Source: Lunatibacter salilacus (GTDB lineage: Bacteria > Bacteroidota > Bacteroidia > Cytophagales > Cyclobacteriaceae). Taken from it: DNA of 64,000 bases. This document shows, in pieces, positions 1 to 64,000 of this stretch (the stretch's first letter is position 1; each line of letters starts with the position of its first letter). The stretch is taken from NCBI RefSeq assembly GCF_009797935.1, contig NZ_VOLC01000006.1, positions 1 through 64,000 of the forward strand, in the 5' to 3' direction. A program made the translations under genes and the position numbers. A model generated the notes under the pieces. It had not been told where the DNA came from. It worked only from the letters and a program-made list of their open reading frames with translations, and did no database searches.

Positions 1-490
1 GGATGACGCGGATTTTTTTGGATCGGAATAATCTCGACATCAATAAAAACAATCCCTACAATCCGCCAAATCCGTGTTCCATTCGCTTCGAAGTAAAATA
101 GAACACGGATGACTCGGATAAAACGGATGACGCGGATTTTTTTGGATCGGAATAATCTCGACATCAATAAAAACAATCCGTACAATCCGCCAAATCCGCC
201 AAATCCGTGTTCCATTCGCTTCGAAGTAAAATAGAACACGGATGACTCGGATAAAACGGATAAAGCGGATTTTTTTGGATCGGAATAATCTCGACATCAA
301 TAAAAACAATCCGTACAATCCGCCAAATCCGTGTTCCATTTGCTCCGAAGTAAAATAGAACACCGATGACGCGGATGAATCGGATGACGCGGATTTTTTT
401 GGATCGGAATAATCTCGACATCAATAAAAACAATCCGTAGAAATCCCTACAATCCGCCAAATCCGTGTTCCAATCGCTTCGAAGGGCATT
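1..490. repeat. Four-copy tandem repeat, unit about 124 bp
   Basis: Units start near 1, 125, 258 and 382. The third spacing is 133 because a 9-bp 'caaatccgc' step is duplicated in the second unit. Each unit holds runs of 'cggat' steps on one side (acacggatgactcggat) and 'atccg' steps on the other (ccgccaaatccgtgtt), so each can fold back on itself. Open frames across it translate to repetitive RFIRVIR-type peptide and are not genes. It lies just past the 3' end of the minus-strand operon. Confidence 0.9.
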
Positions 491-520
491 ATATATTACG
501 AATGATATGGATGAACCGAC

Positions 521-1864
521 CTATTTTTTGAACGCATCCGGAATGATAAACTCATACCCAGCAGGCGGCCAAGGCCCAATACTTTGCCCTGTAGGCCTTG
601 ATGCTTTGGGGCGGATAGGTTCGTGGCCAACTGCCGAATAAGTAATGGCCAAATGCGGCGTTTGTCTTTCTTTACCCCCATCCTGTACCAAGGATCTTAT
701 GCCTGCATCCATAATGCCGCTTGTCATCAAGGTACGCTCCACGGGGGCGGTAGGTTTGCCCGTCACAAAAAACTTCTGAATGTTTAATGTCAAGTAACTA
801 AAATGGGAATAGCTCATGCTGTGGTCCAGTACAAATTCGGTGGCTACCGTTTTACCATCCGCGTTGGCCGCATAGGCCCAGCTAGAATTTACATAGCCCG
901 TAAGCATCACAATTGCCCCCTTAGTGCCGTCGCTATACCGGATAATTACCGCATGGGGATCCGATTCCAATTCCCTCATATTTCCTTCCTTTTTACCTCG
1001 AATGGCGTTACAGCCTGCCTCTACCAAGTCTAGTGAAATTTCACCCGAATCCATCGCTTTCCATACTGCCTCGCCACGAATACCTTTAACACTTTGCACA
1101 CCCGTTTCCCCTCCTTTCCTCCGTTCTACCATGCATTGAAGAATCTCGGCAACGTGAAATCCATAGGAATCAAGCGATGAATAGCCGATCGCCACAGCTT
1201 CCGTAATCTCAACTCCAAGTGGGTGCTCCATCGGCTTATCCCTCCAGGCAAATGGCAAAGAGGACCCAGCCATCATTGGGACATTGAGTTCCTGGGCACG
1301 GTCGTAGATCCACTTGCTATCCAGCCAGCTATAGGCCAAATGCTTATCCGTAAAAAGCGGCACCGATCTATTAGAGGCATCGAAGACCCTGAAAATTTGC
1401 TCCAAATAATTCATCCGGGGATACATTTTGACACCTAACCGGCTTTTTGGATACTCTCCATGTTCACCAATGTACAGGACCGCATCTACAGCCAACATAT
1501 CTCCCCCCAATGTAAGTGCTTCGGCGATAGTTGGGTAAAGCGTGGCACCGTTCATCTTTGCTATCCGAACGCCGGTGTCATTCTCCCCAATCTGATCAAT
1601 CCATACCGAAACGATCTCAATCTCAGGTGTAACCATACCCTCATCGGTGGGAATGCCCGCAAATATCTTTGTAGCAATCACATCCGCATGGGCACTATTC
1701 CGGTAAATGTTCGCAATCAGGGCAATTTTCTTTTTTTCCCTCTTAGCTGCAAATACAGTTTCAAAAGTAGCTCCCATCGCTGATGTGGAAACTGCAACTA
1801 AAGAGGATGCTAACACAGATTGCTTTAAAAATTTTCTTCGGGGATAGTCGTTCTTCTTATTCAT
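521..1864 (-). CDS. Tat-exported Gfo/Idh/MocA-like protein, function unknown
   Basis: A 447-residue protein starting at an ATG. The N-terminus has a twin-arginine motif (PRRKFLK, residues 8-14), then a hydrophobic stretch and a small-residue cleavage region near residue 40. The mature part begins with KKIALIANIYR, a Rossmann-like first strand, and carries HVAEILQCMVE and a C-terminal half rich in short beta strands. This fits the exported oxidoreductase-like proteins of Bacteroidota and Planctomycetes, but no GxGxxG dinucleotide signature is obvious, so enzymatic activity is unproven. It is the last gene of the minus-strand locus headed by the sigma factor at 15.6 kb, 195 bp after the gamma-glutamyltransferase. 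Family assignment is weak; export is well supported. Confidence 0.6.
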   Translation of the reverse strand: MNKKNDYPRRKFLKQSVLASSLVAVSTSAMGATFETVFAAKREKKKIALIANIYRNSAHADVIATKIFAGIPTDEGMVTPEIEIVSVWIDQIGENDTGVRIAKMNGATLYPTIAEALTLGGDMLAVDAVLYIGEHGEYPKSRLGVKMYPRMNYLEQIFRVFDASNRSVPLFTDKHLAYSWLDSKWIYDRAQELNVPMMAGSSLPFAWRDKPMEHPLGVEITEAVAIGYSSLDSYGFHVAEILQCMVERRKGGETGVQSVKGIRGEAVWKAMDSGEISLDLVEAGCNAIRGKKEGNMRELESDPHAVIIRYSDGTKGAIVMLTGYVNSSWAYAANADGKTVATEFVLDHSMSYSHFSYLTLNIQKFFVTGKPTAPVERTLMTSGIMDAGIRSLVQDGGKERQTPHLAITYSAVGHEPIRPKASRPTGQSIGPWPPAGYEFIIPDAFKK

Positions 1865-1963
1865 AGAAATTATTCATTTTGAAGGATTGATCAATTAACC
1901 AGCATGTAACATTTTTCTAAAAACCAGAGCAATTTGCTGTGATTGGGTGATTCTTTTGAAGAA

Positions 1964-2029
1964 AAACCTTCCAAGTTTTACCAGTTGAATTTTAACAAAG
2001 AGCTGATTTTCAAAAAACTTGGAAGGTTT
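1964..2029. repeat. 16-bp perfect inverted repeat between ggt and the next gene
   Basis: Arms aaaccttccaagtttt (1964-1979) and aaaacttggaaggttt (2014-2029) are exact reverse complements around a 34-base loop. It sits between the stop of the gamma-glutamyltransferase and the start of the following co-directional gene. It may act as a weak terminator or RNA-stability hairpin, or be a dispersed repeat: a partial relative (aaaccttccgggtttt) occurs near 38.85 kb. Confidence 0.6.
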
Positions 2030-2059
2030 ACGGAATAAGATAATCGACTTATACGACCG

Positions 2060-3853
2060 CTACCAACCTACGGCATAGCCATTTCTCCTAGGATCTGCCC
2101 CTCCCATCAACCAGCCTGTGGAATAGTCAATCGTAATGCCCTGCGCACCGCCCACCGTCATGGACCATGGACCCAAACTGGAATCCAACTGAAATCCCAT
2201 TTTGCGTAAATCGCTTAAGACGCCTTCCCCTACCCTTGTCTCCATTATAACCTCCTTAGCAGGCACCGACCCCAATTCATCTTTCCAGCGAAAACGTGGC
2301 GCACTGATGGCATCTTGAATATTCATGCCAAAATCTATATGATTCATCGCTACCTGCGGTACGGACTGTAAGATTCCAAAACTTCCAGGGGAACCAACGA
2401 TAAGTTCCGGCCTACCGTTTTTATGAAACTGCATCATTCCTCCCACACACCAGCCTACACCCTTGCCCGGTTCCACACTATTGGCCAAGCCGGGTTCTTT
2501 GGACATCCAATCCAAGGCACTATTAAAGATTAATCCTGTCTTTCCCGCAATATAGCCCGAGCCGAAACCTCCACCATGGGTCTGTATAATTACCGCCGCA
2601 TTTCCCCATTCATCCACAACTGACAAGCTTGTGGTGGCATACTGATAGGACGAGTAAATTTCTTCACTAATAGCTGTTGTGGGCAAAGTCTCACCATTCC
2701 CCACCGTAGCCTGAGTTTTTCTTTCAGAGACACGCTGCCTAACCTTTTCCCGCTGTTGATCCAAGTAAGCATCGGACAGCAACATGTCGACAGGAACCTC
2801 CACATATTCGGGATCTCCTACATATTTATCTGTATCCAATCTACATAGATAGATAGCTTCCATTAGATGGGCGAGGTACTCGGTGCTATTATGTCCCATT
2901 TTTTGGACATCAAAGCCCTCCATGATTTTTAGGGTCTGAAGCTGCTGTATACCCATTCCCGGAGGGGGATGGTTGTAGACTGTATAGCCTTTATAAGTAA
3001 TAGATATTGGATCCACCCACTGAACCTTATCCAGAACAGTGGCTAAATCTTTGGCCGTTACAAATCCTCCATCGGCTTTAAACGCAGCCTCAATTTCTTT
3101 TGCCAATTCTCCTTTGTAAAAATAATCAGCACCATTTTCCACTATCCTCTTCATGGTTTGTGCCAAAGGTTTATTAGTAAAAAAATCGCCGATTTTATAG
3201 GGTGACTTATCTGCCTTTAACAGAATATTAACCGACTCAGTATGCGGAAGCACACGCTGCAAAGTTCCTTCCCACATCGCTTGGTCAAATTCGGTGATAG
3301 GTACCCCCTCTTCCAAATATTTAATCGCCGGGGCAAAAACCTGACCCAAATTCATGGTACCGTAGTCAGTCAAAGCCCGGTTCCAACCCGCCAAATTCCC
3401 TGGAACCGCGACAATTTTAGGACCTACCGTCTCTATCGCACCATGCCCTGCCCCATCCTCTGCCATAGTCGCTCCGCGAAGTTTGTCGGCATCGAATGTT
3501 TCAGGTACCCATCCCCCGAAAATAAGGGATCGGGTTCTGTTTTCTTTGACATCGTAATACAGCAAGTACCCTACCCCTGCTACCCCTGACATATAGGGTT
3601 CTACCGCATTAAGCGCGGCTGCGGCAGCAACGATGGCATCTATTGCATTACCACCCTTAATCAACATCTCTTGACCTGCCAGAGTTGCCAGCGGATTTGC
3701 CGTAGCAACCATACCCCTTTTACCCATTGCCGCCGGACGAAGGTTCTCTTTAGCCACTTGTGCATGAAGGGGCATATAAATGAAACTAGTGAAAACGAAA
3801 AACAGAAAAATTCTAATGGCCTTTCTAAAATTTGATGGATATAGGTATGTCAT
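2060..3853 (-). CDS. ggt: Gamma-glutamyltransferase (family T3)
   Basis: A 597-residue precursor with a signal peptide ending about residue 32 (HAQ). It hydrolyses or transfers the gamma-glutamyl group of glutathione and gamma-glutamyl peptides in the periplasm. The large-subunit part carries GGNAIDAIVAAAAALNAVEP (residues 68-87). The autoprocessing site is at about T407 in ATTSLSVVDEWGN, followed by the small subunit with THGGGFGSG. The usual family string is TTHxSV; here the His is Ser, while both Thr and the SV are kept. Length matches the family. It lies 78 bp downstream of the unknown exported gene and is co-directional with the SusCD locus, suggesting a role in breaking down an imported or periplasmic gamma-glutamyl compound. 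Confidence 0.93.
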   Translation of the reverse strand: MTYLYPSNFRKAIRIFLFFVFTSFIYMPLHAQVAKENLRPAAMGKRGMVATANPLATLAGQEMLIKGGNAIDAIVAAAAALNAVEPYMSGVAGVGYLLYYDVKENRTRSLIFGGWVPETFDADKLRGATMAEDGAGHGAIETVGPKIVAVPGNLAGWNRALTDYGTMNLGQVFAPAIKYLEEGVPITEFDQAMWEGTLQRVLPHTESVNILLKADKSPYKIGDFFTNKPLAQTMKRIVENGADYFYKGELAKEIEAAFKADGGFVTAKDLATVLDKVQWVDPISITYKGYTVYNHPPPGMGIQQLQTLKIMEGFDVQKMGHNSTEYLAHLMEAIYLCRLDTDKYVGDPEYVEVPVDMLLSDAYLDQQREKVRQRVSERKTQATVGNGETLPTTAISEEIYSSYQYATTSLSVVDEWGNAAVIIQTHGGGFGSGYIAGKTGLIFNSALDWMSKEPGLANSVEPGKGVGWCVGGMMQFHKNGRPELIVGSPGSFGILQSVPQVAMNHIDFGMNIQDAISAPRFRWKDELGSVPAKEVIMETRVGEGVLSDLRKMGFQLDSSLGPWSMTVGGAQGITIDYSTGWLMGGADPRRNGYAVGW

Positions 3854-3931
3854 AATTTTCAGTTTTCGATTGAAATAAATATTTGATTTCCAAGCATGCT
3901 CAATGGCGTTATGAGACTTTGTTTCTCTGAT

Positions 3932-5656
3932 TTATGTGATCCGTATTTTATGGTGAAAGGGAGTAAAGCCGGTGAGAAACACGGTAGGCGCACTCATTCT
4001 TGGCAGCGATCCCCGAATTTCCACCCACTTATGACTATGAATTCCAGGCCCAAAATGAATTGATTCTCCTTCCGCTGTATAGGTGCCCCACCCTTCTTTC
4101 AAGTAGTAAACATCTTCCATGTCGGGATGATCCTCAACTCCGGAAAATGATCCGCCTGGCCGGAAAATCAATTCCAAAGCCAGCGGTACATGATCTGTTC
4201 CCTTGATATCAATTTCCAATTCAAAACCACCCGCTATCTCACCAATACTCACGGTGGCAGTATACTTCTGCACCTCTGACTGGGGGCGAAGTGTCCTGGG
4301 CATTTTTTCCCAATCACCGTCCTCCGGCAAATGTTCCACCGGCAAAGGTTGGTAATACGGACCTTCAAGGCTACTAGTTAATATGTACTTTCCATTCTTT
4401 TGTTCCATGTTCGCAGATGAAAACTGCCCTTTACCGAAAAACGCACTTGCAAACCTAATGCCTTGGATAACTGCTTTCTTTTTGTGAAAAGTAAAAAAGG
4501 AAGCGGAATTAAGCAGTATAGATCCATCATAGTCCCTCCTGCGGATTCTGGTAAGGCCTGAGTGCGAAAACACCTTGACGTAATCTATCGGTAAAGGACT
4601 GCTGCCTGGCAAAGTTTGCCATAGACTTGGGTCTTCCAAAAAGTAGTGAAGAAAGCCTGTGATTTTCGCAAAGGCTGTCTCCTCAATTAAACGGCATGCG
4701 GCAGCAAATTGGGAATTATTATCTTTTATCGCCAAATACCGATAGGGGTAGTAGTAATTTTCCAGCGTTCCGATGATGGAATTATCTTGCCTGCCGGAAG
4801 CTTCGGTGACAATCTCTCCATTGGGATGAAGGTAGTAAAAGGTCATTTCGAGATTTTTCCGCACATAATCCAGCAGTTCCGGTTTATCGAAACCCCTAGC
4901 CGTGCTAATCAAAACACGATTGCTGAGCGATGAATAAATGTAGCTACTTCTTTCATTGTATTGTCCATCGGGATCTATGTCAATTTTTTCCGCCAACCAT
5001 TCCTCAGCACGGTTTAGATACCCTGAATCTGGGTCAATTTTATACATCTCCGCCAATGCGGAACAGACCACCCATCTGTGGTTTGGGGTGTGAATCCCTC
5101 CAATTTTCAGACATTCCCCTGCTTTATCCAGAAACTGGCGTAAAGGGGTCAAAAGTGTCGCTTTGTTTGATATGCTACTTTCTCCCAACAATCGATAACC
5201 TGGCGCCAACCATTTGACAATAAAGGCTGTATCGGGTGTAGAGTGAAAGTTGGTCGAAACCAAGTCTATGGTCCCATCTTCATGCTGAACGGATTTCAGG
5301 AATTCACTACATGCTATTAGGGATGATACAAGCTCTTGATCACCATAAAATGAAGATTCCTCCGAAACTAAAGCGTTTAAGCCAGTTTTTATCAGCGAAG
5401 TAGCAGAATGAGCGGTCGCCATTCCGTAAGCGTCAAGAACGCCCCCATAATTAGAGGATTCCTTATCACTAATAAAACGTTGAAGAATGTTACTGAGATT
5501 GGTATCATTCTGTTTGATTAGTCTGATTAGCCAATCTGGCTTTTCAGATTGATCTTTATCCTCTAGCGAAATTGAATTATCTAAAAATAAGTTGGGGACA
5601 AACGGTGCAAATAAGGCCACTTGGGTGTTTTGTTTGATAAATTTTCTTCGGTTCAT
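3932..5656 (-). CDS. Exported protein, probable alpha-toroid plus beta-sandwich
   Basis: A 574-residue protein from an ATG. The N-terminus MNRRKFIKQ matches a twin-arginine motif and is followed by a hydrophobic stretch, so export by Tat is likely. Residues 60-330 look helical with repeated aromatic pairs and resemble (alpha/alpha)6 toroid enzymes such as polysaccharide lyases or heparinase II/III-type proteins. The C-terminal third (about 390-570) is beta-rich with many short strands, as in the beta-sandwich of those enzymes. I do not recognise the family or see a catalytic set. It sits between the PLP enzyme and ggt in the minus-strand operon. The lyase-like fold is inference only. Confidence 0.5.
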   Translation of the reverse strand: MNRRKFIKQNTQVALFAPFVPNLFLDNSISLEDKDQSEKPDWLIRLIKQNDTNLSNILQRFISDKESSNYGGVLDAYGMATAHSATSLIKTGLNALVSEESSFYGDQELVSSLIACSEFLKSVQHEDGTIDLVSTNFHSTPDTAFIVKWLAPGYRLLGESSISNKATLLTPLRQFLDKAGECLKIGGIHTPNHRWVVCSALAEMYKIDPDSGYLNRAEEWLAEKIDIDPDGQYNERSSYIYSSLSNRVLISTARGFDKPELLDYVRKNLEMTFYYLHPNGEIVTEASGRQDNSIIGTLENYYYPYRYLAIKDNNSQFAAACRLIEETAFAKITGFLHYFLEDPSLWQTLPGSSPLPIDYVKVFSHSGLTRIRRRDYDGSILLNSASFFTFHKKKAVIQGIRFASAFFGKGQFSSANMEQKNGKYILTSSLEGPYYQPLPVEHLPEDGDWEKMPRTLRPQSEVQKYTATVSIGEIAGGFELEIDIKGTDHVPLALELIFRPGGSFSGVEDHPDMEDVYYLKEGWGTYTAEGESIHFGPGIHSHKWVEIRGSLPRMSAPTVFLTGFTPFHHKIRIT

Positions 5657-5717
5657 TTAGGGGTTTTGTCTAATTTAATGAATCAAGATAGAAAAATTCG
5701 ACAACTTTCCCTTTGTA

Positions 5718-5737
5718 CCCCGGAATAAAATCCGGGG
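5718..5737. repeat. GC hairpin between operon genes
   Basis: Arms ccccgga (5718-5724) and tccgggg (5731-5737) around a 6-base loop, in the 145-bp gap between two co-directional genes. There is no clear T-run on the minus strand, so an attenuator or mRNA-stability hairpin is more likely than a strong terminator. Confidence 0.5.
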
Positions 5738-5801
5738 CACTTTCAATTCATACATTCAATTCATTGGTAATCCATACAGGTACTCTCAAATTTGACCGAT
5801 A

Positions 5802-7031
5802 CTACGCAATTGATTCAAGAAGTGCTTCACGTAGCTTTTTGGCCACAATTTTGTCTTGTCCCTTTTGAAGCATAAATACCGCTACACGGATATAATCATC
5901 ACTTTCCCAGGAAATTGTTTCTATCGAAGGAGTTCCATTTCGCATTTTTTCACCCAGAAGTTTTCCTGTCAGGTTGATTTTATTTTTGTCCCAAGTGACT
6001 TTCAGCGTTGGGTTTTCATTGGCAATTTCGGGGATAACCGTCTCAGTTTGTATTCCAGGTATATCCTCAATGGCACTAGCTATATGCGAAACCTGTTTTT
6101 CCCATGATTTCCAGATCTTATCGTGATCCCTGTTTATGAATGTCTCTAAAGCCACATACATTCCTAGAATCTCTTCCTTGTTCACTTTATTTCCCCTACC
6201 AATATTCCCACCTCTGGGAGGTGCACTTAATCGGGCGGCTTCAATCAGTTCTTTTTTCCCCATCAAGATACCGGCACTTTGCGGACCGCATAAGGCCTTT
6301 CCACCGGAGATGGCTACTAGATCATAGCCCATATCGTTGTACTTCCATAGATTTTCCACTGGGGGAACATCTGCTGCTATATCGTTCATGGTGGGAATAT
6401 TGTGTTTTTTTGCAACTTCCAACCATTCCGCATGTTTGATTTTACCCAGAGGTTCTTCTCTATTTAAGAACCACATCATAGCCGTTTTTTCACTTATAGC
6501 TGCCTCCAGTTCCGCACGGGTTTCGATGAGCACCAGTTTTGCCCCTGTATTGGTAAGGGCATGGTGATAGCCATTGGCATGTGTTTTTTGGAGGATAATT
6601 TCGCTTTTCATACCGCTGCCTTCCAAGAAAGGGAGCATGGCCACTTTTTTAGTATCCTTACCCGTAAGTACACCAGCAGTTCCCAAAACAAGTGCAGACC
6701 AACAGCCAGCAGTGACCATGGCTCCTTCCGCATGGCAGAGCGCAGCAATTTTTTTACCCACGGCATCCTGCACATCATCCAACATCACATAGTGCTTGGC
6801 GGATTCGTTGATTGTTTCCATCACCTCATCCGGCATTAAGGAGGCGGTCATAGAAGTATAGTTTCCGGCAGCGTTTATAAAGGTGCGCAAGCCCAGTTCC
6901 TGTATTAGATTTCGTTTTGCAGGTGCAGCGGCGGCAGACGCCATATTTGGTATCAATAAGCTACTCCCAAATACCCCTCCCAATAAGGGAAGGGTAGAGA
7001 GTCGTTTTAACAGTTTTCTTCTTGAAATCAT
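5802..7031 (-). CDS. Tat-exported SelA-like PLP-dependent enzyme
   Basis: A 409-residue protein related to L-seryl-tRNA(Sec) selenium transferase (SelA) and D-glucosaminate-6-phosphate ammonia-lyase-type PLP enzymes (fold type I). The PLP lysine is K245 in SGGKALCGPQSAG. NDIAADVPP (216-224) supplies the usual acidic residue, and APPRGGNIGRGNK matches the family's phosphate-binding region. It has no tRNA-binding N-terminal domain, and no selenocysteine genes are nearby, so it is unlikely to be a true selA. The N-terminus is a consensus twin-arginine signal (SRRKLLK) with a hydrophobic stretch and an ASAAAA cleavage region. Export of a folded, cofactor-loaded enzyme is what Tat does. It ends only 4 bp from the hydrolase gene upstream, so they are co-transcribed. 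Lyase or racemase activity on an amino compound is inferred. Confidence 0.8.
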   Translation of the reverse strand: MISRRKLLKRLSTLPLLGGVFGSSLLIPNMASAAAAPAKRNLIQELGLRTFINAAGNYTSMTASLMPDEVMETINESAKHYVMLDDVQDAVGKKIAALCHAEGAMVTAGCWSALVLGTAGVLTGKDTKKVAMLPFLEGSGMKSEIILQKTHANGYHHALTNTGAKLVLIETRAELEAAISEKTAMMWFLNREEPLGKIKHAEWLEVAKKHNIPTMNDIAADVPPVENLWKYNDMGYDLVAISGGKALCGPQSAGILMGKKELIEAARLSAPPRGGNIGRGNKVNKEEILGMYVALETFINRDHDKIWKSWEKQVSHIASAIEDIPGIQTETVIPEIANENPTLKVTWDKNKINLTGKLLGEKMRNGTPSIETISWESDDYIRVAVFMLQKGQDKIVAKKLREALLESIA

Positions 7032-7035
7032 AATC

Positions 7036-8868
7036 CTAAAATCCTTTAACTAATGGCAAAACAATATGACTTGGTCTAGCCCCTCCGTGGTGAATGGACT
7101 GCTGGGCAATCCTTACCTCTGCATCGCTACCTAATGGTTTCCCAGTATTTGGATTTCGGTCAAATTGCGGAAAATTACTGGATGTAATGTCAATTCGGAT
7201 ACGGTGGCCTGGCTTAAACACATTTGCAGTTCCCATCATTTCAATTTCGAACTCATAAACCTGATTTGGTGTGAGAAGATTTATTTTATCCAAACCGTCT
7301 TTAAATCGGGCACGAAGGATTCCCTCCGAAACGGGGTAGGCGCTACCGTCGGGATATACATCCACCAACTTGATCATCCAGTCCGTGTCCGGTCCGTCCG
7401 TAGCTGCGTGAAGTTTCATTTTGATAGGTCCGGCTACTGTCAAGGCTTCCGTCAAAAACTCTGACGTGTAAACCAACACATCGTTTCTGCGCTCGATATT
7501 TCGCTGATCCTTGGGGCCTGCTATGGTAGGTGTACCGCAGCAGTTGTTTCCTCCATAGGTCATTACCGGGTGGTTGGGGTCATACAGGTATTTGTCCAAC
7601 CCACTTTTTGAAGGCTTGTCAAAAGAAAGTTTTCCTCCACCACGCAATGTGTTTGCCGGCTCATTACCAGAAAGATATAGCTCTTTATACTGAGTTCCAG
7701 GAATGGGCCAGTTGTCTTCCTGACGCCACTGGTTTTCTCCCATATAGAATATCTTTACGGGCTTTTCAGTGTCAATTCCGTTTTGAATCCCTTTTAGGTG
7801 AAAATCATAATACCTGAGTTCTTCCTCATAAAGATCAACAAAAGCATGAGCACCAAAATCAAGGTCTCCAAATTTAGTTCCTGGACCGTGACCCCACGGG
7901 CCGATGAGGAGTTTTGTACCCTGACGTGCTTCGGGGGTGCCTCCATGATTTTTCATGCCCACATAACCATTTATAGTACCCTGTAAGAAAATATCAAACC
8001 ATCCCCCGGTATTATAAGCGGGAACCAATACTTTTTCAAACCGCTCCTCGTCGCTGATGGATTTCCAATATTCGTCATAGCTTTCATGTTCCACCCAATC
8101 TCTATAATGCTGCACTGCATAACCTGCGCTTTCCAGGTCCCCATCTTTCAGTGGAAGATGCATCAGGATATTGTCATAGGTTAGTTCTTCCGGTGTGTAG
8201 GCAGCCGTGTGCCAATATTGGGGTAACATGATCCTATTTGGCATACGGACTACACCCCAACCGTAGTTGAAACTTAGACGATAAGCACCCCCCATGGTTA
8301 TCCAGTTGGCATATAAATTCGTGGAAGCTACTGACGGAAAGATGGCGTCTAGGCTTGGTGGACTCTGACTCGCTGCTGCCCACTGATTATGGCCCAAATA
8401 GGAACCACCTTGCATAGCAATTTTCCCGTTGGAAAAATCCTGCTCGGCAATCCACTCAATAGTATCATGGCCGTCATTGGCTTCATCCCGGAAGGGTTCC
8501 CATTTCCCATCACTTTCATACCGTCCCCTTACATCCTGCACAATGCCAATGTAACCGTTTTGGGCAAATTTCGTCATCCGCTCGTGATGCACATTGTCCC
8601 GCTGCAACCCATAAGGTGTCCTCGTTACTATTACCGGATACTTTCCAGGCTTTATGGGACGGTAGATGTCGGCATATAGGATGGTGCCGTCCCGCATAGG
8701 AATAGCAACCTGTCGGACAATACGTATCTCATTGAGAACATCGTCAGGTACAGGTGGGGGCATACTCCCATTTAGGCCGATGGAAACGATGAAAAAGAAG
8801 ATTATTAAAAGGAATCGGCTGATATCAGTCAACTTTTCGGATAAGGTGATTTTTTTTGATTTTTGCAT
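7036..8868 (-). CDS. CocE/NonD-family alpha/beta hydrolase (X-Pro dipeptidyl-peptidase-like)
   Basis: About 610 residues from the ATG at 8868; an upstream TTG at 8874 is less likely. A membrane segment or signal peptide spans residues 18-34. The serine nucleophile is S156 in GGSYLGHNQW, inside an S15-type hydrolase domain that begins at VAIPMRDGTILYADIYRP. The C-terminal galactose-binding-like jelly roll (about 430-610) includes PDGSAYPVSEGILRARF and ends with HGGARPSHIVLPLV, as in X-Pro dipeptidyl-peptidases, cocaine esterase and glutaryl-7-ACA acylases. Substrate is probably an ester, amide or proline peptide. It directly follows susD and precedes the PLP enzyme, so it belongs to the uptake operon. 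Confidence 0.88.
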   Translation of the reverse strand: MQKSKKITLSEKLTDISRFLLIIFFFIVSIGLNGSMPPPVPDDVLNEIRIVRQVAIPMRDGTILYADIYRPIKPGKYPVIVTRTPYGLQRDNVHHERMTKFAQNGYIGIVQDVRGRYESDGKWEPFRDEANDGHDTIEWIAEQDFSNGKIAMQGGSYLGHNQWAAASQSPPSLDAIFPSVASTNLYANWITMGGAYRLSFNYGWGVVRMPNRIMLPQYWHTAAYTPEELTYDNILMHLPLKDGDLESAGYAVQHYRDWVEHESYDEYWKSISDEERFEKVLVPAYNTGGWFDIFLQGTINGYVGMKNHGGTPEARQGTKLLIGPWGHGPGTKFGDLDFGAHAFVDLYEEELRYYDFHLKGIQNGIDTEKPVKIFYMGENQWRQEDNWPIPGTQYKELYLSGNEPANTLRGGGKLSFDKPSKSGLDKYLYDPNHPVMTYGGNNCCGTPTIAGPKDQRNIERRNDVLVYTSEFLTEALTVAGPIKMKLHAATDGPDTDWMIKLVDVYPDGSAYPVSEGILRARFKDGLDKINLLTPNQVYEFEIEMMGTANVFKPGHRIRIDITSSNFPQFDRNPNTGKPLGSDAEVRIAQQSIHHGGARPSHIVLPLVKGF

Positions 8869-8892
8869 TTTCAATGGATTTTATTTCAGGGG

Positions 8893-10467
8893 TTATCGTT
8901 GATATTGAGGGTCCCACCAAACCGTACTGGTTAGTAAGTTACCTACATTTTGGCGGTTATATGCTTCATAGAAAGCATCCTCATTGAGTGTAATTTCGGA
9001 ATCTGGGATGATCAACCGTCTAGGAATAGTACCTCCGGTGAGATTTCCCGGATAATTGGTAGGAATAAGGGTTGGATAATTTGTTCTACGCCAATTGGCG
9101 AAAATTTCATAGTTATCCAGAAGCAATGAAACCCATTTTTGCGTACTAATTTGTTCTAGTCTTTCGTCAAAAGAACCACCAGAAAGGTAGGGGTTACGGG
9201 CCACATAGGATTCAATTTTTTCTTCGGCAATAATTCCCTCATCTCCAAATAACGCCCACTGCCGCATACCAGCCCGAACGGCATCCTCATAGGCGGATTT
9301 TGCATCCCCCGAATACCAGCCTCTCAGAGAAGCCTCTGCAAGAAGCAAAAGGGTCTCTGCATTGGTCATCGTCAATATTGGACTGCCAAAATTCAAAATC
9401 GTATTTGGATGGGGTTCAGAATAGGTTTGGAAATCGTCCGGCTCGCCGAAAAACGCCCCATTTTTCATTCCTCGCTGAAGGACAGTGGTTGTATCATAAA
9501 CATATCCACTCCCACCTGGCGCATCCACCCAAACTACGGCGATGACATTAAGCCTTGGGTCGCCGGTGGATTTAAGATGGTCTATCAATGTTTCTGCGTA
9601 TTTTCCACCCTGTGTATTGCTAATTCCGACTTGGGGATCCTGATAATCTTGTTGAAGCAAGACTGCTGCCTTTGGATTTCGACTGTGAGGAATGGGACCA
9701 TCCTCAAACGAAACTTTAGCGATATCACTGTCTTCAATTATAACCCCGCCAGCAATTGCTTTTTTGACCCATGTTTCCGCAACATCCGGCTTTGCCTCAG
9801 TGAGTCTCATAGCCAGTCGGAGCATAAGGGAATAGGAAAACTTTTTCCATTTTGCGATATCTCCCGAATAAAATAAATCAGAATTTCCAAAGGTTGGCAG
9901 GGCTGGATTAAACGCATTCGCCGCATTTTCCAGTTCTTGCAGCATGTTCATGTATATATCTTCTTGCCTATCATAAGCGGGTCGAATATCCCCGTCAAGC
10001 ACTTTTAGCGCCTGTGAATAGGGTACATCCCCATGTACATCCGTCACAATATGGAACATATATATTTTCCATATTCTTGCCGCGGAGAGCAGGTTGATTT
10101 TTTCCGGATCATCCACCACGGCTTGAATAACCCGCTCATTGTCCATCAGGGAAGAATTGTATATTGCCCAGTGGCTTCTTGCCATACTTTCGTTGAAGTA
10201 TTTATCCCCTGTGCCTCTTACTTCACTGTGGGTTGCAAAATGCTGCATAGCTTGGGCCAAAATAAAATGTTGGCCATCAGCACCATTGGTAAAATTAAAG
10301 GCCGCTCCAATAAGTTGGGAATTGGTGAACAGATACTCCGGAACCACATCTTCAAAGGCATCAGGATTTTTGTTTAATTCTGCAAGGTCTGTCAAATCAT
10401 TACAGCCCAGCCAGCCGAAACTGGCGAATGCTAAAATAATCAGGGAATAATTATATATAAATTTCAT
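8893..10467 (-). CDS. SusD/RagB-family nutrient-binding outer-membrane lipoprotein
   Basis: About 524 residues from the ATG at 10467. The frame stays open to a TTG at 10518 overlapping the susC stop, but the lipoprotein signal MKFIYNYSLIILAF...WLGC starts at the ATG. The lipobox Cys is in GWLGCNDL. It has the NPDAFEDVVPEYLFT start and AARIWKIYMFHIVTDVHGDVPYS TPR-like region typical of the SusD-like_2 branch. SusD proteins form the lid on the SusC transporter and bind substrate at the cell surface. Spacing to susC is 47 bp. The branch often goes with peptide or non-glycan ligands, consistent with the enzymes downstream. Confidence 0.93.
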   Translation of the reverse strand: MKFIYNYSLIILAFASFGWLGCNDLTDLAELNKNPDAFEDVVPEYLFTNSQLIGAAFNFTNGADGQHFILAQAMQHFATHSEVRGTGDKYFNESMARSHWAIYNSSLMDNERVIQAVVDDPEKINLLSAARIWKIYMFHIVTDVHGDVPYSQALKVLDGDIRPAYDRQEDIYMNMLQELENAANAFNPALPTFGNSDLFYSGDIAKWKKFSYSLMLRLAMRLTEAKPDVAETWVKKAIAGGVIIEDSDIAKVSFEDGPIPHSRNPKAAVLLQQDYQDPQVGISNTQGGKYAETLIDHLKSTGDPRLNVIAVVWVDAPGGSGYVYDTTTVLQRGMKNGAFFGEPDDFQTYSEPHPNTILNFGSPILTMTNAETLLLLAEASLRGWYSGDAKSAYEDAVRAGMRQWALFGDEGIIAEEKIESYVARNPYLSGGSFDERLEQISTQKWVSLLLDNYEIFANWRRTNYPTLIPTNYPGNLTGGTIPRRLIIPDSEITLNEDAFYEAYNRQNVGNLLTSTVWWDPQYQR

Positions 10468-10514
10468 GATTGAATACAATTTTAGTTGAATACTCGGTTG
10501 TTTAAAATTGCGGA

Positions 10515-13500
10515 TCAAAAACTGATTTTCAGGTTTAATCCTATCTCTCTGGTTCTAGGCAACATGACTCCAGCAAAATTCTGGTTGTTACTGTTGGGGT
10601 CAAAACCCTGTTCTGGATCAAAGTGGTCAGAATTCCTGTATATGATTGCGAGGTTTCTGGCAACAAGTGATATTTGGGCAGTATTCAATCCCAAGGCCTG
10701 AACTTTACTGGATGGCACATTATAGTTTAAAATGAGGTTTCTAAGTTTGACAAAACTTCCGTCAATCATGAAATTCTCCGAATATTGCCCGTCATTGTTG
10801 TAATAGGTGGACATAAAGTTGGCAGGCCAGGTTTGGGTAAATTCATCTCCATTTTCGTCCACACCGGAATAGGTAAGTCCATCTTCTCTTCCTGGCAATG
10901 TCTCCTTAAGCAGTCCAAAGCGCCACATATATTGCTTGTTCTGGGAAAAGAAATGGTTGCCGAACTTACCGTCTAAGAGAATATTTAGAGAAAAGCTCTT
11001 ATAGGAAAAGGTGTTTTCAAAGCCCATAGTATAAGGAGGCACACCTATGCCGAGCGGCTGTACAGGACCTAACATCGCATAGCGGCTTCTACTGTTATAC
11101 ACCCTCACCCCCTCTTCGTTATACATGTAACTTCTGCCAAACCGGGTACTCAAATCTTTTCCAAGCAAGCTACTAGCCCCCGTAGCCTGGCCTTCGGCAA
11201 GCGTGATAACCCGGTTTTCATTATAACCCAAATTATAACTGGTAGACCAAGTGAAGTTGCCAGACTTAACTGGAACTCCCGTTAATAAAAGTTCGACACC
11301 CCGATTCCTTATTTTTCCGACATTTAACAGTATAGAAGTGGCACCGGATGATGGAGCAATCCCAGTAGGAACAATATCATCTGTATTCATCCTCCGGTAA
11401 TAGGTGAGGTCAATGCCCAATCTTCCCTGCAGGAAACTTGCATCCAAACCTACCTCAAAGGTAGTAGATGTCAGGGGCCTTAGATCAGGATTTGAAATGG
11501 CAGTCGATGAAGTTTGTACCGGCACTCCCATATGTCCTCCCTGCCTAAACCCGAAAAGTTGGTTAATGGCGTAGGGTGAAACAGTGGCACTTCCTACTTC
11601 AGCCCATGAGCTGCGGAACTTGGCAAATTCAATGCTTTGGGGAAGTTTGAACAAGCTGGATAGAATAACGTTTCCTCCGATCGAAGGATAAAAAATCCTG
11701 TTATTCCCAGTACTTAAAGTGGAAAACCAGTCCTGACGGGCTGTCAAGCTCAGATAAATGGTCTCCTTATAGTTGAAATCCGTTGATGCGAATAACGAAT
11801 TGGTACCCGACCGGACCAATGCCTTATCAGGAACTAAAATAGCTAGATTGGCATGGCTGATCCAATCAGGTATAATGAATTCTGAACCAACCAATGACGT
11901 GGAAAAATTATTGTCTCTTTCCAAGTTTGCCCCTGCCATGGCAGCGAAATTAAAATGCTCAAAAAACCCTGTGCTGTAATTGGCAATCAATCTGGCGTTA
12001 GTTCTAGACTGCTCATCGCTTACAGATCTATACGTGCCAAGGGGCCGGAATGCTGTGCCTTTAGGGTAATAATCCTCACCATTCCAACTGCTAAAGTCAC
12101 GCATAAAATCAGCTTTGATAAACATGTTTGGCAAAACGTCATAGGTCAAGCTGGCTTGGGAAATCACGCGGTTTCGATAATCTTCGTTCCTCATCTTATC
12201 CCTAGCAAAATAGGGGTTTGTTGCTTGGTTGACGTGCTGCCATTCGACTTCCTGACCCGTCTCGGGATCGTAGCCCGGGGCGAGGCTACGGATATCCACC
12301 GTATTTGCCAGCAAGTAAACACCCCACGCTGAGTTTGTCCCCACATATCCTACACCGGGTCTGTTTACGCCCGCTTCATAATTGTATTGGATTTGGGTAT
12401 CAAAGCTTAGTTTGTCGCTTAGAAATGTTTTTAGATTTAAATTGGCTGTTTGTCTACTAAAGTTTGAGCCGTGAACAATGGCCTGCGATCTCAAATCAGA
12501 CATGGAAAAGCGGTAAACAACATTTTCATTTCCACCTGAAATAGCAACCGTATTTACCACATTGGTACTTGACCTATAGAAATTTTGAATATTATCCTTC
12601 ACATTTACCGGCGAATAGGGTCGCATCACACCGTCAAACTGAACATACGGTTGGCCATCCATCTTCTCCCCAAAAGACAAGCGCCCGGTACTTTTGGCTT
12701 CTCCCTGATTTCTGGGACGAATCCCCAAACTTCCCTGCCCGTACTCATATTGATAGTCCGGAAAGATATTGATGGTTCCAACAGTGACATTGGAATTTAT
12801 TTCGACACCCATGCCCTTCTTACCCCTGGCACCCTGTTTGGTTGTGATCAGAATAACGCCATTGGCCGCTTGACTTCCATAAAGCGCTGCGGCAGCACCA
12901 CCCTTCAACACGGATATGGATTCAATATCATCCGGATTAATACTTTGAATTCCATCGCCCAAGTCAGTTGTAGCTCCGTTTGCCTGATCAAGTATAGTAG
13001 TAGGATTATTGGCGATGGGCATTCCGTTGATAACGTATAGGGGTTGGTTATTCCCATTGAGGGATCCGTTTCCCCGTATCACCACCCTGCTGGAGCTTCC
13101 CGGGCCGCTAGCCATACTTGTGGCGTTTACGCCGGCGATTTTTCCGGTAAGGGAATTGGCAATATTTGTTTCTCTTGCCTGAGTGAATTCCTCTCCTCTA
13201 ACTTCCGTGACGGAATATACCAGCGACTCTTTTTTTCTTTCCAGGCCAAAAGCTGTGACCACTACCTCCCCCAATGCCTGTGATTCATCGTCTAGAGTAA
13301 TCGTAAGCGAGGTCTGCCCCCCTACGATTACCTCTTTGGTAGCATAGCCTATAAATGAAACAACCAATACGGCTCCCTCTGCCACATCCAATACAAAGCT
13401 GCCAGACAAATCCGTAACTGTCCCGATAGTCGTACCTTTGACAAGTACAGAGGCCCCTGGTATAGGTTCTCCCGAAGCGTCTTGGATTACCCCACTGATT

Positions 13501-13925
13501 TGGGGACGATTTGGTTCAGTTGATTCCATCCTTTCGGCCACCGTCTGTGTATTATCCCGTGATTCGAGGGGACTTGGGACCACATAAATGGTGTTGTTTA
13601 ACCGTCTAAAATCAAAATCCGAGGTTTCTGCGAGGTATTCCAAAACCTCCCTCAGATTACTGTCCGTAAATGTAAAACTGAAAGACTTTTTGCTTTTGGC
13701 TATACTTTGGTTGTAGGTAAACCGGAAAGATGTTTTGTCCTGAATTTGTTCTAACACCTCCTTAAATGACTTGGATTCTACGTTGATGTTAATTTTAACA
13801 TCTTCCAGATTCTGGCTGTTTGAAGGCGTTGCCAGGATGAACTGCATCGCCATTATTTGTACAAAGAAGGCATAGAAAAGCCCTTTTGATGCCATGATCA
13901 ATAGTTTTAGTAAATTAATTTTCAT
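10515..13925 (-). CDS. SusC/RagA-family TonB-linked outer-membrane transporter with STN domain
   Basis: A 1136-residue TonB-dependent transporter. After a signal sequence (about 1-35) comes an STN signalling domain (about 48-118), a carboxypeptidase-regulatory-like domain (ISGVIQDASGEPIPGASVLVKG, about 143-215), a plug with VRGEEFTQ and VVIRGNGSL (about 220-380), and a beta barrel ending in a C-terminal aromatic residue (LNLKISF). The STN domain contacts FecR-type anti-sigma factors, so this transporter should also report substrate binding to the sigma/FecR pair just upstream. The ATG start is at 13925. It imports the ligand captured by the adjacent SusD. Confidence 0.96.
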   Translation of the reverse strand: MKINLLKLLIMASKGLFYAFFVQIMAMQFILATPSNSQNLEDVKININVESKSFKEVLEQIQDKTSFRFTYNQSIAKSKKSFSFTFTDSNLREVLEYLAETSDFDFRRLNNTIYVVPSPLESRDNTQTVAERMESTEPNRPQISGVIQDASGEPIPGASVLVKGTTIGTVTDLSGSFVLDVAEGAVLVVSFIGYATKEVIVGGQTSLTITLDDESQALGEVVVTAFGLERKKESLVYSVTEVRGEEFTQARETNIANSLTGKIAGVNATSMASGPGSSSRVVIRGNGSLNGNNQPLYVINGMPIANNPTTILDQANGATTDLGDGIQSINPDDIESISVLKGGAAAALYGSQAANGVILITTKQGARGKKGMGVEINSNVTVGTINIFPDYQYEYGQGSLGIRPRNQGEAKSTGRLSFGEKMDGQPYVQFDGVMRPYSPVNVKDNIQNFYRSSTNVVNTVAISGGNENVVYRFSMSDLRSQAIVHGSNFSRQTANLNLKTFLSDKLSFDTQIQYNYEAGVNRPGVGYVGTNSAWGVYLLANTVDIRSLAPGYDPETGQEVEWQHVNQATNPYFARDKMRNEDYRNRVISQASLTYDVLPNMFIKADFMRDFSSWNGEDYYPKGTAFRPLGTYRSVSDEQSRTNARLIANYSTGFFEHFNFAAMAGANLERDNNFSTSLVGSEFIIPDWISHANLAILVPDKALVRSGTNSLFASTDFNYKETIYLSLTARQDWFSTLSTGNNRIFYPSIGGNVILSSLFKLPQSIEFAKFRSSWAEVGSATVSPYAINQLFGFRQGGHMGVPVQTSSTAISNPDLRPLTSTTFEVGLDASFLQGRLGIDLTYYRRMNTDDIVPTGIAPSSGATSILLNVGKIRNRGVELLLTGVPVKSGNFTWSTSYNLGYNENRVITLAEGQATGASSLLGKDLSTRFGRSYMYNEEGVRVYNSRSRYAMLGPVQPLGIGVPPYTMGFENTFSYKSFSLNILLDGKFGNHFFSQNKQYMWRFGLLKETLPGREDGLTYSGVDENGDEFTQTWPANFMSTYYNNDGQYSENFMIDGSFVKLRNLILNYNVPSSKVQALGLNTAQISLVARNLAIIYRNSDHFDPEQGFDPNSNNQNFAGVMLPRTREIGLNLKISF

Positions 13926-13983
13926 AATTTTGAGTGCTTTAATCTTCTTAGTGAAGTGATTGAATTAATAAGGTTTAAGGCTT

Positions 13984-14014
13984 GATCCAGAGCTGTGGCC
14001 GCAGTCTCTGGATC
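13984..14014. promoter_or_regulatory. Stem-loop between fecR and susC
   Basis: gatccagag (13984-13992) pairs with ctctggatc (14006-14014), and an inner ctg/cag pair extends the stem with one bulged base. It lies in the 124-bp gap between the anti-sigma gene and susC, 59 bp upstream of the susC start. It could attenuate or process the transcript so that the transporter is expressed differently from the regulators. No T-tract follows on the minus strand, so a simple terminator is doubtful. Confidence 0.45.
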
Positions 14015-14049
14015 TTTAATTATGATATTATTTTTTATATCATAGGCAT

Positions 14050-15003
14050 TTAGTTTTTACATTGTTTAATGGTTAATGTGATGGTCTTGGTGGACACATC
14101 CGTTTCGTAGGTAAAATCTAGAATATGTGTTAATCCTTTCATAATCGTTTCTATCCGTTCCCCCTCGTACCTGCCGGTTATCAAGCAGTTAACCTTCTTT
14201 GAGGACTTGTCCAACGCAATGGTAACTCCATATGCCCTCTCTAGCACATGAAATACTTCTTCCGCTGGTAGCGAATCAAATTGAAGCTTTCGGGTATGCC
14301 AGCCTATATAGAAGTCGGGATTTACCTGACTTACTACTATTTCGCTCTCCTGAAGAACCGCCTGCTGACCCGGGGTAAGAAGCACATTGTCCTTTGAAAG
14401 CGTATCCGCAACCTTTACGCTCCCTGACGCCACCGTAACTTCGGTAGCCTGAAAGGTGTTGACATTAAAAATAGTACCCAAAACTGTCACTTCCGTTTGA
14501 TTCGAAATTACTTTAAACGGCTTTACCCGATCGGAGGTCACATCAAAGTATGCTTCCCCATACAACTTCACCACCCGTTCGCTTGAATCAAAAAACTCAG
14601 GAAATTCCAATTTGCTATTTTCGTTCAACCGGACCATTGTACCGTCATTAAGGGTGATCGTAGACCGCATGCCTATTTCAGTAGTTTTAACAATCCATTC
14701 CGGCTCATGAAGCTGAGGACGGGTAAAAAAATGGATTGCTAAAAACACTAATCCAATGACTAAAACAGAAGCTGCATATTGGCGTGATGAAATTAGAATT
14801 TGCCTCAATTTTTTCTTTCTTTTTCTTATCGAAGTAACCTTGGCAAAAACACCGGCTTTGGCTTGCTCTAAATAGGCTACCTCAGGTTCTTCACCCCTTC
14901 TTTCAATCTCCTCTAGCAAGGATTCAAACGCCTGCTTCTCATCTTCACCAGATCCTGGGGAAAGAAAACGTTTTGCTAGTTCAAAAATAGTTTGATTTTT
15001 CAT
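14050..15003 (-). CDS. FecR-family anti-sigma factor
   Basis: About 317 residues from the ATG at 15003 (a TTG one codon upstream is discounted). A cytoplasmic N-terminal part that binds the sigma factor is followed by a transmembrane helix (about 77-98, AASVLVIGLVFLAIHFF). The periplasmic FecR domain (about 105-215) includes RSTITLNDGTMVRLNENSKL and GEAYFDV. A C-terminal DUF4974 domain (about 245-315) begins at LQFDSLPAEEVFHVLE. It relays the state of the STN-bearing SusC to the ECF sigma factor encoded 82 bp upstream. Confidence 0.95.
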   Translation of the reverse strand: MKNQTIFELAKRFLSPGSGEDEKQAFESLLEEIERRGEEPEVAYLEQAKAGVFAKVTSIRKRKKKLRQILISSRQYAASVLVIGLVFLAIHFFTRPQLHEPEWIVKTTEIGMRSTITLNDGTMVRLNENSKLEFPEFFDSSERVVKLYGEAYFDVTSDRVKPFKVISNQTEVTVLGTIFNVNTFQATEVTVASGSVKVADTLSKDNVLLTPGQQAVLQESEIVVSQVNPDFYIGWHTRKLQFDSLPAEEVFHVLERAYGVTIALDKSSKKVNCLITGRYEGERIETIMKGLTHILDFTYETDVSTKTITLTIKQCKN

Positions 15004-15084
15004 CAATACCTTAATGGTTATATTAAAGAAGTACCAAAAAGAGAAATGATCAGCTACTCAAACTGAAATAAATATCAAATACTT

Positions 15085-15657
15085 TTATCCGATTGATAAA
15101 ACCAGTATCATAACGCTAAGAGTTTGTCTTAAATAATACAGTGCTTTTTTAATGTGGTTTTCGACTGTAAATACAGAAATACCCAATTTCTGGGCGATTT
15201 CCTTATTGGAAAGAAAACTAAAACGGCTCAATTCAAACACACTTCTACATTTAGAAGGCAATCGGCGTATAGCTGCCTCGATTGTGGCACGTGTATCCTG
15301 TTCAAACAAATATTCTTCCGTCGCATTGGTTGATTCCCAATCCCGGATAAATTCCATCTGTACGCTGTTAAATTTGCTTTTTCGAAAGTGTTTCGCAATC
15401 TGATTCTTTGCAGCTCCAAATAAATACGCCTGTAGGTTCTCAATGGTCGGTTTGTCTGGATTCTTCCACAGCCCAATAAATATATTTTGAACCAGATCCT
15501 CAGACGTCTCCCTATCCTGCATAATCCTATAAACATACCTATAAACAGTCTGGAAATATCGACTGTATATTACTTCAAAAGCCCGAGAATCAACTGTATC
15601 ATGTAACAGCAGAAGCAAATCGGTATCGGAAAGGGTGTCTATATGTCTCAAACTCAA
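15085..15657 (-). CDS. ECF RNA polymerase sigma-70 factor (Bacteroidetes SusC/FecR type)
   Basis: 190 residues. Region 2 (AFEVIYSRYFQTVYRYVYR ... SEDLVQNIFIGLW) and region 4 (LPSKCRSVFELSRFSFLSNKEIAQ ... VFTVENHIKKALYYLRQTL) are both clear. A hydrophobic C-terminal tail (SVMILVLSIG) is usual in this subfamily. The frame has no ATG upstream of region 2 and a stop (TAG) lies immediately upstream of 15657, so the start must be TTG at 15657 or at 15651. It heads the minus-strand locus and should direct transcription of the SusCD genes when FecR releases it. Confidence 0.93.
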   Translation of the reverse strand: MSLRHIDTLSDTDLLLLLHDTVDSRAFEVIYSRYFQTVYRYVYRIMQDRETSEDLVQNIFIGLWKNPDKPTIENLQAYLFGAAKNQIAKHFRKSKFNSVQMEFIRDWESTNATEEYLFEQDTRATIEAAIRRLPSKCRSVFELSRFSFLSNKEIAQKLGISVFTVENHIKKALYYLRQTLSVMILVLSIG

Positions 15658-15972
15658 CTAAATTTAAAGGTATGAAACTCTTTTTCAATAGGCTGGGTTT
15701 ATTCGAACCGGCATTAAAAACAAAGTGATTATTTAATCAAAAATTGACGGATTCGCAAGTTCTTTCAATTTACCTGTTTCTAAAACTTATCAAAATTTAA
15801 ATTATTAATTTAATAAAAAAAAATCTTTCCTTTATAAAATCCTAAACGGCAAAACAAAAAATCGCCTGTCAGTTTAGTTGCTTCAACCAGTTCGCTAGTA
15901 AAAAAATCAATCTCGAAAAAGGGAATTCACCAATCCTTAGATCACATTTAATTAAACAATGAATTTATCGCA
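15658..15972. other. AT-rich intergenic region holding the sigma-operon promoter
   Basis: 315 bp between the sigma gene and the 3' end of the sulfatase gene. It is A/T-rich, with TTTG boxes on the minus strand around 15720 and 15745. No TTTG-N19-TAnnTTTG pair is exact. No open frame with coding character was seen. The promoter of the sigma-FecR-SusCD locus must lie here if the operon starts at the sigma gene. Confidence 0.4.
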
Positions 15973-17508
15973 TCATTCATACGCCCAAATCACCTGACTC
16001 CAGATTTCCGGTCCGTCATTCTTTTGAGGTGGCCCAGGGGTACTTCGGCCATTTTTTATCAGTTGGGCTAGTTCAATTTGCAAAGCGGATCCCTGATCGG
16101 GGTGGGCGTCGATAAGGTTTTCCGTTTCTCCAGGATCTGTCGACATGTTATACAACTGCATCTCTGGAAGTCCAACCAAAGCATCACCACTCATCGGTTC
16201 GCTCCAGCCACCGGAGCCGGGCCAGAGAATAAGTTTCCAATCCCCTTTTCGAATCGCAAACCTACCCTCAATGGAATGATGGACAACTTGAGGCCTTACT
16301 TGGTTGATATTGTTTCCTTTCAATGCATTAAAAAACGAAAAACTGTCTTCGGCAGCATTGGGAGGAAGGTTATATTCTACTAGGTCCGCCACTGTCGCCA
16401 TCAAATCCGTGGTGCAGATAATTTCATCAGACGTTCTCCCTTCCGATACTTCTTCTGGCCAATGTACAATAAAGGGGACCCGATGACCACCTTCATAGAT
16501 ATCCGCCTTGTGTCCCCGGTAAATATAACTGGGATTATGTCCGACTTTCTTCAGCTCTGGAAAACTGGCCCTCGGTGAGCATCCGTTGTCACTGGTGAAA
16601 ATAAGAATGGTATTATCCAAGATACCTTTTTCCTCCAAAGCCCGGGTAACCTGACCAACTACATCGTCGACTTGCAGCATAAAATCACCATACATATTCG
16701 TATTGCTTTTTCCCATAAATTCAGTGATGGGCAAAATTGGGGTATGGGGAGCCGGCAGGGCAAAATAAAGAAAAAACGGAGTTTTAAGATCCGATTGCTC
16801 ATGAATATAAGAAACTGCTTTGTCAGCCAGGTGAGGTAAGGCCTGTGTATGGTCAAAATCCGATCCCGTGGGGCCGTTTCTCCAAAAGGCCTTTTCATCC
16901 ACATTGACCGTCATGCGGTCGGGGACGGCTGTTACCCGGTTATTTTCAACATAGACATAGGGTGGAATGTCCAATGAACTGCTAAATCCAAACGAATAGC
17001 TAAACCCCGCTTCCATGGGTCCGTTTTTTATTGGCTGGGTATAATCCACTTCCAAGTTGTTGTCCAGGCTATTTAATTTTTCATAGGGCTGCTTAAATGT
17101 CCAATCCCATCCCAGGTGCCATTTGCCAACAAAGGCCGTGTGGTATCCTTTTTCCTGTAATAATTTCCCAACAGTCAGCCGGGTCGAATCTATCAACGCC
17201 TTTGAATACCCACCCAAAACTCCGCTTTTTAAGGTAGAACGCCAATTGTACCTGCCTGTGAGAATTCCATACCGGGTAGGCGTGCAGACTGCCGAACTGG
17301 TATGGGCATCTGTAAACTGAACCCCACGCGCTGCGAGCCTGTCAATATTTGGAGTAATGATTTTTGACTCCGGGTTATAACAGGACGCATCTCCTATGCC
17401 CATATCGTCAGCAAGGATATAGACAATGTTGGGGTGGTTTTGGGCAAGCGCGACAGTAAGTCCAATAAGGATAAAGGCAATGAAAGACAATAGTTTCGGG
17501 TAGATCAT
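15973..17508 (-). CDS. Arylsulfatase (family S1), secreted
   Basis: A 511-residue protein with a signal peptide (about 1-22, ending VALAQ). It belongs to the type I sulfatases, which remove sulfate esters from glycans or small molecules in the periplasm. C75 in SSAVCTPTRYGILTGR fits C-x-P-x-R, the site converted to formylglycine. The calcium-binding aspartates are in ILADDMGIGD, and the GKWHLGW and IFTSDNG motifs are present. No maturase or glycosidase adjoins it. It is 315 bp downstream of the sigma gene on the same strand but is not obviously part of that operon. Its upstream side abuts an aatggttaatgg minisatellite. Confidence 0.93.
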   Translation of the reverse strand: MIYPKLLSFIAFILIGLTVALAQNHPNIVYILADDMGIGDASCYNPESKIITPNIDRLAARGVQFTDAHTSSAVCTPTRYGILTGRYNWRSTLKSGVLGGYSKALIDSTRLTVGKLLQEKGYHTAFVGKWHLGWDWTFKQPYEKLNSLDNNLEVDYTQPIKNGPMEAGFSYSFGFSSSLDIPPYVYVENNRVTAVPDRMTVNVDEKAFWRNGPTGSDFDHTQALPHLADKAVSYIHEQSDLKTPFFLYFALPAPHTPILPITEFMGKSNTNMYGDFMLQVDDVVGQVTRALEEKGILDNTILIFTSDNGCSPRASFPELKKVGHNPSYIYRGHKADIYEGGHRVPFIVHWPEEVSEGRTSDEIICTTDLMATVADLVEYNLPPNAAEDSFSFFNALKGNNINQVRPQVVHHSIEGRFAIRKGDWKLILWPGSGGWSEPMSGDALVGLPEMQLYNMSTDPGETENLIDAHPDQGSALQIELAQLIKNGRSTPGPPQKNDGPEIWSQVIWAYE

Positions 17509-17511
17509 TTG

Positions 17512-17580
17512 GTTTTAATGGTTAATGGTTAATGGTTAGTGGTTAATGGGTAATGGTTAATGAATCGCATCCCATTAACC
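17512..17580. repeat. Minisatellite of aatggtta-type units
   Basis: Imperfect tandem copies of 'ggttaatggttaatggttagt' fill the gap between the sulfatase start and the next fragment. Related strings occur at 19271-19308 and inside hsdS at 27771-27802. Confidence 0.8.
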
Positions 17581-17799
17581 ATTGATACTGTTGGCTTTTG
17601 CGGATTTTAGTATTGTAGTGATTAGTTTTATTATTTCTATGGCATCTGTGTTGATGCTTTCAAATTGTTCTAAGGTCAGATAATCAGTTTCTTTTAGCAG
17701 TTCGAGCCAATAAATGGTTTCGTTGATTTCTTTTTGGGCGATTCCCATTTTGTGTTTGAAGTCGTTTTTTGTTTCTGCCTGTTCAGTAAATGCTGACAT
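17575..17799 (-). pseudogene. Truncated four-helix-bundle protein (23S rRNA IVS/S23 family)
   Basis: A 74-residue open frame matching only the C-terminal two-thirds of the four-helix-bundle (IVS/S23) family, which is usually about 115-125 residues. KNDFKHKMGIAQKEINETIY and WLELLKETDYL are the characteristic third-helix strings. The N-terminal helix and the conserved arginine-rich turn are missing; the present ATG lies inside a 9-bp hairpin (17798-17818), which seems to mark the break. The family is of unknown role and often sits in defence or mobile contexts. Probably non-functional. Confidence 0.65.
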
Positions 17800-17818
17800 C
17801 TGCCTCTGTGAGGCAGAT
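17798..17818. repeat. Perfect 9-bp hairpin at a truncation point
   Basis: atctgcctc (17798-17806), loop tgt, gaggcagat (17810-17818). It overlaps the start codon of the truncated four-helix gene and the stop codon of the 79-residue gene upstream, so it may be a small dispersed palindrome inserted at the junction. Confidence 0.7.
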
Positions 17819-18057
17819 CAGAATAATTTCATCTGGTTTTCAACTTTTGGATGAAATGTCCCAATAATCATAAAAGGGTTGTGAGATACGTAATGATTCT
17901 TCTGTGTCGTGCCTAAGTAGAAATGTAGGTCTTTGGTCTTTGCAAAGTCATTAAAGTACTTTTTACGAACATCTTCAATTGCTTTGTGCTCATTCCCTTC
18001 ATGTCGGGTGAGACAGTTCCAATATAGTTGTCCCGTTTCCCAATCTTCAATCATCAT
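17818..18057 (-). CDS. Small unknown protein paired with DUF488 gene
   Basis: 79 residues from an ATG, 15 bp downstream of the DUF4065-DUF488 gene and clearly co-transcribed. Visible strings are DWETGQLYWNCL near the N-terminus and FYLGTTQKNHYVSHNPFMII near the C-terminus. I do not recognise a named family. In my recollection small proteins with a GQLYW...F.GT pattern accompany DUF488 genes in other bacteria, which would make it a functional partner. No membrane segment or signal. Confidence 0.6.
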   Translation of the reverse strand: MMIEDWETGQLYWNCLTRHEGNEHKAIEDVRKKYFNDFAKTKDLHFYLGTTQKNHYVSHNPFMIIGTFHPKVENQMKLF

Positions 18058-18072
18058 ATTACTTTCCTTATA

Positions 18073-18957
18073 TTAAAGATGTTTTACGGAGTAATTAAAA
18101 TCTGGTGACTTTGCAATAGCTTCTGACAAATGCGAACGATGGCACTGACAAGGTTCTGCTTCAAAACATGTTAAAGCAATGCGCTTATAATCTTTTAGCA
18201 GTTCTAAAATCTGTATTTGTGATGAAATAGATTCCATTAAGGTTGTATTGCGGTAATCTGCAAATAAACGGTCATAATCTGCCTGCGTCTCTAGTTCTTG
18301 ACGCTTGTCAGAGTTGATGCCGACTTCAGGAATATGCAAGTATTCAATTTCCAAGCTGTTGCAATACCGTTTCAACAAAGTTTTGCTAAAACCAAACTTC
18401 ATGCTCAACGGATTTTTCCGAACATCGACTAGCAACTTTACATTATTTTTTACAAGTTTTTGCAAATACATTTCCAAGGAAATGCCTTCATATCCAATGG
18501 TAAACAAAGTGGTTTCTTCATCTTTAGGCATTGCATTCTCCACTCGGTCATAAAGTTTACCCGGCAATACATCTTTGGCTATGGTGCTTCGAATGGCATA
18601 AAACGGAAAGTTCAAATAGGTATGCTTAATGAGGGCGTTACTGCCCATTTGTCCATAATCCGAAACTATTTCTTGCAAAAGCTTGGCGTCTGCTGGCTTC
18701 AGCTTTTGAAAATAGCTTACCAAATCGCTCTTACCATATTTATTTTCGGTTTCTGATAGAAAACCTTTTTTAGCCCTGGTATTCATATCCGCTTTAGCGG
18801 AATAGGAGTAACAACCGAATTTATAGGGTATAAAATCATACTCTGGATTTTGCTTTTTCATGGCATACAAAAACAGCAGCTTTTGGAAACGCAGCTTTTC
18901 CACTTCGCCACCAAGCAATTCAATTAATCCTAATATAATTTTTCGTCTATAAAACAT
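18073..18957 (-). CDS. DUF4065 (Panacea/SocA-like) fused to DUF488
   Basis: 294 residues. The N-terminal part (1-140) with KLRFQKLLFLYAMKKQNPEYDFIPYKFGCY resembles the DUF4065/Panacea domain found in SocA and many antitoxins. The C-terminal part (about 150-290) is DUF488: TLFTIGYEGISLEMYLQKL, LLVDVRKNP and the closing ALTCFEAEPCQCHRSHL with its conserved Cys and CHR. DUF488 is of unknown activity but recurs in defence neighbourhoods. The gene heads a two-gene unit with the 79-residue protein. A role in toxin neutralisation or phage defence is inference from domains and location beside a restriction locus. Confidence 0.8.
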   Translation of the reverse strand: MFYRRKIILGLIELLGGEVEKLRFQKLLFLYAMKKQNPEYDFIPYKFGCYSYSAKADMNTRAKKGFLSETENKYGKSDLVSYFQKLKPADAKLLQEIVSDYGQMGSNALIKHTYLNFPFYAIRSTIAKDVLPGKLYDRVENAMPKDEETTLFTIGYEGISLEMYLQKLVKNNVKLLVDVRKNPLSMKFGFSKTLLKRYCNSLEIEYLHIPEVGINSDKRQELETQADYDRLFADYRNTTLMESISSQIQILELLKDYKRIALTCFEAEPCQCHRSHLSEAIAKSPDFNYSVKHL

Positions 18958-19002
18958 CTTACAAATTTAGAATTTTTACGCCATTGACTTTATCATACTT
19001 TC

Positions 19003-19155
19003 TCAAAAAGCCACTTCTTCCGCACTAAACTTGTAGTTCAGGGATTTAATCACCGCTTCTTTTTGCTTAACCTCAGTAGTAAAGTCGTCATAGGTGAATA
19101 CATATCCCTTGGGTAGTCTATCTATAGTAAATGCTATGTATTCAGCTATTTTCAT
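19003..19155 (-). pseudogene. Truncated AbiEi/DUF6088-like antitoxin fragment
   Basis: A 50-codon frame beginning MKIAEYIAFTIDRLPKGYVF and TYDDFTTEVKQKEAVIKSLN, then SAEEVAF and stop. The first 40 residues match the winged-helix start of AbiEi-type (type IV toxin-antitoxin) regulators in Bacteroidota, which normally run to about 200 residues. The rest, and any AbiEii nucleotidyltransferase toxin, are missing here. Its promoter region with inverted repeats is still intact upstream. Either a decayed antitoxin gene or a small surviving DNA-binding domain. Confidence 0.6.
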
Positions 19156-19171
19156 CCTTTTTATTGTAGTG

Positions 19172-19205
19172 CAAAGGTTCTTAATTTGTCCAGTTTATTA
19201 GCAAA
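19172..19205 (-). promoter_or_regulatory. Probable promoter of the AbiEi fragment
   Basis: Reading the minus strand, TTTG (19202-19205) and AACCTTTG (19172-19179) are separated by 22 bp, close to the Bacteroidota TTTG / TAnnTTTG pattern; the -7 box differs at one position. It lies 17-50 bp upstream of the ATG at 19155, and the inverted repeat at 19189-19214 overlaps the spacer and -33 box. Confidence 0.35.
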
Positions 19206-19252
19206 AAAACTGGATATTTTTAAATTTTCAAGTTTTTAGTTCGTAAAACTTG
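19189..19252. promoter_or_regulatory. Two inverted repeats, likely operators
   Basis: Repeat 1: tccagttt (19189-19196) and aaactgga (19207-19214). Repeat 2: caagtttt (19229-19236) and aaaacttg (19245-19252). Both have 8-bp arms and similar cores (aaact-g), and are spaced 40 bp apart centre to centre, as expected for two sites of one dimeric regulator acting at the AbiEi-like gene's own promoter. Confidence 0.5.
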
Positions 19253-19330
19253 ACATTTTAGGGTAAGCCCCATTAATCATTAATAATTGACCATTAACCA
19301 TTATTGAGCATTGGCTCCATTATTTTAGGT

Positions 19331-22300
19331 TTATTGGCCTATTCTTGGATTATCAATCATTCTTTTCATGGTGTCAAATAATGCCTGGTAGAATGATTCA
19401 TCTTTTGCGTATAGTTTGTAAAGTTCAAGTTCTTTCCTGCGTTGTTGTCCCATGACATCATCCAAAATCTTCTTAAATGCCAAATCTCTGTTTTGTGCGT
19501 CTTTGTTGTCGGCTACTTTGGATTGATAGTCTGGATGCGCTTTTATATGTTTACTTATGGAAATAAACTTTACCCGCTGGTCTTCCGGTGTAGCATCCCA
19601 ACCATGGAACCATCTTTCATTGAAGGTTCTGATGATTTCATCCAACTGATCTTTTTCATCCTCGCCTCCGTGAGCACCCCTTGGGTTAGGGTTTTGTGGA
19701 TCTAATTCTGTTGCCGAATCGTCCAATCCAATAGCGTGATTCAGTTTGGTACGCTCTAAACCATAAGTGGACAAATCAACTGATTCCAACAACTCGTCAA
19801 TCAATGCATCTTCTCTGGTTTTCACAATCAGTTTAGGAATAAGGAATTTCAAAAACCAGAACAGCTTTTCCCATTCCAAGACCTCATAAGGCATAATAGA
19901 GGCCATTTGCCCGTATATTTTTACAAACTGCTTGGCTTTAATTTTAAAATCAACCTTCTCTTCTTCCTCTAATTCCAACTCCTGATTAAAACGGTCAGCG
20001 GCTACATCAATTATAGGACTGAGTTGCTGGGCATCGACCCCGTCAAAATACTTTTCTACAAAGGATTCTATTTCTGACCATTCATAAACGCCCACATCAT
20101 CTAATGTACCTTTCAATTCGTGGAGCACATTGATATCTGTAGCCCGGCTCAATGATGTGGAAGTATAAAATGGATCAAAAGAGTTTTTGATGTCATCCAC
20201 TTGATTGAAGAAATCCAGGATGAACAAGTCTTCTGTTTTCTTGCCCAATTTGTCTGCTGCCCTGTTTAATCTGCTCAATGCTTGTACAGCCAATACACCT
20301 TGTAATTTCTTATCCACATACATGGTACAAAGCTTTGGCTGATCAAAACCCGTGAGGTATTTATTAGCGACTACCAACAAGCGATAATCATCAGAATCGA
20401 AATTATCCCGGGTGTCCTTTTCTGCAAAACCATTTAATTCTGCCTCAGAGTATTCAACGCCATCAACTGTTTTCTTACCGGAGAATGCAATTGCGATCTT
20501 AAATGGATTGCCTTTATCATTCAGGATGTTTCGCATGGCTAAGAAGTAACGAACTGCTGAAATGATATCCTGGGTAACCACCATGCCTTTAGCTTTCCCT
20601 TTTAGCTTCTTGGTGTTGTACACTTTACTGATAAAGTGATCCATCATGATTTCTGCTTTGGTGGCGATGGTACGTTTATCCCGCTCTACATAAGCACGTA
20701 ACTTCTTCTGGGCTTTTTTGGTATCGAAAAGTGGATTATCCTCAATGGATTTTTCTATTTCGTAATAGCTTTTATAGGTAGTATAGTTTGCTAATACATC
20801 CAGTATAAAGCCTTCCTCAATGGCTTGTTTCATGGAATACAAGTGAAAAGGCTTGAAAGATCCATCTTCCTGTTTGCTGCCGAAACGCTCAAGAGTTGCA
20901 TTTTTTGGGGTTGCCGTAAATGCTAAGTAAGATGCATTGCCTTTCATTTTCCGGGCTTGCATGGCTTTCAGGATTTTGTCCTGGGGGTCTTCTTCCTCCC
21001 TGTCCTGAGCGGAGTCGAAGGATTCCTCATTTGCTCCCATACCCATGGCCTGATTCATAGTGCCTGCTGCTGTGCCACTTTGAGAACTGTGTGCCTCATC
21101 TATGATTACTGCAAATCGCTTGTCGCTCAAATCAGCAATGCCTTCTACAATGAAAGGAAATTTTTGGATAGTGGTAATGATGATCTTTTTGCCTTGTTCC
21201 AGGCTGTTTTTCAAATCATTGGAGGAATAAGCTGGAGCAATAATATTTTTGACCTCTGAAAATTCCTTGATATTCTCACGTAGCTGCTTGTCCAGCAGTC
21301 TTCTATCTGTCACTACTATTACCGAGTCGAATAAAGGATTCTGAATGCCCTTGGAACCTGGTAGACCTTCTCTTTCGGGATAGGTTTCTATCAACTGATA
21401 AGCTGCCCAGGTAATGGAGTTGGATTTTCCCGACCCTGCCGAATGCTGGATCAAATAGGTATGTCCAACACCCTTTTTCGAAGCATGGTTGAGTATTTTC
21501 CGTACCACATCCATTTGATGATACCGTGGAAAATATAGTGTTCGCTTATTCAAAGCATCTGTGGCTTTGCCATCAAAGCGAACAAAGTGTTGAATGATAT
21601 TGGCTAAACTTTCTCTCTTGAAAACTTCTTCCCAAAGGTAAGCAGATTTATGTCCAAATGGATTTGGGGGATTGCCTTTTCCGTCGTTGTGGCCTTTGTT
21701 GAATGGTAAAAAAAAGGATTTGTCCCCTTCCAACTTAGTACACATATATACTTCATCCGTATCTACGGCAAAGTGCACAATAGCCCGGCCAAATTGGAGA
21801 AGGGGTTGGCGAATGTCTCTATCGTACTTGTATTGCTTAATCCCATGTACTTTGGCGTTTTGTCCTGTCCATTGGTTTTTGAGTTCGAGTGTAGCGATGG
21901 CTATACCATTGACAAACACTACCATGTCTATTTCTTCCCGTTGGTTTTCCAGGTTATAGCGAACTTGACGGGTAACGCTGAACTCGTTTTTTTCAAAGTT
22001 ATCTTTTACCGTTTGACTACTGCTGGCCATGGGCAATTGAAACAGTAAGGTGAAATGAGCATCTTCTACCTCCAACCCTTTTCGAAGCAAACGCAGGATG
22101 CCGTATTTTTTCACCATTCGATCGAAGCGTTCCAAAATTTTGAGTCTCCTATCGGTAGATCGCTTTAATTTATCAAGCTCTTCTTTTTGTGTGTTCTCCA
22201 AAAAATGCCAAAAACGATTTTCATCCAACGCATATTTAGCGTTGAAATCATTCGCATGACCCATATAAAAGCCATTTCCACTACGATAGATTTCAGCGGG

Positions 22301-22408
22301 TTCTGAAACCACCATCAAGTCATTCCCTATGTCCTCGGAAGAGGCACCAGTTAAAACTTTTTCTATGGCCGCTTCAAGGGCTGCTTCGTTGGTTTTACTT
22401 GTAGTCAT
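19331..22408 (-). CDS. hsdR: Type I restriction endonuclease subunit R
   Basis: About 1025 residues from the ATG at 22408 (TTG at 22414 discounted). It is the DNA-translocating and cleaving subunit. The PD-(D/E)XK nuclease has D161, E175 and K177 in EEIDMVVFVNGIAI and ATLELKN. The SF2 motor has Walker A at HSAGSGKSN (322-330), DEAH at 437-440, TATP after it, and the QALSRLNRA motif VI. Residues 463-471 (SFDSAQDRE) come from a dispersed repeat inserted in frame between motor motifs. It is the last gene of the restriction locus, and its start overlaps the DUF4062 remnant by 14 bp. A complete enzyme is expected with HsdM and HsdS. Confidence 0.96.
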   Translation of the reverse strand: MTTSKTNEAALEAAIEKVLTGASSEDIGNDLMVVSEPAEIYRSGNGFYMGHANDFNAKYALDENRFWHFLENTQKEELDKLKRSTDRRLKILERFDRMVKKYGILRLLRKGLEVEDAHFTLLFQLPMASSSQTVKDNFEKNEFSVTRQVRYNLENQREEIDMVVFVNGIAIATLELKNQWTGQNAKVHGIKQYKYDRDIRQPLLQFGRAIVHFAVDTDEVYMCTKLEGDKSFFLPFNKGHNDGKGNPPNPFGHKSAYLWEEVFKRESLANIIQHFVRFDGKATDALNKRTLYFPRYHQMDVVRKILNHASKKGVGHTYLIQHSAGSGKSNSITWAAYQLIETYPEREGLPGSKGIQNPLFDSVIVVTDRRLLDKQLRENIKEFSEVKNIIAPAYSSNDLKNSLEQGKKIIITTIQKFPFIVEGIADLSDKRFAVIIDEAHSSQSGTAAGTMNQAMGMGANEESFDSAQDREEEDPQDKILKAMQARKMKGNASYLAFTATPKNATLERFGSKQEDGSFKPFHLYSMKQAIEEGFILDVLANYTTYKSYYEIEKSIEDNPLFDTKKAQKKLRAYVERDKRTIATKAEIMMDHFISKVYNTKKLKGKAKGMVVTQDIISAVRYFLAMRNILNDKGNPFKIAIAFSGKKTVDGVEYSEAELNGFAEKDTRDNFDSDDYRLLVVANKYLTGFDQPKLCTMYVDKKLQGVLAVQALSRLNRAADKLGKKTEDLFILDFFNQVDDIKNSFDPFYTSTSLSRATDINVLHELKGTLDDVGVYEWSEIESFVEKYFDGVDAQQLSPIIDVAADRFNQELELEEEEKVDFKIKAKQFVKIYGQMASIMPYEVLEWEKLFWFLKFLIPKLIVKTREDALIDELLESVDLSTYGLERTKLNHAIGLDDSATELDPQNPNPRGAHGGEDEKDQLDEIIRTFNERWFHGWDATPEDQRVKFISISKHIKAHPDYQSKVADNKDAQNRDLAFKKILDDVMGQQRRKELELYKLYAKDESFYQALFDTMKRMIDNPRIGQ
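20996..21022. repeat. In-frame dispersed repeat inside hsdR
   Basis: The string ctgtcctgagcggagtcgaa and flanks encode SFDSAQDRE in hsdR. The same peptide, from the same DNA string, is a familiar intruder in predicted proteins of Bacteroidota and some other phyla, from general recollection. It sits in an acidic, poorly conserved loop (NEESFDSAQDREEED) where insertion should be tolerated. Confidence 0.7.
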
Positions 22409-22949
22409 GGGCAATTTTTTGTTTTATTTCCAGTCCAGCTTTTGTCAATCGGTAGCACTGTTTCTTACTTTTCGGATTATCTGGAATGGTCATTTCAATC
22501 CATTTGTACTCTGTTGCAGGATCAAGATAGTTTTCATTAATATTTGTCCGATGCGTAAATCCCAACCTTTCCATCATTTCATCCCTACATAGCTCTCCAT
22601 CCAATATCCACAAAAGTCGGTGTCGCAAGTATTCAAGGTATATAAATAATTGATCATGTGCGGTAACCTGGTCGGTGCCCGAAGAAGTGCGCCAAATCAT
22701 AACCGAAAATGATTTACTATCTTCAAACCCATACTCAACACCCAATATACCCAAGTGGATATCAGCTTTTTTAACTTCATGGAGGTAAACTTTTCCAGGA
22801 TTATCACCCGTAGCAGCCACTTCTTTAAACAAAAAAACATCAAAAAACAGCATCAACAACTCATCCTCTCGAATATAGGAAGATACAGCTTGCCTAATAG
22901 CCGCAAACTCCGTTTGAACACTTGATAAGAGAATTGTTTCTTTGGGCAT
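22395..22949 (-). pseudogene. Internally deleted DUF4062 / HATPase_c_4 / winged-helix gene
   Basis: 184 codons. The N-terminal 95 residues (ETILLSSVQTEFAAIRQAV ... VKKADIHLGILGVEYGFED) are a DUF4062 (TIR-like) domain. From SFSVMIWR onward the sequence is the tail of a HATPase_c_4/AlbA-type protein with a Fic-like winged helix: EYKWIEMTIPDNPKSKKQ and YRLTKAGLEIKQ. In full-length relatives several hundred residues, the AlbA and ATPase domains, lie between these parts. The frame is kept across the deletion, so a small fusion protein could still be made. It starts 93 bp after the second DUF262 gene. Confidence 0.65.
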
Positions 22950-23041
22950 TCAGATAAATTTACATAGGTCAGTTTAAAAACAAGATTTCAAATTTTTCTA
23001 TGGTGTCCACAATGATGTTATTTTGGTTTTTAAGATCCGAC

Positions 23042-25339
23042 TCAGATTCTTTGCAAAATTTGATTTACAGCACTCTCTATATCGTCATAAATATAAATTT
23101 CCTCGACAGGTTTTGATGACTCTGCGTCTGTTAGTCCAAATTTTCCAATGCCTCTGTTGAAATCTAGATCGATTATTTTTTCACCTTTTTTAAACTCTAT
23201 CTTGGGATTTGAGTTTTCACCCTTCCCATAACGGTACTTTAGCTCAAATTCATGCTTCTTTTTCTCATTCGCTAGAAACCAGTCGAGGGTAAAGAGCTCA
23301 GAAAATCGCCCTGATATTCTAGTTGAATTTAGTAGAAAGATTGAGTGGTTATATTTTCTTATATGATGTTGATTAGAATAATCTAAAACCGTCGGATTAA
23401 ATAAGATTGTGTTAGTATATTTATCTTCTGATCTATATGATTTACAGATGATTTCTAGACTGGAAATAATATTTTCTGAATCAAATTCAGGAAGATATAT
23501 CAATTCATCTATCAATGAAAGGTTTGCTTGGATGAATCTCCTCCAATTTTCATTTCTATCCCTGAGAGTCCCTCTAATATTTTTTGGAAAGTAATACTTA
23601 TTTAATTCAGGTTTGAAATAGGAGTCCATCTGAGAAAGGAAGGATCTAAATAAGAGGTAGTTGCTTTGGTTAAGTACATCTTCAGAAAATAAAGCTCTGA
23701 TCTTTTCCCCTTTCACAATCAAATGATCGAAATCATTTTTAGCGATTTCAAGAATAAAGCCGATTTGTCCATAAAAGTAATTATGGGTTTCCAGTTTAAT
23801 AAATTGAGATTCCCATTCAATTTCTAGATTTTCTATGATCAATTTTGACTTGAGAACCTCTTCTTTGACTTGTTCTCCGTCAAAGAAGTCTATGCAACCC
23901 TCTAATTGAGAAAGTTTTTCGTATACATTTTTAGATCCGAGGATATTTATTAAAGAGTCAATACTTCTACAAGCAGTTCTATGCAAATAGGCTGTTTCAA
24001 TCGGTGTATTGAATATTAGGTTTCCGATAACCCTGGCCCATTGTTCAAAAAAAGTGAAGTCTCCACCATTGTTAATGATATACCGGGACAACGCATACTG
24101 ATAGGTATTGTTAGGAAAGTTTAAACCTTGATTATTCTTGAAAAAATATTCTTTCAATGAATTAACCTGGTAACTCTCGTAAAAGCTGTAGTCTTTCTCC
24201 ATTCCGCTGAAAATATCCAATAGAGTGATGTAGCGATCAATGTTTTTGGAGAAGGTTTCGTTACTTTCAAAAAGAGGTATAAGATCTTTTTGACTGGAAG
24301 TCCTAAGCAGCTCTGTACTCTTGTCTGCATTGATCTCTGATGCGGCACTCTCATCAGTGTATTTTTCTATTAGGTAGTCACTTAGATATAAACTCTTAAA
24401 AAACTGAAGATACTTTTCGTCAATTTCTTCGACTTCTTTCACATGAACCCAAAAAAGGTCAAACCACTCAATGTCTAATTTCCGACCTAAATCCTTGTCG
24501 CCAATTCTATCTTTATGGTTTTGTAGTAGCCATGCCTTAAAATTTTCAAAACCAGACAATGACTTCCCCCTAGCATTCATTTTCACATACAATTCGTCAG
24601 TAAGATCAAACTCATCCAAATCAAAAAAATCAAAAGACACCACATTCAAGTCAGTCAAAGCTTCCCAAGCTTCATCACTTTTGATGTTTTTTTCTTTAAC
24701 AATTCTTTCTATTTGTTTGAGAACAGACAGCATGCTATTTACCGTCGGATCTTTGATCCATGAAGTAAAAAACAATTCATCGTTCAAAATCGCTTGGAAT
24801 AGACCTTTCTCCAATTGTAAATTAAGAATTCTTGAGTCACAAAGCAATTCCAAAAATTCTTTTGAACTATTTCTGGTTGTATAAGTAAATCTTTTTAGAA
24901 TTTCTAAACCCATTTCATCCCTATTCAAAAAGGCAAAATACCAATGGATTAAAAACAGTGTGGTTAGTCTTTGCTGACCATCTAACGGGATAAATGTGAC
25001 AATTTCGGATTGTTGCTCTGATTTTTTAGAAGTTGAAAACTCAACTTTCAAATAGAGATTTGCAGCGTAATTTTGGACAGAATGTAATAATGAATCTATA
25101 CTGTGCTTATTTTTCTCCAGTAAATGGAAATTCTCTTTTCCCTCTAACTTGCCATAAATAAAATCTAAGTGAAGTTTTTTACTTGGATCCTTACAGGAAG
25201 ATAAAATTGATTCTATCAATTTTCTACTGATCTCATGGGCACTCTTTCTGCCATAAGTATAATCTCTCTGAATGGTCGGAATTTCAATGCTATATTCACA
25301 AATCAACTTCCAAAAGCTGATTTTTATTTCTTTGTTCAT
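23042..25339 (-). CDS. DUF262-domain protein (first of a pair)
   Basis: 765 residues. The N-terminal DUF262 (ParB/Srx-like nucleotidase-nuclease) domain shows IPTIQRDYTYG (20-30) and the hallmark DGQQRLTTLFL (120-130). DUF262 proteins drive NTP-dependent restriction of modified DNA in GmrSD, BrxU and SspE. This one has no HNH motif; the rest (about 330-765) is an unknown helical region. Its ATG overlaps the stop of the upstream DUF262-HNH gene by 4 bp (ATGA), so the two are translationally coupled. A partner or specificity role for the HNH-bearing protein is inferred. Confidence 0.85.
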   Translation of the reverse strand: MNKEIKISFWKLICEYSIEIPTIQRDYTYGRKSAHEISRKLIESILSSCKDPSKKLHLDFIYGKLEGKENFHLLEKNKHSIDSLLHSVQNYAANLYLKVEFSTSKKSEQQSEIVTFIPLDGQQRLTTLFLIHWYFAFLNRDEMGLEILKRFTYTTRNSSKEFLELLCDSRILNLQLEKGLFQAILNDELFFTSWIKDPTVNSMLSVLKQIERIVKEKNIKSDEAWEALTDLNVVSFDFFDLDEFDLTDELYVKMNARGKSLSGFENFKAWLLQNHKDRIGDKDLGRKLDIEWFDLFWVHVKEVEEIDEKYLQFFKSLYLSDYLIEKYTDESAASEINADKSTELLRTSSQKDLIPLFESNETFSKNIDRYITLLDIFSGMEKDYSFYESYQVNSLKEYFFKNNQGLNFPNNTYQYALSRYIINNGGDFTFFEQWARVIGNLIFNTPIETAYLHRTACRSIDSLINILGSKNVYEKLSQLEGCIDFFDGEQVKEEVLKSKLIIENLEIEWESQFIKLETHNYFYGQIGFILEIAKNDFDHLIVKGEKIRALFSEDVLNQSNYLLFRSFLSQMDSYFKPELNKYYFPKNIRGTLRDRNENWRRFIQANLSLIDELIYLPEFDSENIISSLEIICKSYRSEDKYTNTILFNPTVLDYSNQHHIRKYNHSIFLLNSTRISGRFSELFTLDWFLANEKKKHEFELKYRYGKGENSNPKIEFKKGEKIIDLDFNRGIGKFGLTDAESSKPVEEIYIYDDIESAVNQILQRI

Positions 25340-27129
25340 GATTCTATCGGAAAGTATTTGTTTAACTGGTCTTTGATATGGTTTTTGTACTCTTCCATAT
25401 CCTTTATACCAAAAATTTTATCGGTTATATTTTCCTCTTCTTTAGAAAAAGCTTTGGTAAATACGTCTTTAGTACCATTCGGAATATATGTGATTTCATC
25501 ATCTGACGATTTCTGATAATAGATTTCTAGGATTTCCTTCCTCTTATCAGTAAAAATCTTGTTCCCCAATTTACTATTGGTATTCCGGTCAAGTAAACAG
25601 AGGTTTCCTATTTCATGAAGTGATAATTCATCACTTATTTTCTCTATCACCTCTTCGTAGACTAGTCGGTCATTTTTTTCAAATCTAAAATCAGCAAATT
25701 TCGAATCCAAATCTCTTTTACTTGAAAAATTGTCAATCAGACTAGAGATTCTCCCGACTACTTCCTTGCTGTCCGGATCAGTAATTTTATCAAAATAAGT
25801 TTGATAGGATTTTAGCCATCCTATTACATCTCTGATGGTTTTGAATCCTCTTGGGTTTTGAGGATTGATGTGTTCCACACTCCATTTTTCATTGAGGTAG
25901 AGGTTAAAAGGAAATTTTTCATCAGAAGACCTATTTAAGTAATCTTCGATATTCAAGAGGAGTAAGATATTTTGGCAGGCAATTCTATATTTCTCGTAAT
26001 GGAGATTTTCTAGTCTATGATAAGCTATTTTTTCACCTTCAATATCTTTGGTTTTTGAGAGTTGATCTCGAATCTCTCTCAAAAGGAGCTCTTTGAATTC
26101 TTCTTTTGTTGGACCTTTACTCATTTCTACAATGCTGGATAACCTTTTGTATTTCGTGACGATTAAGAATCCAATGTAATGAAAGAGCTTCTTGTCTGTA
26201 TACCACTCCTCTATTTTATTAAAGGTTTGTTTAATAGCTTGCCAGTCTAGTTGTTCTCCTGTCTGAAACTTTTTATCATATTTTTTGTAAGATGTCTTCC
26301 TCTGATCCTCTGTATCGATCTTTGGTACTTGATTGGCTAAATCTATGATCAAGTCTATCCGTGTATCAAGGTTGTTGTAATAATCATTGTCACAGATAAA
26401 CGACCAAAAAGTATCATTTTGCAACTGATTCTCTATCCTGTCCCAATCACTGGCAAGATCAAAGGCCTTCAACTTCCCGATTTCGTTAGAATTTTGTTTT
26501 TGAATATCTAAAATGAACAAAGCTTTAATGAGTTCTGAATTGGTCAGTGGGATTTTTCCAGCATTTAAGTTCAGAAATACAGCCTCTGGTGAGATGTCAG
26601 GGTTATTCAGCGAGATATCATACCAAATTATGTGAACCGAATTTTTAAGCTTGGCGAAAAATTCTACTCTATCCGCCTTGCTTTCATCAAACCACTTCTT
26701 GATTTCCTTGTAGACTTTGAAGAAAAAATAGATGTCAACGTTATTAAAGCTGCCGTTTTGGTTTATGAAGGTTTCCCAGGTTGAGTTTGAATAGTCATCC
26801 AGTAACTGTAAACCAGTATCCAAAAACTCCCTTGTTTTCTCTCTTGTTTGATAGGAAATACTGTAAAATGAGTTATCCTGTAAAAAATGTAAAATAAGGT
26901 AAATTGACGTGACTCGCTGTTGTCCATCTATCAACTCTACTTGGTCATTGCGCTGATGTACCAATAGTGGTTGCAAACAATACTTTCCATGTGTATGATT
27001 ATGAATATCATTTAACAAATCTCTGATTTGCTGATCTTCCCATTTATAACCTCTTTGATAATCCTTCACCACAAAGTGGAGATTTTTTAAATCACTAATG
27101 GGTCTAAAGTCTATGTATTCTGTTTTCAT
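25336..27129 (-). CDS. DUF262 plus DUF1524 (HNH) protein, GmrSD-like
   Basis: 597 residues. DUF262 motifs are QRGYKW (25-30) and IDGQQRVTS (67-75). A C-terminal DUF1524 His-Me finger nuclease is seen in WSVEHINPQNPRG and LSLHEIGNLCLLDRNTNSKLGNKIF. This is the architecture of GmrSD-type type IV restriction enzymes that cut DNA with modified cytosine or phosphorothioate. It begins 1 bp after hsdS and overlaps the next DUF262 gene by 4 bp, so it is embedded in the type I operon. It may act independently, or guard DNA that type I cannot cut. Confidence 0.9.
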   Translation of the reverse strand: MKTEYIDFRPISDLKNLHFVVKDYQRGYKWEDQQIRDLLNDIHNHTHGKYCLQPLLVHQRNDQVELIDGQQRVTSIYLILHFLQDNSFYSISYQTREKTREFLDTGLQLLDDYSNSTWETFINQNGSFNNVDIYFFFKVYKEIKKWFDESKADRVEFFAKLKNSVHIIWYDISLNNPDISPEAVFLNLNAGKIPLTNSELIKALFILDIQKQNSNEIGKLKAFDLASDWDRIENQLQNDTFWSFICDNDYYNNLDTRIDLIIDLANQVPKIDTEDQRKTSYKKYDKKFQTGEQLDWQAIKQTFNKIEEWYTDKKLFHYIGFLIVTKYKRLSSIVEMSKGPTKEEFKELLLREIRDQLSKTKDIEGEKIAYHRLENLHYEKYRIACQNILLLLNIEDYLNRSSDEKFPFNLYLNEKWSVEHINPQNPRGFKTIRDVIGWLKSYQTYFDKITDPDSKEVVGRISSLIDNFSSKRDLDSKFADFRFEKNDRLVYEEVIEKISDELSLHEIGNLCLLDRNTNSKLGNKIFTDKRKEILEIYYQKSSDDEITYIPNGTKDVFTKAFSKEEENITDKIFGIKDMEEYKNHIKDQLNKYFPIES

Positions 27130-27130
27130 A

Positions 27131-28438
27131 TCAACTCACTTTAATCTTCCCCGTCACTACACTGTCGATCATCGTAGCCTTATATTCTTTCAGCTTCTCA
27201 ATTTGGGTTTGTTGTAAAGAAATTGTTTGGTCTATTTTGGCGGATTGGGTTTCGATGTGGGCAACGATGGAGGTTTGTTCCTTTTGAGGCGGAACGACGA
27301 TAAAACGACCTGCTAAATTATTAAATCTTATTCGGACTGCCCTCTGTCTTACCGCATTGCAAATGACTTGAATATATTTTGCTAGGGCCATTTCTCTTAA
27401 TAGAAGGGCGAAGTAAGTATTATTCGCTCCCTGATTTATGCTATCACATACAACGTATTCAGGAGTACATTTCCCCTCAGATTCGGAAACCCCAATTGCC
27501 CCTTCAAAAGCATCCATTGAGTTAAGAACTAATTGTCCTTTCCGAACCCCTTGAAATCCAGCTTCAAGAATAGCCTCTGTGTATCCAGTTAATCTTCTAT
27601 TACTTCTGAGAGTCACTTGCCCATCTCTGTAAGCAGTAACAATTTGATTATCGGAGCTCACAGGAAGCCTACTTTGCGCAAATAGATATTTAAACCTCTT
27701 CACCTCCCAACCCTCCGGTATCTCTCCAATCCATTCCACGCCGCTGTCTTTCATTTTCTCTTTGGGCGTCATTGACCATTCACCATTAATCATTGACCAT
27801 TTCCCCGTTACCGCATTTTGAATGATGATTTGCTTGCGTTCTTTGAGCAGGGCTATGAGCTGCTCTTTTTGGCCAATGGCACGGTCTATTTTAGCGGTTT
27901 TGTCGTCCAGAAAATTGGCAATGGCGGTTTGTTCTTCTATTGGAGGATAAGCCAATAAACTGTTTGCAATATGATTAAAACTAATAGTTTGTCTTACACC
28001 TGAGCCAAGGAGTTTCATATACGCCACATCATATCGGTGTAACAGGTAATTGAAATATGATTTATCAAGCTCCATTGCATTTTTGAGAACTATATAACCT
28101 GAACTCACAACCACATTGATACTCGAAAGCCCAATTCTTAAACTGATTAAGTCATAGTTTAAGTTAAGAGGGTTTACTAAATATTCACCTGCTAAAACCT
28201 CTTGGTAAGATGCCTTTGTTGATTCTGGTATTTTTTCATCATCCTTATAAACGACCTTACCAAAACTGATTGAACCACAATTTAGACTTGGGTTGGTAAC
28301 TTTCTTCTTCTCTTTAAAAACATGTTTCAATTTCATAATCTCCCAGTGTTCTGGGATTTCGCCCATCCAGTATTCACCCGAATCTTTGTAAGCGGAGTAT
28401 TTGTCTGAACATGATTTATGTGATGGCATGATGGTCAT
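27131..28438 (-). CDS. hsdS: Type I restriction-modification specificity subunit
   Basis: About 435 residues from the ATG at 28438; further ATGs at 28429 and a TTG at 28462 overlapping the previous stop by 4 bp are alternatives. Two half-repeats each begin DSG(E/V)xWxGEIPExWE (about 20 and 225), followed by a target recognition domain and a conserved coiled-coil ending in NAVTGKW or DSVVTGKIKV. It sets the DNA sequence recognised by HsdM and HsdR. The linker between halves contains KWSMINGEWSM, encoded by a minisatellite shared with intergenic DNA (27771-27802). Confidence 0.95.
   Translation of the reverse strand: MTIMPSHKSCSDKYSAYKDSGEYWMGEIPEHWEIMKLKHVFKEKKKVTNPSLNCGSISFGKVVYKDDEKIPESTKASYQEVLAGEYLVNPLNLNYDLISLRIGLSSINVVVSSGYIVLKNAMELDKSYFNYLLHRYDVAYMKLLGSGVRQTISFNHIANSLLAYPPIEEQTAIANFLDDKTAKIDRAIGQKEQLIALLKERKQIIIQNAVTGKWSMINGEWSMTPKEKMKDSGVEWIGEIPEGWEVKRFKYLFAQSRLPVSSDNQIVTAYRDGQVTLRSNRRLTGYTEAILEAGFQGVRKGQLVLNSMDAFEGAIGVSESEGKCTPEYVVCDSINQGANNTYFALLLREMALAKYIQVICNAVRQRAVRIRFNNLAGRFIVVPPQKEQTSIVAHIETQSAKIDQTISLQQTQIEKLKEYKATMIDSVVTGKIKVS
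27771..27802. repeat. Minisatellite units inside the hsdS linker
   Basis: Two copies of tggtcaatga-type units (attgaccatt on the plus strand) lie in frame between the first coiled-coil and the second recognition half of HsdS. The same string family occurs between genes at 17512-17580 and 19271-19308. Confidence 0.75.
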
Positions 28439-28458
28439 GATTTTTTGATTAGTATGAT

Positions 28459-28863
28459 TCAAGACTTTTTAATTTTCTTGTTGTACACCCTGTGGAATTG
28501 CAAACTTTGAGCACCGAAGTTGATGAGTAAACTGTCAGAAACGTGGTATGCTTCACAATAGTTGATGGCTTGTGCCTTATGTACACCCTCCAGTTGCTCT
28601 ATGGCTTTTATTTCCACCATCAAACAGTCTTCAACAAAAAAGTCTACTCTACGTGTTCCTACATTATAGCTCTTATACAAAAGGGGCATTTCAAGTTCAC
28701 GTTCATGAGCTATATTATTAAGGTTTAATTCGATACTCAATGCTCTTTGATAAACAACTTCTTGGAAACCGTTGCCCAATTGGTTGTGCACTTCCATTGC
28801 ACAACCAATTACTCTGTGGGTTAAGTCGTTAATTTCTTCCTTCGTTTTTAAAATCTTGTCCAT
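28459..28863 (-). CDS. GxxExxY-family protein
   Basis: 134 residues, full family length. The namesake motif is GFQEVVY (32-38). A PD-(D/E)XK-like core follows: D74 in RRVDFFVED, then E84 and K86 in MVEIKAIE. The family is of unknown function and its fold suggests a nuclease. It lies 3 bp after the ORF6N gene and runs into hsdS, so it is part of the restriction operon. Confidence 0.9.
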   Translation of the reverse strand: MDKILKTKEEINDLTHRVIGCAMEVHNQLGNGFQEVVYQRALSIELNLNNIAHERELEMPLLYKSYNVGTRRVDFFVEDCLMVEIKAIEQLEGVHKAQAINYCEAYHVSDSLLINFGAQSLQFHRVYNKKIKKS

Positions 28864-28866
28864 CTT

Positions 28867-29733
28867 TCAATCCTTTAAAATCCTGTTCAAGACTATTTCT
28901 ACCAAATGATCCATTTTGGAAAAAGCGAACCACTTCTTTCCTAAATCTTTTAAAGAAGCTCCCAAATGATAGAGTTCCTTTTGGTCGATAATCAAAAAGC
29001 GGTCGTGGCTATTGGTAAAAGTTTTCAAGGCAATGGGTGGGTATTGACTGTTGTGTTTGTCAAGGTCTAATTGCAGTTGTTTAGAAACTTGCTTGGTAAA
29101 AATGGTGGCGTTTGTGTTTTTCTTCCGCTTGGCCAATATGGTCAGCACGCTTTCGTCCACATAGTTATCTATCAGTATGATATCGTTTTTGGCCTTTTTG
29201 ATGATATCGGCTACAAACACATAGGCATCAAAAATTTGTCCTTCGAAGAAAATGCCTTTGTCAGGTTCTGGTTTTCCGGCTTCTAGGGCTTTGAAGATTT
29301 GCTCTAGCTTTTCATCTGTTTTGAGTTGTTTCAACTCCACTTGGTCGAGGCGTTGGAAAACTGAAGCGTTGTTGAGCAGAAAATTGCGCATGGCAACAAA
29401 TGCTTGCATGATTTGTATGGACACATTAACGGCCACATCACTTCTCAGTACAGCTGACAGCATGGCCACTCCTTGCTCTGTGAAAACATAGGGATTAGAC
29501 GGGCTATGTTTCAGGGTTTCTAAGCGGTCACAATTTGTGACCAGTTCCATTTTCTCTTCCTTTGTTAGCTGAAAACGAAAAGCATCAGGAAAGCGATTGA
29601 TATTTCTTTTTACAGCTTGATTTAAAACTTTGGTATCTACTTGATACAAGTCAGCTAAATCCCTGTCAACCATCACCTGAATTTTTCTGATGGTGAAAAT
29701 CCTATCTTCAATATCTCTTTTGCTTAGCTCCAT
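28867..29733 (-). CDS. ORF6N-domain DNA-binding protein
   Basis: About 288 residues from the ATG at 29733 (TTG at 29736 discounted). The N-terminal ORF6N domain (about 1-95) has the family strings IQVMVDRDLADLYQV, LNQAVKRNINRFP and FRFQL. The C-terminal part (about 165-285) with DNYVDESVL, SHDRFLIID and GASLKDLGKKWFAF looks like a phospholipase-D-like fold without the full HKD motif, as in many ORF6N proteins of Bacteroidota. It starts 4 bp after hsdM. Such genes often sit between hsdM and hsdS; a regulatory or defence-accessory role is inferred. Confidence 0.88.
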   Translation of the reverse strand: MELSKRDIEDRIFTIRKIQVMVDRDLADLYQVDTKVLNQAVKRNINRFPDAFRFQLTKEEKMELVTNCDRLETLKHSPSNPYVFTEQGVAMLSAVLRSDVAVNVSIQIMQAFVAMRNFLLNNASVFQRLDQVELKQLKTDEKLEQIFKALEAGKPEPDKGIFFEGQIFDAYVFVADIIKKAKNDIILIDNYVDESVLTILAKRKKNTNATIFTKQVSKQLQLDLDKHNSQYPPIALKTFTNSHDRFLIIDQKELYHLGASLKDLGKKWFAFSKMDHLVEIVLNRILKD

Positions 29734-29737
29734 CAAC

Positions 29738-32083
29738 TTACATCTTCAAAATATCCATGATTAAGCCTTCACTCTCTTGCTCCAATGCCAGTATTTCCGC
29801 ACTCACTTCTTCAATAGGTCGTAGGGGCTTGTGCTGGTAGAAATATTTGTTGAAGCTGATTTCATAGCCAATTTTGGTTTTGTCCAGATCAATCCAGGCT
29901 TCCTCCACATGCGGTTTTACTTCCCGCAAAAAATAGTCGTGAATGTTTTCTGCCAAAGGCACACTTTCACTGTCACGCAGGTCGGTTTGATTTTCGTAAA
30001 TGATGTATTCGTTCGACTTTCCGCTTGGGTAGTAGCCGTAATCGGGTAGTTGCTCTTCAGTACAATCCAAATGATCCAAGACTTGGTCGAGCTTTTCGCC
30101 ACTTAGCTTTTGGGTTTTCTTGATGACCTTTTCGGCTGTTTCTTCATACCAACTTACGGCAGCCAATAGTTGATTCTTTTCGCTGGCAGAGAGTTTTGAT
30201 TTTTGGGCTTTGAGTTCTTGGTTCACTTCCTCCAAAAAGACATTGTAATCGCTGTATTCATCCGTACCAATGGCTTCCATTAACTGCTGGGCAGTTTCCA
30301 ATATTTCCTTTTGCTTTTTCCAAGTAGCGGCCGTCGTAAGTGCTTTGCGCTTTTTGGCGTTTAAGTCCTGATCGTTTTTCTCACACCATTCCAGTAGCTC
30401 TTTTTCAATGTATTTTAAATCGGTGTAAACGCTTTCGCCAAAGGTTTCAAAAGCCCATTGCATGGGTTCTTTGAGTGTTTTGTCATAGCGCAAGTCGGCA
30501 ATGCGATCGACAGAAAACTGCGCTTTCAATCTGGCCGGTCGGTCAATCGTTACTTTGTAATAACCAAAATCGGAATTATCAAAAACCTTGGCTGCCAAAC
30601 CATCTTCGCCTTGGCGCTCCACCGTCTCAAAATTGGTATAGGCATCCTGAATTTCTTGGATGTGCGTAGCCGTCAATTCGCAGTTCTTATTGCCCAGGTT
30701 TTTACGCAGTTTGGCAAAACGCTGAGAAGCATCAATCAGCAACACTTTTCCTTTTCGCTGGGCTGCTTTGTTGTTGTGCAAAATCCAGATGTAGGTAGTA
30801 ATGCCGGTATTGTAAAACAGGTTGTTGGGCAATTGGATAATACAATCCAACCAATCGTTTTCAATGATATGTCTGCGGATATTGCTTTCGCCACCTCCGG
30901 CATCACCTGTAAACAAGCTAGAACCGTTATGCACCGAGGCAATACGGGAACCCAATGGGCTTTGGCTGGTCGGTTTCATTTTGTTGACCATCTCCATCAG
31001 AAAGAGCAATTGTCCGTCAGAGGAGCGGGGGGTAGCATCTGCTACTTCTACATTGCCCCAATAATCTTTGAGATTTACTATAAAACGGGAGTCGATGACA
31101 GCATTTCCATCCTTGATATATTTTACTTCACTTGCCCATGATTTTCCATAAGGTGGATTGGAAAGCATAAAATCAAAGTTGTGTCCGGAAAATTCATCCG
31201 TGGAAAGGGTAGAACCCACACGGATGTTTTCAGGGTTATTTCCCTTGATCATCATGTCGGACTTACAAATGGCATAGGTCTCATCATTGATTTCCTTGCC
31301 ATATAGGTACACATCACCCATAGCCCGAATGGCACCTTCTTCATCTTTGATGAAATTCTGCGACTCCGTAAGCATACCACCCGAACCACAAGCAGGGTCA
31401 TAAATGGTCATGACGGGAGGCAATTGGTCTTTGATCGGATCAAAAACAATATGCGTCATCAGGTCGATTACTTCTCTTGGGGTAAAGTGCTCTCCTGCTT
31501 CTTCGTTGTTATCCTCGTTGAATTTCCGAATCAGTTCCTCAAACACATAGCCCATGCCTAAGTTGGAAAGCGGCGGGAGTTTTCTGCCGTCAGGGTCTTC
31601 TACCTCAAAAGGAGTTAGATTGATTTTAGGCGAAGTGAATTTCTCCAATACATCGAGCAATACATCTTTAGCTGCCATGTGCCGGACTTGGCTTTTCAGC
31701 TTAAACTTGTCAATGATCTCCTTGACATTCGGACTAAAGCCGTTGAGGTAATCCTCAAAATTGGCTTGCAAGATCTGCTGACTGTTGGTGGCAGTGTCAT
31801 ACAGTCGTTGCAAAGTCCATTCACTGGTATTGTAGAAGACGTAACCACTTGCGTCTCTTAGACCGGTCTCATCCCATTCCGTAAATCCAGCCTCATCCCG
31901 TTGGAAAGCAAGTTCCTCCATCACCGCTTCTTTGGTTGGTTCGAGCAAGGCATCTAGCCTACGCAACACTACCATAGGAAGGATAACGTCTCGGTATTTT
32001 CCTCTTACATAAACGTCTCTTAGACAATCGTCAGCTATTGACCAGATGAAGGAAATTAATCTATTGTGTACGGATTGGTTCAT
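29738..32083 (-). CDS. hsdM: Type I restriction-modification methyltransferase subunit
   Basis: 781 residues. It transfers methyl from SAM to adenine N6 at the site chosen by HsdS. An N-terminal HsdM_N helical domain (1-150) is followed by SAM motif I DPACGSGGM (229-237) and catalytic NPPY (309-312) in SNPPYGKSW. A long C-terminal region (about 480-781) has coiled-coil character. It is the first gene of the seven-gene restriction unit that ends with hsdR. Confidence 0.96.
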   Translation of the reverse strand: MNQSVHNRLISFIWSIADDCLRDVYVRGKYRDVILPMVVLRRLDALLEPTKEAVMEELAFQRDEAGFTEWDETGLRDASGYVFYNTSEWTLQRLYDTATNSQQILQANFEDYLNGFSPNVKEIIDKFKLKSQVRHMAAKDVLLDVLEKFTSPKINLTPFEVEDPDGRKLPPLSNLGMGYVFEELIRKFNEDNNEEAGEHFTPREVIDLMTHIVFDPIKDQLPPVMTIYDPACGSGGMLTESQNFIKDEEGAIRAMGDVYLYGKEINDETYAICKSDMMIKGNNPENIRVGSTLSTDEFSGHNFDFMLSNPPYGKSWASEVKYIKDGNAVIDSRFIVNLKDYWGNVEVADATPRSSDGQLLFLMEMVNKMKPTSQSPLGSRIASVHNGSSLFTGDAGGGESNIRRHIIENDWLDCIIQLPNNLFYNTGITTYIWILHNNKAAQRKGKVLLIDASQRFAKLRKNLGNKNCELTATHIQEIQDAYTNFETVERQGEDGLAAKVFDNSDFGYYKVTIDRPARLKAQFSVDRIADLRYDKTLKEPMQWAFETFGESVYTDLKYIEKELLEWCEKNDQDLNAKKRKALTTAATWKKQKEILETAQQLMEAIGTDEYSDYNVFLEEVNQELKAQKSKLSASEKNQLLAAVSWYEETAEKVIKKTQKLSGEKLDQVLDHLDCTEEQLPDYGYYPSGKSNEYIIYENQTDLRDSESVPLAENIHDYFLREVKPHVEEAWIDLDKTKIGYEISFNKYFYQHKPLRPIEEVSAEILALEQESEGLIMDILKM

Positions 32084-32414
32084 TCTTGACTTTTTATTTC
32101 TATTCGTCTCTTTCGCCTATTTTAAGCGTTGGCAAATCTAGCCAAAGGATATTTTTCTTTTTGTTTAATGTTAGGGAATCTTTTAGCGTAATTCAGCGCT
32201 GCGTGTTCCCAGAAACTAAATTCGGAATGATCCGGGGAACTCCTGAAATACAGACAGCCTGTAACACAATGGATCCTAACAGTCTGTGAGAGCCTCCCCT
32301 CACATTGCCTACAAGGATCCGTAAGGAATATCCCCAATATACCAAATAAATCAGGCAAGGGAGAATGTTCAAATAACCACGTCCCTGTTATGTGCCGTTA
32401 GCGTTATTTTATTT
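32084..32414. other. Non-coding gap with decayed mobile sequence
   Basis: 331 bp between the unknown membrane protein and hsdM. On the minus strand it contains gcaatgtgaggggaggctct and cacagactgtt (about 32277-32314), which aligns with a similar string at about 33130-33168 (gcagtgtgaagggagacttt, cacgcacagcttgtt). The paired arms around a purine-rich loop look like a domain-V-type hairpin of a group II intron. The gap also holds a short open frame ending RFPNIKQKEKYPLARFANA that looks like a gene fragment. The hsdM promoter should be near 32090-32150. Confidence 0.4.
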
Positions 32415-33017
32415 TTAATTTTCCGCCGGCACATCTAATAGAGAAATATTTTGCTTATCGGCTAACTGCCTAATATCTTCTAAAAATTGCAAACGAATAC
32501 TTTCCATATCTTGATAGGCTTTGGTTAGTTCAGGCGGCCCAGTTCCATCTAACCTTCTAGGTAAGTAACCTTTACTAAAAACAGTGTCTTTAATATATGG
32601 CTGCATCTTTTTAAATGTTGTTTCCATGATATCCAGTTTTCTTAACATGTTGTATGCAATATTTGAAATTTGCGGTTTATCTAATGACTGGAGTAAAACA
32701 TATTTTGCTTGAATTTCTCCATGTGCTTCATTAATGCTTTTTAATACCGCTATATATTCATCTCCATTTACAAATCTAGTTTGAAAATTTAAAGAAAAAG
32801 CTCTACGATATGTTTGACCGATAATATAAATTGAAATTTCGTTAGCTTTTTGATTGCTTAAAGAATCAGAAATTGATAAAGTCACTTTTTCGCTACCTTT
32901 TTCTTTTGAAAAAATTTTATCCCAGTTAGTGAATAATCCAGTAACGATAACTCCAATTAAAGCAACTATAGCAACTAAAATCTCTACTCTTGCTGTTTTT
33001 TTCTTTTGATTAGGCAT
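32415..33017 (-). CDS. Membrane-anchored protein of unknown function
   Basis: 200 residues from an ATG. A charged N-terminus (NQKKKTARVE) precedes one transmembrane helix (about 13-30, ILVAIVALIGVIVTGLF), so the rest is probably outside or held at the membrane. Residues 50-200 are mostly helical with no known motif. It stands alone between two patches of decayed mobile DNA and upstream of hsdM. Its A/T-rich codon use differs from the flanking metabolic genes but resembles the DUF262 and helicase genes, suggesting it came with the island. Confidence 0.6.
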   Translation of the reverse strand: MPNQKKKTARVEILVAIVALIGVIVTGLFTNWDKIFSKEKGSEKVTLSISDSLSNQKANEISIYIIGQTYRRAFSLNFQTRFVNGDEYIAVLKSINEAHGEIQAKYVLLQSLDKPQISNIAYNMLRKLDIMETTFKKMQPYIKDTVFSKGYLPRRLDGTGPPELTKAYQDMESIRLQFLEDIRQLADKQNISLLDVPAEN

Positions 33018-33039
33018 AATGTCTTATTTTAATTTGTCA

Positions 33040-33804
33040 GTTTCAGCACTTTCAGTATCTAATGGCACATAATCGTGTCAGCCAGGGGAATCTCACCCCC
33101 ACCTTCCCACAGAACTCCCGAAAAACGGAACAAGCTGTGCGTGAAAGTCTCCCTTCACACTGCATGCCCCGATGCATCGGGGGCTCCTCATACCAACAAC
33201 CACTTAAAGGTAATGCGCTAATTTAATCAACTAACGGTGGTCCTGCTTCTTTTCCATAAACCATCCCTTGAATAAACAAGGTTGTGAATAAAGGCGAAAC
33301 ATGGTATGCTTCATACCCGCACACCTCTCTCAAATGTCCTCCCGGACATTTGCCGTGCTCCACTCCCATTTACTCATGTTTGAATTCATTTTTATGGAAT
33401 TCGTGAATGCGTAGCATTTCAGAAGCTTCAACACTACTACGACTTAGTCTGCCTCCTATATCTATCACACAACTTGTCCTGATTTCCTTTAGAGTTTCAA
33501 AGAGAGTGTGTTTGCCTCTTCGATTTTACAGAACAATGAAGAGTTCAACCTGAGACTTTGTTCAGGACAGACCCGCAAGCCGGCATCGGAAGGCCTGTCT
33601 ACTAGTTGCCCAGTAGTACTCCATCCATTTCAAAGCATTCATACCTTTAGGGCTGATTCAAGTCACACACGGTTCCCAGCTACACCCAGGCATGGTTTTA
33701 AACCACTGAACCTCCTACGAAGAATTGATCTTCAAATTTACCACTATCCTGTCCTACGAAGCACGAAACCCCTGCTTGCATATAGGTGATGACGGGCACA
33801 GTTT
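33040..33804 (-). other. Structured non-coding region, possible group II intron remnant
   Basis: 765 bp without a convincing gene. Read on the minus strand it is rich in short G-rich paired strings: gaaatggatggagtactact, gtccgggaggac, ggtatgaagcatacc, and near its end the gtgtgaagggagactttcac hairpin followed by ggtgggggtgagattcccct and ggctgacacgatta. That order, a domain-V-like hairpin, a C/G-rich stem, then a ...tgacacgatta end, is what the 3' part of a bacterial group II intron looks like. No reverse transcriptase frame is present. It could also be another structured RNA or IS remnant. Confidence 0.4.
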
Positions 33805-36330
33805 TTAATTTGCTTTCTTATAGTATTTTTCTGAGTACAAAGTTTTTAATGATTCAATATCTAGTTTGTGTGCGTTTATAAATTCTTGTATTTTTTCATC
33901 AGTTAAAGACTGAATTTCGTATTTACTAAACTCCTTAAAAAATGATTTGACATTGGTACGCAAACTTTTGAGTGTCCCTCTTCGCATGATTTCAACATCA
34001 CGTCCAAAATCTCCGTGATAAGAAAGATTTTTAGTTGGTATGATTAGAATTCTTTTGACTTGAGATTCTCCATATTGACTTTCAAACCAAGCACAATGTG
34101 TATTCATTTGTCCTGTTTCATTTTTGTTAATCTCCTGTCTTTCTATGTTTACTTCACTTTTACATTCAAAAATAAAATATTGGTTACTAACACCGCACCA
34201 TAAATTGTCAGGACCTTTTTTAAACTCCTTATCAGGGCGTTCACTTAAAAATCCAAGCATTAAACCAAGTTCTTTCAAGGCATATTCAAATTTCTCTGAT
34301 GAAGTCCCAAATTCTAGGTCACTTAAAATACCTTCAATGCTTATCATAAGCTCCTGGTAGCTTTGGAAGTTTTTTATGTAGCTTAAGATTCTCTGAACTC
34401 TATTTTCATTTATATATTCTAATTTTTTATAGTTTATTCCTTCACTTGGTTTAAGTAACTCGTGATTTTTTAAAAAAGCAGATTTTTGTAATGAATTGGC
34501 CTCTACTTTTGAGTCTAAATATTTGTATCTGGCCAATAATTGTAAATACCAACCACGTTCACTTTCATTATTGCAGTAATTGTCAACTATTTTTTGGATT
34601 GAATCACAAGCTTTTTCATAGTCTCCGGAATAGTTTGAAACTGCTGCTTTACGCTCTAATACCAACGTTTCATATATAGTACTGTTATTTTGTTCTAATA
34701 CTATTTTATTCATTTCCTCTTTGTAGAATTCTTTCCAATCTTCATCTCTTTGTAAAAATTGTTTCATTAAAGACTTCATTGCATCCATTGGTTGATTCTT
34801 GTCGGAGAGTTCTTCAACTGCCATTTCAGCAATTTCAAGTCCTATTTCAAGTTGCTTTTTTGTTTGAGACGAGAAATATTTATTTGTTCTGCTACTTTTT
34901 ATGAATTTTACCAGGTCTGCGCCAATTAAGAAGATAATGCAGTAGTCTTTCTCACCTCTTACACTTCGACCTAAACCTTGTTCTATTTTCTGGGCGATTT
35001 TAATATTAATTGAATCACTATTTACTCGATTGGCTTCTTCATATCTATCAGATAATGAATAAAAGAATGGTTTACCATCAAGTATTAGAATACGACAAGA
35101 TTCATCAGGCAAATCAATACCATCATATCTATTTGCAAAGACAACAGTCTCTTTGTAAATTCCTTTTTTTAAATGGTCAACTACTTGACCAATCTGGTCT
35201 GATTTAGGAACAATTGCACCAAGGGAATGGTAAATTTCAGATTTTGAAAATGAGGAAACTAATGATACTACTCCGTAGTTTTTTGTATAAGGTGGGGCTA
35301 ATGCATTAACAATTGTTATTCGGTCAAGGTTTTCATCTATTAAAGAGGGAATCAATAACATTTTTTCTCCTGACCAAATCTGTTCGGGATTTGTTAAAGG
35401 AGATTTTACAGCATCAATATTAAAACCCAAACCCTTTATAAAAAAAGAATCGTCCTGCGTTGTAGCAGACATCAAAATTCTTTGTTTAGCATTATAAAAG
35501 AATGTAAATTTTTCAATAGGTATGTGAATCGGTGTGATTTCAATATTCTGTCCTGATATGAATGCTTGACAGTTTTTAATGTTATCTTTAATAAATGGCC
35601 AAGCAAAAGCTAACTCAGTTTCCTCCCGATACTCTGAAAGAATACTTAGTAATTCTTCCGACTTATCTATCCAACTCCAATATGGTATTGGCAAAAACGA
35701 GTTATAGTCTCCATTCTCAATTTCCAAAAATGTTCCCTGACCCTGGTCTGACAAACTATCTTTGAATAATTCTCTCAATTTATTATAAATCTGGTGATCT
35801 TTGTTCAGATTAATCGTGAAAGAATCTCTAATAGAATCAATACAAGCGTGTGAATCGTCTAAAACTATATTTTCTACTGGTATGTAATCATTACCAATGC
35901 CAAATACAGTTTTACCGTTAAATACTTTTTGAACGTGTGTTATCAATATTTTTTTACCGTCAATAAATTCATTTGGAACTGAGCCATCAGGTTCAATAGA
36001 GCAGTAACTTATACCAAACTTTTTGGCATCATTTTTAACTTGCTGAACAAGATATTTATTAGGACAAACGTATAAACAAGGGCCTTGATCAGCATTAATT
36101 TTGGATTGAAGAATTAATAACCCAATTAATGTTTTTCCCTCTCCCGTATGAAGTTTAATAATTAAGTCTTTTTTGGTTGATTGAGAATCATACCATTCCT
36201 TAAGGATTTTATTCTGTGCTGGTCTTAAAGGTCCTGCAATACTTCTCCTGTCTAAAGAATCATATATTTCAATCGGGTCTGTTTTCTTGTCTATTGCAGA
36301 TTTGTTCAATCTTTTCTTAAAGTCAACCAT
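33805..36330 (-). CDS. XPD/DinG-like helicase fused to a PD-(D/E)XK-like domain
   Basis: 841 residues. SF2 motifs: Walker A LHTGEGKTLIG (60-70), motif II DDSH (158-161, a DEAH variant), motif III SAT (288-290), and motif VI QGLGRSVRGEKDY (451-463), which resembles Rad3/DinG helicases. Residues 520-670 are helical and TPR-like. The C-terminal part has FEYALKELGLMLGF (681-694), D708 in GPDNLW and E722/K724 in YFIFECKSEV, spaced like a restriction-type nuclease core. An ATP-driven helicase-nuclease beside a type I locus is a credible phage-defence effector. It is encoded alone; upstream and downstream are non-coding remnants. It is not RecB, HamB or Cas3 by motif order. Confidence 0.8.
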   Translation of the reverse strand: MVDFKKRLNKSAIDKKTDPIEIYDSLDRRSIAGPLRPAQNKILKEWYDSQSTKKDLIIKLHTGEGKTLIGLLILQSKINADQGPCLYVCPNKYLVQQVKNDAKKFGISYCSIEPDGSVPNEFIDGKKILITHVQKVFNGKTVFGIGNDYIPVENIVLDDSHACIDSIRDSFTINLNKDHQIYNKLRELFKDSLSDQGQGTFLEIENGDYNSFLPIPYWSWIDKSEELLSILSEYREETELAFAWPFIKDNIKNCQAFISGQNIEITPIHIPIEKFTFFYNAKQRILMSATTQDDSFFIKGLGFNIDAVKSPLTNPEQIWSGEKMLLIPSLIDENLDRITIVNALAPPYTKNYGVVSLVSSFSKSEIYHSLGAIVPKSDQIGQVVDHLKKGIYKETVVFANRYDGIDLPDESCRILILDGKPFFYSLSDRYEEANRVNSDSINIKIAQKIEQGLGRSVRGEKDYCIIFLIGADLVKFIKSSRTNKYFSSQTKKQLEIGLEIAEMAVEELSDKNQPMDAMKSLMKQFLQRDEDWKEFYKEEMNKIVLEQNNSTIYETLVLERKAAVSNYSGDYEKACDSIQKIVDNYCNNESERGWYLQLLARYKYLDSKVEANSLQKSAFLKNHELLKPSEGINYKKLEYINENRVQRILSYIKNFQSYQELMISIEGILSDLEFGTSSEKFEYALKELGLMLGFLSERPDKEFKKGPDNLWCGVSNQYFIFECKSEVNIERQEINKNETGQMNTHCAWFESQYGESQVKRILIIPTKNLSYHGDFGRDVEIMRRGTLKSLRTNVKSFFKEFSKYEIQSLTDEKIQEFINAHKLDIESLKTLYSEKYYKKAN

Positions 36331-36339
36331 ATTTTATAT

Positions 36340-36660
36340 TGTTACTATCGTTCGTTTATATTGTGCCCAAAACTTGTATTCACGGAACTCCTCAAGCCAT
36401 TGCTTCTATATCCCCTAGTCCATAGGAATACTGTGGCATAGAGCCATAAAAGTCCCGCTATTTAGTAGGAAATCAGCCCCTTGGCCAGTGTGGATATAAC
36501 CGAGTGTTTCCAGTTATCGATTAATTCCCTAAACCGAACAAGTTTAATCAGTCCTTGAGTTAAGCTACATCAGATTCCGCAATGCGTCTTTCCATGTTTC
36601 TTTTAGGCTAATTTGTTTCACCAATCCCTTTTCTCCATAACCTATCAAAAACACCCAACT
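36340..36660 (-). other. Structured non-coding region, possible intron 5' part
   Basis: About 320 bp upstream of the helicase gene. On the minus strand it carries cttgttcggtttagggaatt, cgataactggaaacactcgg, ctggccaaggggctgatttc and gactaggggatatagaagca. There is no coding frame. The look is of a compact folded RNA and could be the 5' domain I of a group II intron whose 3' part is at 33.0-33.8 kb. The helicase gene would then sit where an intron-encoded protein normally lies. This is inference from texture, not a confirmed match. Confidence 0.3.
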
Positions 36661-36686
36661 TTTAAAGATAGACTTTTCAGTTAAAG

Positions 36687-36716
36687 AAAAAAATACCCTA
36701 ATCGGGGTATTTTTTA
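36687..36716. terminator. Bidirectional rho-independent terminator
   Basis: taccc (36694-36698) pairs with gggta (36705-36709), extended by an A-run and a T-run on either side (aaaaaa ... tttttt). It separates the minus-strand lipoprotein gene (37086-37577) from the island's helicase gene and could stop transcription both ways. Confidence 0.6.
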
Positions 36717-36867
36717 TTCCAATTCCATTTATAGTTTTACTAGTTATTCGGATAACCTAAAATTGTTTGGTTATCCCCGGAAAAGGATTGTCTAAAATGG
36801 GTTTGGTTTTATGGCTTTAGGGGGCTATGGGAAGGGATTTTTTCAAAAAAACAATTTCAACAGTCCT

Positions 36868-36975
36868 CCTAAAACGTTATTTAGTAAGCCATTGCAAATG
36901 GCATGAAACGGATTTCGGTTTTGAAGGAAGTTAGAAATAGGAGGGTGTAGAGGATTCTACACCCAGGGGGGGGTA
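36868..36975. repeat. Dispersed repeat C, copy 1
   Basis: About 100 bp starting cctaaaacgttatttagtaa and ending in the palindrome ggtgtaga-ggat-tctacacc and a G-run. A second copy lies at 39560-39658 in the same orientation, and a diverged third at 47648-47735. No gene within. Confidence 0.8.
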
Positions 36976-37085
36976 TTGCAGAGGATAGTTAAATTTAGTT
37001 GATCTCATATGAACTTATATGTCTTATATGGTTCACAAATATTTTCATCTTAAATGTGGAATGACTTTGATAAATTGAAACGCTA

Positions 37086-37577
37086 TCATTCAAATACCTT
37101 GGTAAAACGCTGATGCCGGATACAGATGGAAGAAAGTATGGGATTGCAGGGACCAAAATCCATCACTACCTCCCGATTATTCTTTTCAAATTCGAGTACA
37201 GCCTCCGCGTTATACGGGATTCCCTCCAATTCCCGAAAGTCCTCAAAATTCCCATATTCGCTTTCCCCATCCTCCAAACGGTAATGTACACCATCTATAA
37301 ATTTAACCCGCCTTCCGACTATCTGCAATTCACCTTTTAGGTATTGGGTATATCCGACAATTTCTGCCGATTGCGGCTTTCTTAGAAAATGGATTCTCTC
37401 AAAGATACCATCCGGGTGAAAATGATACCTTGCTACCAAATCCAGATCCCGGCCTTCCAGATAACTGCTTTGCTCCCAAGTGCCGTACAAAACGGTGGGT
37501 GAAATGTCTCTTTCATTGGAACAAGAACTCAATGCCAATACAATAGCCGTTAAAACTAAGTAAACACTATCTTTCAT
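37086..37577 (-). CDS. Lipoprotein of unknown function, lipocalin-like
   Basis: 163 residues with a lipoprotein signal (AIVLALSSC, Cys about 19). The mature part has LYGTWEQSSYL near its start and DLVARYHFHPDGIFERI, the pattern of small lipocalin-like lipoproteins of Bacteroidota (a GTW motif, then alternating beta strands). No enzymatic motif. It lies 70 bp downstream of the carboxypeptidase gene on the same strand and may be co-transcribed with it. Confidence 0.65.
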   Translation of the reverse strand: MKDSVYLVLTAIVLALSSCSNERDISPTVLYGTWEQSSYLEGRDLDLVARYHFHPDGIFERIHFLRKPQSAEIVGYTQYLKGELQIVGRRVKFIDGVHYRLEDGESEYGNFEDFRELEGIPYNAEAVLEFEKNNREVVMDFGPCNPILSSICIRHQRFTKVFE

Positions 37578-37647
37578 AGAAGTAAAATTTGTTTCTTCTT
37601 AGACGGTTTTTCTTTAGCGTTTGTCTCAATCCATACCTCATTTAAAC

Positions 37648-38787
37648 TTACTTCAACTCCCAATACATCCTGTTCGCCAGTACGTATTCAAACATTTCCT
37701 GATAAAGCGTCAACTGAATATCAAGGATATTTTCATAGGTGGCCTTATCCTCGATGGTTCCATGAGGGCTCTCAAAGGTAAAGGACATCGTTCCGGTGGC
37801 ATGATGTAAGGCACTTACCAAATTAAAGGATGCCTTGGGAAAATCGGGGTCATCATCCGCTAAGCTCAGGGAAAAATTTTCTCCCCGGTTGGGTAGGCCT
37901 TTACTGATAAAGCTATTGTTTAAGCCTTTGGCAAAATCCGCAATCCGCTTCTTCATAAACAGGGGTACATGGCTGTTTTGAATCACAAAGGGTGTACAGG
38001 AACAGGAATGCAGCGAAACGGTCATATCGGGAACTTCGTCCCTGGCAACCTTTAAGATTGCTTTAGTTTCTTCAGCCATGGGGGAGAAAAAATCATCATG
38101 CATCATATTGATGCCGTTATCGTTGTAATAGGCACCGAGGATTTCAACGTTTCCTTTCATCGGATGTAAGGCTTTTGCATGCGGCCATCGCCAAGGTGAA
38201 CCGTCTAGTTTGGTTCCTTGACCATATTTGGTCATAATATCTTCGGGTAAACCCACAAAAGTATCATAAGGGCTTCGCCGTCTGCCGTCCGGGTTTCCGT
38301 GGGGAATAATGATCACCCGGAATTGGTCAAAATATTTCTGAATTTGTGGCCAATCCTTTCCCCGATAATCTTTTCCCGTCTCGGCAATGTGAATTAGATT
38401 GACCAATCCTACCAACCCCTCGCTCTCCTGTCCGTGAACGGGTCCCAAGAAGAAAACAACAGGTTTGGTGGTTGAATCTTTCCGGGCATAAAATGCCGGA
38501 TTTCTAGCTGCCACCGCTGAGTTGTAATTGGCTTGGGAGTGAAATTCCTCCTTTTCGCCATAATATACCGCATAAAGAGGTAATCCACTGGGAGATTCAG
38601 CAATCTGAGTATAGGTGCCTTTGGTCATAGACCGCAGTTCAGCATCGATATCGGCCAAGGTGGCCTTGTAAAAATCCGGTATGTCTGTTGGGTTAGCCGG
38701 ATCTCCCGCTTGGGGTAAGGTCTGCGCCCGCAACACACCGGAAATCAGGCAAATGGTAAGGGGAAGCAAAAAACGGAGCGTATTCAT
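37648..38787 (-). CDS. M14-family zinc carboxypeptidase, secreted
   Basis: 379 residues with a signal peptide (about 1-22, LRAQ). The zinc ligands are H118 and E121 in GPVHGQESEG and a likely H260 in TVSLHSCSC; IPHGNPDGRRR (161-171) is the substrate-side motif of M14 enzymes, and FTFESPHG near the C-terminus holds the probable catalytic Glu. It removes C-terminal residues from peptides or amidated compounds in the periplasm. Its closest look is the Bacteroidota branch of M14 peptidases with unknown substrate. Confidence 0.88.
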   Translation of the reverse strand: MNTLRFLLPLTICLISGVLRAQTLPQAGDPANPTDIPDFYKATLADIDAELRSMTKGTYTQIAESPSGLPLYAVYYGEKEEFHSQANYNSAVAARNPAFYARKDSTTKPVVFFLGPVHGQESEGLVGLVNLIHIAETGKDYRGKDWPQIQKYFDQFRVIIIPHGNPDGRRRSPYDTFVGLPEDIMTKYGQGTKLDGSPWRWPHAKALHPMKGNVEILGAYYNDNGINMMHDDFFSPMAEETKAILKVARDEVPDMTVSLHSCSCTPFVIQNSHVPLFMKKRIADFAKGLNNSFISKGLPNRGENFSLSLADDDPDFPKASFNLVSALHHATGTMSFTFESPHGTIEDKATYENILDIQLTLYQEMFEYVLANRMYWELK

Positions 38788-39733
38788 TGAATTTTAGGTG
38801 TTTTTGAAAGTTTATTGGAAATTCTAAGGTAACATTGTTTTACCTAAAACCTGCAAACCTTCCGGGTTTTGTTGATAATCAGCTAATTATTATGATTAAC
38901 GTTTGAATCGCCAGACTGGGTGTGGTTTGCCATCCCTACTACCCGGCCCAAGCCTGAGGACTGTTTATTAACGGCTTGTCCTACCGTTCTATTATTTCCA
39001 ATTTGCAATTGGAAATGGACGGAATTACCAATGATCTACGGCTATTGTAGAGGATTTTACACCTAGGGGGAGGCGTTTATTAAGTTAAAAGTGGAAAGTG
39101 AAAAGCTAAAAGTTGACCCCACTAATGTCCTTTTTTCTGACTTAAATACGGCTAATTCCTAGACTGTTCCAAGTGCCGTCAGGCACGGCCGATATAATAG
39201 CCACCGGTTTCAACCGGGGGATCTAAATGATAATAATATTTCAAAAGTCCCGTCGGGACGGCCGATGTCAAGCCAAGGTTTCAAATTTAGGTTTTGTCAG
39301 GTGCCTATTCTATTTCGCTCGGGTAGCCTTGCGCTTTTTATCGGTTATACCCACCTTTTGAGCACGCTTTATCGTCCGTGCCTACGGCACTTTTAAGGGA
39401 GGATTGTTTCCTAACCATGGGTTGAAACCCATGGTTACTATATCGTTCGCTCCTACGGAGCTGATCAATTTCATTCCGCTTTATCTATAACTATTTAGAT
39501 CTACCCAGACCTTTTCAAACACTATGGCAGAATGAGTACAAAATGGCATACATTTATTTCCTAAAAGGTTATTTAGTAAGCCATTGCAAATAGCATGAAA
39601 GGGATTTTGAAGGAAGTTAGAAATAGGAGGGTGTAGAGGATTCTACACCCAGTGGGGGAAATAGCATCCCATCAACATGGCACATCCCAAATAAATACGG
39701 TTTAACTGATTGCACATTGTCCGAAAAAAATTT
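38788..39733. other. 946-bp intergenic nest of dispersed palindromic repeats
   Basis: No gene seen. It contains repeat A (38987-39046) with the hairpin atttccaatt-tgc-aattggaaat (38994-39016). Repeat B copies at 39171-39220 and 39245-39284 carry gtgcc-gtca-ggcac and gtccc-gtc-gggac hairpins. Repeat C copy 2 is at 39560-39658. A ccatgggttgaaacccatgg palindrome lies near 39416-39435. Related copies of A, B and C lie elsewhere in the window. Confidence 0.8.
39560..39658. repeat. Dispersed repeat C, copy 2
   Basis: Direct repeat of 36868-36975, including the identical ggtgtagaggattctacacc hairpin. It lacks about 8 bases present in copy 1 after 'ggatttc'. Together the two copies flank the lipoprotein and carboxypeptidase genes. 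Confidence 0.8.
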
Positions 39734-40756
39734 TCACCATGCCACATAAATCTTGCCTGTACTTTTACCGGATTCCAACAACGCATGCGCTTTGGCAATT
39801 TCAGATGCGGAAAACGTTGCCCCCACTTCCGGTTTTATTTCGCCCTTTTTAAACAGTTCGATCAAATCACGCAGACAGGAACCGATAATTTCTATTTTGT
39901 TATCAGCCAAACGCAGCATATTTACCCCAATAACTCCCTGCGATTTCATCATCATAAACAAAGGACTGACAAATCCGGTCTGAAACAGGAATTTCACATC
40001 ATTGATCAACAGGCTTTTTTTCCCGCTCCTAGCTGCGCCCCCAAAACAAAAAATCCGTCCACCAAACGCCAAAAGCGATAGGTCATTTTTGAAGGTTTTG
40101 CCTGCGACGGTGTTGAACACATAGTCTACCTTTCTAATTCCGAGTTGGTTTTCAATTACATCTTTGTAGTTGCTTTGCTTGTAATTGATCGGTATTTCAA
40201 CACCTTGTTCTTTAAGAAAAGCTATTTTCTCTGGTGAGCTGCAAAGGCCGATAACCCGAACTCCTTTGCGGTGACATAACTGGGTCAATGCAACTCCCAC
40301 CCCACCGGCACAGGCATGAATTAACGCCGTTTCTCCCGCATGCATTCGGCTGGTAAAATCGGTCATATAGTACGCTGTACAATATTGCGTGGCCAAAGCA
40401 CAAGCCTCCCCTCCTGCTATGGAATCGTCAATAACCGCCGCTCCCCTGAAATCAGCCACCGCCTGGGAAGCGTAACCTCCAAACCTTGTAAAGGCTACCA
40501 CCCGCTGATCGGCAAATTCGTCCGGAACCAAAACTCCCTTTTTGATCACCCTGCCCACGACTTCATAGCCAGGTACAAAGGGAACCTTGGGCGCATCCTT
40601 GTATAATCCGTTCCGCGCCATTACGTCGGCAAAGTTCAGCCCGAAACCTTCTACTTCTATCAGCAATTCCTGTTCCTTCGGTACTAGATCAGCTCCTTCT
40701 TGAAGTGAAAAAGCTTCCTCGGCTTTTCCGTAACTGGTAATCATCAATTGTTTCAT
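39734..40756 (-). CDS. Zinc-independent MDR oxidoreductase, quinone-oxidoreductase-like
   Basis: 340 residues. A GroES-like N-terminal domain (FGLNFADVMARNGLY, VPFVPGYEVVG) is followed by a Rossmann domain with ALIHACAGGVGVALTQL (about 145-161) for NADPH. The catalytic-zinc Cys/His set of alcohol dehydrogenases is absent, as in QOR and VAT-1-type enzymes that reduce quinones or enones. The C-terminus ends LLESGKSTGKIYVAW, typical for the family. It is divergent from gap with a 182-bp gap. Confidence 0.9.
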   Translation of the reverse strand: MKQLMITSYGKAEEAFSLQEGADLVPKEQELLIEVEGFGLNFADVMARNGLYKDAPKVPFVPGYEVVGRVIKKGVLVPDEFADQRVVAFTRFGGYASQAVADFRGAAVIDDSIAGGEACALATQYCTAYYMTDFTSRMHAGETALIHACAGGVGVALTQLCHRKGVRVIGLCSSPEKIAFLKEQGVEIPINYKQSNYKDVIENQLGIRKVDYVFNTVAGKTFKNDLSLLAFGGRIFCFGGAARSGKKSLLINDVKFLFQTGFVSPLFMMMKSQGVIGVNMLRLADNKIEIIGSCLRDLIELFKKGEIKPEVGATFSASEIAKAHALLESGKSTGKIYVAW

Positions 40757-40938
40757 CGTTTTGGGCTATTGGTTAAATGAACATTCACAGTGTCAATTTG
40801 CTTACCAAAACTGAGGTAGCTTCATTTTGGTTTTTTCTAAATTTACACAAAATTTTAATAATCAAAATTTATCTGCCCAATCAATCCCAATTCAATGGGA
40901 TCTTTGCTATTTTCGCCCAACCTTTAATCACCCTAACA

Positions 40939-41946
40939 TTGAAAATAAAACGCGTTGCTGTTAACGGATGCGGCAGAATTGGCCGACTGACCATCAAATT
41001 ATTGTTGGACAACCCGCACTTGGAGCTGGTTGCTGTTAATGACCTAACCGATCCGGTTACTCTTGCCCATCTGATCCAATACGATTCCGTGCATGGGAAA
41101 TATCCCTTTCCCGTAAAAGAAATCGATGGAAATATCTCCGTAAAGGGAAAAACGATCCGCATTTTTGCGGAAAAAGATCCGGATAAAATTCCATGGGGTG
41201 AGCTTGATGTGGATCTGGTGCTGGAATCCACCGGGAAATTTACCACCAAAGAAGGAGCCCAAGGACACTTGCGGGCAGGGGCGAAACGGGTTATCATCAC
41301 GGCACCTTCTCCCAGTGCGGATGTTCCGACCATCGTATTGGGTGTGAACAACGAGATCCTACATGGCGATGAGAAAATCGTCTCCAATGCCTCCTGCACC
41401 ACAAACTGCCTGGCACCGATGGTCAAAATCATGGATGACAACTTTGGGATAATCAAGGGATACGTCTCCACCATTCACTCCTATACCAACGACCAAAATC
41501 TCCACGACGCTCCACACAGAGACTTAAGAAGAGCACGTGCAGCCGCCTACTCCATTATCCCCACCACCACCCATGCCGCCAAAGCCATGGAAATCGTCCT
41601 TCCTGACCTTAAGGGAAAAATTGAAGCATCCGCCATGCGGGTGCCTGTACCGGATGGCTCACTGACGGACCTGATTGTCTTGCTCAAACGGGATGTTTCT
41701 TCGGAAGAAATCAACGCCGCTTTTAAACTTGCCTCCGAAAATGCCTATAGGGGTATCATTGAATTCAGTGAAGATCCCATTGTGTCTATAGACATCGTGG
41801 GCAATCCCCATTCCTGCATATTTGATTCTGCCCTCACTTCATCTATGGGAAACTTGGTAAAATTAGTTGGCTGGTATGATAACGAGTCGGGCTATGCCAA
41901 CCGTCTGGTTGAATTGGCGGAGAAGCTTTTGTTAAGTGGTAAGTGA
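40939..41946 (+). CDS. gap: Glyceraldehyde-3-phosphate dehydrogenase, type I
   Basis: 335 residues if begun at TTG 40939, just before KIKRVAVNGCGRIGR; the frame stays open to an ATG at 40777, but that adds 54 residues of unlike composition with no family counterpart. It oxidises glyceraldehyde-3-phosphate with NAD and phosphate in glycolysis. The catalytic Cys is C153 in SNASCTTNCLAP, and the catalytic His is in STIHSYT. The usual TGAAKA string reads THAAKA. NESGYANR near the C-terminus contacts the nicotinamide. No other glycolytic gene adjoins it. Confidence 0.93.
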   Translation: MKIKRVAVNGCGRIGRLTIKLLLDNPHLELVAVNDLTDPVTLAHLIQYDSVHGKYPFPVKEIDGNISVKGKTIRIFAEKDPDKIPWGELDVDLVLESTGKFTTKEGAQGHLRAGAKRVIITAPSPSADVPTIVLGVNNEILHGDEKIVSNASCTTNCLAPMVKIMDDNFGIIKGYVSTIHSYTNDQNLHDAPHRDLRRARAAAYSIIPTTTHAAKAMEIVLPDLKGKIEASAMRVPVPDGSLTDLIVLLKRDVSSEEINAAFKLASENAYRGIIEFSEDPIVSIDIVGNPHSCIFDSALTSSMGNLVKLVGWYDNESGYANRLVELAEKLLLSGK

Positions 41947-42040
41947 TAAGGGATAAGTGGAAAACCTTGCGCTCTTTATCGGTACCCCCCCCCTCAATGT
42001 CGATAACTATAACAGTAATCTTAGATTATTAACATTTAAC

Positions 42041-42317
42041 AAATCTAAAGGTCGGGGATTTCAACCCTAACAAAATCCGGTATGGGATCGTAAAATTAAG
42101 CCTTAGACAAATCCACTTCATCCTTGGCAATTCGACGATATATCTATCACCTATTTTTAGGGTATAATCACCTATTCCGGTTCCTCCTTGATACTTACGG
42201 TCATTATATGAATAGTTGAACTTAACCACCGTACCTGATTTCAATCCGGGTTGCTTTTTTTCAACAATACCAACGGTATTTCTTAAGTTGCCATTGAGGC
42301 TGTTGAAAAAGTCAAGT
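42041..42317 (-). pseudogene. Frameshifted remnant of a small secreted-type protein
   Basis: One frame gives a strand-rich stretch (GTVVKFNYSYNDRKYQGGTG and YTLKIGDRYIVELP). The expected ending appears in another frame: KDEVDLSKA, an in-frame stop, then FYDPIPDFVRVEIPDL and stop. The GDRYxV ... DPIPD order is like small Bacteroidota proteins of unknown role. One indel near 42120 plus one nonsense codon break it. No ATG start was found. Confidence 0.4.
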
Positions 42318-42336
42318 TACCTGTTAGAGCCCTTAT

Positions 42337-42627
42337 TTAAATATTTTGCAGCGGTCTAGAAGAATGATGTACCATAAGTACTTCTATGGCGTCTTCTCCT
42401 CTAAGTTCGTAGATAATCCTGTAATTGCCTTCAATCAATTCCCGAATGTTCTCTTCATTCTTTTCAGGGACTACCCTTCCAATCTTCGGCATTTTCTTTA
42501 AAATATTGACCTTATCGAAGAGTTTGGAGACAATAAAAGATGCATATTTCGCTGAATACCTATCGCTAAAATCCGCTATACGAGTTAAATCATCTATGGC
42601 CCTTTCTGCCCATATTATTTTAACCAT
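42337..42627 (-). CDS. RelE/ParE-family toxin
   Basis: 96 residues, normal for the family. KIIWAERAIDDLTRIADFSD at the start, KMPKIGRVVPE in the middle and IRELIEGNYRIIYEL near the end are the ParE/RelE pattern. It overlaps the upstream antitoxin gene by 13 bp. ParE-type toxins poison gyrase and RelE-type toxins cut mRNA; the sequence looks nearer ParE, but the target is not decided. Confidence 0.9.
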   Translation of the reverse strand: MVKIIWAERAIDDLTRIADFSDRYSAKYASFIVSKLFDKVNILKKMPKIGRVVPEKNEENIRELIEGNYRIIYELRGEDAIEVLMVHHSSRPLQNI

Positions 42628-42794
42628 TTTTCAAGTTTCCTTTTAGCTTCTTCCTCTGAATAATATTGTCCTGCCTGTATCTGAAGTCGGGCCTCTTCGA
42701 TTTTCTGTAAGATGATCAGCCTTTCCATTAGTTCATCTACCGAAAATTCATCTGGCAGATCTTGAATGGTCTCTAATAATTGGGTCTTTTTCAT
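42615..42794 (-). CDS. Antitoxin of the RelE/ParE-type pair
   Basis: 59 residues, MKKTQLLETIQDLPDEFSVD at the N-terminus and YSEEEAKRKLEKWLK at the end. The start ATG is at 42794 and the stop TAA at 42615, inside the toxin gene. The N-terminal half looks like a short DNA-binding or dimerisation segment (LPDEFSVDELMERLIIL) and the C-terminal helix is the part that wraps the toxin. Gene order antitoxin then toxin, with overlap, is classic for type II systems. Confidence 0.85.
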   Translation of the reverse strand: MKKTQLLETIQDLPDEFSVDELMERLIILQKIEEARLQIQAGQYYSEEEAKRKLEKWLK

Positions 42795-42932
42795 GGTTTC
42801 TCCTTTTTCTAATCACAAGGTACGTAAAAGCACCCTTGTTGTCAAAAAATTAAACGTTTGAGTCAGTTGGCTGATTTTAGAATAGGTTCTTAATGAAAAA
42901 TAGCAGAATTGGACGCTGTACAGGTGTATCGG

Positions 42933-43022
42933 CCCAGACTGGGTGTAGTTTGCAACTAAACCCTTCTATTATTTCCAATTTGCAATTGGAAATGGACGGA
43001 ATTACAAATAATCCACGGCTAT
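42933..43022. repeat. Dispersed repeat A, copy 2
   Basis: Matches 38913-39046: cagactgggtgtagtttgca, then ttctattatttccaatttgc and aattggaaatggacggaatt. It holds the hairpin arms atttccaatt and aattggaaat around tgc. It lies between the toxin pair and the NEW3 gene. Confidence 0.8.
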
Positions 43023-43075
43023 CAAACCTTCTCATCCAGCATAATTCCTGTTAACATTTTTTAACATTTGAAGTA

Positions 43076-43106
43076 TTTCAAATTTTTTTTCCAGTTTTTA
43101 TTTTTG
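43076..43106 (+). promoter_or_regulatory. Promoter of the NEW3-ABC operon
   Basis: TATTTTTG at 43099-43106 is an exact TAnnTTTG -7 box. TTTC at 43076-43079, 19 bp upstream, is a one-off -33 TTTG. Transcription would start near 43112, 24 bp before the ATG at 43136. Confidence 0.45.
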
Positions 43107-43135
43107 GTGCCTGTACCAATCGTCACTAAAAGATT

Positions 43136-44299
43136 ATGAACCGTTTTTTATTGTCAACCCGTACTAAGATGCTAAGCATCGTTATGGTCCACATCCTGTG
43201 GATGTCGCTTCTCGGTGGTCACCTGGCACATGCCAACTCGGTGGCTCTTTACACGCCTTACCCTGAAATTTCCGTTCCGCCCGGTGAATCGATTGATTAC
43301 GCCATCGAGGTGATCAACAACACGGAAGAAATCAAAAATGTACCCGTATCCCTTAGTGGTGTTCCAAAAGGCTGGGAATATTCCCTGAAATCCGGAGGAT
43401 GGACCATTCAGAAGGTTTCTGTGTTGCCAGGGGAAAAGAAAAATTTATCGCTGAAACTTGAGGTTCCCCATCAGGTGAAAAAAGGCACCTATCGATTTCA
43501 GGTAGTCGCCAGTGGATTGACCTCGCTGCCTCTTACCGTCACCGTGTCTGAAACAGGCACGTTCAAAACAGAATTCACGACCACGCAGCCCAACATAGAG
43601 GGGCATTCAAGTGCACTATTCTCCTACAACGCAAAGCTGCGCAATATGACTTCAGAGCCGCAACTATATGCTCTGAGTCAAGATGCTCCCCGAGGCTGGA
43701 ATGTAATCTTCAAAGCCAATGGAAAGCAGGTAAGTTCTGTACAAGTAGATGCCAACCAAACACAGGATATAGCAATAGAGGTGACTCCCCCAAAGAAGAT
43801 TGAAGCTGGAAATTATAAAATACCCATTCAGGCAATCACCAACGCCACCTCCGCCAACTTGGACTTGGAGGCTGCCATTAAGGGTTCCTATGAAATGGAG
43901 CTTACCACACCTACCGGACTACTAAGCACTAATATCACCGCTGGAAAAGAAAAACGGCTGGAGCTTGTCGTACGAAATAACGGCTCCTCTCCCATCACCA
44001 ACCTAAAGCTGGACCGAAGGGCTCCGGTGGATTGGGACGTGGTATTCGATCCCAAGGAGATTCCAAACTTGGAACCCGGTGAAAGTGCCCAAGTATTTGC
44101 CACAATACAGGCATCCAAAAAAGCAATTGCCGGCGATTATATGGCCACGCTGGAAGCCACCAATCCCGAAGTTTCCGAAAAAGCAGCCTTCAGGGTTTCC
44201 GTAAAAACCCCCGTGGTCTGGGGATGGCTGGGGGTTATGCTTATCCTAGGTGTATTTGGTGGGATTTTCCAGTTGTTTAACAAATACGGAAGGAGGTAA
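43136..44299 (+). CDS. NEW3-domain membrane-anchored protein of an ABC system
   Basis: 387 residues. A signal peptide (about 1-33, ending AHANS) is followed by three Ig-like NEW3 repeats (about 40-140, 150-245 and 250-355). Each has the PPGESIDYAIEVINN type of start and a later GWEYSL or DWDVVF string. A C-terminal transmembrane helix (about 358-380, WGWLGVMLILGVFGGIFQLF) anchors it. The Ig-like part faces outside the cytoplasmic membrane. The next gene, an ABC ATPase, starts 2 bp after its stop, so the two form one system with the permease. Confidence 0.9.
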   Translation: MNRFLLSTRTKMLSIVMVHILWMSLLGGHLAHANSVALYTPYPEISVPPGESIDYAIEVINNTEEIKNVPVSLSGVPKGWEYSLKSGGWTIQKVSVLPGEKKNLSLKLEVPHQVKKGTYRFQVVASGLTSLPLTVTVSETGTFKTEFTTTQPNIEGHSSALFSYNAKLRNMTSEPQLYALSQDAPRGWNVIFKANGKQVSSVQVDANQTQDIAIEVTPPKKIEAGNYKIPIQAITNATSANLDLEAAIKGSYEMELTTPTGLLSTNITAGKEKRLELVVRNNGSSPITNLKLDRRAPVDWDVVFDPKEIPNLEPGESAQVFATIQASKKAIAGDYMATLEATNPEVSEKAAFRVSVKTPVVWGWLGVMLILGVFGGIFQLFNKYGRR

Positions 44300-44304
44300 G
44301 CGTG
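44291..44304 (+). promoter_or_regulatory. Strong Shine-Dalgarno deciding a GTG start
   Basis: AGGAGG (44291-44296) is followed by TAAGC and GTG at 44302. The site also encodes the last two arginines of the NEW3 protein. A perfect Shine-Dalgarno is unusual in Bacteroidota, and it fixes the ATPase start despite the non-ATG codon. Confidence 0.8.
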
Positions 44305-45264
44305 CAGGCTGTTATTCAACTTGATAACCTGACCAAGCACTACGGGGATTTCAAAGCCGTGGACGGACTAAACCTGCAAATTCAGAAGGGAGAAGTATTT
44401 GGCCTGCTCGGGCCAAATGGCGCGGGCAAGTCTACCACTATCCTGATGATGCTTGGACTGACAGAACCAAGTTCCGGATTGGTGCATGTTTGCGGCCTCA
44501 ATGCAACCACCAATCCCAAAGCTGTAAAGGAGAAAGTCGGGTATTTGCCAGAAGATGTGGGGTTCTACGACGACCTTAGCGGATGGGAAAATTTGATGTT
44601 CACCGCCCGGCTTAACCGAATAGCGGAGGAGGAGGCAAGAAACCGCATCGAAGACCTGCTTAAAAAAACCAGCTTGGAAAAAGCCGCCCATCAAAAGGTG
44701 CGAACCTACTCAAGGGGTATGCGGCAGCGACTCGGCTTGGCCGATGTGCTGGTCAAAAATCCCGAAGTAATCATACTGGATGAACCTACGCTGGGAATTG
44801 ATCCAAAAGGTGTGAAAGAATTGCTGGATCTAATCGTGGAGCTTAGCCGGGAAAAGGGACTGACCGTACTGCTTTCCTCACACCACCTGCATCAGGTGCA
44901 GCAAATTTGTACCCGTGTAGGATTGTTTGTGCAGGGAAAATTACTTGCCTCAGGTTCCGTGGACGAATTGGCCGCCGAATTGATTTCAAAACATCTGGTG
45001 CAGATAGAGGCTCGGATTACGCAACCCCAATCAACGGCTAATCTTGAAGCGGAGCTTCTCCAGTTAGAAGGTGTGGATGATGTAAAGATACTGTCAAAAG
45101 GCTTGCTTTATATTGGCTGTTCGAAGGACACTTCCGCCGAAGTAGCCCGGGCTATTGTGGAGGCAGGAGCCTCTTTGCACCATCTGAGTAAAAAAACGTA
45201 TGGGCTGGATGATATCTATCAGCGGTATTTTGAAGAAAGAAAGACAAAGGAAGTCGGGGCATGA
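44302..45264 (+). CDS. ABC transporter ATP-binding protein (ABC-2 type)
   Basis: 320 residues from GTG. Walker A GPNGAGKST (37-45), signature YSRGMRQRLGLADVL, Walker B VIILDEPTLGID and the H-loop SSHHLHQ are all present, so the ATPase should be active. The C-terminal 90 residues form the extra domain seen in CcmA/NatA-like exporters. Between NEW3 and an ABC-2 permease it powers an exporter or a membrane-protein assembly system of unknown cargo; NosFY-like systems are the nearest familiar layout. Confidence 0.95.
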   Translation: MQAVIQLDNLTKHYGDFKAVDGLNLQIQKGEVFGLLGPNGAGKSTTILMMLGLTEPSSGLVHVCGLNATTNPKAVKEKVGYLPEDVGFYDDLSGWENLMFTARLNRIAEEEARNRIEDLLKKTSLEKAAHQKVRTYSRGMRQRLGLADVLVKNPEVIILDEPTLGIDPKGVKELLDLIVELSREKGLTVLLSSHHLHQVQQICTRVGLFVQGKLLASGSVDELAAELISKHLVQIEARITQPQSTANLEAELLQLEGVDDVKILSKGLLYIGCSKDTSAEVARAIVEAGASLHHLSKKTYGLDDIYQRYFEERKTKEVGA

Positions 45265-45303
45265 TGGTATCCTCACCCGACGGAAATATTAAAAATGCGA
45301 AAT

Positions 45304-45357
45304 TACCCGACTGCCATTTGGCAGGATTCTACCTGCCGGAATCATGGCAGTCGGGTA
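45304..45357. repeat. 13-bp perfect two-step hairpin inside the ABC operon
   Basis: Arms tacccgactgcca (45304-45316) and tggcagtcgggta (45345-45357), with an inner ggcag (45320-45324) / ctgcc (45333-45337) stem. It lies in the 210-bp gap between ATPase and permease genes and could uncouple their expression or be an inserted palindrome. Confidence 0.8.
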
Positions 45358-45474
45358 TGGCTATTGAAAAGCAAATTATGATACTATGAAATCGAGCATG
45401 AGGAGAACCTCACACGGAGGGATGATTATCATAGCGAGATTCCATGTGACCTCTGAAAAACAAATTATAAACAC

Positions 45475-46542
45475 ATGAAACTACTCTCACAAGCTAGATC
45501 ATACCTGTCTCCTTCGGGGACACTTACCCTGCCTTGGGTTCAAGAGAAAGTTGCAACAAATAAAACATTTGCTCAAAAGGAAACGAAGCCGAATATCCCC
45601 TCCCCCTTTTGGGTGATTGTACAAAAGGAAATCGCCGACCATATTCATAGCTGGAGGCTGATCATTTTGGTGGCAATTATCACGCTAGCCTGTGCCGGTT
45701 CGCTGATCACGGGGCTGATGCATTTCAAAGACACGGTAAAGCCAAGTGATCCTGAAGATGCATTCTTTTTCCTAAAGCTCTTCACCGCGTCAGGAAATGG
45801 GTTGCCGTCATTTATTGTGTTTATCAGTTTCCTCGGTCCGCTATTGGGTATTGGGCTGGGTTTTGATGCCATCAATTCCGAACAGAACAGGGGCACACTG
45901 GCACGAATTCTTTCACAGCCTATCTTTCGGGATCAGTGGCTAAATGCCAAGTTTTTGGCTTCGCTGCTGGTGGTGGCTGTTTTGATCGGATCTCTAACCG
46001 TGCTCTTTATGGGGATTGGAATTCTCCGAATCGGAATTCCACCAACAGTAGAGGAAGTAATGCGGATTATTATCTTTACGCTTGTAAGTATATGTTATAT
46101 CGGGTTTTGGCTGAATTTGTCCCTGTTGTTTTCGGTGAAATTCCGGCAGGCGGCAACCTCAGCACTTGCCTGCATTGCGGTATGGTTGTTTTTTACCGTC
46201 TTTTACGGGATAGTCGTCAACTTAATCGCCAATGTGCTGGCTCCTTCGGAGTTTGCCCATCCGCATCAGTTAGTCCGGTATCAGGAGTTCATCATCAATC
46301 TTCTCCGGGTAATGCCCAGTCAGTTGTATAGTGATGCGACCACTACCCTACTGATGCCCAATGTCAGAAGTCTGGGTCCACTAACCCAGGAGCAGATCGT
46401 CGGGACAATTCCCAGCCCCCTACCACTGGGCCAAAGCCTGATGCTGGTCTGGGCGCAGCTTACCTGCTTGATTGCCGCAACGGTTGTTTGCTTTGGGTTG
46501 GCTTATTATTCCTTTATGCGGAGGGAGATTAGATCCAGGTAG
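45475..46542 (+). CDS. ABC-2 type permease
   Basis: 355 residues with six likely membrane helices: about 60-82, 108-130, 160-182, 195-215, 225-250 and 325-345. ASGNGLPSFIVFISFLGPLL and NSEQNRGTLARILSQPI are typical of NosY/ABC-2 permeases. The first 55 residues are hydrophilic and poorly conserved. Preceded by a 210-bp gap with a hairpin and by a partial duplicate of its own leader (around 45362 and 45452). Confidence 0.92.
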   Translation: MKLLSQARSYLSPSGTLTLPWVQEKVATNKTFAQKETKPNIPSPFWVIVQKEIADHIHSWRLIILVAIITLACAGSLITGLMHFKDTVKPSDPEDAFFFLKLFTASGNGLPSFIVFISFLGPLLGIGLGFDAINSEQNRGTLARILSQPIFRDQWLNAKFLASLLVVAVLIGSLTVLFMGIGILRIGIPPTVEEVMRIIIFTLVSICYIGFWLNLSLLFSVKFRQAATSALACIAVWLFFTVFYGIVVNLIANVLAPSEFAHPHQLVRYQEFIINLLRVMPSQLYSDATTTLLMPNVRSLGPLTQEQIVGTIPSPLPLGQSLMLVWAQLTCLIAATVVCFGLAYYSFMRREIRSR

Positions 46543-46557
46543 GTAGGAGTTGAAGAT

Positions 46558-46632
46558 GGTTAGTTGAGTTATTGGTTATTGGTTATTGGGTTATTGGTTA
46601 TTGGGTTATTGGTTATTGGGTTATTGGGTTAA
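46558..46632. repeat. Short tandem repeat of ttattggg
   Basis: About nine imperfect copies of ttattggttattggg-type units directly after the permease gene. An open frame through it (MVIGYWVIGYW...) is repeat-driven and not called as a gene. Confidence 0.85.
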
Positions 46633-46831
46633 TAGTTTTCTCATGGACGGAGAGATTTAGAGACGAAGGGATTAAGATACTTTGGGATGTGAATGGAGAA
46701 AAAAAAAACCTAATGAAGGCAGGCGTGTTTTATACTGCAAAAGTGGAGACGGTTAGTTGATGGTTGATACCCTACTTTGTCGCAGATACCACATTATGTT
46801 GGTTGCAAAGCAACGTCTAAAAATTAATCTA

Positions 46832-46900
46832 CAGGTGCCGTTAGGATTTCCTGTCGTAGGTACGGCACGGCCGAAATAATAGCCCCCGGTTTCAACCTAT
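46832..46900. repeat. Dispersed repeat B, copy 3
   Basis: caggtgccg ... tacggcacggccgaaataat and agcccccggtttcaacc, related to copies at 39171-39220, 39245-39284 and 62051-62096. Here the hairpin loop is enlarged by ttaggatttcctgtcgtag. Confidence 0.75.
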
Positions 46901-46905
46901 TAATC

Positions 46906-46950
46906 AAGCACATTTTCATCGACTTAAAGACAATCGATGAAAATGTGCTT
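46906..46950. repeat. 17-bp perfect hairpin
   Basis: Arms aagcacattttcatcga (46906-46922) and tcgatgaaaatgtgctt (46934-46950) around an 11-base loop. It lies directly between repeat B copy 3 and the Rpn-family remnant. No T-run, so more likely a mobile-element end or regulatory hairpin than a terminator. Confidence 0.8.
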
Positions 46951-47009
46951 CTTGACACGCGAAACAGCATGATGGCCGCAACCATATTGTCACAACAGTG
47001 GCGCATCAA

Positions 47010-47386
47010 CCCAGCAACTCCAGGAAGACTTTGAATGCATCTTCCGACTGTTTCCTGTAGAGGGAGCAAACTGGAACTTTTCGGAAATGCTCGTTGTATA
47101 TGCTTTAAATGTATCCGACATTTCCGAAGCCCAATTAGGTGACTCTATAAAATCTATTCCTGAACCCATAAAAGAAAATATTATGACTACATATGATAGA
47201 CTAATGGAGAAATGGAAGTTAGAAGGAGAACTGATAGGAATGCAAAAAGAAAGAGCAGAAGGAAAAGCAAAAGTAATTCTCAACCTTTTTGATGAAGGAT
47301 TCCAAACGCCGAGAATAGCCAAAATCGTTGAAATGCGGGAGCAGGAGGTAGTTACTATCCTGAAAGACAAGGGTATGTTAAAATAA
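47010..47386 (+). pseudogene. C-terminal remnant of an Rpn/PD-(D/E)XK transposase-family protein
   Basis: An open frame from about 47010 to the TAA at 47386 reads QEDFECIFRLF, EMLVVYALNVSDISEA, IMTTYDRLMEKWKLEGE and RIAKIVEMREQEVVTILKDK. This is the C-terminal half of the Rpn/transposase_31-like family (usually about 290-330 residues); the N-terminal nuclease core is missing. An internal ATG at 47087 could express the last 99 residues. A second fragment of the same family is at 61882-62018. Confidence 0.65.
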
Positions 47387-47753
47387 AAATATAGTATTTT
47401 TGAATGAACCTAGTAAAAAACACGGCATTTTTATCCCCATTAAATAAATCACTTTAAGCTAAGAACACTTTTTCCAAAGTGCAGTTCGGATTTAATGTAC
47501 TGCACTGTAGGCATAATAACCCCTTGTTTCAAAAAGGATCCACAGACTACCCTGTAACAAGCTAAAGAAATACTTAGTCGAGATATGTATTCCAAAGCAA
47601 AGTCACTTGGTGATTTTATTACCGAACCTGTGTCTAAAAATACGTGCGTAGTATGCCATTGCAAAATAGCAATTTGGAGATTTTGGCTATGAAGGAATTT
47701 GATAATAGGTTGTTGTAGTGGATACTACGCCTAGTTCGAGAAAGGGTTTTCGG
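47387..47753. other. Intergenic region with repeat C copy 3
   Basis: 367 bp. A diverged copy of repeat C (47648-47735) has gccattgcaaaatagc and a gtagt-gga-tactac hairpin in which the stem bases changed on both sides compared with copies 1 and 2. Upstream, aaagtgcag and ctgcactg strings could pair around 47475-47510. No gene supported. Confidence 0.5.
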
Positions 47754-48332
47754 TCATTCCACCGTTGTATCCTCAGGATCCCTGAAAACAACCACGAAAT
47801 TTCTAGACTTAGTAATCTCTGGAGGAGTTAAAGTCGCATTATTCCCCTTAGGATTGGGGTTATTGTAATATATTACCCCATGGTCTGCTAGGTATTTCAT
47901 AAATGTAGATCCAGTTTCCTGTTTATATAACGGCATCTTCAGATAGTCATTTATTGGAACGCCCACAATAAATCTATCCACGGAGTTAGGTGTGAAAATT
48001 AAAGGATTAACGCTCTCGTAATCCGTTAGTAAGAGAGTGTCAATTCTCCCAGAGTATTCAAAGCAAAGGTATAGGTAAGGAAGCTCATCTGTATCCGGAT
48101 TAAAATGGGTGTTAAGAAAGAAAATTACCGAATCAGGTGAGGAATTGAAAACGTCAAAATCAAAATAAACTTTCGGAATAACATACGGTCTAGCTACATT
48201 CAAGGAATCATTTTGGTATTGATTTATGAAAACATTATTTAATTCAACCTTAAAGTCAAGATGCTCATTCTTATCAAGATTTCCACATCCATTTAATAGC
48301 ATATAGAAAACGATAACAGATCGCAATTTCAT
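47754..48332 (-). CDS. Lipoprotein of unknown function
   Basis: 192 residues from the ATG at 48332 (another ATG at 48350 adds six residues). A lipoprotein signal is seen: MKLRSVIVFYMLLNGC, Cys at 16. The mature part is beta-rich with VYFDFDVFNSSPDSVIFFLN and VGVPINDYLKMPL. No family recognised. It stands alone. Confidence 0.6.
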   Translation of the reverse strand: MKLRSVIVFYMLLNGCGNLDKNEHLDFKVELNNVFINQYQNDSLNVARPYVIPKVYFDFDVFNSSPDSVIFFLNTHFNPDTDELPYLYLCFEYSGRIDTLLLTDYESVNPLIFTPNSVDRFIVGVPINDYLKMPLYKQETGSTFMKYLADHGVIYYNNPNPKGNNATLTPPEITKSRNFVVVFRDPEDTTVE

Positions 48333-48566
48333 CTTTTTCCCTTTTTGCATCTTTTTGAGGGTATTTCATTTAATTATTATACGATATTGGCCATCTCGAC
48401 TAGCTCATGCTTAATTAAAGAAACTTCACCCAGCCCTTCGAAGCCGTTAATAATCCCCAATTTGATCCTATATTTATTTTACCGCATCATCTATTTGACA
48501 GTAAATAGTTTGTAACAATAAGTTTAAGGAATTCTCTTTTTCCCGTCACACACATACCGCAATACT

Positions 48567-49805
48567 CTACCTAAAATCCACAACCACCCTACCTCTATCC
48601 TTCGATAGCAATACCTCCTTTGTCTCAGACCCCACGGTAATCCTATAGTTTCCGTAAAAACCAATGGTGGCAAAATTTCCGTTTTGGTTGATGCTTCCCG
48701 AGTTATCTGTCCACCATGTTTTGTGAATCAATTCCTGATAAGCTTCGGCAGCGGGAGTTGGTGACCAGTCCCGGTTGTAGAGAGAGGAAACTGGAATCCA
48801 GTTGGCCCCAGCCCAGAATCCCCACATCAGAATTCCATCCACCGCCGGATGGGCAAAGCAAATGCTGTAGTAATCAACCAAATCCTCCGCCTTCTGTGCT
48901 TCCTCTTCTGGAGTCATGGTACGGATATTTTCCCGGTAGTATTTGGAGCGCTGACCGGGCATATTAAATTCGGTAACGATAATGGGCAATTTAAACACAG
49001 CCAATGAATCCAGCGAACGCTTTAACTCCCCCCTGTCAAAACTCTCTCCATGCAAATGACCCTGTACGCCTATTCCCGCTATCTTCACCCCCTGCCCCAA
49101 CAGCTCCCTGATATGGGCCATATAATCGTCTAATCTGCTTCCCGTAAGGATATCGTAATCATTTAAGAATAGTTGGGCATCCGGATCCTTTTCATGAACC
49201 CACTCCACCATTTTTTTGGTAATATCCGGACCTAGACGCTCCTCATAGAAGTTCCCATGAATCATCTCGTTATTTAGGTCATACTGGGCAAAGCGGCCCT
49301 TGTATTTGGTGGCGATATCTTCTGCCCTATTTTTTAGCGTTTGACGAAGTTCTTCATCATCCAACTCCTTGACCCAATCCTGCACAAATTTTTCGATTCC
49401 CCAATAGATATTGTGTCCACGCAGCGGAATATTATGATTGTCCGTCCACTCCAGTATACCGTCAACAACTGTATAATTCACCTCCCCTTTCTTCGGTTCC
49501 ATATTTCCCCATTTCAGGGCATTTTCGGTAACGGCGGAATTGAAGTTTTTCAGGAATTTCTCCTCATACTGGCTTTTGTCTTCGGCTGACATTGAGCCAC
49601 TCACAAAACCATTGCTGATGGCAGCCCCAAACCAAAACTCATGGGATAGCTGCTCTATCTTGACTTCCTCTCCCGGATTTCCCAATACAATCAATTCCCC
49701 TTTTCGGTGTCTTTCAATATCTTCTTGGGCTGGGAGATAAATTGGTAGGATGGCAAATAAGAATCCAATAAGAAATAATCGAAGTTGGTTTTTTGAACTA
49801 GGCAT
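48567..49805 (-). CDS. GH10-family endo-1,4-beta-xylanase-like protein, secreted
   Basis: 412 residues. Signal peptide about 1-27 (YLPAQ). The GH10 barrel runs from about 70 to 355. The acid/base Glu is E180 in DLNNEMIHG and the nucleophile E279 in IIVTEFNMPG. HNIYWG (131-136) and GVQGHLHG (247-254) fill conserved subsite positions. The usual NEA after the acid/base is NEM here, so this is a divergent branch whose glycan may not be xylan. C-terminal 50 residues form a small beta domain. It is 505 bp from the PQQ dehydrogenase, on the same strand. Confidence 0.88.
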   Translation of the reverse strand: MPSSKNQLRLFLIGFLFAILPIYLPAQEDIERHRKGELIVLGNPGEEVKIEQLSHEFWFGAAISNGFVSGSMSAEDKSQYEEKFLKNFNSAVTENALKWGNMEPKKGEVNYTVVDGILEWTDNHNIPLRGHNIYWGIEKFVQDWVKELDDEELRQTLKNRAEDIATKYKGRFAQYDLNNEMIHGNFYEERLGPDITKKMVEWVHEKDPDAQLFLNDYDILTGSRLDDYMAHIRELLGQGVKIAGIGVQGHLHGESFDRGELKRSLDSLAVFKLPIIVTEFNMPGQRSKYYRENIRTMTPEEEAQKAEDLVDYYSICFAHPAVDGILMWGFWAGANWIPVSSLYNRDWSPTPAAEAYQELIHKTWWTDNSGSINQNGNFATIGFYGNYRITVGSETKEVLLSKDRGRVVVDFR

Positions 49806-50309
49806 AGCTATAGGTTTAATGGTTAATAGATTTGAAATTACGAATTATTGGGCTATTGGAAAATTAATGTGTAGCCCATTCTTCATTTTATTCAGATTCG
49901 ACGAAATGAATTTGGCACTCCCTCAATCTTCGAAATCGATGTACTATTATTTATGCATCCATTTTGTCAAGAGAAAACCCGCAGCCATCGATCATTTCCT
50001 CAATTCAAGTTCCAGCTAAAAGGACCACGGAGGACACAAAGAAGGAACAAAGAGCACTGAGTTTTTTTTAGAAAATTCTCCGTATTCATTGGTTCTCTTT
50101 TTTCACGCAATGGGCGCTACGACTTCGCAGCGGACGCAACGGATATCGGAATAGCCTATTTGAACTACTGTACACCATATGATTAAAAAATGACAAAATT
50201 CCTAGCAAGACATAAGTAACTCAAAACGAAAAAAAGTCGCTGCGGTCGCTGCGTATAAACCGTTGCGATCACTGCGTGAAACCTTCGGACCATAATCTTT
50301 AATTGTGTG
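49806..50309. other. Intergenic region, short repeats only
   Basis: 504 bp between the GH10 gene and the PQQ dehydrogenase. It contains gcagcggacgcaacggat (about 50128-50145) and tcgctgcggtcgctgcgta (50237-50255), members of a cgcagcgacgcaac-type dispersed repeat. No gene or terminator of note. A GH10 promoter should be near 49820-49860. Confidence 0.5.
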
Positions 50310-52457
50310 TTATTCGGGGAGTGCAAAGGCCACATACATATCTCCCTTCGGCGTATTAAACCTTCCTCCCCCACAGGCCAATACAATATATTGCCGTCCA
50401 TTAACCTCATAGGAACTGGGTGTGGCAAATGCCGCTGCGGGCAAAACCGTTTCCCATACAATTTTTCCCGTTCGCTTCTCATACGCCCTGAACTTGCCAT
50501 CTTGCGTGGCAGCTATAAACAGCAAACCACCTTCGGTCACCAAAGGTCCGCCAAAGCTTTCCGTTCCCGTCACAGGCAGCCCCTTAGCCATTAATTCGGG
50601 ATATTCCCCGAAGGGAATCTTCCAGAGATATTCACCCGTATTCATATCTATCGCATTCAAGGTACCCCAAGGGGGGCTAACGGCAGGATAGCCATTACTG
50701 TCTAGAAATTTCATATAGCGATTGACCACATAAGCAGGCAGATCCGTGGAACCAGCTTCTGCCACAAGCCCCGGTTCATTGCCACTATCAGCCATCTCTG
50801 AATCTCCTTTTTCCAAAAAAGCCAGTAAAGCTTCCTTTTCGGATGGGGATATGGAAGGGAAGGCAGGCATCATGCCTTTTCCGGAGGAAATCAGTTGGGT
50901 GACTTCATCAGGTGTTTTACGATTGAAAATATTTACAAGAGAGGGGTATTCACTTTCAGGATGCCCTTTGAGGTCGGCACCGTGACAGGGGGAACAGTTT
51001 AATGTATAGGTGCGCTTTCCCACACTCATCGCATTTAATTGCTCTTCTGAAGCGCTTGGCCCGATACCCATATACCGGGCCATTTCGTTGCTGTTGATAT
51101 ACAATATCCCCTCGGGATCCACGGCTGCTCCACCCCAAATCGCCCCTCCACTGAGCCCTGGAAAGACAGGCATTCCCCTTTCATTTAATGGGGTAAAAGG
51201 TCCAGAATATCTACTCTCTCTCAATATCTCAAGCAATTCTTCCCGGTTTTCCGCATAGGGACTTATCATGGAATCGGTGATCGCCTGCCTGGAAAAAGGG
51301 GCTGGCTTGACAGGGAAAGGTTGTGTGGGCCATGCCTGTTCTCCCGGGATGGTTGATGGGGGAACCGTCCTTTCCTCAATGGGGAAAAGCGGTTCACCGG
51401 TTTCCCTATTAAATAGAAAAACATAACCATGTTTGGTGACCTGAGCCACCGCATCAATGGTTTTGCCTTCGTGGGTTACTGTCAGTAGATTAGGTGGTGC
51501 GGGCAGATCCATGTCCAGGATATCGTGATGAACCAACTGATAATGCCAGATTCGCTTTCCTGTTCGGGCATCCAGGGCGAGTAGGCAATTGGCAAAAAGA
51601 TTTGTTCCCACTCTATCCCCACCATAGAAATCCGGCGCTGCGGAACCAGTTGGCACATATAAAATTCCCCTATCCCGGTCTATGGCCATCCCAGCCCAAT
51701 TGTTTGCCCCACCGATGCCTTTGTTGAGATAGGTGTCTTTTGCCCATGTGTCATACCCAAATTCTCCAGGATGGGGAATGGTGTGAAAAACCCAGGCCAA
51801 CTCCCCGGTTCGGATATTAAATGCCTGAATATGACCCAAAGCAGCTCTATGATCTTCAGCAACCCTTAATGGCATAAATATCAAATCATCATAAACTGTT
51901 CCCGGGGTATTGGAAAGCACCATTTTATCTATGGCTGTGGGCCCGAGACCAGTTTTTAAGCTTATCCGGCCTGCATCTCCAAAGGCGGAGATTGGTTCAC
52001 CTGTTGATGCATCAACGGCATATAACCACTCACTCTGCGAGTACAGAATTCGTTTATCTGCTCCACTTTCCCAATAGACCACTCCCCGATTGACACTAAA
52101 TGAATCCTTAGATCCAGCGGCATGTTTCCAGATTTCGGTGCCGGTTGCCGCATCGATGGCAAAGGGCTGAACGCCCGCAGTCATGCCATAAAGCACCCCA
52201 TCCACGATAATGGGGTTGGTCTGCATATGTCCGCTGTCCCCGGTATGGTAGATCCATGCGATTTGAAGGTCGTTGACAGTCGATAGGTTAATTTGGTCCA
52301 AGGAGGTATAGTGGTTTCGGTCGGGTCCTCCCAGGTATTCACGCCACTCTTTATTTTCCTTGGCGGACTGAGAACAGGCAGTTAGAAAAAAAATAAATAA
52401 TAAAAAGGGTAGGCAAAAAGCCAAGATAGAGCTAGGTTGGGTGGTATATTGATGCAT
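50310..52457 (-). CDS. PQQ-dependent dehydrogenase with cytochrome c domain
   Basis: 715 residues. Lipoprotein signal with Cys at 28 (FFLTAC). An eight-bladed quinoprotein propeller shows repeated W motifs, e.g. DAATGTEIWKH and NIRTGELAWVFHT. A cytochrome c insert with CSPCHGADLKGH (about 487-500) follows, then the last blades (NMEMNTGEYLWKI-type). Enzymes of this layout oxidise sugars or alcohols in the periplasm and pass electrons to the respiratory chain. The cytochrome sits before the final blades, the usual Bacteroidota arrangement of glucose-dehydrogenase-like quinoproteins. Substrate unknown. Confidence 0.92.
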   Translation of the reverse strand: MHQYTTQPSSILAFCLPFLLFIFFLTACSQSAKENKEWREYLGGPDRNHYTSLDQINLSTVNDLQIAWIYHTGDSGHMQTNPIIVDGVLYGMTAGVQPFAIDAATGTEIWKHAAGSKDSFSVNRGVVYWESGADKRILYSQSEWLYAVDASTGEPISAFGDAGRISLKTGLGPTAIDKMVLSNTPGTVYDDLIFMPLRVAEDHRAALGHIQAFNIRTGELAWVFHTIPHPGEFGYDTWAKDTYLNKGIGGANNWAGMAIDRDRGILYVPTGSAAPDFYGGDRVGTNLFANCLLALDARTGKRIWHYQLVHHDILDMDLPAPPNLLTVTHEGKTIDAVAQVTKHGYVFLFNRETGEPLFPIEERTVPPSTIPGEQAWPTQPFPVKPAPFSRQAITDSMISPYAENREELLEILRESRYSGPFTPLNERGMPVFPGLSGGAIWGGAAVDPEGILYINSNEMARYMGIGPSASEEQLNAMSVGKRTYTLNCSPCHGADLKGHPESEYPSLVNIFNRKTPDEVTQLISSGKGMMPAFPSISPSEKEALLAFLEKGDSEMADSGNEPGLVAEAGSTDLPAYVVNRYMKFLDSNGYPAVSPPWGTLNAIDMNTGEYLWKIPFGEYPELMAKGLPVTGTESFGGPLVTEGGLLFIAATQDGKFRAYEKRTGKIVWETVLPAAAFATPSSYEVNGRQYIVLACGGGRFNTPKGDMYVAFALPE

Positions 52458-52732
52458 AAATTGACCGAAATAAAGATGGCATTCCCTAGTTCAAAGGAAT
52501 GAATTCCAATATCCTAACTTTTCGGAATAATTCAAGACAGGAAATGGTGATTGGTATCAAAATTCCTTAAATGTACCTGCCATCCAAAAAATCCAGCTAA
52601 ATGATATACGACAACTTTCGGTTATAATCTGTGGATTAAACTTAACACAAAAGACCTGTTTAAGAACCTTTTAACTAAATGATATAGCTGTGTTTATTAA
52701 TAATACAACAACCTAGAGAAAAAATCTACTTC

Positions 52733-53010
52733 TTAATAATTCAACCCAAAAGCCCAAAGGGGTATAACATTGAGGTAGCCGAATCCTATATCGTCCTTTA
52801 CCACATAGGATTAACCATCTTTCTCAATCTGTTTGTGGGGCTTGTTTTTCCCACCTACTTCAAATGTAATCTTATCAATAACGAAATCGGCAGTTTTTGA
52901 AGATATCACCTCATTATTAACCCGCATTTGATTGAAGAAAAACGCACAACAAATTGAACAATTCACATGAAAAATGCACATCTTATAGTGCAAATTACTT
53001 TGGGGTTTTC
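52733..53010 (-). pseudogene. C-terminal remnant of a DUF4143-type AAA ATPase
   Basis: Read on the minus strand one frame gives FFFNQMRVNNEVISSKTADF, VIDKITFEVGGKNKPHKQIE, a TAA stop at 52811-52813, and then, still in frame, KDDIGFGYLNVIPLWAFGLNY ending at TAA 52733. The parts match the end of the ATP-binding AAA/DUF4143 family (FEVGGKNK...IPLWxFG). The nonsense codon and missing N-terminal ATPase make it a decayed gene. Confidence 0.6.
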
Positions 53011-53124
53011 TTTTCATTTGAATTTTCCCCGAAATTTTGTTGCAGGTTCGTGGTTGAATTGCGATTCAAAAAAAACGTTTCGTTAAAAATGAAACAAATA
53101 GATATGTTTGTATTTTCCTCCTTC

Positions 53125-53520
53125 TCAGTCTATTTCAAATATCCTTACTACCTCGAGTTTTTCGGCCATTCGAACATGGATAGTCATCTCAAGATCCTGA
53201 CCCTGAGAATCAAAAACAACCTGCATCGCACTTTGCGCGGGATACGAAAACATACAGGAATTGCAACCTATTGTTGCGTTCGTTATGCAACTTACACTGT
53301 TTAACCAATTCTCAAACTTTTCCAATTCCCCGCCTTCGTTTTTTTTTAACCCTTGCAGATAAGAATTCATAAACGGTATTGTAGCTTCAAAATTTTTATT
53401 CGCCACATTACGGCAAATTTCTCTATCGATAGTAGGGGAAACATCGTCCTGATTACAGGCAAAGAGAGTCATGAAAATGCAAAAAACAAAAAATACGGTA
53501 TGCTTAAATTTCATCTTCAT
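53125..53520 (-). CDS. Small lipoprotein, unknown
   Basis: 131 residues. Lipoprotein signal with Cys at 22 (FMTLFAC). The mature part contains four further cysteines, including CITNATIGCNSC, which could form disulfides or bind metal outside the cell. A helical N-terminal half and a beta-rich C-terminal half (SAMQVVFDSQGQDLEMTIHV). No family recognised and no operon partner. Confidence 0.6.
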   Translation of the reverse strand: MKMKFKHTVFFVFCIFMTLFACNQDDVSPTIDREICRNVANKNFEATIPFMNSYLQGLKKNEGGELEKFENWLNSVSCITNATIGCNSCMFSYPAQSAMQVVFDSQGQDLEMTIHVRMAEKLEVVRIFEID

Positions 53521-53831
53521 TTATTAAGGTTTAATCATAAAGCCAATGCCTAATTATACGTCCGCAACCACACCATGTTCCCGGGATATTTAGGAGTGTT
53601 TGATAAAGGGGAAAAAACTTAAAATTTATATAATTGTAATAACTTCCCTTTCATAAACCTACCCCCTTCTCAACCGCATCTTATAAAACGTAATAAACTC
53701 CTCTTCCAAGTTTACATAGTCATCGTGCCGAAGCCCCCAAAAGGGCTTGTCCAAATTTTCAGCCAAAGAAAAAGGCTTCCGTCTCCGAACGCCTTTCTCA
53801 CAACCTGGTTCGTTAAATTAAAGATCTCGAC
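53521..53831. other. Gap with a possible 3' gene fragment
   Basis: 311 bp. On the minus strand about 50 codons ending at TAG 53659 read like real protein (ENLDKPFWGLRHDD, LEEEFITFYKMRLRRG) but have no start; they may be the tail of a lost gene downstream of the fucosidase. The family is not recognised. Nothing else supported. Confidence 0.3.
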
Positions 53832-55904
53832 CTATCTTTCCGTAATCACCCCCAATTCCGCAAAGCTTGCCGGATTGCCATCCAGTGTTTTTATGGCTTT
53901 TAGCCGGATAAATCTCGCTTCGATTGGATCAAAGGTTACCCGTTGCAGGATGGGGCTGTTGGCTATATTGCCAAATTCTCCTTCGGCAGCCTTTTTCCAA
54001 GTTCTACCATCCAAACTCACATGACATTCGTAAAGGCTTACAACGCCGGACATATACCGATTTTGCATGGGCATATAGGTAAATCCTGCCAATGAATAGG
54101 CAGCTCCCAAGTCAATTACTGCCTCCATGTTGTCTGAAATGTAGTTGGTACCCATATCCTCATCAATTAGGTTGTCGGGATTCCGTCCACTGCTAAGTAC
54201 CTTCCAGTTTTTCTTGGGTATATCCAACGCTGCGGTGGTAACTTCACTTTGAAGTCCGGTGGCGGGATCCATAGCTATGGCTTGCAGTTCAGCGCCTGTT
54301 TCCACCAAAAATGGTGCGGTGTATTTCTCGGATACAGAACTTGGCGTACTTCCATCCAGTGAATAGAAAATATCTACTCCCTCTTCCGGCACTGAAAGGG
54401 TTACATTTCCATCCCTACTTCGAGTTACTTCCGGTGCCAAAACCAACTTGGTAGCATTATAAACCGCTAAATTGGCGATCGTAGGGATACCCCTGGCATC
54501 CACTACAGTAAAGCGGATCGATTTGGCCTTAGTATCCGGTAGACGCAATATCCGCTTATACCCAATGGTAGTTTCTTCGGCGATAGTTTCCCATCCGGCC
54601 TCATTCTCAGCTTCCAACTTAAATTCCTTTACCCGCTGCCCAAGGGCAATATGTTCCTGAACCAAGAAGCGGTTGAAAATTATCGGCTCTTTAAATTCTA
54701 TGGTGATGGAACCACTTAGCTCTCCATCGGGAGTGGTCCAGTATGTGTCCAGTTTCTCATCCAAAACATTTTTAGCCTCAAATCCCCTTCCCCTGTCCTT
54801 ATCCGAGGTGATGGAAGTTTGCTTAGTTACCAAATTCTCAGCAAAATCTTCAGCGATCTTGGCCGTAAGTATATTAAGCTGGGCAATGTCATTTTCGTGA
54901 ATCAAACCCCGTCTGTCAACCGGAAAGTTTAATAGCAGGGAAGCATTTCGTCCGATACTTTTGTAATAAATATCCAACAGCTCGGGAAGAGACCTCACTT
55001 TATGGTCTTCATATTCGTGGTAATACCACCCCGGACGGATGGATACATCCGCTTCAGCGGGAACCCAATGGGTGCCATTTTCCTGACCGGCGGAATATTT
55101 TTCACTGTATTCAGGCATGCCCCCATAGACGGAATCCCGCATAAGGTTTGACCAAGTTGTTTCGTAGGCAAATCCATGTTCATTCCCAACCCAACGCACA
55201 TCCGGTCCGGCATCTCCAAAAATGACTGCCTGTGGCTGTAGTTCCCGGACTAGGGCATAAGTGGTGGGCCAGTCGTAGTAACTCTTCTTATCTACTTTTC
55301 GGTCTTCGTTCGCACCGCCGTAATAGCCAGTGCCACCATTGGCCCCGTCAAACCAGACCTCAAAAATATCCCCATACTGGGTGAGCAGCTCACGAAGCTG
55401 TGTGCGAAATATTTCCACATATTCTGGACTGCCGTATGCGGCATGGTTTCTATCCCAAGGGGAAAGATACACTCCGAATTTCAGTCCATGCGCTTTGCAG
55501 GCATCCGCAATTTCTTGGATGATATCCCCTTCCCCGTTCTTATAAGGAGAGTTTTTTACAGAATGCTCTGTAGTAGATGTAGGCCAAAGGCAAAATCCGT
55601 CGTGGTGCTTGGCAGTGATAATAATTCCCTTCATACCGGCATCCTTGCATACCTGAGCCCATTGATTGGCATCAAATTCCGTGGGGTTAAACAATTCCGG
55701 ATCCTCCGCGCCTGTGCCCCACTCCATATTGGTAAAGGTATTCATATTGAAGTGGACAAAGCCATAAAATTCCAGATCCTGCCAAGCCAGTTGATGTTCA
55801 TTTGGCACGGGAAGGACAGGGGTTGGAGGTGGTGTGGTGGAAGAGTTGCAGGAAATTAATACTGCCATAAGCAGCATTATCAGCATGGAAATTCGGTAGT
55901 TCAT
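53832..55904 (-). CDS. GH29 alpha-L-fucosidase, lipoprotein
   Basis: 690 residues. Lipobox Cys at 19 (AVLISC). The GH29 barrel (about 40-350) begins WQDLEFYGFVHFNMNTF and has ITAKHHDGFCLW (95-108). The nucleophile is D186 in FEVWFDGANGG. Beta-sandwich and F5/8-type C (discoidin) modules follow, with a CHB_HEX-like segment (FYSLDGSTPSSVS, about 530) and a terminal discoidin domain. It releases alpha-L-fucose from glycans in the periplasm or at the surface. Divergent from the sulfatase at 56.0 kb, with a shared 125-bp control region. Confidence 0.95.
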   Translation of the reverse strand: MNYRISMLIMLLMAVLISCNSSTTPPPTPVLPVPNEHQLAWQDLEFYGFVHFNMNTFTNMEWGTGAEDPELFNPTEFDANQWAQVCKDAGMKGIIITAKHHDGFCLWPTSTTEHSVKNSPYKNGEGDIIQEIADACKAHGLKFGVYLSPWDRNHAAYGSPEYVEIFRTQLRELLTQYGDIFEVWFDGANGGTGYYGGANEDRKVDKKSYYDWPTTYALVRELQPQAVIFGDAGPDVRWVGNEHGFAYETTWSNLMRDSVYGGMPEYSEKYSAGQENGTHWVPAEADVSIRPGWYYHEYEDHKVRSLPELLDIYYKSIGRNASLLLNFPVDRRGLIHENDIAQLNILTAKIAEDFAENLVTKQTSITSDKDRGRGFEAKNVLDEKLDTYWTTPDGELSGSITIEFKEPIIFNRFLVQEHIALGQRVKEFKLEAENEAGWETIAEETTIGYKRILRLPDTKAKSIRFTVVDARGIPTIANLAVYNATKLVLAPEVTRSRDGNVTLSVPEEGVDIFYSLDGSTPSSVSEKYTAPFLVETGAELQAIAMDPATGLQSEVTTAALDIPKKNWKVLSSGRNPDNLIDEDMGTNYISDNMEAVIDLGAAYSLAGFTYMPMQNRYMSGVVSLYECHVSLDGRTWKKAAEGEFGNIANSPILQRVTFDPIEARFIRLKAIKTLDGNPASFAELGVITER

Positions 55905-55942
55905 GAAGGCATTTATTTTATTTAAACCGAAAATTAAGGTAC

Positions 55943-55962
55943 TTCTTCCGAAATTGGAAGAA
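55943..55962. promoter_or_regulatory. Palindrome in the fucosidase/sulfatase divergent region
   Basis: ttcttcc (55943-55949) and ggaagaa (55956-55962) around a 6-base spacer. It lies between the two start codons (55904 and 56030) and beside the likely minus-strand -7 box, so it may be the operator of one regulator controlling both genes. Confidence 0.4.
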
Positions 55963-55968
55963 ATTGTT

Positions 55969-55999
55969 TTTGATTACCTTAAAAGATTAAATAATTTAC
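55969..55999 (+). promoter_or_regulatory. Likely promoter of the sulfatase gene
   Basis: TTTG at 55969-55972 and TAATTTAC at 55992-55999 are 19 bp apart, near the Bacteroidota pattern; the -7 differs at two positions. About 30 bp upstream of the ATG at 56030. Confidence 0.35.
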
Positions 56000-56029
56000 A
56001 CGTTGAACTCCCCAAAAAAACACCTCTTC

Positions 56030-57631
56030 ATGTACACCCATCATCAAATCACAAAAAAATTAACCCAGATAACACATTATTCCCAAACGTCTATATTCCT
56101 AATATGTATTTTTAGCCTCTTTCTTGGAGCTTGTGAAAGCAATCTAGAGGCGACTAAGGAAGCAAAGAAAACCAATATCATTTTCATTTTTACCGATGAC
56201 CATGCGTTTCAAGCTCTGAGTGCTTACAAGCATGAGCTGGCATCCTATGCGCCAACCCCCAATTTGGATCGGATTGCTTTACAAGGAATGCGGTTTGACA
56301 AATGTTATGTCACCAATTCAATCTGTGCCCCTTCCCGTGCCACTGTACTTACCGGAGTCCACAGCCATGTCAACGGTCACAGAACCAACAATGACACCTT
56401 TAACGGCAGCCAAGTAACTTTCCCGAAACTGCTTCAGGAAAACGGATATACCACTGCCCTCATTGGCAAATGGCACCTTAAATCGGAACCAACTGGGTTC
56501 GATCATTGGGAGATCCTTCCCGGACAGGGACATTACTATAATCCCACCTTTATCATTCCCGGAGACACTTTGATTGAACCCGGATATGTCACTGATATCA
56601 TTACAGACAAATCATTAGACTGGATAAAGGCACAGAGAGAGTCAGACAAACCCTTTATGCTGATGCTTCAGCACAAGGCTCCGCACCGGGAATGGGAAAA
56701 GGGACCCGACCACCTAACGCTGTATGAGGATGTAGTTTTCCCGGAACCTGCAAATCTCTTTGACGATTACAGCACAAGAGGCACGGCGGCAAGAGAGCAG
56801 GACATGACCATCGAAAAAACCATGCAATTGGCTTCCGATCTCAAAATTTGGACGGAAGAAAGCAAAAAATCGGGTAGTTATAATCGCACCTATGGCCGTA
56901 TGAATGAAGCCCAAAAGGCCGCATGGGATGCGGTTTATGACCCCATAATCGCCGATTTTCAGAAACAAAACCTTTCGGGCGATGAATTGACAAGCTGGAA
57001 GTTCCAACGCTATCTGCGAGACTACCTAGCCGTCATCCGCTCCGTGGATGACAATGTAGGCAGGGTCTTGGACTATTTGGAAGATAGCGGGCTGGACGAA
57101 AATACATTAATAGTGTATACTTCCGATCAGGGTTTTTATTTGGGAGAGCATGGCTGGTTTGACAAAAGGTTTATGTATGAGGAATCCTACCGAACCCCTT
57201 TGCTAATGCAGTGGAAAGGTAATATTTCTCCCGGCAGCGTCAACGACGACTTGGTTTCCAATCTGGATTTTGCCCAAACCTTTTTGGAAATTGCTGATAT
57301 TCCTGCCCCTATCGTGATGCAAGGCCGTAGTCTTCTTCCGTTAATGACCGGACAAACGCCGGAGGATTGGAGGCAATATTTATATTATCATTACTACGAG
57401 TTTCCAGCCGTACATAGCGTCCAAAAGCACGAGGGCATTACCAATGGACGATACAAGCTAATCCACTTCTATGAGCTGGATGAATGGGAGTTTTACGATC
57501 TCGCAACCGATCCAATGGAAATGAACAATACGTATTCAGATCCAGCAAATGTAGAACTTATCACTTCATTAAAAGACCGGTTTAGAAGGCTTAAAACCCA
57601 ATATGGGGTAATTCATCCGGGGAATATGTAG
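56030..57631 (+). CDS. Sulfatase (family S1), lipoprotein
   Basis: 533 residues from the ATG at 56030 (a TTG at 56003 is discounted). Lipobox Cys at 35 (LFLGAC). C99 in SICAPSRATVLTG is the formylglycine site in C-x-P-S-R. Metal aspartates are in IFTDDHAF, and the GKWHL and TSDQGF motifs are present. It cleaves a sulfate ester from a glycan at the cell envelope. Paired with the GH29 fucosidase it points to sulfated fucans or fucosylated sulfated glycans as substrate. Confidence 0.95.
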   Translation: MYTHHQITKKLTQITHYSQTSIFLICIFSLFLGACESNLEATKEAKKTNIIFIFTDDHAFQALSAYKHELASYAPTPNLDRIALQGMRFDKCYVTNSICAPSRATVLTGVHSHVNGHRTNNDTFNGSQVTFPKLLQENGYTTALIGKWHLKSEPTGFDHWEILPGQGHYYNPTFIIPGDTLIEPGYVTDIITDKSLDWIKAQRESDKPFMLMLQHKAPHREWEKGPDHLTLYEDVVFPEPANLFDDYSTRGTAAREQDMTIEKTMQLASDLKIWTEESKKSGSYNRTYGRMNEAQKAAWDAVYDPIIADFQKQNLSGDELTSWKFQRYLRDYLAVIRSVDDNVGRVLDYLEDSGLDENTLIVYTSDQGFYLGEHGWFDKRFMYEESYRTPLLMQWKGNISPGSVNDDLVSNLDFAQTFLEIADIPAPIVMQGRSLLPLMTGQTPEDWRQYLYYHYYEFPAVHSVQKHEGITNGRYKLIHFYELDEWEFYDLATDPMEMNNTYSDPANVELITSLKDRFRRLKTQYGVIHPGNM

Positions 57632-58057
57632 GATATTTGATGTTGAAATCGTTGAAATGATATTGGTGGATATAGGATATTCATGGATATTGAAGAGATG
57701 TCGGGGATTGATATTGGTTGATATTGGATATTGATTCTGAATATTGGTTAAATATGGTAGTAATAAGGTTGAAATTGGAGCGAAGCGGAAACCCTGAGGA
57801 GCGTAGCGGTTCAGGGTATGGTTGAAATATATCCTACAGACGAAATAAGGGGAGTTGATATTATTTCTATATTTGATATTGATGGATACTAGGGAAGATT
57901 GAAATATAGTCTTAGGGCTGAAATATTGGATTTCGACAGACTATACGTTTTTGACCAACAAACCCATAAACCTATAGACCCATCGACCTTTAGACTAGCT
58001 ATTACCTTTTCATAACTTACCAAGTTAGTACTGATTTAAACCCATAGTTACCGAATC
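57632..58057. other. 426-bp low-complexity gap
   Basis: Filled by gatattgg-type imperfect repeats (57655-57765) and a hairpin accctga (57791-57797) / tcagggt (57811-57817) that encloses ggagcgtagcggt, a repeat type with a partner string gcgaagcgg just upstream. No gene. The promoter of the large fusion gene would lie near 58000-58040. Confidence 0.6.
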
Positions 58058-61000
58058 ATGAAAAATTTGATTTTCATCCCAATATCCATCCTCATTTTTT
58101 TATCCTGTACACCCGGAAGTAAGAACGCAGAGGAACAACTTTCCGAACCAACAATCCTTCGGTTGGAACAGGATGCGGAGACGGGGGCCATCTATGTTTT
58201 TAAGGACGGCGAATCCACTCCCATACTTACCCAGGAAGCAAAAGCGGATTTTAGGCCATACCTTCACCCTATTATCTCACCTGACGGAAAAAGCGAATTG
58301 ACAGAATTTAGTCCTGGGCACCACAAACATCAAACAGGCCTTTATTGGGGGCTTACCAGTGTAAACGGAAGGGATTATTTTCACAACCCCCAAGGTGATT
58401 ACTGGAAGCGGATCGCAGCGAATATGATTGAAAAAAGCGGGGAATTGGTTTCATGGCAGACTGTCTACCATCTATTGGATTCAATAGGAAATCCGGTGAT
58501 GCAGGAAACACTGACTTGGAGCCTTACAGAAGCGGAAGGAAAATACCAACTCAGTATGGAATGGAAGGGGGAAGGAATTGAGGATGTAACTATTGGTAAA
58601 TATGATTATGGGGGATTGTTCCTTCGTATGCCTTGGAAAGAGGGAATGGAGGGAGAAGTGGTAAATGCCGCCCGGCAGAAAAACGACAAAGCGGAAGGCC
58701 AAAAAGCAATGTGGGTTAATGTTGGGATGAAGCTTGATGGCAGAGAAGACTACGCACAGGTGGCGATCTTTGACCATCCCGAAAACAAAGGATATCCCCA
58801 AAAATGGCGGGTAGATGGCCAACTGGGCGTTGGACCAGCTTACACCAAAGACAATGACTGGACGATCAACAAAGGAGAAAGTCTTACGATAAAACATCAG
58901 TTATTGGTTTACTCCGGAGATTTGAGTGATCTGGAAATCAACGATTATTGGGCCAGTTTTTCAGGAAAGTCAGGGATGTATAACACCACGGAACTTTGGG
59001 GTATTGCCCAAGCGGAGGGCCGAAGTGCCAAGTTTTTGACACCGGAGGAAGCGGTAAACGAAATGACCATTAAAGAGGGGTACAAGGTAAACGTATTCGC
59101 TTCCGAACCCATGATGACGCAACCCATGGCATTTTGTTGGGACGACAAAGGGAGGCTTTGGATTGCTGAAAACAGGGATTATGAATCCCGTGGTCATGGA
59201 TTCTCCAATGCCGGTGACAGCCGGATTCTTATTTTGGAAGATACCAATGGAGACGGAGTTGCTGATACGAAAAAGGTTTTTCTGGAAGGTATTGCTTTTC
59301 CTGCAGCCATTGCAGTGGGTTTTGATGGCTTATATCTGGGTGCTCCTCCACATCTTTTATTTGTTCCCGACAAAGACGGAGACGACAAAGCTGACTTGGA
59401 CGATGTGGAGATTTTGCTAACTGGATGGGGAATCAGGGACAGGCATGAAACGCTGAACAGTCTACACTGGGGTCCCGATGGTTGGCTGTATGGATTACAG
59501 GGATTTGCCACTCCTTCCAAAATCCGAAAACCCAGCGGAGATGCCAAGTTGTTTTATCACAAAGACCCATTTCCAGAAGATCTATTGGAGGCTGATGGCG
59601 TGGATATAAACGGTGGAGTTTGGCGCTATCACCCTACCAAAGACAGGTTTGAAGTAGTTGCGCATGGTTTTAGCAATCCTTGGGGCATTGATTATGATGC
59701 CAAAGGAAATCTGTTTATCACTGCCTGCGTGATACCCCACTTGTGGCATGTGGTCCCAGGTGGTATTTATCACCGACAGGGAGGACAGCATTTTAATCCC
59801 TACGTTTATGAAGACATCAAAACGATTGCCGATCACCGGCACCGTTCTGCTCATGGGGGTGCTCGGATCTATCAGTCTGACGCCTTTCCCGCTGAAGAAC
59901 ATGGACGGATCTTCATGGCCAATATTCACGAGCATGCTGTTTTATCCGACATTTTGGTTCCGGACGGTTCCGGGTTTATCGGCAAAGACGGAGATGAGTT
60001 CCTAATGGCCAACAATGCCCAATGGGTTGGCTTTAGCATGGAGATAGGGCCAGACGGAGGAATGTATGTGCTAGACTGGCACGATGCGGATATTTGCGGT
60101 CAGGAAGTGCTCCTTGGAGAAACGGGTCGGGTATTTCGTATCATGCCAGAAAAATCACTCGCAAAAAATTGGGAGGGAAGGTATGAGGATCTAAACAAGC
60201 TGTCAGACCAGGAATTGGTGGCCCTTCAAACGAGTAGCAGTGACTGGCACAGCCGAAGAGCCAGAGGCATTCTTCAAAAAAGAGCCACACAGGGAATCCT
60301 CAAAGAGGACACGCAAACCCTTTTGAAAAAGATGTTTGCTGACAACAAGAATCCGGATCATCGCCTAAGGGCAATGTGGGGCGTGCATTTGACTGGGGGA
60401 TTTACGGAAAAAGAGCTTATGCAGCATCTGACTGACAGGGATCCGCATGTAAGGGCTTGGGGGATTCAATTGCTTTGCGAGGATTATAACGCTCCGAGGG
60501 AAGCACTAGCCAAATTTACCGCCATGGCCAAATCCGATCCTTCTCCTGTGGTCCGCTTAAATTTGGCCAACAGCCTGCAACGAATTGAAGTTAATGACCA
60601 ATGGCCTATCGCGGAGGCACTTCTCAAACATAAAGAAGATGAATCAGACCATAACCTCCCAAAAATGATTTGGTACGGCGTTGAACACCTTATTGAAGAG
60701 AATCCGGAGAAATTTGTCACTTTGGCCAGCCAATCCCAATTACCGATGGTCAGTCGGTTTATGGCGAGAAGGACGGTGGACGGAGATTACATGGACAAGC
60801 TAGTAGCTACGCTGGCAAAAAATCCACCCAATCGGATTCATCTACTTGAAGGGATGCTGTCCGGCATGGAAGGAAGGACGGATTTGGAAATTCCAGCTTC
60901 TTGGCCTGAGTTGGCGAAAAAACTTGATAGCGATAAAATAACCCAACAGCTAAGTCAATCCATTTCGGAGCTGTTTGGGGATGTGGAAGCGACCAAGCGC

Positions 61001-61873
61001 TCATTTGCCACCTTGTCAAATAAACAGGCTCCTATAGCACAGCGCATAAGTGCACTTCGTACTCTCACAGCCCAACAACGCCCTGAATTGGTTGCCCGGT
61101 TACCCGAATTGATAAAGGAAAAAGAAATGCGGTCAGAAGCGATTTTAGCTATCGCTGCTTTCGATCAGGAATCCTTGGGTCGGCTCCTGATTAACGAGTT
61201 TTCAATTTATTCCACGGAGGAAAAAAATGCGGCCTTGCAAACCCTTTCCTCCCGCTCCCGATACGGAAACCTTCTTGCCCAAGAAATCAAAGCAGGGAAA
61301 ATTCCCAAAAGAGAGATCCCAGCCAATATTGCCCGACAGTTGCTTCGGGTTGTGGGTAGTGGGTTTATAGAAATCTGGGGGCCCATCGAGCAGGTAGCCC
61401 ATGACAAAACCGCCTATGACAAATACCAATCGATCTTGACGAAAGACGCATTAACTTCAGCTAATATCCAACAAGGCAAAAGCCTGTTTCAGCAAACCTG
61501 TGGAAGCTGCCATAAGATGTTTGGCGAAGGTGCGGACCTCGGGCCGGATCTGACAGGATCCAATCGGACAGATGTGGACTATATCCTGCTGAATGTACTT
61601 GAACCCAGTGCGGAGATTCAAGATGCTTACAAAATGGTCGTAATCACCACACGTGATGGACGAACTTATACCGGGAATGTAGTTGGAGAAAACCAACGGC
61701 AGATTACCCTTAGAGTCGTAGGACAGGATCCTGTTATCATAAATAAATCCACCATTCAGTCCAGAGAAGTAACTCCGGTGTCAATGATGCCTCCGGGGTT
61801 GTTTGAGCAGCTTTCAGACAAGGAAGTGGTTGATTTGGTGGGGTATTTGCAAAGCCCCAAGGCTGTAAAATAA
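58058..61873 (+). CDS. DUF6807 - PVC-type dehydrogenase - HEAT - cytochrome c fusion lipoprotein
   Basis: 1271 residues with a lipoprotein signal (Cys about 17 in IFLSCTPG). Domain order: DUF6807/PmoA (about 25-310, with HHKHQTGLYWG and DYGGLFLRMPW); a membrane-bound dehydrogenase propeller of the PVC type (about 340-690, with GYKVNVFASEP and HWGPDGWLYGLQGF); HEAT-like repeats (about 700-1090); and a C-terminal heme-binding domain with CGSCHKMFGEGADLGPDLTG (about 1148-1167) and a TIGR02603-type tail ending in VGYLQSP. Such proteins are expected to oxidise a sugar-derived substrate and pass electrons through the heme. It stands alone, 426 bp after the sulfatase. Confidence 0.9.
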   Translation: MKNLIFIPISILIFLSCTPGSKNAEEQLSEPTILRLEQDAETGAIYVFKDGESTPILTQEAKADFRPYLHPIISPDGKSELTEFSPGHHKHQTGLYWGLTSVNGRDYFHNPQGDYWKRIAANMIEKSGELVSWQTVYHLLDSIGNPVMQETLTWSLTEAEGKYQLSMEWKGEGIEDVTIGKYDYGGLFLRMPWKEGMEGEVVNAARQKNDKAEGQKAMWVNVGMKLDGREDYAQVAIFDHPENKGYPQKWRVDGQLGVGPAYTKDNDWTINKGESLTIKHQLLVYSGDLSDLEINDYWASFSGKSGMYNTTELWGIAQAEGRSAKFLTPEEAVNEMTIKEGYKVNVFASEPMMTQPMAFCWDDKGRLWIAENRDYESRGHGFSNAGDSRILILEDTNGDGVADTKKVFLEGIAFPAAIAVGFDGLYLGAPPHLLFVPDKDGDDKADLDDVEILLTGWGIRDRHETLNSLHWGPDGWLYGLQGFATPSKIRKPSGDAKLFYHKDPFPEDLLEADGVDINGGVWRYHPTKDRFEVVAHGFSNPWGIDYDAKGNLFITACVIPHLWHVVPGGIYHRQGGQHFNPYVYEDIKTIADHRHRSAHGGARIYQSDAFPAEEHGRIFMANIHEHAVLSDILVPDGSGFIGKDGDEFLMANNAQWVGFSMEIGPDGGMYVLDWHDADICGQEVLLGETGRVFRIMPEKSLAKNWEGRYEDLNKLSDQELVALQTSSSDWHSRRARGILQKRATQGILKEDTQTLLKKMFADNKNPDHRLRAMWGVHLTGGFTEKELMQHLTDRDPHVRAWGIQLLCEDYNAPREALAKFTAMAKSDPSPVVRLNLANSLQRIEVNDQWPIAEALLKHKEDESDHNLPKMIWYGVEHLIEENPEKFVTLASQSQLPMVSRFMARRTVDGDYMDKLVATLAKNPPNRIHLLEGMLSGMEGRTDLEIPASWPELAKKLDSDKITQQLSQSISELFGDVEATKRSFATLSNKQAPIAQRISALRTLTAQQRPELVARLPELIKEKEMRSEAILAIAAFDQESLGRLLINEFSIYSTEEKNAALQTLSSRSRYGNLLAQEIKAGKIPKREIPANIARQLLRVVGSGFIEIWGPIEQVAHDKTAYDKYQSILTKDALTSANIQQGKSLFQQTCGSCHKMFGEGADLGPDLTGSNRTDVDYILLNVLEPSAEIQDAYKMVVITTRDGRTYTGNVVGENQRQITLRVVGQDPVIINKSTIQSREVTPVSMMPPGLFEQLSDKEVVDLVGYLQSPKAVK

Positions 61874-61881
61874 TTTAGGTC

Positions 61882-62018
61882 ATGGCAAAACGTTCCCATA
61901 ACATCCACGATATCTTCGTGAGGGAGTCTTTTTCCGATCCGGATCGAGCTGTCGCTTTTTGGAAATGATCGTTGTAAATGCTTTGAACTTATCCGATATT
62001 TCCGAAGCACTCATGTTA
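61882..62018 (+). pseudogene. Internally deleted Rpn/PD-(D/E)XK transposase-family gene
   Basis: ATG at 61882 opens MAKRSHNIHDIFVRESFSDP and DRAVAFWK, then stops: the N-terminus of the family. A second frame from about 61959 reads EMIVVNALNLSDISEA, the same C-terminal segment found at 47.09 kb (EMLVVYALNVSDISEA). The two are joined at about 61958, so the central part has been deleted. Confidence 0.65.
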
Positions 62019-62050
62019 TAAGTCGCTCTTAGTTAAGGCTTATTGATTCT

Positions 62051-62096
62051 AAGTGCCGTCAGGCACGGCCGATACAATAGCCCCCGGTTTCAACCC
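62051..62096. repeat. Dispersed repeat B, copy 4
   Basis: aagtgccgtcaggcacggcc followed by gatacaatagcccccggttt and caaccc. Near-identical to 39171-39215, with the gtgcc-gtca-ggcac hairpin intact. Confidence 0.85.
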
Positions 62097-62104
62097 TATT
62101 CTGT

Positions 62105-62545
62105 TCACACATCTTTCATTAAATTCCAGGCTTCCCACAAATGGTCAAATTTGGCAAGACCTCTATACATTGTTATTGGCCCTGGGGTGGATTGACTTCG
62201 GTAACCTTTCCATCCTCCTATTCTGGCAATGACCCAAGCGGCCCATGAGAGGGTGTTTTCGGGAAATGGATTTTTTTGTTTTTCTGTTTTCCCTTCATAT
62301 CGACTTACAAGGGCCGCTAACAGCAGTTTTTGTAGGGGCGCAAAAGTGGCCTCAGCACTAATTGTTCCGGGATTATCTCTGGCTTGAGTAAGTTGGAGTA
62401 TTTTCATGGAGACCTGTAATGCCAGGACTCCCAAATTCATTAAACCAGCCCCTGTTTCCATCTGACTAGATTCCAAATTTAGGCCCTTGCGCTTGCTAAC
62501 CCTGAACGCATTATGTAAAGCTTTACATAAATTGTTTCGGAACCA
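62105..62545 (-). pseudogene. C-terminal remnant of an IS4-like transposase
   Basis: The frame upstream of the stop at 62105 reads SKRKGLNLESSQMETGAGL, ILQLTQARDNPGTIS, and YEGKTEKQKNPFPENTLSWA, WVIARIGGWKGYRSQSTPGP, ITMYRGLAKFDHLWEAW. This is the last third of IS4-family transposases of the ISPa/ISH3-like type. The DDE core is missing. Coding character seems to extend to about 62545 without a start. Confidence 0.7.
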
Positions 62546-62549
62546 GAAG

Positions 62550-62927
62550 ACACTTTTGGGATGTGGTCAGGCTCAGGTGAGAAAAGAAACACCCTGCAGT
62601 AAAGTGCCACAATTTATTACAGCGGTATACGCTCTGTTACTGCTCTCAGCGTCAAAAGCTGAAATCAAAGGCCTGCCACGGCCGAAATGGTACACAAATA
62701 AGAAAACCCAAAGAAGTACAACCCAAGACCTGATCAATCAATTTAGGGCAATAAACTGGACGGATTCAGTCAAAATCAATTTCTCCGACTTCGTTACAAT
62801 GGAGAATAAACAACGAAGTACTAAAAATAACCCAATTCATGTGCTATCTAATCTGTTTTACGCACGCAATTTAGCCAAACTTATGAGAGTTGTTCACCGA
62901 TGTTTCATCGGTCAACAACTCTTTTAA
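62550..62927 (+). pseudogene. C-terminal remnant of a second transposase
   Basis: A plus-strand frame reads GCGQAQVRKETPCSKVPQFI, AVYALLLLSASKAEIKGLPR, STTQDLINQFRAINW and VLSNLFYARN. These are ends of a transposase from a different IS family, with no N-terminal part. It meets the minus-strand IS4-like fragment tail to tail near 62550, so one element probably inserted into or against the other. Confidence 0.6.
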
Positions 62928-62961
62928 ACCAGTCTCCCCTCAATTCTTCAATTCGGATAAA

Positions 62962-63696
62962 TCAATCCAACAAAGACGCAGACGCCTCATCCAAATAAAG
63001 TGTACAGTCCCCATGTTCTTGTAGGATACTGGCTGGAAAAAGGTTGCTGACGGGATTTTTCACACAGTCTTTCACCGCTTTCGCCTTCCGCTCATCGGGT
63101 ACTGAACAAATAATTGATTTTGACTTCATGATTTGCCGAATAGACATACTGATTGCCTGACTAGGCACTGCATCCAAATTGGGAAACCATCCCTCGTTGA
63201 ATTGCTGAGCTCTACATGCTTGGTCCAAATCAACTATAAGGTAAGGTACTTCGGTATCGAAATCCGCTGGGGGATCATTGAATGCCAGATGACCGTTTTC
63301 ACCAATACCAACCATTGCCACATCAATGGGATGGTCCTGAATCAGTCCTCCCAATCTTTTTATCTCTTCCGTAGGATCGACCTCGCCATCTATGAGATAG
63401 TATTGTTTTAATTTCCCTACTTTATCCAAAAAACGTTCCTTCAGGTATTTTCTAAAACTTGCCTGATGGGTGACTGGAAGACCGATGTATTCATCCAGGT
63501 GAAACATGGTGACTTTTTCCCAAGCAATTCCTTTTTCTGCAAGTAATTGGTTGATGGTCTCAAATTGGCTCGTCCCGGTAGCAAGAATGATATTGGCCCT
63601 ACCTTTGGTAGTAATGGCATTTCTTATCAATTCGCCTGCTGCTTTGCCTGCCTTTTCCCCGAGACTTTTGGGATCCGCATTTATACTAATTTCCAT
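62962..63696 (-). CDS. nagB: Glucosamine-6-phosphate deaminase
   Basis: 244 residues. It converts glucosamine-6-phosphate to fructose-6-phosphate and ammonia, the entry of amino sugars to glycolysis. The active-site set is present: ATGTSQ (39-44, phosphate loop), HLDEY (66-70, catalytic D68), and [14 protein letters not shown] (130-143, with H136). The hexameric C-terminal extension of E. coli NagB is short here, as in many Bacteroidota forms. ATG at 63696. Confidence 0.93.
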
Positions 63697-63720
63697 GAAA
63701 TAATTGAGAATAAAATAAAA

Positions 63721-63751
63721 CCAAAATAATTAAGATCTCAAAATTAACAAA
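63721..63751 (-). promoter_or_regulatory. Promoter of nagB
   Basis: Minus-strand TTTG (63748-63751), 19 bp, then TATTTTGG (63721-63728), a 7-of-8 match to TAnnTTTG. The ATG lies 25 bp downstream of the -7 box. The remaining sequence to 64000 is A/T-rich with no gene. Confidence 0.45.
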
Positions 63752-64000
63752 ATTAAATGGACTAAGAGCCTAGTCCCGTAAAATCCATCCAATTCTTCCG
63801 TTTTGGCAAAATTACATTCCCTTTTTTTTTCGGTTTAAGGTTTTCAAGGAATATATAACCCCACATCCAGTGCGTTTGCCATTAATTTTTGCTCATCTGC
63901 AAAAAAATGCTTTTAATTCCCAAAGAATTAAAATAGATTGACTGAAAAATACAGTAACTGCTTTCGTAATGTTACTTAAATTTGATTTTAATTTGAACAA

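What the first reader, a model, noticed from the sequence alone, without database searches (positions are those of the whole stretch)
19331..32083. Type I restriction operon with an embedded GmrSD-like DUF262 pair
hsdM, ORF6N, GxxExxY, hsdS, DUF262-HNH, DUF262 and hsdR lie on one strand, with 4-bp overlaps and 1-4 bp gaps in the middle. The DUF262 pair is translationally coupled and starts 1 bp after hsdS. Type IV-like enzymes inside a type I operon could cut invader DNA that carries modifications blocking type I, making one layered system.
Basis: partly seen in the sequence, partly recalled or inferred. Interest (0 to 1): 0.7.

Follow-up and report, generated by a model that had tools for sequence, protein, structure and literature searches.

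The report
GrwAB-type restriction pair inside type I operon
A bacterial DNA-restriction operon carries, tucked between two of its genes, a second two-gene restriction system of a recently described kind; related operons carry other defence genes in the same spot, so this looks like one of several interchangeable passengers.

Summary
On the minus strand, 32083-19331, lie hsdM, ORF6N, GxxExxY, hsdS, DUF262-DUF1524, DUF262 and hsdR with the stated gaps. One gene was missed: a 184-aa DUF4062/Fic-like_C ORF before hsdR.

The DUF262 pair matches the published GrwAB in gene order, architecture and spacing of catalytic residues. It is not TgvAB-like: order, spacing and tree differ. In 80 of 80 relatives returned by a genome scan the second gene follows the first. 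Of 88 scored relatives, 16 sit between hsdS and hsdR and 72 do not. The pair looks like an autonomous module, embedded repeatedly.

Sixteen operons of the window's hsdR lineage hold different contents in that slot: GrwAB-type 2, TgvAB-like 3, TmtA-like 5, NsnABC 1, small ORF only 3, nothing 1, rearranged 1.

The layered-defence idea is published for TgvAB, and this slot has been called a potential hotspot for defence systems. Modification-dependence here is inferred by homology. Possibly new: GrwAB-type pairs in this slot, and cargo turnover within one type I lineage. A solid but modest finding.

The parts
29738..32083 (-). hsdM, type I methyltransferase subunit, 781 aa
   Evidence: HsdM_N + N6_Mtase; PADLOC MTase_I 8e-267; DPACGSGG and NPPY motifs
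28867..29736 (-). ORF6N-domain protein, 289 aa, cargo between hsdM and hsdS
   Evidence: PF10543 9.5e-31; PADLOC candidate PDC-S05 1.1e-124
28459..28863 (-). GxxExxY protein (PDDEXK_3), 134 aa, cargo between hsdM and hsdS
   Evidence: PF13366 5.8e-36; TIGR04256 1.1e-37
27131..28462 (-). hsdS, type I specificity subunit, 443 aa (TTG start)
   Evidence: Methylase_S 3.2e-8; PADLOC Specificity_I 1.4e-92 over residues 21-442
25336..27129 (-). GrwA-type protein: N-terminal DUF262 (QR 25-26, DGQQR 68-72, F185...N189) and C-terminal DUF1524 His-Me nuclease (H420, N509, N518), 597 aa
   Evidence: GmrSD_N 2.9e-28, GmrSD_C 2.1e-5; R72, H420, N509, N518 invariant in 80 of 80 rows; model pLDDT 92.6; VIA: DndI Z 14.7 (rmsd 13.0, 296 aligned), SspE 13.9 (12.7, 473), BrxU 7.0 (11.6, 360)
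23042..25339 (-). GrwB-type protein: N-terminal DUF262 (Q24 R25, DGQQR 120-124, Y251...N255) and a long C-terminal part without DUF1524, 765 aa
   Evidence: GmrSD_N 1.2e-20 only; Arg124 in 74 of 74 rows; model pLDDT 86.0, Foldseek SspE 2.4e-5, VIA SspE Z 14.2 (rmsd 4.2, 207 aligned, residues 3-257)
22395..22949 (-).
   Evidence: PF13271 3e-10, PF21247 5.5e-21; a 100-aa Fic-like_C ORF sits before hsdR in L156 and a 515-aa SLFN_AlbA_2...Fic-like_C protein in L153
19331..22414 (-). hsdR, type I restriction subunit, 1027 aa (TTG start; in-frame ATG at 22408)
   Evidence: HSDR_N, SWI2_SNF2, ResIII, T1R_D3-like; nuclease-like, Walker A and DEAH motifs; start codons
18073..18957 (-). DUF488 protein, 294 aa, downstream neighbour (373 bp gap); membership of the operon unproven
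   Evidence: PF04343 2.1e-23; PADLOC candidate PDC-M19A 1.1e-126

Best explanation
A type I restriction-modification operon carries an autonomous two-gene GrwAB-type restriction module as cargo between hsdS and hsdR. Shown: the anatomy, the intact catalytic motifs, the constant pairing and gene order in the relatives retrieved, the repeated embedding, and the varied contents of the slot in related operons. Inferred by homology to GrwAB, BrxU and SspE: the two DUF262 domains act as a nucleotide-driven sensor of hypermodified phage DNA, the DUF1524 domain of the first protein cuts that DNA, and the second protein is an essential partner. Inferred: type I restriction (unmodified foreign DNA) and the pair (hypermodified DNA) act independently and share an operon because it is a carrier of exchangeable defence cargo.
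For: Order (nuclease-bearing gene first, S-only gene second) equals GrwA-GrwB. Published GrwA R81, H431, N521, N530 versus window R72, H420, N509, N518: intervals R-H 350 vs 348, H-N 90 vs 89, H-N 99 vs 98. In 80 of 80 loci returned by the genome scan the S-only gene follows on the same strand. DUF262 trees: window-type A one clade (100/97), B one clade (100/100), apart from TgvAB-like S and SD. Folds like DndI, SspE and BrxU. The embedding label needs 10 changes (at least 9 by starred branches) on the A tree, 16 of 88 scored embedded. Sixteen operons of one hsdR lineage hold different slot contents. In 11 operons compared with the window at DNA level (10 of the 15, and L027), homology lies in hsdR, in hsdM where present, and in short stretches of hsdS, apart from the pair itself in L164 and L027 and about 100 bp of the DUF4062 ORF in L156.
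Against: No V. cholerae GrwA or GrwB sequence was compared, so membership rests on published residue positions, order and architecture. GrwA-like spacing is not a sharp test: in the 80 rows the H-N interval runs from 68 to 116. Window B has a longer stretch before its DGQQR (Arg124 versus GrwB Arg86), and its third motif reads Y...N where the published pattern is F...N. Foldseek alone gave no PDB hit at E<=0.001 for A; relatives came first only in the VIA second look, with large rmsd over the whole chain. The target modification and any activity of this pair are untested. The embedding label is clustered on the tree (shuffled mean 15, as low in 0 of 500), the window's 12-row subclade has 9 embedded, and the three GrwAB-bearing operons of the window's hsdR lineage (window, L027, L130) fall in one 5-row subclade, so long residence in that lineage is possible. 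Contents vary, but exchange between operons was not traced.
Confidence: 0.8

Rival explanations
1. Dedicated layered system: the type I enzyme and the pair evolved together as one unit that covers plain and modified DNA.
For: Nine of 12 rows in the window's subclade are embedded. Two operons outside the window's genome (L027, and L130, fetched again as L164) keep a GrwAB-type pair with hsdM/hsdR 71-75% identical to the window's, and their A proteins fall in the window's 5-row subclade. The complementary idea is proposed for TgvAB (PMC11411939).
Against: In those two operons A is 46-47% and B 38-40% identical to the window's, less than hsdM/hsdR. The closest relative of A (77%, L024) has no hsdS upstream in 12 kb; its downstream side is cut by the contig end. 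Fourteen of 16 operons of the hsdR lineage have no GrwAB-type pair. TgvAB protection was kept with a mutated HsdR nuclease (PMC11411939).
Confidence: 0.1
2. The pair senses the state of type I methylation (as SspE depends on host phosphorothioation) and acts when HsdM/HsdS is blocked or when DNA carries or lacks the type I mark.
For: SspE and DndI, which sense a host-made mark, are the nearest folds. PrrC, embedded in a type I locus, is activated when the enzyme is inhibited (PMC12707154, passage).
Against: In 67 of the 88 scored rows no hsd gene was called in the stretch held (72 not in the slot, less L049, L080, L091, L100 and L131), though the profiles came from few seeds. In L045 hsdS and hsdR are in pieces while the pair ORFs are intact.
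Confidence: 0.05
3. TgvAB orthologue: the same system as in V. cholerae VPI-2.
For: Same slot between hsdS and hsdR; two DUF262 proteins, one with DUF1524.
Against: Reverse gene order; H-N interval 89 or 98 versus 31 in TgvB; separate clades for both subunits; a TgvA-like S (L158) carries DUF7834, which window B does not show.
Confidence: 0.02

Closest known systems
GrwAB (GmrSD-like type IV system of WASA V. cholerae, PMC12137116)
   Same: Two adjacent genes, DUF262+DUF1524 first and DUF262 with a long extra C-terminus second; catalytic residues at near-identical spacing; both genes together
   Different: GrwAB was characterised in VSP-II beside a Shedu gene. The paper's main text has no mention of hsdR, hsdS, T1RM or 'type I restriction'; supplements not read. 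Sequence identity to it not measured
[quoted passage not shown]
   Same: Two-gene DUF262 system between hsdS and hsdR; same proposed complementary role
   Different: S-only gene first, different S partner, nuclease H-N interval 31; TgvAB-like proteins form separate clades
RRDM island (DarTG2 between hsdS and hsdR, PMC12255303)
   Same: Defence cargo in the same slot; [quoted passage not shown]
   Different: Cargo is a toxin-antitoxin system; the island has the repressor RptR
BrxU, SspE, DndI, Eco94GmrSD (GmrSD family)
   Same: Fold and motifs of the first protein
   Different: Not paired with a second DUF262 protein in the published descriptions seen here
RloF of Campylobacter jejuni and GmrSD homologues near type I loci (PMC4619093)
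   Same: DUF262 gene between hsdS and hsdR genes, reported earlier
   Different: Described there as a gene, not as a GrwAB-type pair

Membership tests
GrwAB | Two adjacent genes: DUF262+DUF1524 first, DUF262 with long C-terminus lacking DUF1524 second | tested here: met
   the order also holds in 80 of 80 retrieved loci
GrwAB | Nuclease residues at GrwA spacing (R81, H431, N521, N530) | tested here: met
   Window R72, H420, N509, N518; intervals 348/89/98 versus 350/90/99; among the 80 rows the ranges are 316-409, 68-116 and 77-125
GrwAB | QR, DGQQR and FxxxN in both DUF262 domains | tested here: inconclusive
   First protein: all three present. Second: QR and DGQQR present, third reads Y251...N255
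GrwAB | Sequence similarity to V. cholerae GrwA and GrwB | not tested
GrwAB | Both genes needed; restricts phages with modified DNA | not testable with these tools
   Needs phage assays
TgvAB | S-only gene precedes the DUF1524-bearing gene | tested here: not met
   Order reversed in window and in 80 of 80 relatives
TgvAB | TgvB-like nuclease spacing (H571-N602) | tested here: not met
   Window 89 and 98; ranges in the 80 rows 68-116 and 77-125
TgvAB | Subunits cluster with TgvAB-like S and SD proteins | tested here: not met
   Separate clades; the TgvAB-like rows were assigned by gene order and size, not by the V. cholerae sequence itself
TgvAB | Located between hsdS and hsdR | tested here: met
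Type I restriction-modification operon | hsdM, hsdS, hsdR on one strand with signature domains and motifs | tested here: met
SspE (phosphorothioate-sensing) | Partner modification genes sspABCD | not tested
   Not searched for in the genome

The most novel reading that the evidence does not exclude
In one lineage of Bacteroidota type I operons the hsdS-hsdR junction is a cargo bay: whole, unrelated anti-phage modules (GrwAB-type, TgvAB-type, TmtA, NsnABC) replace one another while HsdR (56-86%) and, where seen in full, HsdM (59-88%) stay related. Recombination in the conserved hsdM, hsdR and hsdS stretches could move hsdS and cargo as a block, and two non-orthologous two-gene type IV systems have reached the same place independently.
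Probability: 0.6. Interest if true: 0.5.

Novelty: new member of a known kind. Interest (0 to 1): 0.35.

Why it matters
GrwAB-type pairs have been tested from one cholera genomic island, with homologues reported in about 1% of genomes (PMC12137116). This work places them repeatedly inside type I operons and shows the same slot holding several different defence systems in related operons. That makes a testable site for finding unknown defence genes (open the slot, test the cargo), and it argues that such nesting need not mean mechanistic coupling.

Tried and rejected
Considered TgvAB first, from memory of the 2024 paper; rejected on gene order, residue spacing and tree. Considered a co-evolved type I + type IV unit; weakened by relatives outside type I operons and by the varied slot contents. 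Sequence search of solved structures with A and B gave only hits at E 0.09 or worse, read as chance. Foldseek with the A model gave nothing at E<=0.001; VIA on its candidates then ranked DndI, SspE and BrxU first. A scan for Bacteroidota-type promoters (consensus recalled) found one site, inside A and matched twice by the pattern, against 1.5 expected in shuffles: no information. PADLOC gave no match at E<=0.01 for the second protein.

Limits of the survey. The 395-genome search scored at most three candidates per genome and the HsdR search at most two. hsd genes were called by profiles grown from three seeds, plus motifs. 'Not in the slot' was scored from 2.5 kb or more on at least one side. 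Pfam on the nearest gene on either side of 82 such pairs (76 + 69 genes) shows one upstream gene with HSDR_N (L131's hsdR is in that set) and two with SWI2_SNF2, one of them L137's helicase-like neighbour without HSDR_N (only the 25 commonest families are shown). L131 lies directly after an hsdR, L100 has an hsdR 2.9 kb upstream, L049 and L080 have hsd genes 5.8 and 6.7 kb upstream, and L091 has an hsdM piece about 9 kb away; all were counted as not in the slot. Two partial hsdR hits (second copy in G465, contig-end piece in G022) were dropped before the 15-operon count. L132 and L133 lie on the same contigs as L071 and L105 and were left out of the tree, as was L135, whose first gene is split. 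Nine rows had too little flank to score. In one search, L151's NsnA was dropped for lack of DGQQR.
Full report
OBSERVATION. The window holds, on the minus strand, hsdM (32083-29738), an ORF6N protein (29736-28867), a GxxExxY protein (28863-28459), hsdS (28462-27131), a 597-aa DUF262+DUF1524 protein (27129-25336; here 'A'), a 765-aa DUF262 protein (25339-23042; 'B') and hsdR (22414-19331) (families). Signature motifs of HsdM, HsdR and both DUF262 domains are present. The reported anatomy is confirmed, with that one omission.

THE PAIR IS A UNIT. In 80 of 80 the B-type gene follows A on the same strand, with gaps from a 209-bp overlap (probably an over-extended ORF start) to 117 bp; some B genes are cut by contig ends. 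Five plasmid hits whose surroundings I read (of 22 records with a match) have the same pair and no annotated hsd gene in the displayed stretch. A's DGQQR Arg, catalytic His and two Asn are invariant in 80 of 80 aligned rows, and B's DGQQR Arg in 74 of 74 (window included). One short A ORF and seven short or cut B ORFs were left out of those alignments.

WHICH KNOWN SYSTEM. Passages and one section of PMC12137116 describe GrwAB. Its first gene encodes DUF262+DUF1524 with tested residues R81, H431, N521 and N530; its second encodes DUF262 plus further domains of unknown function; both are required. It acts on Queuovirinae, Tevenvirinae and some Markadamsvirinae, with escape through dpdA mutations. 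The window's A has R72, H420, N509 and N518: intervals 348, 89 and 98 against 350, 90 and 99. TgvB of TgvAB (abstract, passages and three sections of PMC11411939) has H571 and N602, an interval of 31, and TgvAB has the S-only gene first. A 59-row tree of DUF262 domains puts A rows in one clade (100/97), B rows in another (100/100) and TgvAB-like S rows in a third (99/96); TgvAB-like SD rows group with one single protein (98/95). The program warned of long branches meeting. A second, quick tree with six more TgvAB-like rows kept the same four groups (98, 100, 97 and, unstarred, 94 for SD). The 'TgvAB-like' label comes from gene order and size, and in some rows from a His near 543-574, e.g. L140, hsdM-hsdS-S-SD-hsdR with His568; not from the V. 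cholerae sequence. One such S protein carries DUF7834, which B does not show. The AlphaFold model of A (pLDDT 92.6) had no Foldseek hit at E<=0.001, but VIA ranks DndI (Z 14.7, rmsd 13.0, 296 aligned), SspE (13.9, 12.7, 473) and BrxU (7.0, 11.6, 360) above unrelated rows. B (pLDDT 86.0) matches SspE (Foldseek 2.4e-5; VIA Z 14.2, rmsd 4.2, 207 aligned). I therefore file the pair as GrwAB-type, with direct sequence identity to GrwAB untested.

HOW OFTEN AND WHERE IT IS EMBEDDED. On a 97-row tree of A, 88 rows had enough flank to score: 16 (window included) lie between hsdS and hsdR and 72 do not. Among the 16, L028 is cut before hsdR would appear, L066's hsdR was called by motif, L045 has hsdS and hsdR in pieces, and several have other ORFs in the slot. 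Among the 72, L131 lies directly after hsdR, and L049, L080, L091 and L100 have hsd genes farther off; 67 show none by these profiles. The label needs 10 changes (at least 9 by starred branches) against a shuffled mean of 15, as low in 0 of 500: clustered, but gained or lost several times. The window's subclade is 9 embedded of 12. In an evenly drawn sample of 395 Bacteroidota genomes, 12 (own included) have an A-type match at E<=1e-60, 13 matches in all (at most three candidates per genome scored). Of the 11 outside the own genome, 4 lie between hsdS and hsdR (L130, L132, L136, L139), 1 directly after hsdR (L131) and 6 elsewhere (L129, L133, L134, L135, L137, L138). HSDR_N itself occurs in 288 of the 395, so type I operons are common and few carry this pair. 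The own genome has a second embedded pair on another contig (L006).

THE SLOT HOLDS DIFFERENT CONTENTS IN RELATED OPERONS. I searched the same 395 genomes and 59 relatives with the window's HsdR and fetched the 15 near-complete hits of 58% identity or more (two partial hits dropped). By blastp of the ORFs these HsdR are 56-86% identical; HsdM is 59-88% in the 12 operons where it was seen in full (L150 has only a fragment, L153 is cut, L161 shows none). With the window that is 16 operons. Between hsdS and hsdR they hold: GrwAB-type pair 2 (window, L164); TgvAB-like pair 3 (L153, L157, L158; two with an extra SLFN_AlbA_2 protein); PADLOC TmtA-like protein of 1046-1480 aa 5 (L150, L154, L155, L159, L161); NsnA/NsnB/NsnC 1 (L151); a small ORF only 3 (L152, L156, L160); nothing 1 (L163, 9 bp between the genes); rearranged 1 (L162). 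DNA comparison of the window operon with 11 loci (10 of the 15, and L027) shows homology over hsdR, over hsdM where present, and over short stretches of hsdS. Over the cargo there is none at E<=1e-5 except the pair itself in L164 and L027 and about 100 bp of the DUF4062 ORF in L156. In L027 and L130 (L164 is the same place fetched again), HsdM and HsdR are 71-75% identical to the window's but A is 46-47% and B 38-40%; yet their A proteins fall in the window's 5-row subclade, which allows long residence in this lineage as well as exchange. The names Tiamat and Menshen for TmtA and Nsn are recalled, not from a call.

MECHANISM. Most likely the type I enzyme cuts DNA lacking its methyl mark, and the GrwAB-type pair independently senses hypermodified DNA through its NTP-driven DUF262 domains and cuts with A's His-Me nuclease. 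Modification-dependence and the need for both proteins are inferred from GrwAB and TgvAB. Independence is supported by the many relatives outside type I operons, by L045, and by the published result that protection by the TgvAB cluster survives an HsdR nuclease mutation (PMC11411939). That paper also reports 10- to 100-fold weaker protection by tgvAB alone against several phages, which its authors ascribe to expression. Co-location is best read as cargo in a shared operon.

LITERATURE. The complementary idea is in print for TgvAB (PMC11411939). Enrichment of GmrSD homologues near type I loci and RloF between hsdS and hsdR are in PMC4619093 (passages). [quoted passage not shown] A two-gene GmrS1/GmrSD2 system in E. 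coli is in PMC12373910 (passages). PMC12409362 reviews TgvAB and GrwAB (passages). The preprint on embedded defences by Payne et al. was seen only as cited in PMC11411939 and PMC12137116. A search for GrwAB found two papers. GrwAB inside type I operons and these cargo differences did not appear in what I saw (search listings, and the passages named), but supplements and bioRxiv preprints were not available, so the absence is weak.

VERDICT. Real, ordinary in kind, modest in novelty. The useful additions are the GrwAB assignment, the repeated embedding, and the varied cargo in one operon lineage.

Noticed in passing
window 22395-22949: DUF4062 + Fic-like_C ORF before hsdR. A 100-aa Fic-like_C ORF before hsdR in L156 and a 515-aa SLFN_AlbA_2/HATPase_c_4/Fic-like_C protein in L153 suggest the short ones may be remnants of a longer cargo protein.
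   Followed up: partly
hsdM-hsdS junction: window 28459-29736; L150, L151, L152, L156, L160: A second cargo slot: ORF6N+GxxExxY in the window; GxxExxY+YhcG (L150), a second hsdS-like ORF (L151), YhcG (L152), a kinase-helicase protein with GxxExxY (L156) and RhuM (L160) in related operons.
   Followed up: partly
window 33805-36330 and 18073-18957: Neighbours match PADLOC phage-defence candidates PDC-S28 (helicase) and PDC-M19A (DUF488), so the operon probably lies in a defence island.
   Followed up: no
L006:17240-17956 and L140:14095-14808: YgjP-like metallopeptidase directly after hsdR in two type I operons that carry DUF262 pairs; ORFs of 237-242 aa stand at the same place in L032, L033, L082 and L141 (not tested). 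PMC12255303 reports an M48 metallopeptidase downstream of its type I operon.
   Followed up: partly
L045:8922-17645: Psychrobacter submarinus contig: hsdS and hsdR are in two and three ORF pieces while both genes of the pair are intact.
   Followed up: no
L024:101-2179 and L025:50-2599: In G021 the closest relative of the window pair has a shortened second gene near a contig start, and another contig begins with a transposase-like ORF (rve, Mu-transpos_C_2) and then a 90-aa ORF that looks like the C-terminus of B; possibly one gene interrupted by an insertion element. Pieces were not joined.
   Followed up: no
L100:666-13883: A TgvAB-like pair followed by hsdR, then 2.9 kb on a GrwAB-type pair: both two-gene families close together.
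   Followed up: no
genes directly upstream of pairs not in the slot (alignment A5); L020, L024: Six of 76 such upstream genes have a WYL domain (loci not told apart there). WYL genes also lie a little further upstream in L020 (annotation) and L024. This suggests own regulation outside type I operons.
   Followed up: partly
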